Shown piece after piece: positions 1-46,844 of a stretch of DNA of 46,844 bases. Under the pieces are notes generated by a model. That model was not told the DNA's origin. It did no database searches and worked only from the letters and a program-made list of their open reading frames with translations. The position numbers were made by a program, and so were the translations under genes. Position 1 is the stretch's first letter, and each line of letters starts with the position of its first letter. Source of the stretch: Pigoraptor vietnamica (lineage: Eukaryota > Opisthokonta > Filasterea); contig CALSCQ010002428.1 of assembly GCA_943704525.1 (NCBI GenBank), positions 1 to 46,844 on the forward strand. Reading direction: 5' to 3'.

Positions 1-3000
1 GGGGGGGGAAGCACCCAGTAAGCTCACGCATAACGCCAAGAGAAATGAGCTTAAGTCATAGACGTGTGTCCATGGCCAACAGAGCAAACACGCTGTCAAT
101 GACGCACTCGACACGCGCATCCCTCAGTGCGCACACAGGGCCTTCCGCGCAGCACAACCTACCGGCAAGATGTCCCGATCGCGGGCTCTGCCGGCCATCG
201 GATGCGCTGTGCTGTCGCGGGGGTTGCTTCGCACCGACACTGAAGCCCCGCGCCTGGACAGCGTCCGCACCCAGAGTAACGAGAGGGTGGTGTGAGCGCA
301 GTGCCGTCGCGCAGACTTGGTCAGCATTCATCCCACTCACCCGCTTCGGCTGCGTCCCCTTGTCCTTCTCCGCCGATGTTGCGAGGGAACTCGGCACGTC
401 CTCTTCGGGCTTGTGCGGCGTCTTCTGAGGCGCACCTTCGGCCTCGTCGCGGAAAGTGACCGACCGGACAACCGTCGGCGACGACCGCGACCTGTTGATT
501 CGCAGGCCGCCTGGCACTTCCACATCCGGGGATGGCGCCTGCGGGTCGCTGTCCCGGCGGGCGCTGCTCGGCAGCAAATCCGACCACGAGACTCGCACGC
601 GACTGCGCATGGAGCGGAGGGTCAAATATCGCGCAGAGAAAAAGAAACCAGAATATCGCGGTATTTTCATATAAGTGAGATGGCGAACCGCCAAACAACA
701 GCAAGAGTGTTGAAAGCGCGCGAATTCACCTCGCGTTCGTGCGCACAGTTTCTCCGATGTGCGTGGCTTCCTCCTTTAGTGTCAAGATGCCGCACCGCTC
801 TGCCACTTCGACGACGTGCTTCTCAAACGCGACGGCGGCCTCGAGGAGCGCAGGGTCCGTCGCAAAGTCGCGCCACTGCGAGCGCAGCCAGTGCGTCACG
901 AACCACACGATGCGGTGCGCAGACTGAAGGCTGTCGGCCGTCGACTGCCCCGCCTGCGCCGCGTCCCTCGCCGTGGGGAGATCCGCCGTCTTGGCAGCGA
1001 ACGTGGGCGAGGATAGGATTGCGCAGTTAAGGCAAAAAGCGTGCTGTGCCACGTTATGCACTGCGCAAGAACACGCACACAAAGCGCGGTGCACACACGA
1101 CGAAACACAACGGCAATTCGCTCCTTTGAATTGCGGATATCGATCGACGATGCGCCCCCAGAGCTCTTGCTTGGTCATGAAAATGCGGTAGGTGAGGAGG
1201 AAGTCCGCGACAAAGAAGGGGTCTGCAGAGGGAAGGTCAACTGGGGTTAGAGGCCAGTGCGAGTGCGCGATTCGTCACGGACGCGGGGAGAAGCGCGACG
1301 CACCGGAGAGATCGCCGTTTCGCTCAAACAGCTTGTCCGGCGTGCCGCTGATCACCACAAAGCTGCGAGGGTGCACGCGCGTTAGTGTAGAGTGCCTTGA
1401 ACGTCACTCGCACACAGACGCACTGCGCAGCCACGCATGTGCGCATAGGGAGCCCTCCTACGCAAACATGTGTAAAGAGGGACAATACGCGAGTCCCCCA
1501 GCGGTGGGAAAGGGCAAAACAAGGCACACCAACAATGCGCCAGAGGGACATGTGCACGCCGCAATGCAGCGCACCCCTTCTGCTTGTCGGCGACGAATCG
1601 GTTCTCGAGAACGAGGACGACGCGCCCAAATTCGGACAGCCGGACGGTGTTTTGTTCGAGGGTCTGCGCGTGCACATCTTCAGCACTCGGCATCGTGCAC
1701 CCTTCCACACTCACGCGTGCGCACGAGCGATCAGTCCACAAATGGCAGCGCACAACGACAAGGGCCCGTCGCACCTTGAGAATGCGCCGGTAGTCGCCCT
1801 TTTCGACCTTTAGGAATTGGCAATCGTCCACTTTCGTCACGATGGTCGCCGATCTGAGGACAATACATTGCGTCAGCCTCAAAATCACAACCGCATCCAA
1901 AGCACGAGGAGCCAAATTGGCGCGCAGTGCGGAGAATGGCCCTCTGACACTCGCCCAAATATCAATCAACCAAAAAAAAAAAAAAGCGCTTCCTTATCGA
2001 CTCCCATGGTCCAGCACGGCGCACCCACCGCGGCTTGTCATTGACGAGCGCCCAGTCGCCAAATCCGTCGCCCTCGCCCAGCGTGCACACGACCTTGTCG
2101 TCCACAAGCACCTCCACCTCGCCCTGCCGCGTAATGTACCACGCCGTGCCAACGTCTCCTTGTCGAAACACTGCGTGCGAAGCAAAGCGCAAGTGAGAAA
2201 ATGCCAATTGCCGGAAGGAGCCGACTGGTACGCGCATTCTCCTCTGCACGACACCCACGCGTTGTCCCAGCGCGCTCCACCACGTCAAGCGAGAGGACAG
2301 AGCACAGCTCGCGCTGCAGCGACGGCGCAAAGTGGCTGAAGGCCTTCATCTGGCGAATTTCCTCGTGTATGGTGTCAATGTCCCGCGCCCCACGCTCCAG
2401 TGGGCTGCGGCAGACAGTGTCACAAGACGCCAAGCGCGAAACAGGGCCGACAGAGAGAAATTGAGTGAAAAAGAAAATGCCCACTCTGCCGAACATGCGC
2501 GTGGAGAATGAACGCGGTTGGAAAGGGGAGCGCGAGCAAGACAAGGCCGTTAACGGGACGCACCTCGTCTCAAGGACCTCCCTCACGAGGTCGCCGCCCA
2601 CACTGTACCCGCTCGAATCGGAGAGGGCGGGGGACGAGAGCATTGGCCGCGTCCCGCCGATCATCGAGTCGTCGATCTCGGGGATGCTATCGCCCCTCTG
2701 CACCGCACACGGCATCAGTCGCATGGACACAGCTGCGACTTGGTTACAGGCGAAATGCCGCGACGGAAAAAAAAAACGCGCGCGGTGCGACACGCAGCAA
2801 CTGCACACGCGCGCACGCACCAGCTCGGGACTCCTCACGATGTCCATCGCCTCTAGCTCCTCAATCTCCTTCTCGTTCATGGAGGCGGGCGACGAACCGC
2901 GGCGCATGCGGCGCACACTCCGCGTGATCGATCCAAAGAGGCTCGACTTGGTCTTGCCCCCGGACGACGGCGACTCGTACAGGGGCGGCGGCGGCGTCGA

Positions 3001-4022
3001 CGCGTTGTGTGCGCTGCTCGATATGGAGGCGCGACGGTCGATCGAGCCCCTTCGCTCCATGGAAGCGCCGTCAAGCCCCAGACCCGGCACACTCACAGAG
3101 CCACGGCGGCCATCCTTCGCGCGCGAACGGGAGGGGGGCAATAAAAGACGGGACCAGATAAGAGAGAAAAGACGGCATACGGATCAAGTTGGGACGCGAA
3201 CAGGCGATAACGACAGGCGCACCTTTTGCATGAACTTGAGATAGTCGCGCGACACGGACATTACCTGGCAGTACGTCGACGCCACAACCGTCACGTCCCT
3301 GCGCCAGTCCACCGTCAGCGTCCAGCACTTTCACAGGGTCCCCAATAACCCGGCAGCGGACACTGCCATTCGCGACCACCCCCGCAGAGTTCCACCCACC
3401 GCGAGCCGCCCGCAAACCACAGCTGCTCCCCGAACGACGACCCCTCGTACAGCCGCATGAAGTCCTCGTTGCCCTTGCGCACCATCGCCTCGCCCACAAT
3501 CATAATGTACCAATACGAAACCGTATCGTTCTGCTTGATGATCACATCTCCCTGCGCGCGCACACCAGCGTTCCCTCGGTCAGTACACACACCAGCATTC
3601 CCTCGGTCAGTACGTGCAGTCAATACGACCCGTGACGCGCGCCTCTCAGCCTCGCGTAGTCTGCCCACCTTCTCAAATTCGGAGAGTTCGAACTTGGCGG
3701 CGAGGTCCTTCTGCACGCGCGGGTTGACGCCCCGCAGGCACGCAAGGTTCTCTAGGCCCTTGCGGATTAACTCTATCTCATCCACAGTGCGGTCTTCGGG
3801 CTTGCTGTCGAGTCGAAATGGCCCCCATAAGCACACAGGAGACGAGCACCGCACACGCCGTCGCAGGACCAACACGGCCCATTAGGCAAGCGAAAATTCG
3901 CAATTCAGCGAATTCACACGAATGGCAACACCGACCAACCTCTTCAGCAAGCCCCGCGACAGCCTCTGTTCCCGCGGCATGTCGTCACTTTGGTCGAGCG
4001 CAAAGATGAGCCCAAAAACACA
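1..4022 (-). CDS. EPAC-like cAMP-regulated Rap guanine-nucleotide exchange factor, 3' part beyond left edge
   Basis: Two cyclic-nucleotide-binding domains precede a RasGEF N-terminal (REM) domain, the order of EPAC/RAPGEF3-4. Exons (minus): 3940-4022 (ATG at 3980, or an internal exon), 3669-3804, 3400-3551, 3223-3298, 2821-3114, 2564-2697, 2259-2404, 2029-2170, 1775-1853, 1575-1663, 1304-1362, about 1110-1222, 730-953, 341-602, then leftwards. The phases agree at each join down to 1304-1362. cNBD1 spans 3223-3804 ([18 protein letters not shown] at its phosphate-binding cassette); cNBD2 spans 1575-2404 ([18 protein letters not shown], with the cassette Arg and an Asp where EPAC has Gln). Next come [16 protein letters not shown] and [13 protein letters not shown], typical of EPAC, then REM ([16 protein letters not shown]). 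A Ser-rich linker with RRxS sites separates the cNBDs. The CDC25 catalytic domain should lie left of base 1. The 5' end and the junction near 1110/953 are unresolved. Confidence 0.85.
3561..3612. repeat. 25-bp direct duplication inside a RapGEF intron
   Basis: Two copies, 3561-3585 and 3588-3612, differ at one base and lie in the intron between the first two cNBD1 exons (intron 3552-3668). It is a local tandem duplication with no coding effect. Confidence 0.9.
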
Positions 4023-4488
4023 CTGACTCACGCCATTATTCCGTCACACGGCGGAAATCCCACGCAACGAGCCCGTCCCAGGGCACACAGAGCCAACAAA
4101 AACGTCCGAAAGCCCGGGACGCTTGGACCCCAAGAATGGACTGAGAAGCAGGGAGACCAATATATGGGTGACGGTGAGGCCACCAGATGGCCGTGTCAGG
4201 GGAATATCGGCGAAATTGGGTCCACACAACAACGGCGTAACACCAGGTCGAGCCTTTTTTGATGCAGCAATCAGCGCACGCCCCCGAGAGCACCCGCAAA
4301 AAACAGACGCCCGACGGCCCATGTGAGTACTGGGAACACGCGTTGCGTGAGGCAGGGATGCTGACGGCTGGTAAAAGGGGTGTGTGGACGTGGAGGAGGT
4401 GGACAACACGCTCACGTCAGCATGTCAGCCGGACAACGCTGGGCAATTTAGACTCAGGTCGAAAAAAGGGGGCAAAGTTGGGACATTT

Positions 4489-4800
4489 TGTTCAATTTAA
4501 GTGCCCTCGAGCGAGTCCGTCGGGAAAAAGTGCCCACTGTCCGTAAAGAACAAGCAACGAGAGGGGTGCGCAAATTGCGAATTGAGCGCAAATTTGGGCA
4601 GAATAGCGCCAATGTTCAATTTAAAGGAGTCCATCGGAAAAAACTGTTACCAATGCCGCGACACGGGGAGCCCCCGTACAAAAGCCACGAGGGGCGCGCA
4701 AACTGCAAATTGGTCTCAGAATGTTGGCAGATTTTGCCGACTTCTCAATTCAAGTGACCCCATCGGAAAAACGGTTACCAATGCCGGGAAATCGAAGATC
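4489..4800. repeat. Diverged tandem repeat, unit about 127 bp
   Basis: Two full units and part of a third begin at about 4489, 4615 and 4744. Shared blocks are TTCAATTTAA / TCAATTCAAG at the start, then CATCGGAAAAA-like blocks, and GAGGGGTGCGCAAATTGC against GAGGGGCGCGCAAACTGC in units one and two. The copies have drifted considerably, so the array is not recent. No coding potential was seen. Confidence 0.75.
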
Positions 4801-4941
4801 GTCGGTGGACAATTCACAATGGAGTGCTAATAAAGGAGATGATTGCGCTTGACTATGGGATTTGTATGGCGCCCGTCGCGTGGTTGCAGGGTTGTCCCGT
4901 GTGTCGAGAGAAGGAAGGCGCTCCCCGGATATCCTTCCCAA

Positions 4942-5010
4942 CGCACGCACGCACGCACACCGGGACTCACTCACACACACACGCACACACACACACTCTC
5001 TCTCTCTCAC
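4942..5010. repeat. GCAC / CA / CT simple-repeat tract
   Basis: A run of ACGC units passes into CA repeats and then CT repeats on the plus strand. Read on the minus strand it is GA- then TG-rich, like the intronic tracts of the minus-strand genes here. Confidence 0.9.
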
Positions 5011-5287
5011 TTTGCTTCTCGGGGAGACGCCTCCTTCGTTCCTGCGTTGCATTCAAATTGGAGGAAATCGCCCTGGTGACTTTGAGTGACTTTGACGTGC
5101 TCACTGCTTTCGCCCATGATCCCTCGTTTTGCCCTTGAGGAGAAACACAGGGAGAAACATCTTGTACCCAAAGCGAAATCAGCCACTGTGCGAGTACTTG
5201 TTGCGGCACGTGTCGAGAACCTTTGGCGGCTTCGCAGGGGCGAAAACAGACATTGCCTGACCCATGGCGCGATAAGCCTGCGACCGA

Positions 5288-7227
5288 ATGGCCGACGCGG
5301 CGGGCAGGCGGCGCAGTGGTACGTCTACGCACTGTCCTGTTGCTGTGTGTGGCCGTGGGGTGGGGTGTGTGCATGCTTGCTGCGGCTCCACGTGTTGCAT
5401 TGCTCCCGTTAGTGAGGTGCGAGTGCGCATTTCATCCGCTCGCTCACACCACTTGTTAATGCGCCAATAGGGCCGCCTCCCGACGTGCGCGAGCGACACG
5501 CATTCTCGCCGATCATAAATAAGGCGGCAATAGACCACTCGGAGAGCGAGTCGTCGCTCGCAGCGGCCACCCTGCCCTCCAGCGACGAACAGAAGACGCG
5601 GTTGGCGCGATCGGAAGAGCGGGACGAGCGCGCAGACGACCACAAGGCCCTTGCCGGCGCGGGGAGCCCTGCCAACAGGCACGCGTTCACAAATGACGTC
5701 CCGAGCACGGTGACCCCGCCCGCAACGCGCCTCTTTGGAGACCCAAAGGGGATGACGGCCTTTGTGCCGGTGGCTGGGAACAACGAGATTGTTGCGCCCG
5801 TGGCCGTGCCGGCGTCCGTTGCACATGCGTCGAACCCGCCGCCCTTTGACTTCAATGCGGTGGAAAAGGAGCTGCTCGACCTCGAGCGCCGACAGCTCGC
5901 TGCGGGCGTGAAGCTTCCGCCGCTTGACATGTCGTCGGAAACGCAGGAGGCCGCCGCGTCGCAGACGGCGCCGCTGCAGGTCGTCCAGGCCCGCCGCAAG
6001 AGCGTGCACAGCAGCCAGGTGCAGCCGCAGGCCGCGGTCGAGGCGGCCGCGTCGGCGCATCCGGGGGCCGGAAGTGGCGCGGCCGAGGCGCTGCGCATGC
6101 GCCGGCGGAGCATCCCTGACGACGCCGAGTGGAGCACGCGGCGGAAGAGCGTCGCGGACGCCGTCGAGTCATCCCACACGTCTGCGGTTGCGGCGGCGGC
6201 GGCTTCGGCGTCTGCCGGCGCCATCCCCCCGACCGCCGCCCTGCCAAAGGTCATTGCGGCTGCCGCCGTCATGTCGCCGCCGCCCGCGGGCGCAAGTGCT
6301 TCGTCGCGGCGCGCTCACGAGGAGGACCCGCTGTCCTCCGGCATGTCAAGCGAGAAGGCGGCGCTGCGGTTGGCCGAGGAGAACGCTCTGCTCAAGGCGC
6401 GGCTGGCGGAGCGCGAGCAGCAGTGGCAGCAGCGGTCGAAGGACACGCGGCAGGCCGTGGCGCAGCTGCGCGAAGCCCAGATGAAGGTGGAGGCGCTCGA
6501 GCGGGCGCGGGAGGCGGATGCACTGCGGATCGCTTTGCTGGAGGAGCAGCTGAGGAAGCTCGAGGAGAGCGGCCTCATATCCAAGAGCGGGACGGACCTC
6601 ACGCGCCGGGGCTCTGGGCGCAGCTCCGACGAGCCCAAGGAGGACGCGAAGGACGCGAAGGAGGCCAAGCGGGAACGGCGCGACCGCGAGAAGGAGAAGG
6701 ACGGGTCGTCAACCGGCCGTGCCCAGCGGCGAAGAGACAAGGAGCGGGACAGGGAAAGGGGCGACCGCGACCGAGAGCGCGACCGCCTCTCCAACCGATC
6801 GCCGCACTCGCGGGGTGCGGACGGGCGCAGCAGGGGCAGCCGTGAGGAGCTTGCATCGATGGAGTCGGAGGAAAGCGACTCTGGCCGCTCGGGGCTGACG
6901 TCGCCGACGCTCGCGAGCCAACGGGCGAACAGCGTGGAGAACAAAAAGGGATTGCGCGACGGCCACGCCACTCCGGTGTTTCTCGACGGAACTTCGGCGA
7001 GGTCGAGCCGAAAGAGCAGGAAGGAGAACGGAAGCGGCAAGTCGACGTCCGAGAGCATACGCCTGCGCGGAGAGGCGGAAGTGGCGGCCCTCGGGGAGGC
7101 GGGACGTCGGGGCGTCGTTCTCCATTCGGACATGTCGTCGGAGCAGCACTCGTCGTCGGAACCGGCGGCGCACCCGCAACGGAAGAAGAAGGAAATGATG
7201 CGCAGTCAAGCGTGCGAGATACTCTGA
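5288..7227 (+). CDS. Coiled-coil protein with RD/RE-rich tail, unknown function
   Basis: Two exons: 5288-5318 (ATG, MADAAGRRRS) and 5471-7227, joined over a GTACGT...AATAG intron in phase 1, giving 595 aa. The long exon has no in-frame ATG near its start, which is why the small upstream exon is proposed. The first ~300 residues are Ala/Ser/Pro-rich and look disordered, with three basophilic-kinase sites (RRKS, RRRS, RRKS). Residues about 302-373 form a clear coiled coil (leucine heptads, Glu/Arg/Gln rich). Residues about 410-450 are an RD/RE-rich charged stretch like those of nuclear RNA-associated proteins, followed by a Ser-rich tail. No catalytic domain was recognised. It is convergent with the ROD gene. 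I do not recognise a family; a scaffold or nuclear role is only a guess. Confidence 0.7.
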
Positions 7228-7257
7228 GGATATACTCTGGGGATACTCTGGGGATCA
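7215..7257. repeat. Short tandem repeat across the stop codon of the coiled-coil gene
   Basis: GATACTCTG followed by AG or GG recurs three times from the last codons into the 3' flank. The first copy encodes the final residues and contains the TGA stop. Confidence 0.75.
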
Positions 7258-7272
7258 GAGGCGCTGTCTGTA

Positions 7273-7524
7273 TTAATTCGTCGTCGATTCGCGTGCGGCG
7301 TGTGCGCTGCGTATTGCGCATATGCGTTTCGCTCTTTTTTTAAGGAACCGCTCTCTGCTCGTGGCATGCGACGTGCCATCGGAATCGCTTCGCACGCTTG
7401 GCGCGCTGCGGAGCTTCCACGCGGCGGACTGTTGCGCCCTCCTCAGGGCCATTTGATGCATTTCCAGCTTGGAGATGTTTTCCTCGGCTTGTTTTTTGCG
7501 TTGTGCGAAAAGCGCGCATCGCAT
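7273..7524 (-). CDS. Possible 83-aa basic coiled-coil ORF
   Basis: An ATG-initiated minus-strand frame of 83 codons lies just downstream of the ROD stop codon, in the gap between two convergent genes. It contains KKQAEENISKLEMHQMAL, a plausible short amphipathic helix, and has a basic tail. There is no homology I recognise and no splice link to ROD was found. It may be a small gene, part of a ROD 3' UTR, or chance in GC-rich DNA. Confidence 0.25.
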   Translation of the reverse strand: MRCALFAQRKKQAEENISKLEMHQMALRRAQQSAAWKLRSAPSVRSDSDGTSHATSRERFLKKRAKRICAIRSAHAARESTTN

Positions 7525-7581
7525 TTGCTTGCGATGCAGTAAACTCTGGATATGATTTGCTGTGTGTATTGCGCTTGGTTT

Positions 7582-7868
7582 CTAACACGTCGCTGCGTGG
7601 TTTTGAACTTGGGCAAGGGCCTCGCTCATGCCGCGGGACTCCAAGTACGCCTGCACACACGCAGCGATGGAGGGATGCCGTCAGTGTGACTCTCGTATAT
7701 GCCGCATGGCATGTACGACTCAGAGCGCGCTTCCATATGGGAAGACCACCCACCTCGAGGACAGAAAACGTGGTCGCGTCCTCGGTAGCGCCCTCGTTCG
7801 GTTTCGCGAGGCGCATGTCCGGGTGTGCGGCAAATAGAGCGGCAACCAGTTCGCCCGCTTTCTCAATG

Positions 7869-7930
<62 letters not shown>

Positions 7931-10900
7931 AGCCTGTGAGCAAGTCGATGGGTGGACACAATGTGCGACAAACAAGGGACTCACCGCCCCGCTGTGATGG
8001 TGGCAGCAAGAAGCCGGTCGATGCTTCGCGTGGCAATGGCGTGCCGCACAAAATCGCCAAAGAAAGGCCCGCTGAGAATCGTACCGTACATGGCGCGCGC
8101 GTCGATGTCTTCATACACGCAGGCTCGCAGCTACGCGGGAAGATATCATGGTGAGCGCACGCTTTGACCTCCAACGCCAAGTTCTGTTGCACGCAGCACC
8201 TCCTCCACGCAGACAGAGCCCTGGCCGTGCGACGCGAGGGCCGCGAGGACGACCGCGTGGTTGGCCGTGTCCTTGAGGACGTTCTGCTAGAGGCAGCAGG
8301 CATTTAGAAGTGCGGTGGTCAAAGCGGAACACAGCCACTGAATATAGAGACATGGGCACAATGACAGTGTGCGAACCAGCGCCAACGGCGTACCCGGATC
8401 ATGTCCTTGGCAGCACCAAGGCCTATCACGGGATTGAGCGACGCATAAGCGGTGGCGCCGTCGACGGCGAGCGTCAGCAGTCCCTTGCTCACTAGGGCGG
8501 CGACCAGCGGACGCATGTCCACCTCGAGCACAAGAGGGCACTGGAGCGCAAAGCGAACGACGTCTGCGGCCAGCGACTCGACGTTCGCCGGCGCTGATGC
8601 GAGGGCTGCAGGGACGGAATGTCAGCGCGTGCACGGTAGCGAACGATAGCTTGCTACAGGGAGTGGCCCCACGCACCTGCCAGCGATTTCTGAAGAACGC
8701 TCGTCCAGAGTGCAGCAAGGCCGGGCACCTGGCAGACCTCTGGGAAGGCCGACAGACGACCGAGGGCGTAGCGCATGTACGACAACTGCGAAAGAGGAAG
8801 AACTGAGCGGCTGTTCCCATGCAACGGCGGGCTACGTTTATACGCAACGTAGGCAAAACGTGCGCGAGAACCCACCATCCCAAATCGCGAGAGCAGCTGG
8901 AGCAGCGCCGTCCAAAGCTGCGCGTCCCGTATGTCGGAATCAAGGCACAGGTCTGCGGCCATCCGGACGGCCACCGGATTGGACGGGTGGTTGCGCACCA
9001 GGCCCTTCGCGAGACCCTCCTTGTTCGCTGCCGAAAACTCCTCCACCGTCTGCGGCGTGTGCAGCTGTGCGAGCGTGCACACGTACTGCAGCTGCTGCAT
9101 GCGATCGCCGACCTCGTACGCGGGGCCTTTGTAAACCGCCGCCACGGTCGAAGGGTTCGCGAGAAGGAAAAGCAGCGACAGGGCACGCACACGCGCGGCG
9201 TCCGTCGTCTTGGTCGCGGGCGAGAGGAAGGCGACGTTGAGCATGTACGACACGCACTGCTCGCGCGGCTCCCTCTGGAGGAGGTACTGGATGCGGCGGA
9301 GGGCGACGCTCGCATCCGTCTCGCCCCCGTCGTGCCCATTGACTATCCACTTGTGCACAATTTCGCGCCGGATCTTGTCGGCGCTCAGTCCGTTCCGCGA
9401 CGCAATTTCGTCCACGAGGCTCAGAAGCGTGCGCTTGCCGCTGCCGCACGAGCCCTCACCCGCCGCGGCAGAGCGGCCTTCCTCCGTGCCCGTCAGGTAG
9501 AGCTTCGTCACGAGCTCCTGAGGCTTGCCGACGAGTGAGAGGTGGAGAGCGTCGTCGAGGCCGTACTCGCGCAAGGCGTGCTCCGTCGCCGTCCGCGTGC
9601 AGAGCTCCTTAAGCCGAGCAAGCGTGCGCTCCGCCTTGTCGTCCGCGCCCGTCGTTCGCTGCTCGTCGCGCCACCGCGTCGCAATTTCGACAGCCGTCTC
9701 AAAGGCCTCGATCTTCTCGCGGCCGGTCACGTGATCCGCGGCAAACTTGGCCGTGGCGATGGCGACCTCTGGGTCTGTGATCGCGACGAGCGACGGACGC
9801 GCGCTGAGAGCGAAGGGGAACCGCTCGCACGCGGGCAGCTGGGCCATGATATGGATCGCGCGCACGTGGAACTGGTCGGCGGTCATCAGGAGGGCCTTGG
9901 CGAGGGGGAGGAGTCGCGGCACAGTTGCCGGCGCAATCTCCGGGGCAAGGACGAGCCACGGGTCGCACTCGATGAGGGCGTGAAAAGGCAGCCGCGTCTG
10001 GGCGGGATCGCGCTCCAGTGGGGACAGCCGCGCGCCACGCGGCGGAGGAGTGGACCCCGATGTGGGCGAGGAGGTGGCGGGGACAAACGAGCGTTCCCAC
10101 TGCGACGGCGGTGCGCGGCGGTCGTAGAAGCGCAGGACGTCAATGAGCAGCAACCCGCGCTTGGCGACGGTCAGAGCATCCTCGCGGGCGACGAGCTTCG
10201 TCGCACACGTGAGCACAAAGCCCAGGGTATCGTAGTCGTACGGCGAAACGCGCGGAAGAATGCGGTCGAGGAGCAGCGCGGACAGGGTGTCGCGCGACAT
10301 GCGCTCGCAGGCGCCTGCTGCCCGCGCCCTGTCGGCCATGCCTGCCGGGCGGCCGTCCGCGCGCAGGAGGATGTGCTCGACAAACGCGCCCAGCGCCACG
10401 TCCTGGGACACGCCGTGCGACACGCAGTACGAGAGGGCGAGGGAGAGATCCATGTCGCCGAGACGGAGAATGTCGTGGACCAGGCGATCGTCGTCGCTGG
10501 CACTTCCCTGCAGCGTCTGTTCGTCCGCGGGAACGCCCATCTCGAGCAGCCGCTGGCGCCAGTTTGTGCGCATGCGCTGCGTCGCGTAATGCGCGGACTG
10601 CTTGGCGAATCCAAAGAACGATGAGATGTGCAAGCCGACCGTCGCGATCGACTTGCGGCGCGCCAGGCGGGACGGCGCCTGCTCGGCCGAGTGCGGTTGC
10701 GCATGGCACACCTCCAGCGCTTCCTTGACGGCGTCAAGGGAGGCCGCCGTGTCTGCGCGGGCGGTCGCGAGGCCCACAGCGAACCCCTCGTCAATGGCCT
10801 TCGCGCTGAGCACCTTGCGCGACAGGGATAGCAGGAGATCGTCGACGAGCTGCGCAGATGCCTTCCCGATCTGCCCGAGCGCCCCCAACAGCGCACCGCC

Positions 10901-13900
10901 GTCGTACGTGACGGCAAGGTGTCGCGAGCACGCCGCAATGCCATGAGAGGCGAGGCGAAGCCCCACGTGCGAGTGGCGGTTGTCGCAAGCAAGCTTGATG
11001 CACTCCCTGCCCGCCGCCACCAGGGGCGCCATGATGGACTTGTGCGGCTGGCTTCCGCCGTCCGAGGCCCCGCTGCGGCCCACGGTCGCGCGACACGCGT
11101 ACGGGCGGAGGGATCCCTCGCAAAAGCCGTCTGGAAAGCAGGCCAAAGCGTACTTGGCGGCAAGCGAAACGGCCGCGCGCCCCTGCATAACGAGGCCGTC
11201 CTCAGAGTAGTGCGACTCCGAGAGCCATGCGCCCACGTCGTCCGCAGGTGTCTGCACGGGCCTTGAAGCGGCATCCGCAGCCGACGGGGTGGACTCTTCG
11301 GTCGTCGCCAGCCAATCGGGGACAGTAGAGAGTCCGGGAAGCGCGTCGATCGCGCCGTCCGCTGCGTTGCTTTCGGCAACTTCGCAGTTCTCGATCAGGG
11401 TCGCGGCGACATCAAGCGAACGGAAGAGCTCGAGCGTGTCACACAAGTCGCCCGCAGGGCACTCTGCGAGGCTCCTCATGAGTGTCGTGCGCAGCCGTTC
11501 GCACGCAACAGGCCCAAGCACCGAGTCGCCGCGCGCGACGGATTCGAGGAGGGCGTGGACTACGTGCTGCGACTGCACATAAGCATGGGTCTCGGTCCCG
11601 TGCCCGCCGTCATCCTGGGCCGGCGCAACAATGCCCATGACGCCGTCTGTCTCGCCCGCCCGCGCGAGCTCCTCCGCCAGAATGAGCTGCAGAGACTGGC
11701 GAGGGACGAGAAGCAGGTCGCCGACGCGGAACAGGCGGCTGCGCTCTGTGGCCCGCTTGCGCGACGGCTTCCGCAGAGGATCCGCAGGCTCGGGCGCCGC
11801 TGAGTCGCTGGCGTTGGCGGCGTGCCAGAGCCCCGCACTCACGAATTCGCAGACGTAGCGCGCAGCGAGGCCCAGGCGTGAGCTCTCGTGCGCATACTCG
11901 GAGGGATTCACCACCTCGCCGTACTCGCGTTGGAGGGACGCGATGTTCAGCAGACGGCGCGCCACGTCGCTGGGGGAAGACGCGCCAGCTATTTCCATTT
12001 CCCCGAGGCAGCCAGCGATGCCTCGCTCCGCTGCCAAAAAGTTAAACAGGGCGACGCCGGCGTCAAGGTGGCGCAGGCGTTCCGCTCCGTCGCTCTCCAG
12101 TTGGACCTCGGTCGAGATACAGTCGACGAGCCACTCGATGACCTCGGACAGCGCCAGTGCCGCAAGATCGCGGGGAAGGCGCGTCCGAACGTGCTCGATC
12201 GCCGACGCGGCACTCACGACGAACAGGTCCTGAATGCGTGCCACGTGCGCCTCCAGTTCGGTAAGGTGGTTGTACGCCCCCACGACCCTCAGCGCGTCGT
12301 CGAACGCTTCCGGGACGTCAGTGCGCGAGACTAGTCGGCGCATGAGCCCGCGGGCCTGCGATACGTCGGACATGTTGACGTCGCGTGAAATGCCGTGGCG
12401 TGCCAGCGAGCGACGCAGCTCCAGCAGGCGGAACTGTTCGGCGATTTCCTCGCGTCGGGAATGGTCCGTCCACGCCAGCGCCGAGCGCATGACGGCGTCG
12501 ACGGCGTCGCTCCAAGGAACGGCCGTGTGACGCATCAGCTCGATCACCGCCTCCGCGCGCAGTTCCACGTCGGCCATGCAGCCAATCGCTGCGATAATCC
12601 AGGCCTCGCGCGGGGAATCGCGCTGTGCGGACGGCGCCGCGCCCTCGAGGAAAGCGCCGCCGATCGCTTCCGCGACGTAGTGCAGCAGCGCCTTGTCCAC
12701 GGGAAAGTTGTGGCGCTGCAGGTACGGCCGCACGACGCCATCGACGGTGCTTGGCACGAGTTCTGCGGCCGCGACGCGATCGAGGAGGGCGTATGCGATC
12801 GTCGCGGGCGTCTCGGCAGCGTAGTCGGCGAGGGAGAGGCGGATGCCGTGGTTGGCCATCAAGTAGGCGATGTCTTCCAGCTGCCGGCGGAGGTGTGCGA
12901 GGGACGAACTCTCGTTCAAGCGGCAGAAGGACATGTAACGCATGGCGACTTGTCCCGGGGTCGCGTCCAGCGGACCGTCGCCGAGCACTGGAGGAGCCGT
13001 CTTGGCAACGAGCGCGATCACGTCGAGGGCGTTCTGTGGCCAACACTGCGGTTCGACGACCTCGAGAACCCGAGCGCGCTTCTCCACCCACGACAGTAGG
13101 AAGGCGGCGTCTTCCTCCGACGACAGCCGGCCGACGACTTCGCCGGCGAGCCACTCGACGTACGCAGACGAGGGGAGGCAATCCTCTGCGATGGAAGCGA
13201 TGACGGCGCGGACACGCGTGGACAGCGACTCTTCGGCACCGTGGCGGCACCAGATCGCGCGCGCAGCATGAAGGCGTCCCGACGCGAGGCAAGCACACAG
13301 TTGCTGCAGCATGTTTCCGGCGCGAAAGTCCTGCCAGTGGCGCCCGTCAAAGCGGCCGTCAAATGCAACGGCGTACGTGCCCAGGCGACGCAGCGCGGCA
13401 AAGAGCGACGGAAGCCGCTCGGCGTGGGCAGGGGACGCCGTGCACAGGGCACGCGCGTGGTCAATCAGCTTGCGCGTGTCCTCGACTGTGGGTAGCGCCG
13501 CTTCCACGCAGAAATCGACGACGTACGCCTCGTCCGACACCAGCTTCAGCACGTCGATCAGCGATGCGGCTGTGGCGCCGGGAGCCGCTCCGACCGTGGC
13601 AGCGTCCAGCATCGCGGTGAGCTGGACCTGGTACACGAGCTCAATGTCGAGCCCAAAGTTCTTCGCGAATGCCTTGGCCTCGTCGAATCGCCTCTTGTGG
13701 AGTAGGCGGTAAAAGCGGCTCGTCGGCAGCGATTCGCGGAGGAGTCGCAGCGCAATGTGGGCAGCGCGTCCGTCTCCGCCGTCTCGGAACTCGGCCACGT
13801 GCGTCTGGTCTGTGCTGCCGAGCGCCGTCGACAGCACGGCAAAGCGGCCGACGCCGCACGCGTACGCGATGCTCAGCGAGTCCAGGTTGCGCACCTCCAG

Positions 13901-15198
13901 CAGCATGCGAGCGGAACCCTCGCCTCCCTTCGCGGGGTTCGCGTTTTGCGCCTCTTTCAGCGCGATCAGCCTCGTGGGCCGGCGCGAGAGCAGCGACTCG
14001 GCGCGCTCGAATGCGAGATCGTCCGACTCGCCATTCGAACCCGAATCGGCGCTGTTGGCTTCGGGGACGAGGAAGGCGGCGTCGGCGTACGCGCCGTGCA
14101 CGAGGGCGACAGTGAGAAGAGTGTGGGGATCCAGAAGGGCGAGAGAGCCCGACGCAAGGACCGCCACGTGCCGCCCGTCCGCAGATGCACGCACGCGGCG
14201 AATGCCACCGCGCCACGCGGGCTGAGCCACACTCGCGATGGGGGTGACGCGCTCGCCACCGCACGACCACGTCGCAATGCCGGAAGGGCCTGTGGGTGGG
14301 GTGAAAACATTAACAGCGGCCCATTAGTGCACATATAGGAGGAACGCAACCGGAAAACTGGCTAAAAAGGCATATTGCGATGCGTTAACTCACCACGGCC
14401 GGCAGTGCAGAGGGCGGGCACGAGCGGCGCAGGACCACAGCCGCCAGCGATGAAGCAGGCGTCGGCGACGCCTTCGGGGTGTGTGGCGGCCACGGAAAAC
14501 CGCTCCATGCGAATTGCGGCCTTCACTGCTTTGGCCGCCGCAAAGTCCCCGGCGGCAATGGCACGCTGCAGTGCGTGCAGATCGACGTTCGAGAAGCGAA
14601 AGGCGTTTCCGCACGCGGCGACGACGATGAGCTCGTGCGTGGACTCCGCGTCCGTGGACGAATCGTCTGCAGCTGCGGGAGCACACGGCCTGAAGACGAG
14701 CGCGGCGAACGTGCGCCCGTCATGCGCGGGCCCTTCCGTTGGAAGGAGCTCCTGCGAAAACAGGATGGAGCGTGACGGCACGTGGAGAAAGTGGAGGCTT
14801 CCGAGGCGGTCCGCCACCACAAGAAACGTGCATCCGGCGCTCCACGCAACCGCATCCGGCGGGCAATCAAGCGAAATGGTCGTCTCCAGGCGCATGCACG
14901 CGCCATCGAGGACGTGGATCTGTGTTTCGACGACAAGGCACACGCCGTCCGGCGCCGTCGCCGCAAAAAACTGCGGAACAACAGGGGCACTTGGGCTCGC
15001 ATCCTCTGCATTGCAGGGCCCGTCGGACACGGTTGCAAGCAACTCGGCGGTGTACAACGACGTGGCGTAGTCGCCGGCGGGGTCGGCTGCGTTGGCGGCG
15101 GGGACGCGCACGGTTGCGTCGTCGTCGTTGGAGAGCGATGCCGCAGTCTCCACCACAGCCCACCGCGCGGGGGCGTCGAGCGGGTCGGCCGCCGCCAT
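7582..15198 (-). CDS. KNTC1: Kinetochore-associated protein ROD (KNTC1), RZZ complex subunit
   Basis: Exons (minus): 14394-15198, 8876-14289, 8677-8785, 8394-8605, 8169-8283, 7985-8123 (alternative acceptor at 8130), 7754-7868, 7582-7650. They total 2325 aa in an intact frame; human ROD is about 2.2 kb of codons, so this is full length. The N-terminus resembles the ROD beta-propeller (FLVVADRLGSLHFLHVPSR). The alpha-solenoid shows the diagnostic FYRLLHKRRFDEAKAFAKNF at about residue 458, then SEDGLVMQ, SPYDYDTLGFVL, QTRLPFHALIECDPW, ALRRIQYLL and KEGLAKGLVRNHPSNPVAVR, all in the order found in animal ROD. In the family, ROD joins ZW10 and Zwilch at unattached kinetochores and recruits dynein/Spindly and Mad1-Mad2 for the spindle checkpoint. 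One 5.4-kb exon carries most of the protein and five introns cluster at the 3' end. It is head-to-head with the thioesterase gene. Identification is firm; the 3' splice choices are less so. Confidence 0.93.
7870..7925. repeat. (CA)n microsatellite at a ROD intron acceptor
   Basis: About 27 CA/AC dinucleotides on the plus strand. In the ROD transcript this is a (UG)n run ending directly at the proposed 3' splice site TGTGTAG before the exon 7754-7868, taking the place of a normal polypyrimidine tract. Confidence 0.95.
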
Positions 15199-15422
15199 GT
15201 TCAATGGGGACAGGCTGTGCCGCAGCGGCGCGTGAGAAAGAGAGCGGTAATGGCGATGGCAGGCTGGGTGGATTCGGAGCGCGACTTTTCAGCAAAGTGA
15301 AGTCGACACAATTCAAATTACGCGCCAAATTTTGTTACCGCGATCTCGGCACTGTGGCCACCTAGAACTGTGAAAAAGCGCTTGAGATCGACCAGCTGCA
15401 ATCGCCTGCCTTTTTGGCGAGA
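15199..15422. promoter_or_regulatory. Bidirectional promoter of ROD and thioesterase, with an E2F-like site
   Basis: Only 224 bp separate the two start codons. GCGCCAAA at 15322-15329 (TTTGGCGC on the minus strand) matches the E2F/DP consensus TTTSSCGC, about 125 bp upstream of the ROD ATG. No clear TATA box was seen. E2F control of a mitotic checkpoint gene would be in keeping with the family's biology but is an inference. Confidence 0.5.
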
Positions 15423-17209
15423 ATGGCGCTCACGGCGGCCTTTGCGGTCGCGTCGTTGCTGAAGCCATACTGGAAGCCATGCACGCCGCCGGCCGCTGCA
15501 CAACCCGCCGTCCGCGTCAGGGACACTGGCGTGGTATGTGTCGCGATCTGATGTTAAAAAAACGCCCTCGGCTTTGATCGCCTAAAACTGCCGCGTGTTG
15601 TTTCTGCGCGCACGCAAGCTGACTTGCGTCTTGTGTCGACGCCTACATCGTCGAAATGTGGCAGGTCATGACAGAGATCGTGCTGCCCTCGCACGCGGAC
15701 ACGCGCGGCGTCTGCTTTGGCGGCCAGATCCTCGCATGGATCGACATTTGCGCCGGCATCACCGCCAAGCGCCTCGCCCGCAGGCCCTGTGTCACCGCGA
15801 GCGTCGACGACGTGTGCTTTCTTCAGCCTGCGCTCGCTGGCGAGGTCGTCATCCTGCGCGCCATGGTCAACCGGTCGTTCCGGACGAGCATGGAAATTGG
15901 TGTGCGAGTCGAGTCTGAGAGCCTCAAGACGGGCGAGAGGAAGTACTGCTGCGCGGCGTACCTCACTTTCGTGTGCATCGATGCGGATGGGCGACCGCAG
16001 AGCGTGCCGCAAGTGACGCCGGAGTCGGAGAGCGAGATTGCGCGCTACGAAAGGGCCGAGAAGAAGCGCACGGAACGCCTCTCGCATAAGACCGCGTCGC
16101 TCGGCGTGCTCACGCTTGACGTTGCGGGGGGTATGATGCCACCCGCGCACGTGACTCCCTCGGGCCAGGCCACGCGCTATGCGTCCGAAACAGTCGCGCA
16201 CATGACCGAGGTGGTCTTGCCGTCGCAGGCCAACACCATCGGCAGTGGGTGTCGTTTGTCTGCGGTCCTGTGTGTGCATGGCAGCGCACTGAAAAGGACA
16301 CGTGGGACGGATGTGTCTTGAATGTCTGCGTGGCTTTTCGTGCGTTTGCCGTTCGCACCTAGACACGCACGGCTGCTGAGTGTCGCGGATTCACTTCGGT
16401 CGCATGTGTTGATGTCCTTGTCCGCGCAGTCACTTTCGGAGGGCAGATTATGGCGTGGATGGAGCAGGCGGCGTTCATTTCGGCCAGCCGCCTCGTGCAC
16501 GGCTCCAAAATGCTCACGGCGGCCGTCGATAGCCTTCACTTTCTCGCGCCGACGCGCGTTGGCGACATTGTGTATTTCGTTGCACAGGTGCGCTTTTGCG
16601 TTTAGCTGCCGAGTGGAGGGCATGTAGTTTGCGTGTCTGTGATAGGCAGCGGCGCCAATCCGGTTCAGTATGGACTGTGCCGCTTGTTGCTCACGGCCCT
16701 TGGTCTCTATGCAGGTCACGTGCACGTTTTCCAGCAGTATGGAGGTTGCCGTGTCCGTCTACGTGGAGAATACGCGGGATGGCCGCTTGACGCATTGCAA
16801 CAACGCGTGCCTGTGAGTTTTGTGTGGTGTCGTCGGCTGAAATGCAATTTGCCGGCCGTGAGCTGAAGGCCTTGTCGACCGTTGGGTACTGCGGCATGTC
16901 TCTGTCATTTTCTGCGTCACATCTGATGATATGGGTCTATTTTATTTGCAGTACTATTGTCGCCGTGGACGATTTTGGGAGGCCCGTAAAGGCTCCACAG
17001 GTGAGTTCTTGTGTGTGCGTGTTTGTTGGAACTCTGGTAGGACAGAATCTTCGCTGTCAGTGGCAGTAATGGCCGCGTCCGCTCGACTCTAGCTCGTCTG
17101 CGAATCGGCAGACGAAATGCGGCGTCAAGCGGACGCTTCCAGGCGGAGGGACGCGCGCCTCGTTACAAGGCAGCGCCTCACCCGCGTTGGCAACGTGGCA
17201 CACACATGA
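15423..17209 (+). CDS. Acyl-CoA thioesterase, tandem hotdog domains (ACOT11/12-like)
   Basis: Six exons (15423-15533, 15665-16244, 16430-16587, 16715-16812, 16952-17000, 17093-17209) give 370 aa in frame. Hotdog 1 spans about residues 38-155 (MTEIVLPSHADTRG, FGGQILAWID, CVTASVDD, NRSFRTSMEIGV); hotdog 2 about 215-331 (MTEVVLPSQANTIG, TFGGQIMAWME, FSSSMEVAVSVYVEN). The family hydrolyses acyl-CoA to free acid and CoA; ACOT12 prefers acetyl-CoA. In double-hotdog enzymes one Asn and one Asp from opposite domains form the active site. Here hotdog 1 keeps WID but has HAD instead of HAN, while hotdog 2 keeps QAN and has WME, so a composite Asn(2)/Asp(1) site is still possible. The C-terminal START domain of animal ACOT11/12 is absent; the tail is short and Arg-rich. 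The first 37 residues (MALTAAFAVASLLKPYWKP) could be a targeting or membrane segment. Confidence 0.9.
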
Positions 17210-17300
17210 GAGTGCAAGTTTAATTTTTTTAAAGACAAAAAAAATAAGATGACTGTTGACCGGGAAGCAGTTCTGAGGCCATAGTGCGATTTTGACCGTT
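17210..17300. other. Convergent 3' gap, A/T-rich
   Basis: 91 bp between the stop codons of the thioesterase and WD40 genes. It contains a T-run and an A-rich run (17221-17250) that could serve polyadenylation on either strand. Confidence 0.5.
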
Positions 17301-20300
17301 TTACTCTCGCACGATGGAAATTGCGTGCATCCCGAGGGCCAAGTCAGACGACACGGTGAACAATCGGTTCCTTGTCGGGTGCCACTCGGCGCACTGGACG
17401 CGCTTGTCTGGAGCCGAAAATTGAGGCGAGTGGTCAATAACACACGGAGGTGTTGGGCGACAAGATCGTACCAGGTCTGGACTCACACTTCAGAGACAGC
17501 ACAGCACACACTGCTCTGAAACAGCGAGTGGACTCTGTCCGAATAATGTCGGAAGGGCAAAAAGGCATCGCTGTACGTACTGTGCATCTGAACAACCGCC
17601 GATTGCGTCGACCGCATATCAAAGAAGTGCACTCGACCGGAGAAATCGCCGCACGTGACAAGCGTGCCGTCGGGCTTCCACGAGGGGAACATGTACTGCG
17701 ACAAGTTGTTGTCCTGACAGCAGCGAGAGATATAAAGACAAATTTCAGCCGCCAGAATGATATTAAAATCAGCCGTACCACGGCCACACAGCAATGCCCA
17801 CGGAAAATGCGCAGTGACAGAGCCACGAATTGCGCAACACACACTGACGGCCGGCACGCCGTAATGAATAACGACAGCTGCCAACCCCGCTAATAATACG
17901 ACCAATGCACCAACCTCTTCAAAGCCGAAGACGCGCACAGTATCTTTTGTTCGGAGGTCCAAGAGCGAAAACTGGTCCTTCTGTCGTGTGCACCTGCGCG
18001 CGCAGCAAGCGAGAATGGGATGACCACGCATTAAAAGAGGCCAACGCAGCACACGAATGCATGAGAGGCCAAACGCCGAATATCACCGCCGCAACAGTTA
18101 CCGCAACAATTCGACGCGATTGTCAGACGCACCCGACAAGAAAGAGGTTGGGGTCTGTCGGAGACTCAAGTATGGCATGGCACGTGTTCTCCAGCCGCGC
18201 GAGCTGTCTCGTCCCTGATCCGAGTGCTCGGAGCGACACTATGAAGACTTTGCTGCACGTCAGACAAACAACAGCCCACAGTGAGTCAGACAAACAAGAC
18301 AATCCGCATCTACCCAGTCTGTCGCGTCAGGCCATTAGACGGACATACTCCCACGGGAACACACAATACAGCGCTGCTATAGTCTAGGCCCACCCGTCCC
18401 GCCCCCCGGAGAGCACCGTGTCGTTGTCCGTTGCACAGCAGAGAGACGACACTTCGGACGTGTGACTCGAATGTAAAAGGCGAGGGGGGTCGGGCTTATC
18501 CACGCTCCAAAGTAGCTGCGACAACCACACGTCAGCTACTGACGACTTCACGAATACTAAGACGCAGTGCTCAAACTGACGACCCACCACCCGCCTGTCG
18601 GGCGATCCGGTGACCAAATTGGCGCCATCCGCACAGAAGCGCACAACGCCGCAGAGGTCCGTCGATGCGTCGCCGACAAGAAATTTGCACGGCGCGCCAG
18701 ACGGCATGCCGCCCTGCAGACCTATCAATGCCAGCTTGTGCCGCTGCCCGGGCACCTTGAAGGACAATGCGAGCGATGTGTGCTGCGGATTAATGGCCAT
18801 GTCCTCTGCCCACTTGTCCGTACGCAACGCCTCCTTCTTGATGACGCGCGTCTCATCGTGCGGTCGCCTGCGATGCAATCCAGCGTCATGACAAGTTTGT
18901 GCATGAACGCATCAACAAACGCCGCACAAATGCTAACGAAATTTGACAAGTATTGAGATTAACGCACCCTTGTTTCCGCGACACGGCAAGCCTCCGAAAG
19001 TAGATCGAGCCGTCCAGCGAACTGGGGCGGTAGGGTCACAGTTAGTGTTAGGGTTAGGAAGATGGTCAAGAGGGCGTCAAACACTCCACAGCGACGAGCC
19101 ACGCGCATTAACACACCTGGCGATGACGACGTCGCTCGCCGCATCGCCGACGACGCACATGTTGCGCGGCTTCTTCGCAAAGAACCGCTTCTCGAAATCC
19201 TTCTTCACGCGCACCGACAGTAGCTTCCCACCCTCCACCTCGTCCTCGTCCTCGTCCTGTCTTGGCGCAGGCTGCGGCGCCTTCGTTGCGGGTCTCGAAC
19301 GGCCATCCACATCGCGCTCCTGACGTTGCGCAGGCCGCGGTGCAATTGCAAGCGCTGCGTTGGCGGCCGGACGACCAGCAGTCTTGGCATCGTGGTCGCG
19401 CGCATGCGACTTCCTCCCTTCCTCCTCGCTGTCACTCTCATCTGTCGACGATTCACTCCGCCTGCGACGTTCCCCCGCGTCCTCAGAGCCAGCGACCACC
19501 GATCCCCTCGCCGCGCGCGGCTCATTGCGAGGCTGCGCCTTCGGTACGGGAGCTCGATCGGCCTCGCGAGAGCCGTTTTCGGATAGCCGTCGTTCGGGTG
19601 CCTTCTTGTCGCACGAGTTTTGGCGCGCATTCCGTGGCGGGGTCGCGACTTCCGATTGCGAGAGGGACGTCCGCGTGTGCGTTTCGTGCGTCATGTGCCG
19701 CAAGATGGTGGCAATCGCCTGACTTGCCTTGGCGGCCTGCAAGGTTTCACCGTCAGCGACGACGCACACACAAGCACAGCCAAAAAACAAACCAAAGAGA
19801 GAGACGCACCTTCTTCGAGTATGTTTCAAACTTGATTCGGGCGGCGTTGAGCTGCAAGGGCGCCCGTCAGGTGCGACGCAACCGACAACGGCACAAAACA
19901 ACACAGGGACACAACAGTCGCGCACGCCAATGCCCAAGCCGACATTACCGCACCTTCCGGAACAGTTCCTGCGATTCGAGCACAGCAAGGTCCACGCCGT
20001 CAGCGTCCGTCTCCGAGTCGCTCTCATAATCCGTCGACGACGACTCTGACGCATCTGCAGCGCCCTTGCCAGCACCCTGGCGGTCGTCGCGCGCCACGCC
20101 CTTCCCGTCGTCTGCGGATGGACGCCGCTCAGCAGGCCTCTCGTCATCCCTGTCCTGTCGCTCGCCCTGGTGCCTTTCCGGCGCTTGCGGCTGCTGGTGT
20201 TCTCCCTTCGGCGCATCCACTCGCACGCGCTTTGCTGAGCGTTCCTCGACGCCACTGCCGCCGCCGTCTGATTCAGCCGCGCGTCGCCGATTACCTTCCC

Positions 20301-20820
20301 CTCGGTCGTGAACGGGACCGGCCTGCCATTCGCCCTCAACGACGTCCACGTATTCCGACATCGCTACTCGCGACGAGGGCGCATCGCCAACGACACGCTT
20401 TTTCGCCGCAGGATTTGTAGCGGCGCTCTCGCTTGCACGCCGCTTTGACACGTGATGCGAGCCGCTGTCCGAATCCCGCCGCACGCGCGCGTCGACGTCG
20501 CGCGACTTGCCAGAGTCATTTCTGCGCGAATTCCCTCCCCGCGGATCCATATCTTCGCCGGACAACGAGTTGTGAGCAGGCGTCGTTGTGGCAGGCGCAC
20601 GGGACGCGGCGTCTGTGTGCACGTGCGCTCTTGTCACACGGCCTGTCGCATGGGCGCTCGCCGATTGCACCGACTGTGCAGTGGTGTGTGCGGCCGCTGG
20701 CGAGGGTTGCCAAGCAGGCGTGACAGTACCGCCGGTTGTCTGTGCGTCCTCTGCCTCGTCTCGCTTGGGGCCCAGCAACGAGCGCCGCAGCAACGTTGCG
20801 GGAAAGAGGGACGCCGACAT
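17301..20820 (-). CDS. WD40-repeat protein with long disordered N-terminus
   Basis: Ten exons (minus): 19954-20820, 19810-19851, 19117-19736, 18968-19021, 18588-18867, 18394-18515, 18133-18252, 17915-17993, 17581-17695, 17301-17407. All phases agree and sum to 801 aa. The first ~480 residues are Ser/Arg/Asp/Glu-rich and look disordered. Residues from about 485 to the end make a WD40 propeller: CVVGDAASDVVIASSLDGSI, LVTGSPDRRVLLWSVD, HTSEVSSLCCATDNDTVLSG, DQFSLLDLRTKDTVRVF, PDGTLVTCGDFSGRVHFFD, VQCAEWHPTRNRLFTVSSD. A short helix (LNAARIKFETYSKK) is a whole 42-nt exon. WD40 propellers are protein-interaction platforms; the partner cannot be told. A DCAF-type ubiquitin-ligase receptor or chromatin adaptor is possible. 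The start is the first ATG (MSASLFPATLLRRSLL), though the frame stays open upstream. Confidence 0.85.
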
Positions 20821-21171
20821 CACACGATGCAAATCCACAAAAGTAGTCCGCGAATCGAACTGAAAGATGCGCAGGTCAAAGCCGTCGCAACAGCACCACT
20901 GCGAAGAAAGCGGCGCATCTGCTCGCTCTGTGGGCTCAGCGGAAGAGTACAATGACAGTTTGCAAAGAAAAAGGCCCAAAGAAAAAAGCTCTCTGATGTG
21001 TAACAGTGACGGCGGGTGATGCCGTTACTTGACCGATTTCAACCTTTTTGCCTGACACATCCATCCACACACGCCAGAGAGACTGCCCATTGCTCGCCAT
21101 ATACGCCGCACTCGTTCGTATTTATGACGCAGAGGGCACCGGGCACAGCTCCGCATTGACACATTGAAATT
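20821..21171. other. Gap between zinc-finger gene 3' end and WD40 gene 5' end
   Basis: 351 bp, relatively AT-rich at 20960-21160. It should hold the WD40 gene promoter. I see no convincing TATA box, repeat or ORF. Confidence 0.4.
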
Positions 21172-22906
21172 TCACTCTATCACATCATCGTCCGCGTCTT
21201 CCTCGCCGCCGACCACCTCGTCCTCCCGCGACACAGGCACATCATCTTCGCGCGTCAAGGCGTCGTCGCACGCGGCAAGCATGTTGCGCACGTTCTTGGA
21301 GCCAAGATCGAGAAGCAGTCGACGCGAGGCGGCCGCGAGGTCACGCAGGGTCTCGACGCCCATGGGGCTGAGAAGCGCCGAGCGGATTTTCTCAGCGGAC
21401 CCCGGCGTGAGAAGGTACTTGCGCAGTTCCTCAAGGTCCACGTCGTCCTCCGTCCCCTGTGGCATGAACGGACACCACTCGTCGTCGACGGCCGCAGTTT
21501 GCGAGGGAATCTCGACATCGGGAACGACGGGCGCGTCATCGTGATCACTCGTCAGGGCCGACGGGAAGCCTTGGGCATCTGCTGTCCACTTGCAATCGAG
21601 GATGCGGGGGTTGACGTAAAGTTGCCCGTGCGAGACAATGAAATCGGGCGTCACGGTGAAGCGCGCCGTCGAACCCGCCGGCTGGACCGACGCTATCGTC
21701 GCGCCGAACAGCTCGGCCCCAGCGGTCTTCTCGGGGGTCACCGCCTCAACGTCTCCGTCGCCACCGGCAGAAGAGTCCTCCGCCCAGTCGTCGTTCCACG
21801 AGCCGTGTGCTTCCGTGCCGTCGGTCGTCGCGGTCTCGTCGCTTCCGCCGATGAACCCGGAATCGTTCATCTCGCAGTCGAATACGTCGACGTCGACGTC
21901 GCCACCAGCGACATCTTGCATGCTAACTCCGTCGTCGTCCGTGTCCCACGCGATGCGTCCCCAGTTGATCCCCGGAGATTCGCTAGAAGTGGCCATGCGG
22001 CAGCCATCCATCGGGACAACCTGCTCGGTCGCCGGGGCGTCCTGGCTCTCCGCCGGAGTCGATCCGTCCATGTCGTTATCGGCATCACGCGGGGGCGTGG
22101 GCGACGAATCGCGCGAGCAGTTGGGCACCGTCGGAATGCTGGGCACCATCGGGGCCTCTGTGATGTCGTCGCCGAAATGTTCCTCAGGGGGAGTCCTCAC
22201 GAAGGTCATGGGCGGCAGGCTGAGGAAACGCGGCCTTGTCTTGACGAGGGGCGGGAGGACGAAGCGAATGCCCACGTTTCCGTCGACCACCGCGGACGTC
22301 ACTGCGGCATTGCGCAGGCGCATGGGAGGTGCCCACGGCCCGTCGTCGTCCGTGGCGACATCGTCGTCCGTCGCGACATCTTCGTCCCTCGTCGGCACAG
22401 TCTGAGCCTCGCAAGAAGTGGCTGCGCCGCGCCGCGCCGACTTGCGCGTGCACTTGCGGGAGCGTTCCGCCTTTCCTCGCGCAGTCTTCACGGGCGGTTG
22501 GTAGTCGCCGTCGGCGGTAGCAGTCACAACCTCCTTGGCGGCGTGGTACCCAAACGGCGGCGCCCTGGCCTGCACTTTGTAGAGCGCGCCGAGCTCCTCG
22601 CGTGTGAACTCGCTGGACAAGTCCTTGAAGCAGCGCGACGGAGCACCCGGGTGGACAGTTGTGGCGTGCTTCAGAAAGAGAGACTTTTCACTGCGTAGAG
22701 TCGATGAGTGTGGTTGTTAGTGGGCTTCGTGCTGAGCATTGGGCCACACAACCACTTGCGCAACTGGTGTACGCATAGATGTGAGATACTGCAATGGCGC
22801 CTATTGCGCAAAAAACAGGAATAGAGCCCCACCGGTATATGTACCCGTCGGGACGGCACGGGCACGTCCATTTGCAGAAGGGGCGCTTCAGCACCTTCTT
22901 TGGCAT
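21172..22906 (-). CDS. Acidic protein with N-terminal split zinc-finger-like motif
   Basis: Two exons (minus): 22833-22906 (ATG at 22906; an in-frame ATG at 22978 would add 24 residues) and 21172-22690, joined by a GTGGGG...CGCAG intron in phase 2, giving 530 aa. The junction assembles FCKWTCPCRPDGYIY with REKSLFLKHATTVHPG, a Cys/Cys...His/His arrangement like a C2H2 finger, with the intron inside it. The rest is Asp/Glu-rich and low in structure, with basic blocks after residue 70 and an acidic tail ending DADDDVIE. A helical block near the C-terminus (VDLEELRKYLLTPGSAEKI, then VETLRDLAAASRRLLLDLGS) is the only other ordered-looking part. Acidic regions plus a finger suggest a nuclear or transcriptional role; no family was recognised. 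Confidence 0.65.
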
Positions 22907-22978
22907 CGCGGATGCGGAGGCGATCGCTGCGCGTTTTGACGCGGGACGGACGTTAATAGAGCACCACAGCGAGTACAT

Positions 22979-23498
22979 TTCAACAACGAAGCACAGCTTA
23001 ACAGCGAGTGACGTTATTGGTGAAGACGGAATGCGCCAAGTGTGTTAACATGAGCAGTGGAAGATGCGCGACATCCACCAGACAAAAGTGCACGGCACCG
23101 CCCAAACGCACGAACAGCAGTACCAAAGACGTCAAGCGCGCAACAAAAGCCCACCTTTTCCCACGGAAGACGGAGTGTCGAAGCGTTCCCACAGGGGTCG
23201 TGCGACTGTAACAAGTGGATGCAAGTGGATGCGCAATCGCGACTATGAAGAGGGGCGGAGGGACTCCGTGGACGAGCGTGGCGTTGTGCGTTGTGCGATA
23301 CAAGTGCAGGAGATGGAACGAAAGGCGCGGAAATAGGGACGGAGAGTGCGCTGATGTGATCCACTCGCAGTGCTGATGTCGTGTGCAAAGTGGAGTAGGA
23401 GTACTGGACCAACTTTCAAATAAGGCGCCAAATCACACATTTCCCGCCAACAGATCACGTGACAAGGGACGGACAGACCGTTTCAGCAACCTCCCGTT
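22979..23498. other. Intergenic, upstream of zinc-finger gene and downstream of SMP-RhoGEF gene
   Basis: 520 bp with no supported gene. It includes a tandem AAGTGGATGC pair at about 23212-23232 and an E2F-like GCGCCAAA at about 23424. Short frames here lack any recognisable motif. Confidence 0.4.
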
Positions 23499-26400
23499 TC
23501 ACTTTGCCCACAACTCGACCACGCTGCGGTACATGTCGTGCGCAGACGCCGCACCGGAGAAGCTCTCAAACACGTGCACCGTGCCGTTCACTTCCGTCAG
23601 CCGCACGCTCGAGGCCACCTCCTCGACATTCTGGAGGTCGTCGATCGACAGCTTGATCTGTTGGATACGCTCACTCAGGCACTCATACAAAAGGAGGGAA
23701 TCAAAGCAACAGAGGGATCGCACACAATGCCCTCAACTTAACCTTAGCACTGAAACGAAAGAAAACGCAGCGCACCTTGAGCGTCTTCTTGAAGAGGCTC
23801 TTCGACTTGAAGCACAGCAGTCGATCGCAAATGTACAGCGTTCCGAGCCCAAAACCGCTCTTGGCAAGGATGCACAAAAACACTGCGCACACGCCGTCAA
23901 CCAGCACAGACGAAATCGTCAGCAACTCGGTCGCGATGAGCCGCACAGAGGGATGCACGCGGGGCACACACCGTGAGAGAAAGTTTCCTTGGCGTTGAAG
24001 TTGAACGTCTTGCGGAATTTCCTCTGGTCGTTCGCGTTCTCCGCAACCGGCGCGACAGGACCAAACACGTGCGGACTTGTAATGTGCGGCGTGTGCGGCA
24101 TAGTAGGGGAGGACGAGCCGTTCGCCAGCAGATCCGAAGGAGGCAACACGCGCATGTTGCGGTCGAGCGCGTCCGAGATGTCCTTCTGACGCTTCGAGAG
24201 CTCCAAGATCTCCTCGCGAAGGAACGACGGCTCTGGTCCCGAACTCACTTTCCGCTGCTCAACGAGAGACACGAACACGAGTACGAGCATGTGAGCAAAA
24301 CCGCACATATTTGCAACACACAGAACACTTCTCGGCGCTAAATTGAGGCATAAGCGCATTGAATTGGAAGCAAGCCACTCAACACACCTTCGGCTCCTTT
24401 GAGAGCTTCCCGCTTTCCAACTCCTTCAGTTTGGAGCGCCGGTCGCGCAGTGCCGCATTGAGCACGCGAAGTTCGGACATCAGCGCCTGGTGCTCGTTGC
24501 GAATGGCCTGACTCTTCCGCTGCTCGCGCGTCTTCTTCGTCCCCGACATCACTGCGCAGCACGCGGCCATCAGCGGATGCACGGATGCGCACAAGCGAAA
24601 CACGGCGCTCGCAGGATGCTCACCGTCGTGAACTGTCTGCACGACACTGTGAGGGTTCGTGACCGCGCGCCGCCTCGACTGCGCAACCGCCTGTCCCGCT
24701 TGCGGATCGAGCGAGAGCGTCTTCATCAGCTTGGACGTCCGCCGCTCACTCGTTTGGCCGTCCCCGACGGACATCTCCGACGACTGCCGCTCCATTTCGA
24801 CCTGCGTGCACGAACATAAATTGGTGAGGTGGGACGAGGTCGCACTGTGGTAATGCAGACTTTGTAATACGACAGCGCAGGTCATAAGACTGCAGCAAAG
24901 CCGTGCGTGGTGAGACGCGATGAAACAACTGTCAACATGCGATGAAACAACTGTCAACATGTACCCACCGTGCCCATGAACGCCTTGGCGGTCGAGACAA
25001 TCAGACCGACGACCTTGTGCTTCACGGCTCCGTTCTCGGCGCGGAGGACGACGTGCACATCATCGCACGTGAGGGCAAACGCGCTCGGTATCTCTGCAAA
25101 GAAACAACATACGCGTTCGAGGTCTATACTTAGCGCCACGGGAGGCAGCGATCGTCGGTGTCCAAACACAACAGGCCATCTAACGTCCCAAAACCCACCC
25201 TTTCCGTCCGGGCCGATAATGTTGCCATTGACAACGGTCTCGTCCAGGAAGAATGGCTGCGACAGTGCTTTGGGTAAGGGACATACGCGAGAGATGCAGG
25301 CAAGAGAGGACAAGGCGAAGTCGGAACAGAGGCAAGGACAGCTGCATTCGGTGACAGAAGGCGCAGTGTGCGCAGATGCAAAGCCCGCACGCACCATCCT
25401 GAACAGCTGCTCTTCTCCGTCGTCGTTGGTGATGAGCAGCACGGCGTTGTCCAGCAGCACAATCTCAAGCTACGGGAAGCGCACAATTGACGTCAGCACG
25501 ACACACATCATACTGGGCGGCGTATGGGCAACATCAGTTATTAAAGCGGTCTCGTTCACGACGCACACCTGCTTGCCGGACTCCACGCGCACTTGGCCCT
25601 GATACACCACCGAACGCTCCTCCTTGTCCAGTTCAAGCACCTCCGCCTGCACAGTACACAGCAGGCGATTGCATTGAGGTAACGCACGCGCGTTTTTGCA
25701 ATGAGATGACGCATCAACATCAAACATCAACAGTGTCATTTCGACAAATACGCAAACTCAAACGTACCTCGTCGGAGCTCAGCGAGAGGGACTCTCGGAG
25801 CTGCTTTAAGCGGGCAGAGCCAGCTTGTTGCTGCGCATCGGAAAAAACGCGATCAGCGCATGAGGAATTTTCGCGAACAACACATAAGCGCATGTATGCG
25901 CGCACCCACCCCCTCCACCGACGCCCGTGACCGCAGCACCGACTCCATTTCACCGACGCGCGAGAGTGCATCCGCGAGGTGGACGTAGTCCGGGTCTTCG
26001 GGCACGGTCATCATGAGCACGCGCCGCAGCAGTGACGAATAATCCGACACTCGCCGCTCGGGCATCGCCGTGTGGTCCACGAGTGAGAACGACGAGTTCA
26101 TCGACGCCGTGAGGTTCACCCGGCTCCCGTTCTGCGACGACAGCGCCGCCCACAACCCCGGTTTCAACAGCGATGTGCTCGACGACGGCGTGAGAGACTT
26201 TTGCCCAGGCGTGGACGAATCCTCGGGAACGTCGGGCACACCAAGGCCAAGCGCGCGGAGCTCTGCACGGAGCGCCGAATCGCTGCGCACGCGGGAGGCG
26301 TACTCCGATTGGCACCGCGCGCGGCCGCCGCAATACTCCGCAAGGACGTCGAAGAAGCCGAGCTTGCCCGTCGTGAAGGCCTCGCCGATGCGCACGGAGC

Positions 26401-28477
26401 CCCACGTCGCCTGGCGCCCCTTCGTCTCGCGCACGAACGTCAGCATGGCGCGCGTCGCGCGTGCGACTTCCTCAAAGTTGCCGAGGATGGCTGCGGCGTC
26501 CGCTGGCCTGCGCTGACGCAACGGCGCGCAGTATTCTTTGACGACGCGCTCCAAATCGGCGACATACTTCTCTTCCGTCTCGAGGAACCCGTCGATGGCC
26601 TCGTGCCGGCGCACCTTCATGCTGAGCTCCGTCTGGCCCGCGTAGTCGCCGCTCTTGACGACCACCATGTTGAAGCCGTCCGCTTCGTCGGTCTCGGCGA
26701 CCTCCACGATCGAGTTGTTTCCCGAGAGAACCGAGTTAGACGAGGACTGGCGCACCATCGAGGACAGCGCCGGCATGCTGCGCGAGGTCGGGACCCCGGT
26801 CGCCGTCGAAGCAGCGTTCGCGCCCGTCTCCCGCTCAACAAACATGACTTCAACAGTGACAAGGCCGCAGCTCTCCTCACCGCCCGTGCGCGGCACCAGC
26901 GGGATCGTCTCGCGAAAGTGGACGCCCGGCACAAGGCTCTTCAGGTTGAGCACAGCGGCGCCAATGTAGTCGTCGCGGCCGAGCTTGTCCCAGTCAAAGA
27001 CGGTCAGGCGCATCGACCACGGCCCGCGCTGCCCAATCTCGAAATCGAACGACTCGTTCCACACGGGATCGAGCGTCTTGACGATGTGCCGCGTGCGGTA
27101 CTGCTGCCACCCAATCGTCACGATGCAGTATGGGTCGCTCGTGCCGCCGACGTCCTTGCTCGCGACGCCAGACGCGCTGACAATCTTGACGTTCAGCCGA
27201 CCGCCCTCCGTGTAGCCGGCCGTGACGGGCCCCCGGCTCGTCGGCTGGGCGCGGTCGCCGCAATCGACGCCGACAGGGCACCGCACCTCGGACGCCAGCA
27301 ACCGCCCCATGCACCGCTTGTGGCACACGTACGAGCAGTCGCGACAGTAGTAACCGAGCTTGTGGATGAGCAGCGAGCAGCGAATACAGCGCACGCCCTT
27401 CGGAAAATCGTACGCGATCCAACTGTGGGCCTCGCGAAATGCCACGGCCCCTTGACCCGGCGCCGAGACGGCGTCCGCGAGACGAATCGCCGACCGATCG
27501 GTGAAGCGCGTCCTGTCCGCAGTGACCGTCATGCCCCCCTCCTCGGGATTGTGGCAGACGTTGTACGACACGACGTTCGGGAGCGTGTAGCGGTTCGCGA
27601 TGACGCCGCGCACGGCGCCGTCGATGACACGCGCCAGCGACGTGACCTCCTTTCCGCCCAGCAGCGCGCACATGTCCATGTTCATCCGGGGCTCGTCGAG
27701 GAAGGCCACGCTGTACTGCGCAATGTTCTCCGACGAGAGGCGCACGAGCAGCTTGCCCGTGATCTGCGCGATCGAAACCGACAGGACGCCCACGAGCCCG
27801 AGTATCGTCTCGATCTCGATTTTGAAGTGAATGCTGCCCTGATACACGAGGTCGGCCACTATGTCGCCATGGTACCACAGACCGTGGCGCTTTTCCGCGG
27901 GCGGTGGCGATGCAGATCCCGCGACGCTGCGGCGCCCGTTTCCTTTCGCCCCGCGCGCGTCGTCATCCTCGACGACGATGCTCGGAACGACCGCAAACCC
28001 GTTCGATGTATTCGCATCGGCGCGCGACTTGGTCACCTCGGTGTCGCCGGAGAGGAACTTGACCGACGTCACGACAGGAACGCCGTTGCCAATGCCATAC
28101 TCCTTCAGGACGATCGTCTTGAGCGATTTGCCGACGAGCGACTCCTTCAACTCGTCAAACGCGCTCGTGAGGGACTCCTCGATCGCGAGGCGAAACGGCG
28201 CCGCGCGAAAGTCCGAGAAGAGGTTGGCGAGGATGGCATTGAACCACACGCAGCTCTCCGCCTTGGCGCTGCCTTCGAGGGCGAGTATTTCCTTGTGCTC
28301 GGCAGCGGACAGGCGATGGAAGGCCTCCTTGCGACGCTCGAGCAGCTCTTTCGACACGAGCGTCTCACGTGACGGCGCGTAGAAGCGGTACCACCACACG
28401 ACAAGGTACAGCTGCGCCGCAATCACAAGCAGGCCGCCGAGCACGACGCCCAGGAAGACATACAAGAACACGTGCAT
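23499..28477 (-). CDS. TM-SMP-C1-C2-RhoGEF(DH-PH)-GRAM protein, PDZD8-like lipid-transfer/GEF fusion
   Basis: Eleven exons (minus): 25910-28477, 25768-25830, 25569-25646, 25395-25469, 25199-25256, 24969-25093, 24624-24801, 24388-24551, 23972-24254, 23776-23882, 23499-23669. All phases agree, giving 1289 aa. Residues 3-30 are an N-terminal membrane anchor (FLYVFLGVVLGGLLVIAAQL). About 70-305 is an SMP lipid-transfer domain of PDZD8 type (ESCVWFNAILANLF, VPVVTSVKFL, NRYTLPNVVSYNV). About 351-402 is a C1 zinc domain (H-x12-C-x2-C, later C-x2-C-x4-H-x2-C). About 425-520 is C2 with DVGGTSDPYC and FDWDKLGRDD, the Asp set for Ca2+. About 623-846 is a DH (RhoGEF) domain with an insert, about 870-985 PH, 1050-1100 a charged helix, and 1183-1289 a GRAM domain. 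SMP domains move lipids at contact sites, DH-PH activates Rho GTPases, and GRAM and C1 read membrane lipids. Domain calls are by eye; the 5' half being one exon makes the fusion solid. Confidence 0.9.
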
Positions 28478-29219
28478 CTCTTCACCCTCGCGGCACCATG
28501 CGTGCCACTCTCTGCGGGGTCCGGCGCATGCGACCAGTGTCGTGTGAGGACGCAAAAAGCCGCAAGGCGATTAGGCGCGGGCAATCGCCCTCAGCAGTCG
28601 ATGTGGTCTCCACGCCGACTGTCCCGCGAAAGTGAAGGGGGTTGAACGAAGAACGAAGGGCGCGGAGAGAAGAGAGGGTAGCGCAGTCGTTGGGGCTCGT
28701 GAACATAGACGACAAAGCCACACACAATAGGGTGCGCCGCCACACGAACAGCAGAGGCAATCAAGGACAAGTGGGTTGTGACACACACACACGACACGAA
28801 GCAACGTCTTCGTGCGCGACACGAGCGCGTACTGAGGGGGGCACGTGTATGCGCGTGTGGAGCGGTGAGTGAGGAGGGCTTTGTTCGTGTATTGTGTCCA
28901 GTACTCGGTTCCGGTATGAATGACAGTGTGTTCTGTTGCTGAAAATAAACACGACGCTCTTAATACGCCTCTTATAGATAAAATTTGCACGATTGCCCTT
29001 TCATGGTATCACGAATCGTTCTCACGTGACAGCACGTGACAGCAAAACCAGGATACCACCCTATCCAGGCTGTCGGCTGCTATTATACCTCGAACAGCAC
29101 TCTGCAGGACGATACTCTTGCGTGGCTGTGCTACGACGGACCTGGTGAAGCTTTCACCCCATATTTGTAAGGCCGGCTGCAGCACATATGCATATATTTA
29201 CACGTTCTCCTGCGTCGCT
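28478..29219. other. Intergenic between SMP-RhoGEF start and SPO11 stop
   Basis: 742 bp, with AT-rich blocks at 28930-29000. It should contain the promoter of the SMP-RhoGEF gene and the 3' end of SPO11. A tandem pair of CACGTGACAG occurs at about 29021-29041. No gene was found. Confidence 0.45.
29021..29042. promoter_or_regulatory. Tandem E-box (CACGTG) pair
   Basis: CACGTGACAG is repeated back to back, placing two palindromic CACGTG cores 11 bp apart, so on the same face of the helix. CACGTG binds bHLH-ZIP factors in many eukaryotes. Its distance (~545 bp) from the SMP-RhoGEF start makes function uncertain. Confidence 0.35.
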
Positions 29220-31982
29220 TTAGATCCAGTCGCCCGCCTTGAGTTTCCGGGGCAGGTATTGCTGAGTAAGATACTGGAAGCCAAAGTTGCTGAGGGCCTC
29301 TGGAGCGGACATCGAAGATTGTTCGGGAAGAGGTGAGACATGCGCAGCAATGTCGCCGGAATTCAGTCGAAGCGAATGCAATAATTAACGGGGCAAGCGG
29401 CACGCCGGAACTCACGAATTTCCGCCTTTTGCTTCGTCTTGAGCATGAGTTCGAGCTCACGCATCCACGCGGGATTTTTCTGCTCACGAGCGTGGTAATG
29501 TGTAAATGAATGTTCAGCGGCGTGGTGTGCAAACGCAATTCACAAGCCGTTGTACCTTGATAAAATCCTCCTTCAGCAGATCTTGGCCGTACTTGATGTC
29601 AGACTCTGTCATGTCGAGGCGGCATTCCTGCAAAAGAGTAGGATAATGGCATAAACAAACAGCCGCACATGAAGAAACACGAAGAGAGCGGTCGAGCTCC
29701 ATCGTTCCACGGTTAGTTCGCAGCGGCGTCAGCGCACCTTCGGGATGTTGTAGGCGTCCAGGTCGGACGGCCTCACGCCGAGCCACTTAATGTCGCCGGT
29801 GGTGAGGTGGGCGCTGTCGTACGACATGTTCTTGGAGCCGCTCATGTAGACGGAGAGAATTTTGAGTCCGTAGGGGTCGCTGTCGACGAGGCCGAGGATG
29901 GGTATGTTGAGCGCCGTCTGAATCTTCTTCAAGAACTGCGTGGGAAACAGGCGGTGAGAGCCATCGCTGGCAATGGACTCCCGTCGCATGCTGCATACAA
30001 CATACACATACACAATCCTCGTGGACAAACGTTGTGTGGTATTGTGAGTTCGCCGCGGTAAACATATGGCGCGCGTGAGAGCATTGGACGTTCTTGAGCA
30101 TATTTGAGAGGCACAAACGACATTGTTCCAAACGAAGAGCACTCACAAGTCGCGTGGATACGTCAGGCTGCCCTTTGGCCTGGGTGGCAAACAGAAGACT
30201 GAGTGTCAGCACGCCATTTCCCGACACCAACATTGGACACGCACACACACACAACACACACACACAACCGCACACGTGCGCGCACGCACGCACCGTAATG
30301 ATGATGCAGGGATATTGATTGTAGAACCTGTCCTCGCTGAGGCGCATAAACGCCGCGTCTTTCTCGACGAGCAGAACAAACTCCGCATCCCCCGCAACGT
30401 CCGTGACACGGTCGATGAGTGACGGAATGGCCTGCGAAGCGCGTATCCTCCCGTCGTCAGACCTTCGATGGCAGGGGACGAAGCGAGTGCCGATATACAA
30501 CGACAGAAACATACGACTCAGGCGGGAGAAAGTGGCAGAAAATTTCGGCGCACCGCACCACTTACAGACGCTCGCACACACACAACCACGCCGAGATGAC
30601 ACACGGACCTTTCCGCCGACACCCATTTTTGTGCAATCGATGAAATCGCCGTCGTCGCGGAATGTGATGCGGCCAATAACAACACCCTTCTCGCTCGCCA
30701 CCACTGCAACACACGAGCGGGACGAGCACGGTACAACTCAGGAATTAGGCGCACGGGCGACAGCCATTGACACGGCACACCAACGCGCGCGCCGCACACT
30801 CTTTTGGATTGTGCATTCTCAATCGCTAGATGTTCACGTACCGTTGAGACTGGTGCGCGTGCACCCAACCATGCACGCGACGTCGTCAAGGATGGTGTCC
30901 GACTCGCTCTGCTTCTGAAAAAGCTTGACGTCCGTGTAAAAGAGGTCTCGCTTCGTGATGTGGATGCCCTGCGAAACGTGAGGGGTTATTGTGCTGCGTT
31001 GAGGTGCCGTTCAATACATGCATGTGTTAGCGGAACATGCACACAGTGAATTCAACATGAGTGAGTGCGTTGCAATGCCATTCGCACCTTCTTCACGACC
31101 TCGTGTACAAGTTGCATGACCCGCGTGGTGATGGCCGCTTTCCTGTTTGCGCACACACGCACACACACGCAAACAGACACACACACACACACACACACGA
31201 ATCAGTGCTGGCCTATTAACCACAACAGACGCACCAAATGTCAGAGGACCTTTAACGTACCGAACAGTCGCAGTGCTGGCAAAGGGGCGCGACGACACGC
31301 CGTCCTTCAAAACGATGCGGTCCACTTCAGGGACGTACAGCTGGTTCGAGCTCGCGCGCGACGGCACCTCGTACGAAAAACCTGAGAACGGCAACGTACG
31401 TGAGTTACATTGGCCGTCACGTGCACATGTGAGGGCGCATTTCCTTTCCGCACTCACCGTGCCCGGCCAATATGCTCTGTGCGACGCGCAACACAATGTC
31501 TTCGATCGAACGCGCGACGTCCTCGTCGTCCATTTCGGCCACCTCGCGGCCTGGGGATAGCATTGCGAGCATGGCCACACGTCGGTTCAGATCAGGGCAT
31601 CCGTCGCGGAAAGCCGTTTTCGACAGAGATACAAAGCAACTATTGGAAGTGATCCGGCACGGCAATGAAGGCGCAGAACAAGCATTCACCCACTGATGTT
31701 TGCGAGTTTGAGGTCCTGCAGCGTGACGACGCGCTTCTCCCTCGCCCCCATGGTACGGCGGAGATCACGCACACGGCCCATGACCTCCGCGACGGGTATC
31801 TGCGGCGCAGCGGCACCCTTCTTGCGCTTGCCAGCAGCTGTGCGTGCAAAGCATTCTTGCGTCAATACGGGCGAACATGGAGGCCGACCATGCATTCGTG
31901 CGTGACACGACCACACTGATGGTGCCCAGTAACAGCGCCACACACCGTCCGGGGACGCCGGCGCCTTTCGTTTGCGATCCAT
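29220..31982 (-). CDS. SPO11: SPO11 meiotic double-strand-break transesterase
   Basis: Thirteen exons (minus): 31946-31982, 31694-31837, 31458-31550, 31261-31381, 31088-31142, 30842-30968, 30609-30703, 30294-30431, 30147-30179, 29738-29935, 29556-29627, 29416-29479, 29220-29299. They total 418 aa in an intact frame. The winged-helix (5Y-CAP) domain has [13 protein letters not shown], where the Tyr is the catalytic nucleophile by family alignment. The Toprim domain has [14 protein letters not shown] (metal-binding Glu), CIIITAKGQPD and [14 protein letters not shown] (Asp pair). The C-terminus [19 protein letters not shown] is standard for SPO11. SPO11 acts as a dimer, with a topo VI B-like partner, to make meiotic breaks, staying covalently bound through the Tyr. 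The N-terminal 40 residues are Lys/Arg-rich ([10 protein letters not shown]), probably nuclear targeting. All key residues look intact, so the organism probably has meiosis. The join between the second and third exons had an alternative. Confidence 0.93.
30242..30293. repeat. CA-rich tract next to a SPO11 intron donor
   Basis: Plus-strand CA/CG-rich run. In the SPO11 sense strand it is TG-rich and lies directly after the donor of exon 30294-30431. Confidence 0.9.
31150..31199. repeat. CA-rich tract upstream of a SPO11 intron acceptor
   Basis: Interrupted CA repeat on the plus strand. In the SPO11 transcript it is a UG-rich tract ending a few bases before the acceptor of exon 31088-31142 (GCAAACAG). 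Confidence 0.9.
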
Positions 31983-32274
31983 TGAGGCGGCAACAGCAGA
32001 CTGAGCGTCGTTCGTATCGCACAGGTCGGTGAATACGGGTGAGAGAGATGCAAAGTGTTGTGTGGGCCGTTTCAAGTGTCTTTGTTTCGCGCCCGTTTTT
32101 GTAACAGGACGTTACGCCCTGAATTTAACAGATGGTGGGGGTTGCCTTGATTTGAAGTGAGAGTGGGTGTTATCGAAACGGCACGTGCGGTTGGCAAAAA
32201 GGCAAAGTTCTGCGATCAGACGCAGTTCTGAGCTGTCGGCGCCCTGCATCCGCGTCGCTTGACTCCCCTCCACA
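31983..32274. promoter_or_regulatory. Bidirectional promoter of SPO11 and pseudouridine synthase
   Basis: 292 bp between divergent ATGs. TTTCGCGC at about 32085-32092 fits the E2F consensus TTTSSCGC and also resembles cell-cycle boxes. No TATA box is obvious. Confidence 0.5.
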
Positions 32275-34700
32275 ATGCTACGAACAGCGGCCTCGCGGGT
32301 GCCAGTGGCACTTTTCACTGCGAAACAATTCGTCGGTTTGCGAGCGCTTGCCACTGCAGCGGCACACGCCGTGCGCACGGTGCGTCGGTCATCGGCTTTG
32401 TGTTGAAGTTGCGTCCCATCTTTCTTCGTAGCGATATTGTCCATGCGTTCTTCGTCGCGCCATTTTGTGCCTTTCTGTTGATGTCTTCACATTTCCGAAA
32501 GCCGTCCAAACGTTTCGCGTCACTCATGATACGTATTGTCCGCACAGAAGCCACGCACCTCAGAGAGTCGTGGTCGCGATGTTCCGCCCCGCGGCCCTGC
32601 AAGTCGTGGGCGGGACGTTGCTTCTCGCGGCGCGGACAGCCGCGGACGGGATTCTCCACCGCGTCGCGCTGTGAGCCGCGAACGTGACGTTGCTTCTCGC
32701 CGGTCAGAGAGTCGTCGCGAGGGCCCACCTCGTCGCCTCGAGACTCGTGGACGGGACGCACCGCGAACGGCGGAGAGTCTGGGGCTTGGTGTTCGCGCCA
32801 AAGATACGCATGCGCCGTCACGTCTTCGCGCCAGCGCCGCCTCTCCGTGGCCTGCACGTGCGCGGCAAAGGGTGTCTGACGACGGAGAGGGCGAAGGGTT
32901 CGTTGCGCAGCCCCGCCACGCGCCCCGTGTCGAGTTGACGGAGAGGGAAGTGGAGCAGCTGAAGAAGATGATCGTGTACCAGGACTCGCAAATACTCGTG
33001 CTGAACAAGCCGCACGGACTGCTCGTGCAAGGTGTGTGTGTGTGGGGGGTGGGGAGGAAGGGGAGGAGGGGGGATGGCAGTTTTACTGTGCTGTGGCAGT
33101 TGTCCGCCTTTTCTGTGTGCTACTACCAATACTACGAGCCTCTTTTGGACACGTGTGAGGCCGTGTGACTTGCCTATGGACGCTGAGGGGCAAGGGGTGC
33201 GAGAGCTTGTTGTGGAGCTCGTGGCATCGATTGGTCTCAGTGTCCTGGTTTGTTTGCTGACGATCCCTTATGTGCTCACGCATGCGTCTGATCGCTTCGT
33301 TCTCAGGCCAGTCCAAAGAAACGACGAAATCGCTCGACGGCATGCTGCACGCGCTGCAGTTCAACGCAAAGGAGCCCCCGCGCATCGTCCATCGGCTCGA
33401 CAGGTGCGCGACTTGCCTCTTGCCGTGTCAGGAGTCGCACGCGACCGTTATACGGAAGTACAGACGCAAGTTGTGTTTCCTTCCATGAGAGCGCTGTCTT
33501 CGCGCGAACGCCCTCACTGGTGTTAGCAACTGTCCATCGCGTTCTTGACCACACCAACAAAGTTCTCGCGCGTGACCCATCCCAGGGACACGAGCGGCGT
33601 GCTTGTGCTCGCGCGCACTTTGGAGGCCGCGCAGATTCTTTCCCGCCACTTTAAGAAGGGGAAGCTCACCAAGTCGTACGTCGGCATCACCATGGGCGCG
33701 CCGTCGCCGTCCTCCGGGACGATATCCATCCCGATCGAAGTGACCCAGCACAAGTTCGTGCGCGCTTTTGCGGCATTGCTCTCATCTCTTCGGCGCCTTG
33801 ACAGCGTCGATTGGGATCAGCCTATGACTGCCTGTTAAACCGATGTCTATTGAGGGCTTTGTCGTTAGATGCACGTGCTCTCACCGACGCTTCCTTTCCC
33901 ACTTGACCCCTTTCCGTTCAGGTCCATTTTGCGCCCCGAGCTCACGTGCGTCAGCTCGCCCGTCTACCACCAACTAAAGGGCCGCGCGCAAAACGCAACA
34001 ACGGACTTTGAGACGATTGTCGAGAACGAGCTTGCCGCGCTGGTGCGGTTCTTCCCGCGCACGGGCCGCAAGCACCAAATTCGCGTCCACGCCGCCGACC
34101 AGCTCCGCACGCCGCTTGTCGGGGATTTCAAGTACGGCGACGGCTGCAACGTGAAGGTGCGTTTTGGTTTCACTGGCTGGATGCGTGCGCACAAACTAGT
34201 GCTGCGTCCTCATACGTGACTGCATGACTGCGCACGCACTGCGGCGCCCGTTGGAGGCACTCCATCATTGTCAAGAGGCATGACACTCGGCAGCGAGCCT
34301 TGGCTGATCTTGTGCCCACTTCTGCGCCACTGTGTAACGGAGTGACAAAACGGCCAATGCCTGCCATTTCTATCGCAGTTGAAGAATGCGCTTGGAGTGT
34401 CCGAGTGGGAAATTCCCGCGCTTCGCCTTTTCCTCCACGCGCACGAGATCACCCTCCCCTCCATTTGCAGCGCATCGCCACGAAAGGCCGAGACTTTCAC
34501 GTGGGTAGCGAGAATGGGTGTTGCGTGCGCGTGTGTGTTTATGTGTGTGTTTGTGTGTGTGTGCGTCTGCGTGTGTACAGAATAGGTCGGTGCGTCGCTA
34601 ACACGAGTTGTGTGCGATCCGCGCACGCAGCGTCAAGGCGCCTATCCCTCGCCGCTTCCGCGCCATGATGGTGGCCCTTGGTCTCGACGCGCCCATCTAG
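32275..34700 (+). CDS. Mitochondrial RluA-family pseudouridine synthase (RPUSD4-like)
   Basis: Seven exons: 32275-32379, 32548-33031, 33307-33403, 33586-33753, 33922-34156, 34379-34500, 34631-34700, totalling 426 aa in frame. The first exon (MLRTAASRVPVALFTAKQF) is a textbook mitochondrial presequence: Arg, Ala and Ser rich with no acidic residue. Residues 36-130 are a degenerate Arg-Gly-Asp/Ser repeat. The synthase domain begins ILVLNKPHGLLVQ, then RIVHRLDR/DTSGVLVLART, split by an intron; the Asp of HRLD is the catalytic residue of RluA enzymes. Further blocks are KSYVGITMG, FPRTGRKHQIRVHAA and PLVGDFKYG, the expected order, and a final LFLHAHEITLP. Such enzymes isomerise uridine in mitochondrial rRNA, tRNA or mRNA. 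Which RPUSD paralogue is closest cannot be settled by eye. The donor after 33753 (GTTCGT) is weak but phase-correct. Confidence 0.9.
32565..32775 (+). repeat. Degenerate coding repeat (SRGRDV-type) in the pseudouridine synthase
   Basis: About eight diverged units of 7-12 residues around the theme S-R-G-R-D (ESRGRDVP, ASRGRDVA, DSRGRDSP, VSRERDVA, TRGRDAPR). The DNA shows the same GAGAGTCGTGG-like periodicity. It makes a basic, flexible linker between the presequence and the enzyme. Confidence 0.75.
34521..34578. repeat. TG-rich tract in pseudouridine synthase intron
   Basis: Interrupted TG repeat on the sense (plus) strand inside intron 34501-34630, starting about 20 bases after the donor. 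Confidence 0.9.
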
Positions 34701-35734
34701 CCGAGAGTGGACGTTCCGTTCATACAGCCGTTTTATTATTCGCATGGGGCCGATCATGACCAACACTTGAGCGCTTGCGTTGTGAGCCGTTCCGCCCTCA
34801 CGCCTTCTCGGCTACTGCGGGTGTTCGTTGTTTGTGCAACGCCCGCGCGCGCGATGATGTAAATGGTGGGACAGCGGTGCATCTCACCTAGCCATAGTGA
34901 CAAAATCGCTGTCCATTCACGCACAAACAATGCACCGAGCGAAGGGTCCCTCATCCACGGCGACGTATCTGACAGTGCACGACACGGCCAGTTGCGACGC
35001 CGTACGGCCAATCTAACGCCCGCACCACCTCCATGGGACAGGTGCTTGCCAGTCCTCCAGCACAAGCCGTTCACATCTCACCGTAAGCCGCACGCTTTGC
35101 GCGCAAGCCATTGTTCCGATGCAATGCACGCACAGTGTGGGCGCGTCTGTTGCGCTAAGAGGCAATGAGAAGCAAAAAAAAAGGAGGAGGAGGGAGAGTA
35201 CGCCGTTTGCTTATGCGTGTCGCGCATTCCGACGGAACCCCCACCCTACCGCAATCCATTGGGTGACGTCGTGTCCGGATGCCCGTTTCACTCCACACAC
35301 GCACAAAGGGCGCGCTGTTTCGTGCGAAGGCGAGTGGAGGAGAGAACACGCGAGTAGAAGAGAGTAAGGTGCTTCCGGCGCATCGAGAGAACGGTCCCTC
35401 CGTCTCCTCTAACCGCACTTGACGTGTTGTTGTGTCGGCTGTGGGACGACCATCCCAGCTGCGGTTTGCGCGCCACTCGTACTCTGAAGCCCCATTAATC
35501 GCACGATTAAGCAACAGCGAACAACTGCGTTCCCTCTGCCGTCCTTCCGCACTTCCGCTTCCGCTGAGGAAAGGTTTAATCGTGCGCTTCTTCGCGAAAG
35601 CGCGGCCCACGCTGTTCGTCGGCCGCTGTGACCCGCGTGGAGAGCTTGATTCCACTTGCTCCCATTCACTCTGCCAAAAAGTCCCAACCAACGCGTCTCG
35701 AAGCCGCGACCGCTTGAAACGCGCGGTAACGAGA
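34701..35734. other. Intergenic upstream of the RUN-domain gene
   Basis: About 1 kb with no supported gene. It has a purine run (35168-35202, A-run then GGA repeats). The frame of the next gene is open back to about 35432 without an ATG, so a longer 5' exon cannot be excluded. Confidence 0.4.
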
Positions 35735-37606
35735 ATGTTTCGGCGCGGCACCGGCTCTTCGACGTCCTCCCCCAACGCCCACGTCCTTGCGGACGAACTC
35801 CGCGAGGCGATTCATATGAGTGACGACGAGTCGCACTCGGACCGGCGGCACGCGCACGCCAACAACGACGACCTCTCGAGCGGGGATGCGATTGCATACG
35901 CAATTACGGGGCTGGCCGTGAGCACTTCCGCGATGAAGGAGTCGCCGCGGGCGATTGAGCGCCGAAACCTGCTCTGCGTGCTGCAGCATGCCGTGCGGCA
36001 CCTCTTGGATGGCTCGGTGGGCCGCGTCATTGACGACAGCGACGATCGCCTGTCGCGCTTTAGTGCGATTCTCGAGGCCACGTTGGACCACGGCATACGC
36101 AGTGAGTGGGATCGCACTTGGAGAGGGTGTCGACTCGTGTGTGGTGAAGGACTTTGCTTCATATTATGTCGGGACTGAGAAGAAAGTATGTCGGTGACGG
36201 CGACAGATACTGTGGGGATGGGCCGTTGGTCGCGTGGTGTGTCGTTGTTCGTTGGCGTTGACCGTTGGGCCACTTGCGCAGGCGGCAAGAAGAAGTGGCT
36301 TGCGGCGGACAAAGGGGGTTATTACGGCTTCTTCGAGCCCGTGCTACGACACGCGCGCAGCCCCATAGCAGGTGCATTTCGCCGTTTGCCCACACCGCGC
36401 TCTCTTTGTGCGTTGTTGTGAAAGTGCTGCGTCGTCTCGCTCTGTCTGCACTCCTCGATATGCTTACAGTTCACGCCGTCCCCGCAGAGAGCGTGCGAGA
36501 GATGAGCGACGTCAAGACGGCGCGTGGAAAGGGACGCGCGTTCATCCGCCACGCGCTGATGGAAAAGCGCCTCGCGCAGTATGTGCAAGCGGCCATCGCC
36601 GAGGCACAGCTTCTCAGGTGAATGGGTGTTGTCAAAGCAGCGTTTGCGAGTGTACGTGGATGAGACTCACATGGCATGGATTTCACCGCCCCTTTATCTT
36701 GCTGACATGTCTGTGGCGCCTCCAGCGACTGGTACGAGGACTGGGCGGTTATGCGGAACGAGCAGTCGCAGGTGCTTGTGGGCGTGCTCGTCGGCCTCAA
36801 CGCGATCGACTTTGGCTTCTGTCTGCGCGGTGTGGACCTCGACAGCCCGGAGATGCCCATCGACTACGCCTTCTTCCTCGAGGCCACGCGGAGGCGCATG
36901 CAGGTCAAGACGCCGTGGGTGTCTGCCGATGATATGTGGAGTCCTGGACGCATTGGGTCCTCCCATGCACACGCGCGCATCCTCTCTAGGCGCACGTTTG
37001 CCAGCCACTCGTAGGATTCGTGCACTTGCATAACTTGTTGCTTAGGGAATGCTTCACGCGCAGGGATGCGTCGGACGATCGTGCGGCAGACGAGGGAAAG
37101 CGACACGCGCATTCGCAGCAGTCCGAGTGCGAGACGTGCGATTCCGAAGTTGCGCGACGAATTACGGCGCTGCACGAACAGAAGGCCTACCTCGAAGAGC
37201 TCGTGCGGACAAAGGAAATGGCACTCGAGGTGCGTGTGCGTCGCCAAGTTTCTCTGGTCATGGTGCTGTTTGCGCGTGCCATCGCTTGCGCATCCGTATC
37301 ATTCTCAAAGCACACTGACGTGCGGCCTGTTGGCCTGTTTCTTCTTCGTAGAACGAGAGCCGCGCGCACGCTGCGTCCCTGAGGGAACTCGCACACGCGA
37401 CTGCGCGCGTCAACGCCCTCGCCCAGCAGCTGGCGGACGAGCGACACGAGTCGCACGAGATCATCATTGAGCTGCAGCGGCAGATGGGCGTCAACGCAGA
37501 CGCGCGGCGGCTAAGCAGTTCGGGGAGCACGGCGTCTTCGGGGTCGTACGGCGACAGGACGCGCCACACGTTTGCCAAGCTGCCCGACTCGGTGCTTGGG
37601 CTGTAG
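35735..37606 (+). CDS. RUN domain and coiled-coil protein, RUFY-like without FYVE
   Basis: Exons: 35735-36101, 36282-36371, 36488-36617, 36726-36903, then 37119-37229 (phase-correct acceptor; 37046 has a better acceptor but the wrong phase) and 37352-37606, about 376 aa. Residues about 75-255 match the RUN domain of RUFY1-3: ERRNLLCVLQHAVRHLLDGS, GYYGFFEPVL, TARGKGRAFIRHALMEKRLA, QVLVGVLVGLNAIDFGFCLR and DLDSPEMPIDYAFFLE. A coiled coil follows (ITALHEQKAYLEELVRTKEM, then ALAQQLADERHESHEIIIEL), as in RUFY proteins. RUFY proteins link endosomes and lysosomes to small GTPases (Rab/Arl8) and motors. The C-terminal FYVE finger of RUFY1/2 is absent; the protein stops at DSVLGL, so membrane binding would need another route. 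It is convergent with the C2H2 gene. Confidence 0.85.
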
Positions 37607-37747
37607 ACCATGGAGAAGTTACTAATCAAAATTCCTCCAGGGGCCAATCGATCATAATGGCAATAACTGTATTGAGTTTTCGTTATGAGAACGCACGCCG
37701 CGACCCACACACTGAACGAGGTGGCACTCGACGCGCACTGAGAGGTG

Positions 37748-38309
37748 TCACACACACACATCCATCGCCAAGGGGAAGAGTTGGTCCACCTCGAAGGACA
37801 GCGCGCCAATCATCTCCGCGCTCCCCAGCGCCGTGTGCGCGGCCATCGTCGAATACGCGGGCTCCCCCTCGTCGAGCACGAGGTCGTCCACAGGCGCCGT
37901 CCGCTCAGAGAAGTCCTCAAAGAACCCCTCATCCGGGTCGCTGGCGTCGTCGACCGCTCGGCATCTGCCCTTATAATAATGTCGGCAGAGCTGCGGCAGC
38001 TGTTTGAAGTCTCGTTTGCACATTGGGCACTTGAGTCCCACCGGCTTATGTCTCTGGTAGTGCTTGCAGTACGCCGATTGGTCGCTGAGCACTTCGAAGC
38101 AGGCGGGGCACTGCCTCTTTTTGGGATCCCCAGCCACTCTGTGGGCCTTCGGATACGTCTTCCTCTCGCGCCGCCCTGTTGTTGGCACGAAAGAGAATAT
38201 ATGTTTAGAGTATAGTCCGTGACTCAGATTTCATCGCACACACCAATACCGTTCGCATACCTAGCGGAGGAACTGGAGGTGTCGCTTGCCTCTTTCCGGT
38301 GTGCTTCAT
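37748..38309 (-). CDS. Small C2H2 zinc-finger protein
   Basis: Two exons (minus): 38261-38309 (MKHTGKRQATPPVPP) and 37748-38175, phase 1, 158 aa. Finger 1 is CPACFEVLSDQSAYCKHYQRH, exact C-x2-C-x12-H-x3-H. Finger 2 is CPMC then twelve residues, H, five residues and C, a CCHC variant. A basic stretch precedes the fingers and an acidic tail follows (DPDEGFFEDFSE), ending in hydrophobic residues. Likely a DNA- or RNA-binding regulator; target unknown. The last codons (GATGTGTGTGTGTGA) read MDVCV then stop, running into a GT repeat, so the C-terminus could vary between strains. Confidence 0.8.
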
Positions 38310-38682
38310 CTCAAGACGTGGCCGATTTGAGGACGTGACAGACACGGCGCTGTCATATGGTGGACGCATCGTGTCCTCCCCTTTATATAGATTTCGTCCC
38401 ACACGGCCAGCGAGTGTTGTTGGAGAGTGCGCTAGCGAGGCACAGTGTTGGACAGGCACACTGGGCAGAGCAGTTGGACTTGGACGGGACTTGGACGGAA
38501 CCGCGCAATGCGATTGGTCGATGAATAAATGTTGGACACATGATTGGTGGATACAAAACAACTTCTTAAGGAATTTCAAGCGTGTCCATTTCTTATATCA
38601 TAGGAAGGCTGATGCTTCCAACCACTATGAAATATTGTATACTTAATTTCAGTGTCCACTGTCCCGCAGCCGATTTTTCGCG
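38310..38682 (-). promoter_or_regulatory. Promoter of the C2H2 gene: TATA box and two CCAAT boxes
   Basis: On the minus strand CTATATAAAG (38391-38400) lies about 80 bp upstream of the ATG. CCAATCG (near 38511-38517) and CCAATCA (near 38541-38547) lie a further ~115 and ~145 bp upstream, in the same orientation. This is the clearest core promoter in the window. Confidence 0.65.
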
Positions 38683-41600
38683 TTAACCCCTCGCCTGCAC
38701 TGGGCAACTCGTAAGGAAGGAGAAGTCGACCAGGTGCACGAGAGTGAGCACGCAAAGGCCCAAGTACATGTACGACCGCAGCATGGGCCGCCGCTGTATG
38801 TCGCCGACGACGTCGATCTGCGAAGGGGAACGGACATTCAGCAGAGCAAACAACGACGCGCATACACGCACACACAAACACACAGACGCACTACACGCAC
38901 ACACGCATACACTACACAGACACAACCGAGGAACTAAGAGGTAGTCAAGCCGTAAAGGCACAAAGTAGGGAACGCACCCGCTGCCCTTGCTCCCAGATGG
39001 TGCTGACGAAGTCAATGAGGTAGCCGATCGCAAGCATGAGAATCAAATTCACTATGTCCGTCGCCTCGTCACCGGCGCCCTTGATGCTGTAGCACGGGCT
39101 GAGCTTCGCGAATCCTCTGAGGGTGCGATGTGCCGCGGGTGAGAAACACGAGGGTGGGAGTTTGACGAGGGCGGGAGTTTGACGAGGGCGGGAGTTTGAC
39201 GAGGGCGGGAGTTTGACGAGAAACAGACGGCTCGAGAACAAAGAATTAAGTAGCGCAACAAACAAGCAATGGTTTGAATGCAGACAAATCCAACAAGAGA
39301 AACAGACAGCCACACTCACTTTGCGATCACAAGGGCGAGCACGGACGACTGGACCTTGACCATCGACAGCACATTGAGATGGCTGGCGTAGATCTCGAGC
39401 TCCCTTCGCTCAAGGCGCCGCGATTGCTCGTCGCTGGTGGGCTCGGGGCCGAAGAAGAAGTCCGAGACCCAGTCCCACACCAAGCGGCGCGAATGCGCGG
39501 AAGCACGTGCGAGGAGCTCTCGGCGCAGGTTGAACGATCGCCTGAAGATGTACTCGAGCAGCCCAATGAAGCCGTTCATGAGAAGCGCCTCGTAAATGCT
39601 CGTCGACTGGTACATCATCAGACGACCGATGGTCTGCGAGTGGGTGCCGAGATAGAGGGTGAGCACAGGGCTGGTGCATGCTGGCCACGCAAGTAAGCTG
39701 CGACAGGTTGACTTTGAAGATGGGCACTAATACGCAACGCACCGCAAGCACGAGCCCCGCCCAGTAGTAGTAGACGTAGCCGCACGAGCCCGACAGCGAC
39801 TGCATGCGCTCGACGGCAACTTCGAGGATGCGCGCGACGAGGGCGGCAATGACCGGGTGCACGCACACTCGGAACGCCAACAGCACACCGAACGGCTTCC
39901 CAAGTACGGCCCCAATCGCGAAGCGGCAGTACGCGGCCGTGACGGCAACGCCGACAGCGGACATGGCGGTGAGGAACACGAGCGACCGCGGCTCCTCCTC
40001 AAAATACGTCTTCATGCGCTGGGCGAGCGCCACGCGGAGCGAGTCGTAGAGCTGAAGGCCCACAAAGACGAACGTCACCGCAATCACGTAGTCCGTCCAG
40101 ATGTCCAACGCGAACATGAGGCATACAAAACCAGCGCTTAGAAACGTCGGGACGAGGGCGCGACAGGCGAGCTGCGGCCATATCCGCGGAAAGCAGACGA
40201 CCGCCGCCGCGAGCGTGACCATGTGCATGATCAGCACGAACGCCACGCGCGACCCAAGGAACGTCGTGTAGGGGTTCCGGCAGATGGCAAACGGGTTGTC
40301 GCGGCAGGGCTCGTGCCAGGGGTATGCGCGGAAGACCTTGATGTAGACGATCCCCACGAGGATAATGTGGATCGCCACGCCGTACAGGCTCGCAATCGTC
40401 ATCATGGCGGTGCGCTTCGTCACATGCTCCGTCACGACCGGCGCAATGCGGCGCGGGCCCATCTTCTCGTCGACGAACGCGTTGACAGTCGACTTCACCT
40501 TGGACACGAACTCAAGGACCGACGAGCGCCGCGAGGGCGCGATGGCCGCCATGCTCCCCCCCACCGGCTGCTGCGACGACCCCGAGCGCAGGAGCTCTCC
40601 CACAGACCCCAGGCGGAGGAGAATGGAGGCGCGCGCCGAGCGATTCGACGAGTAGATGGTGCTTCCACGGCGCGCGTTGGGCCCGGATGCTATTGTATCG
40701 CGCGAAAGGGAGTACCGTGAGACGTTATAATAAAAAAGGACACTGATCTTACTGTCGGTGTGCTCAAGTGGGGTGCCAAAACTTAGAAATGAACCCGCAA
40801 AGTCGCATAGAAACAGACTATGAACATTGGCGCATACAGTTTTTTCTAATGCACTCCAACAGCACACTAGCGAAGAATGAAACGGAAAAATGAACCAGCA
40901 AAGTCACATAGAAACACACTATGAACATTGGCGCATACAGATTTCAGTCCAATGCGCTCCCAACAGCACACCAGCGGAAAAAAAAAGAGAAAAAGAAAAA
41001 AAGAAAAATGGCAACGCCACACACTCTGCCACGCGATTTGCTCACCCTCGAATTTCGGATCGCTCGTGCGCGGAATGGCCCAAAGCGAATGGCCGCCCGT
41101 GGCCGTGCCATCGGAGAGGGAACTCCTGTCGGATGCGATGCTGTTCCTCTGCATGAGCGGCAGATAGACCGATATGCTCGGCCGTGCGGACAGCGGCTGC
41201 GGTGTTGGCGGCACCGACGTAGTGGGCGGCGCCGCACCGTCTTCTGGAATTGCGAATCCGGACATGCGGCGCAGCGCCGACATTCGCCTGCCCGCCGGTG
41301 GGGGCGGATTATCCCGCGCTGTCAGCGATTGCCGCCTGCGCGCGACGAGGGCCGAGTAGCTGTTTCGCTTGGCGCGCTCAACCGCCCCAAAGTACATCGT
41401 GATGTCTGTGGACGCAGCGGGCGCGATTTCCTGCGCGGCACTGGCCATCTCGCGCATAACGGAGACCTCGTCGTCGATGATGCGTCGAAGGGCGGGCACT
41501 TCGGCCGTGTCCGCAGGGACGGCATCTGTCGATGGCGCACCGGCGTTCGCTGCAGCGGGAGGAGTGTCTGGCACTGAAAAGAGATGCGGGGGTCAGAAAA

Positions 41601-44173
41601 TTCTCCATCTGACGGAAAACTATGGGAAACGAGGCAACCCGAGCGTCTCCGCACGGCTTGCGCAGATGGCTTGAATACCAACGCACAGGACGGCTTTCCC
41701 ACCTTCCACGATTTCCACATGTTCCGCGTCCGTCGTCGGAGCGCCTTCGTTCACCTGAGGCACGACGCCGGGGACTTCCTCGATGATGGGCATGTCGATC
41801 GCGTGCGAGCGATCGCTCGAAATCAGCGAGCGGTCGACACTGCCCCTCGCGCGGCGTATCATACTAAGCGGCATCGACGGAGACTCTTCTTCAGCCGCTG
41901 ACTCCTCCCCCTGCGCGCCCTCCCCACTCTCCGCAATCACGCCTCCGTAGCCTGCCGTGTCCTCCATGGCGCTGATAAATATGTCCGCCGCCGGCTCCTC
42001 CGCGAGGATGGCCTTGAGCTCGACCTTGAGCTTCCGCTTCTCCAGGCGCACCTTGGCGTCGGCGCGACTGAGGGCGGTGGGCACGTGAGCAAAGCAGATG
42101 AGCCCCAGCATGTACAGCAGCGCGTACGGCCAGTCCGAGCCCGTCGCAGTCGATAGCCCCGTCAGGCACACGATCGACACGCTGAACAGCAGCACCATCA
42201 TTGCGAGGGTGGGGTACCGCGTCGTCCGTAGGATCGCGGAAGCAAGCTCGTAGAACTCTCCCCGGAGGTACGAGTCGCGAAACATTTCCACGCGTCCCGT
42301 CGATTCGAGCAGGTTGCCGTGGCTGTTGACCGACGCCCTCAGCTGCGTCGCGGTTGCGTCGATGGCGCGCGCCGCCTTCTGCACGCTCTTCGCGAGGCGG
42401 GTCATTGCGTGAAAGACGAGGAGGAGGTACTCGAGCACGACCGCCTGGATGGTGCACGCGACGACGAGAAATGCCAGCGCGAACATGTTGAGCGGCCACG
42501 CGCCAATGGCGCCGTACCACGGGTGGTTCCGGAAGTAGGCGAGGACGCCGCCGCCGCCGTGCGTGGCCTCGTACAGCGAGACCGTCCACAGCGAGAAGGC
42601 GGATATCACGGGAAGACACATCGAGGCTATCATGCTGCGACGTCGGTTCCTGAGGTTGTTGCAGAAGGCCTGCGGGTCGCCCATAAAGTTGGCCAGCCGC
42701 TCGAAGAAAGTCGTCGGGCGCGACACGAGGAAGATCGTGTACGTCATCGCGATGGCAAACGACGCGAGCAGCATGGTGAAATTGGCGTTGGCCGTGTTGG
42801 CGTCGCTCACGTGGATCGACTTGTCGAAGAACCGCGCCGCCGCCAAGCCCGTCGTCACCCACGTGAGAAGGAGCAGCGTCAGCCGATACGCGACAAAGAG
42901 CCCGCGCAGCCATCCGTTGAGATCGATCGGGACGATCAGGGCGAGCGCGCACATCCAGCGGCCGATCGCGAGCTGCTCCAACGCCGCGCGCCGCTTTCGC
43001 CTGTTCTCCTGAACCTGCGTCATGAGCTGCTGGAGGTCTATGCCGTGCAGCACCGCGAACTCCTCGGGCCCGTTCGTCGTCGCCGTCGTCTGCAGCGCGG
43101 CGGCTGCGGCAACTGCGGCCGCGGGCGACTCTCCCTCACGGAGTGCATGCGAGGTCAACAGCCCGTTTCCCCCAAGCCCGCCTGTCGTTGCGACGCCCCC
43201 GGCCGCGTTTGCGCGGGCCATCATGGCGCGGACGAGCTGCGCGACCTCTTGGCAGTCTTCCGTTTCAAAGCGCCGCTGGCTGAGAAAGTTGCTAACGATG
43301 CGCTTCGAGGGGACCTCCACCATCGGTTTTGCGTCGGGACCCGTCACACCGCTCAGGAGCATGTTCGCGAGGACATCGCCGTTGAGGAATTGCGCGTTTT
43401 GAGGCAGCCGCGCAGACGTGCTCGTCGATGTGTCGGACATTTCGCTGACGCGCGACTTGCGCGACTGAGAAGGGGGTGCGAGCGTTGGCATTGCGACACG
43501 CCCATGCCACGACACAATCAACGCAAGCACGTACAACGACACACAAACACACATACACATACACACACAGAGCACACACACAGAACAAGTACGGACATAG
43601 ACACACCCACGTCACTCGCACCGGTGACCACGGTTATGTATAATAGGCCCCGCACACACCAAAGATGATGCGAGACGGAGACACGCCTGCGAACACGCAT
43701 CCAACAACATCGCTTACCATGTGCTTGTCCGACTCATTCTCCGAGCTCGTGGGGTCCGTCCTAGTGCTGCCGTTCCGCGAATCCGAGGGGCCGCTGCCGT
43801 CGTCCCGTACCGGCGGCAGATTCTCCTGCCCGCTCGAGAAGACATTGTTGAATACGGCGTCGAGCGCGGGGTTCACGGGCGCCCGCGGCTTCTTCGCTTT
43901 ACCCCGCGACGCGTGCGCGGCACTCGGCGACTCCGGCAATTTTCCCGACGTCGCCTCGCTGCCCGACGCGGACCCAAACACGTTTGTGAATGCAGCGTCA
44001 ATCTGCACGTTCTGAATCTCTTTTTGCTTGGCCGCGTGGGGCTCGCCGTAGCGGAAGGGCGCGCCGTCCACTGCCTGGCCCACGATCCCAGTCGACTCAC
44101 GCGGTGTGTCGGTGACTGCGCCGGGGAGGCCCTCGCTCTCCCCGCCAGCGCCCGCTGGGCCCGGCGAGTCCAT
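38683..44173 (-). CDS. Very large polytopic membrane protein, unknown family
   Basis: Exons (minus): 43718-44173, 41703-43464, 41046-41573, 39705 or 39743 to 40689, 39320-39670, 38978-39116, 38683-38817; about 1450 aa. The N-terminal ~270 residues are polar (two similar blocks, IDAAFTNVFGSASGS and LDAVFNNVFSSGQEN). First membrane half: about six or seven hydrophobic segments such as ANFTMLLASFAIAMTYTIFL and YPTLAMMVLLFSVSIVCLTG. Then a ~230-residue cytosolic-type linker with basophilic-kinase sites (RRMS, RRSS). Second half: about eight segments including TAMMTIASLYGVAIHIILVG and LILMLAIGYLIDFVSTIW, ending LTLVHLVDFSFLTS. The twin-half layout suggests a channel, receptor or transporter, but no signature was recognised. 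The junction between 39743 and 39670 is unresolved (one phase-correct option gives a 34-nt intron). It could be two genes split at intron 40690-41045, though the second half lacks an early ATG. Confidence 0.7.
38861..38927. repeat. CA-rich tract in membrane-protein intron
   Basis: Interrupted CA repeat on the plus strand inside intron 38818-38977 of the minus-strand gene, hence UG-rich in the transcript. Confidence 0.85.
39152..39219. repeat. 17-bp minisatellite, four units
   Basis: Four head-to-tail copies of GGGCGGGAGTTTGACGA (first copy with one T for C), exactly 68 bp, inside intron 39117-39319. Near-identity shows recent expansion. Confidence 0.95.
40787..40979. repeat. About 90-bp tandem duplication in an intron
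   Basis: Copy 1 about 40787-40875 and copy 2 about 40888-40979 share AATGAACC.GCAAAGTC, the exact block CTATGAACATTGGCGCATAC and CCAACAGCACAC. The offset is about 101 bp with scattered differences. It lies in intron 40690-41045. Confidence 0.9.
43538..43590. repeat. CA-rich tract in the first intron of the membrane-protein gene
   Basis: Interrupted CA repeat on the plus strand in intron 43465-43717 of a minus-strand gene, so UG-rich in the transcript and upstream of the acceptor. Confidence 0.85.
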
Positions 44174-44954
44174 TTGTGTGCGCGCGCGTGACACAAGTGT
44201 CACGGCGGCAAGGCGTTCTTACCGCGCTGATGTGAGGGCCATCTTGGCACACCCCGACGCAGCGGGAAGACGACGGGGTCGTATACCGCGGGCACGGAGC
44301 CACAATGTCCGCAATACGCACAGTTTGGAGGCGAATGAAGCGGCGTCGTCCGCGCCGCAATATTGTGTTGGCGAATGCGAGTGGGAATGGGTACAGGGCT
44401 CAAAGTGTGGCAAGGCCCAATGCACACAGAGGCGCACGCGCACGTGTAAGCACTACACGTTTGCCTCTACGCTTTGAGCGAAATTGCAACGCCGCTGTGC
44501 GTTTTCGAACTGGCAGCGAATCGAGTGAAGTGAGGGCCGTCTGAGTTGACGGCGTTTTTTAAGCCGTTTTATTTTTGGCAGCGGATATAAATCGCGCCAA
44601 CCAATCGCAGCGACTCGTAGTGGTTGCCCATGACAACGACGCATCTGATTTGGTATACAGCATCTCATATTGCCCAAATATGGCCTTTTAGTACTGCAAG
44701 GAAACAGAGGTGTGATGTTCCAAGTTGCCCTATGACGCAAGGTGGGAGTTTGCTGGTGTTAGGGTGAGCGTTCCGCAATGTGTGGAAGTTACGCCAACGT
44801 GTATTTTCGCTGCGTGCGACTGCTTGGCCAGCAAGCCCGCACAAAACCTCATGCGTACTGCGCGGGGTCGTACTTGCGCGTGCGCTCTTCCCTCAGCGCA
44901 ATCCTATGGAGTGTCCTCCGCTCCGTACGAGTTTCGCGGAACACAAAGTTGGGC
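44174..44954. other. Intergenic between mL38 and the membrane-protein gene
   Basis: 781 bp with no supported gene. A T/A-rich block (44555-44600) has GATATAAATC and CCAATC elements that may belong to a promoter. For the minus-strand membrane gene they lie about 400 bp upstream of its ATG. Short frames at 44725-44990 carry no recognisable motif. Confidence 0.4.
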
Positions 44955-46704
44955 TCAGATCCGGCCGCTGCGAGCATGGGAAGTGTAAATGACCTGCACA
45001 TGCTCCACAAACCGCACTTCTTCAAGGAGATAAGGTTGTGCGACCAAGAAACACACCAATTTGGGCCGCAAATGTGCTAGACACGGACTCGTCCCAAAGG
45101 CTTTGGAAGAAGCAGAGTCCCACTGGCTCGAGGTTGAGGGACGTTCGCAGGTAGGGGAGGCGTATGCCCCTCCGGTCCATCCACGTGCTGCACGACAGTG
45201 AAGGAGCATGAGCACACAACTCGCAGATGTCGGTATCTATGAGCCAGACGAGACAAAGGGTAAGGACGAGAGTGTGTGCGCATGACACCTGCCGCGTCCG
45301 TGCAACAGACCAGAGAGGTGCTTCCACACACCCGTAAGCATCGCGGTCCGTCTTGAATTCCTCGGGATTCGACTTGACACGAAGCGTTTCCATGGCCATA
45401 TCGGCATCGTTCAGCTTGCCGTTTGGCTGCTCGTAGAGGACAAAAGCGTAGCGGTGGAAGCCCGTGTTGTGCAGGGGAACGGGCTGGATGTACGGCACGG
45501 TGGTGGTGCCCTTCGACAGGTCGGCCCCGGGAATGTTCGTGCTGCAGAGATGCGACAGACGTGAGTGGACGACGCCATAAGCAGAGGAGTGGTGCTTGCG
45601 TGATTTGTTTGCATGCATTATGCGGTGTGGCGTGGGGAGTGGATTGTGGTGTGCGATGCAAGTCCCAGTAGCAACCCAGATAGGCACTCACACGAGCCAA
45701 TGGCAGAGTCCTGCGTTCTTGTGGAGGAGGTTGCCATCTGAAACAGAGAACGAGAGTGAGCGAGATGCTTCAAGCAGCCACGTGGAGGGGAAAAAAGGCC
45801 TCTAGAAATCCGAGAACGTACCGGGCGAAACGAGCGCAAGCGTGTGCAGCTTGTCGGCCGAGAGCGGCTCGAACTTAACGGCCGGCGGTTTGGACGTCTG
45901 CCGATCAAATGGATGCGCACGTATCTTAAGCACTCAATCATGAGCATTCGCGCAGGTGGTCTGGGGTGGCAACTACCAAAACACGTGCGCAAAACCCAAC
46001 GACGAATGGGGGCGCGTGCAAAACAGTGAAACAGAGTATAAACCACACGTGACGCGACACACAGAAGCTCCGACGCCCACCTCGGCCGCGGGAATGAAGT
46101 TGCCGCGGTAGGCGACGGCCTTGCCCTCGTTGTATGACGCAATGAGGTTCACTTTCGGATCAAACGCAACACCAATGGCCTGTTCAAACAGCGCATAGTG
46201 CGACGCCATCGCCCTCACCTGCGCGTGACAGCGGCGGGGACGTTAGAGACAAGCAGAAGCTTCAAGACGCAGGCCCGTCTCAGAGTGTTGCGCTTCTCAG
46301 GCAACAAACGCAAGGACGTTGTTTGCGAAACGAGAAATAGAGAGGCACCCACGATTTCGTGAAATCCACCCTTGACAAACGCCGCGTTGTCCATGACGCG
46401 GAGGTCGGGCAGCTTGACCGTCTCTGAGAATGGCCACAAAAGACGAATAAGCGGAACGATCTCCGTGTACTGCAGAATAACGAGGACGTGCGAGTTGTGC
46501 ACACAATATAGGGTGTGTTGAAGCACGTGCCACAGAATAGAGTGTATGTCACGCACCTGTCAGTGTGCGCGCGGCCTTCTCCAGCTTTGGATCTTGTCTG
46601 CGGAGGCGGATGGCCTCCTTGATGGCGGCATGCTCGGCGAGAACCTCGGGCGAGACTTCCGAGAGCGGTTTGGTGGCGCCTGCAGTCGATACGATTGCGT
46701 GAGA
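44955..46704 (-). CDS. MRPL38: Mitochondrial large-subunit ribosomal protein mL38 (PEBP fold), 5' end beyond right edge
   Basis: Exons (minus): 46557-46704, 46353-46423, 46081-46218, 45822-45897, 45692-45737, 45332-45541, 45057-45187, 44955-45019; 294 aa of C-terminal sequence in frame, the N-terminal exon being missing. Matches to mL38/PEBP: PDGNLLHKNAGLCHWLVTNI (spliced), VPYIQPVPLHNTGFHRYAFV (core PEBP block), then EPVGLCFFQSLWDESVSSTF, the mL38 C-terminal signature (LSFFQCRWDDSV in animals). Upstream blocks are VKLPDLRVMDNAAFVKGGFH and LIASYNEGKAVAYRGNFIP. mL38 sits at the central protuberance of the mitoribosome. The last intron (45020-45056) would be only 37 nt; reading through it instead stops after VFLGRTTLSP. 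The first listed exon begins after a CAG that follows a long TG run. Confidence 0.88.
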
Positions 46705-46728
46705 CTGCATTCTTTGTACAGGTGACTT

Positions 46729-46844
<116 letters not shown>

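Follow-up and report, generated by a model that had tools for sequence, protein, structure and literature searches.

An SMP lipid-transfer domain and a predicted RhoGEF domain in one exon of a gene from the filasterean Pigoraptor vietnamica

Can a lipid shuttle and a Rho-regulating module be carried by one and the same polypeptide? The question is raised by a gene on the minus strand of contig CALSCQ010002428.1 of Pigoraptor vietnamica, which starts with an ATG at 28477 and ends at 23499 of the window (the whole stretch of 46,844 nucleotides that was analysed). A first-pass annotation had read it as a membrane-anchored SMP protein with C1, C2, DH-PH and GRAM domains, and knew of no described protein containing SMP and DH together. 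Searches of open PMC text do not contradict this last claim, as they turned up no protein with both domains.

SMP and DH in a single open frame

The domains from the transmembrane (TM) anchor through the DH follow one another in a single exon, and the SMP-DH fusion is thus independent of splice choices, as annotated.

25910..28477, minus strand: exon 1, one open frame of 856 amino acids (TM, SMP, C1, C2, linker and DH)

Among the three minus-strand frames, that of exon 1 was the only positive one in all 16 sliding windows of 60 codons, scored with a training set that included exon 1 itself. A 761-residue open reading frame on the plus strand (26087-28372) was rejected, the antisense in-register frame being negative in 15 of the 16 windows and lower than the sense frame in every one. 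An Rfam search of the window matched no RNA family. As the donor of exon 1, GTGGGT at 25909 is preferred, while GTGGAG at 25918 is likewise in frame.

Membrane anchor and SMP domain

28388..28471, minus strand: N-terminal TM anchor, aa 3-30
27563..28267, minus strand: SMP domain of the TULIP lipid-transfer type, roughly aa 71-305, by Pfam MMM1, profile match and hhalign

The anchor forms the top hydropathy peak (2.69 over aa 3-21) and aligns with the equivalent segment of both paralogs found in the same genome. The SMP domain contains a low-complexity insert (about aa 140-200). It stands above threshold in a 382-aa N-terminal fragment (Pfam MMM1/SMP, 22.2 bits; cut-off 21.9) but not in the whole protein (18.4 bits). 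With the SMP as a single sequence, a PDB search returned no SMP and one unrelated match (E 1.3). A profile of the SMP and its two paralogs matched the crystal structure of Mmm1, 5yk6, with an E of 2.8e-7 for the whole chain and 7e-6 for the best stretch, and no E-Syt SMP was among its PDB matches. The hhalign comparison of the SMP with the paralogs gave 98.9, and in a shuffle control that kept the first 30 residues unshuffled the real sequence scored 83.4 bits against 10.8 bits for the best of 500 shuffles. Its best SMP matches are Pfam MMM1 and the structure of Mmm1, which supports the assignment to an SMP of the Mmm1/PDZD8 kind.

C1 and C2 domains

27278..27427, minus strand: C1 domain, aa 351-400 (Pfam C1_1, 32.5 bits, and 31.8 in the whole protein; cut-off 26.5)
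26906..27202, minus strand: C2 domain, aa 426-524 (Pfam C2, 81.0 bits in the whole protein; cut-off 22)

Here and below, whole-protein Pfam scores were taken on a 1306-aa model, in which C1, C2, RhoGEF and GRAM all exceed their cut-offs. All eight zinc ligands of the C1 are present, in the spacing H-X12-C-X2-C-X10-C-X2-C-X4-H-X2-C-X10-C, and its middle loop is short. In a typical diacylglycerol (DAG)-binding C1 the middle loop is C-X13/14-C, a spacing that is not found here (X10); the middle loop of one paralog, C62, is X13. Because of the short loop, the DAG sensing proposed for this protein is unsupported. The C2 carries acidic loop residues that by eye are of the Ca2+-binding type, within KDVGGTSDPY and FDWDKLGRDD.

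The DH domain

25952..26587, minus strand: DH/RhoGEF domain, aa 631-842 (Pfam RhoGEF, 46.8 bits, and 45.7 in the whole protein; cut-off 27.6)

The DH aligned with three other DHs of the genome at an hhalign value of 97.1, and scored 51.2 bits when the best of 500 shuffles reached 5.1. Its best PDB match is 8zlf, which we take to be an Entamoeba protein. The CR1 motif TE is retained, a Ser-rich insert is present, and the CR3 core reads PERRVSDY in place of the usual P-x-Q-R-x-x-[K/R]-Y. Of the genome's other DHs that could be read, 24 in all, 23 have the CR3 Gln and every one has K/R before the aromatic; both are absent here. Furthermore, the Asn of the last DH helix is aligned here with an Arg. 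In Tiam1 this Asn bonds Arg66 of Rac1, as described in the excerpt of PMC7884829, and we read the Arg as the probable equivalent of the Tiam1 position. The Rho activation envisaged in the first-pass annotation thus keeps a DH above the cut-off with its CR1 TE, but is weakened by the altered CR3 core, and catalytic exchange by the predicted DH is uncertain. Given the altered CR3, docking without strong catalysis seems about as likely as active exchange.

In the docking alternative, which we rate a little short of even odds, a non-catalytic DH would act as a GTPase dock or a membrane-bound helical bundle, in the manner of the Rab7-binding coiled coil of PDZD8. An altered CR3 within a domain that retains its family similarity points this way. 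The PDZD8 coiled coil is described, in the excerpted sources, as binding two GTP-Rab7, so that GTPase docking has an established precedent in this kind of protein, and the C-terminus of the second paralog, C238, is a coiled coil weakly resembling HR1 (21.0 bits; cut-off 27). On the other hand, CR3 changes may be tolerated by some active DHs. An active SMP-RhoGEF, in which the Ca2+ or lipid state of the contact site frees the DH-PH to load a Rho GTPase with GTP, is the device of the first-pass annotation and is less likely than not: the Pfam score, the retained TE and a C2 that looks Ca2+-competent by eye agree with it, as does the prominence of Rho signalling in this genome, with RhoGEF matches on 25 other contigs, while the missing CR3 Gln and basic residue and the Arg in the last helix speak against it.

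The C-terminal half of the gene

24799..25646, minus strand: possible PH, about aa 878-990, exons 3-7 (PH_13, below cut-off)
24552..24623, minus strand: probable 72-bp in-frame intron (GTGAGC...GCGCAG)
24165..24546, minus strand: charged segment, probably a helix, in exons 8-9 (judged by eye on the spliced model)
23505..24017, minus strand: GRAM domain, exons 9-11 (Pfam GRAM, 31.5 bits in the model and 37.9 alone; cut-off 23.6)
23499..23501, minus strand: stop codon

The splice choices behind this half were made by eye. The preferred model has 11 exons and 1285 aa, replacing the annotated 1289-aa model of the same gene at the same place; alternative models of 1282 and 1306 aa differ at intron 1 and at the 72-bp intron (24623-24552). 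Reading exon 7 straight through is less likely, as removal of the 72-bp GT-AG intron eliminates an out-of-place hydrophobic stretch. The PH of the annotated DH-PH is only suggested and not established: PH_13 scored 15.4 bits (E 0.017; cut-off 27), and a search of the region against the PDB gave two unrelated matches and no PH. The GRAM profile is aligned from 1 to 107 of its 112 positions, and the best PDB match of the domain is the GRAM of Lam6, 5yqr (query 4-108 of 108, E 0.047), a lipid-binding protein anchored in the membrane.

Since the joins after exon 1 depend on splice sites read by eye, TM-SMP-C1-C2-DH and a PH/helix/GRAM part could belong to two neighbouring genes or transcripts. This is improbable: the ten introns measure just 72-167 bp, with GT-AG at every chosen border, so that the gaps between coding segments leave little room for a second gene, and the GRAM profile runs nearly end to end through two splice junctions. 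Besides, the SMP-DH fusion would stand regardless. Fusion of two genes by misassembly, conceivable in a draft of 1395 contigs, is more improbable still, given the in-frame coding signal across the joins inside exon 1, the lack of any N in the stretch read at the gene and a 601-base probe with one match across the assembly.

Paralogs and closest known systems

Both same-genome paralogs combine TM-SMP with a C1 (Pfam MMM1, 29.5 and 23.0 bits), with a C2 at Pfam level in one and a C2-like stretch seen by eye in the other. Neither has a DH, when each is translated to its stop and in a genome-wide RhoGEF search that did recover the DH of the window; a genome-wide GRAM search likewise found none in the paralogs. 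The absence of GRAM is weaker evidence than that of DH, because the GRAM search also missed the window's own spliced GRAM. As the paralogs are of the TM-SMP-C2-C1 type without DH, in which they resemble PDZD8 and worm TMEM-24, the DH-PH, and probably the GRAM, look like additions to such a protein. A scan of viral contigs for relatives gave nine pattern matches, none of which was confirmed.

PDZD8 has the order TM-SMP-PDZ-C1-coiled coil in the excerpts of PMC8458453 and PMC7486383. Set beside it by description only, the window protein likewise has an N-terminal TM followed by an SMP, which is of the Mmm1/PDZD8 kind by Pfam and PDB profiles, a C1 and a probably helical segment further along. 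Unlike PDZD8, it has a typical C2, a DH, a possible PH and a GRAM, and its C1 stands directly after the SMP, before the C2. No PDZ was found among Pfam families at E up to 5, a range in which most matches beyond an E of roughly 0.1 are removed by the filters of HMMER. The SMP and the paralogs favour a protein of the Mmm1/PDZD8 kind, but not the suggestion that C2 replaced PDZ together with DH-PH-GRAM: C62 has SMP, C2 and C1 and no DH, so the C2 need not have arrived with them.

Caenorhabditis elegans TMEM-24 combines SMP with C2 and C1 (PMC8523718) and, compared by description, shares with the window protein the membrane anchor, SMP, C2 and C1; DH and GRAM are not named for it in the excerpted part of that article. 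Extended synaptotagmins share the anchor, the SMP and the Ca2+-type C2, whereas the protein described here has a single C2 and, in addition, C1, DH and GRAM. GRAMD1/Lam contact-site proteins have a GRAM, that of Lam6 being the best PDB match noted above, and carry a StART-like domain, in place of which an SMP is found here, with the anchor at the N-terminus. Kalirin, a Sec14-domain RhoGEF according to the abstract of PMC9823006, likewise places a lipid-binding domain and a RhoGEF in one chain, but it has a Sec14 fold and spectrin-like repeats instead of a TM-anchored SMP shuttle. The Entamoeba DH-FYVE RhoGEF named in PMC6156432 is again a protist RhoGEF with a lipid-binding module; it is without SMP, and Entamoeba histolytica is described in the excerpted part of the same article as lacking SMP proteins.

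Proposed function

We propose, with a probability of roughly 0.6, that the gene encodes an ER-anchored, PDZD8/Mmm1-like SMP lipid-transfer protein of contact sites that has gained a DH-PH and probably a GRAM. The sequence shows the domains and their order as far as the DH in one exon; that one transcript reaches the GRAM, and that the protein sits in the ER, transfers lipid, responds to Ca2+ and binds a GTPase, we infer. The N-terminal helix would keep the protein in the ER and the SMP would carry glycerolipids toward the facing membrane, to which the C2 (through Ca2+), the atypical C1 and the GRAM may reach over; the ligand of the C1 would be a protein or an anionic lipid instead of DAG. The DH-PH would most likely bind a GTPase of the Rho type, located either at the partner membrane or in the cortex, and lipid delivery and Rho/actin signalling would therefore take place at the same spot. 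A comparable arrangement is described in the excerpts of PMC7486383 and PMC8458453 for PDZD8, which tethers the ER to late endosomes through its TM, its C1 (binding PS and PI4P) and its GTP-Rab7-binding coiled coil. The further step, that one ER-anchored protein performs both SMP lipid movement and Rho exchange, coupled by Ca2+ or lipid sensing through C2/GRAM, we consider less likely than not.

Lipid-binding modules fused to Rho regulators, such as the Sec14 domain of Kalirin, are already known, and so is GTPase recognition by an SMP protein, as by PDZD8 with Rab7; an SMP shuttle and a DH in one chain did not turn up in the open PMC papers searched. Should the DH serve purely for docking, the protein would be a natural case in which a GEF fold has been turned into an address reader. 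If the DH is active, the coupling of lipid transfer at contact sites to Rho/actin signalling would become testable in one molecule, and if both activities are true, contact-site lipid flow and actin control would be directly and physically coupled.

Structure of the SMP-DH gene

The SMP-DH gene opens with one long exon on the minus strand of a 46,844-bp eukaryotic contig, followed by short segments whose GT-AG borders were chosen by inspection. Eleven exons, encoding 1285 aa, make up the preferred model. Two alternatives, of 1282 and 1306 aa, treat intron 1 and a 72-bp intron within exon 7 differently; the 1289 aa proposed in the first-pass annotation lies near all three. The SMP, C1, C2 and DH domains are contained in the single unspliced exon 1, which bears out the earlier view that the SMP-DH fusion does not depend on splicing. 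With a codon table trained partly on exon 1 itself, all 16 sliding 60-codon windows of this exon were positive in the frame of the gene alone, among the three frames of the same strand, the linker between C2 and DH included. Through the DH domain, the protein has the order TM-SMP-C1-C2-DH. The coding segments from exon 1 to GRAM are separated by 72-167 bp, and the GRAM profile alignment (1-107 of 112) crosses two splice junctions. A 761-aa plus-strand ORF (26087-28372), antisense over the gene, scored as non-coding.

Features of the SMP-DH gene and its surroundings
28477, minus: ATG at the start of exon 1, frame open to 25856
23499, minus: stop codon, at the end of the short GT-AG-joined coding segments
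8657-15288, minus: neighbouring KNTC1/Rod kinetochore protein gene
729-1274 minus, 3318-3881 minus, 15623-16318 plus, 33527-34216 plus, 36706-37011 plus, 37751-38230 minus: fragments of further genes, with RasGEF_N, a cyclic-nucleotide-binding match that misses its cut-off, a 4HBT thioesterase, pseudouridine synthase (two stretches), part of a RUN domain and a C2H2 finger (slightly below cut-off)
41623-43611 minus, 21175-22716 minus, 5416-7224 plus: ORFs that score as coding
22794-23045, plus: 84-aa ORF with an ATG start

In the KNTC1 gene, KNTC1_N occupies one frame (14365-15288), and three KNTC1 ARM domains and Rod_C lie in a 1889-aa ORF. The last four ORFs of the list had no Pfam match at E 0.01, except for a weak leucine-zipper in 5416-7224.

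Domain assignments

A Pfam run with curated cut-offs on the 1306-aa model upheld four of the domains claimed earlier: C2 (81.0 bits), RhoGEF (45.7 bits; 46.8 in another run), C1 (31.8 bits) and GRAM (31.5 bits). The SMP model MMM1 passed its cut-off of 21.9 only in the N-terminal 382 aa (22.2 bits, as compared to 18.4 in the 1306-aa model). The PH domain fell below the cut-off of 27 (PH_13, 15.4 bits, E 0.017) and had no PH match in the PDB search, and is thus only hinted at. The strongest hydrophobic helix of the protein spans aa 3-21.

Paralogs support the SMP domain

Searching the genome at the protein level revealed two further loci with TM and SMP-like stretches, on contigs C238 (E 5.7e-7 and 1.1e-6) and C62 (E 0.0096 and 0.6 for the TM-SMP part, 1.1e-24 for C2). 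Their N-terminal proteins exceeded the MMM1 cut-off (C62, 29.5 bits; C238, 23.0; shorter pieces, 27.8 and 24.8). All three proteins align from the first Met into the SMP, the paralogs being 25-27% identical to the SMP-DH protein. As a single query, the SMP of the SMP-DH protein found no SMP among its PDB matches. The three-sequence profile had a single PDB match, the Mmm1 SMP (5yk6; E 2.8e-7, best stretch 7e-6), aligned over positions 68-247 of 255, and Mmm1 was also the sole match of the two paralogs profiled without the SMP-DH protein (E 8.8e-5). By hhalign, the two paralogs matched the SMP-DH protein at 98.9% (E 2.9e-17). Without its TM, the protein scored 75.7 bits against the paralog profile, while the best of 500 shuffles, in which the first 30 aa were left in place, reached 10.8. 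The SMP domain is therefore taken as established at the level of sequence, with a presumed fold.

The MMM1 family search of the genome yielded four loci: C934, C62, C238 and the SMP-DH gene. The C238 protein is ordered TM-SMP-(C2-like)-C1-coiled coil and then stops; its C2-like part was read by eye, without a Pfam C2, and its C1_1 scored 25.8 bits, slightly below the cut-off of 26.5. The C62 protein is ordered TM-SMP-C2-linker-C1 (C2, 80.9 bits; C1, 63.9 bits) and then stops. Neither contig had a RhoGEF match in the genome-wide search (45 matches). Since the SMP and C1, and in at least one paralog C2, are common to these proteins, DH-PH and probably GRAM appear to be what sets the SMP-DH gene apart.

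The HR1 fold binds Rho-family GTPases. The terminal coiled coil of C238 (locus L018, about 2769-3374) is weakly TOCA-type HR1-like (21.0 bits, cut-off 27), a possible second SMP-Rho link in this genome. The gene adjoining the C62 paralog looks farnesyl diphosphate synthase-like by eye. The fourth SMP locus (L021 on C934, 1471-1602) comprises only the C-terminal part, adjoining a run of N, and may, as a guess by eye, be of the TEX2/Nvj2 kind.

The DH domain and nucleotide exchange

The DH domain belongs, by sequence, to the RhoGEF family: hhalign gave 97.1 against three DHs of the same genome, and the top PDB matches were a putative Rho/Rac GEF, intersectin and Vav (E 7.7e-4 to 0.0077). Its CR3 core, however, reads PERRVSDY, as compared to the typical P-x-Q-R-x-x-[K/R]-Y. 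The comparison set comprised 26 further DH loci from this genome (3 aligned, 20 fetched, then 3 more), of which 24 were readable at CR3; C22 and C1252 show other parts only. Among the 20 first fetched, 18 fit a regular expression that left both test positions free and required a nearby R or K and a nearby Tyr; the remaining two of these, C378 and C945, were examined manually, as was C798, with C378 and C798 read across an intron. The third place is Gln in 23 of the 24 (the exception is C1369) and Arg in the SMP-DH protein, and the residue before the aromatic is K or R in all 24 and Asp in the SMP-DH protein. In C945 the aromatic is Phe, not Tyr. In the last DH helix, an Arg aligns at the position of an Asn, whose counterpart in Tiam1 bonds Arg66 of Rac1 (PMC7884829); the match to the Tiam1 position is our own reading. 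The altered CR3 core and this Arg place catalysis in doubt. Of the RhoGEF claim, family membership thus stands, while Rho activation is doubtful.

At least 45 RhoGEF matches (E up to 0.01) lie in the genome (32.5 Mb, 1395 contigs), spread over 26 contigs including this one, and some are exons of one gene; the set is large for a genome of this size.

The C1 domain

The C1 domain retains 8/8 zinc ligands (H-X12-C-X2-C-X10-C-X2-C-X4-H-X2-C-X10-C). The middle loop of a typical C1 has 13-14 residues, and that of the C62 paralog has 13. With a middle loop of X10, DAG binding seems unlikely from the motif, and the proposed DAG sensing loses its footing. The C1 of PDZD8 is described as binding PS and PI4P (PMC7486383).

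A putative contact-site protein

SMP domains move lipids at contact sites. The SMP-DH protein would reside in the ER and transfer lipids through its SMP, while C2, C1 and GRAM would engage the facing membrane, where the protein may dock to, or activate, a Rho-type GTPase; docking and active exchange carry similar weight. PDZD8 is described as an ER-late endosome tether acting through C1 and a coiled coil that binds GTP-Rab7 (PMC7486383, PMC8458453), and in Kalirin RhoGEF domains are combined with a lipid-binding domain of the Sec14 type (PMC9823006).

The SMP-DH gene and its paralogs resemble PDZD8 (TM-SMP-PDZ-C1-coiled coil; PMC8458453) and C. elegans TMEM-24, an SMP protein with C2 and C1 (PMC8523718). 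Wideman and co-workers describe PDZD8 as an Mmm1 paralog and mention two more unnamed SMP paralogs, one in unicellular relatives of animals (PMC6069729). In agreement with the first-pass annotation, targeted and broader searches of open-access full text yielded no protein with both SMP and RhoGEF among the entries and passages covered, and such relatives may exist unannotated. The SMP-DH gene unites two known kinds of protein, the SMP contact-site proteins and the RhoGEFs with lipid modules.
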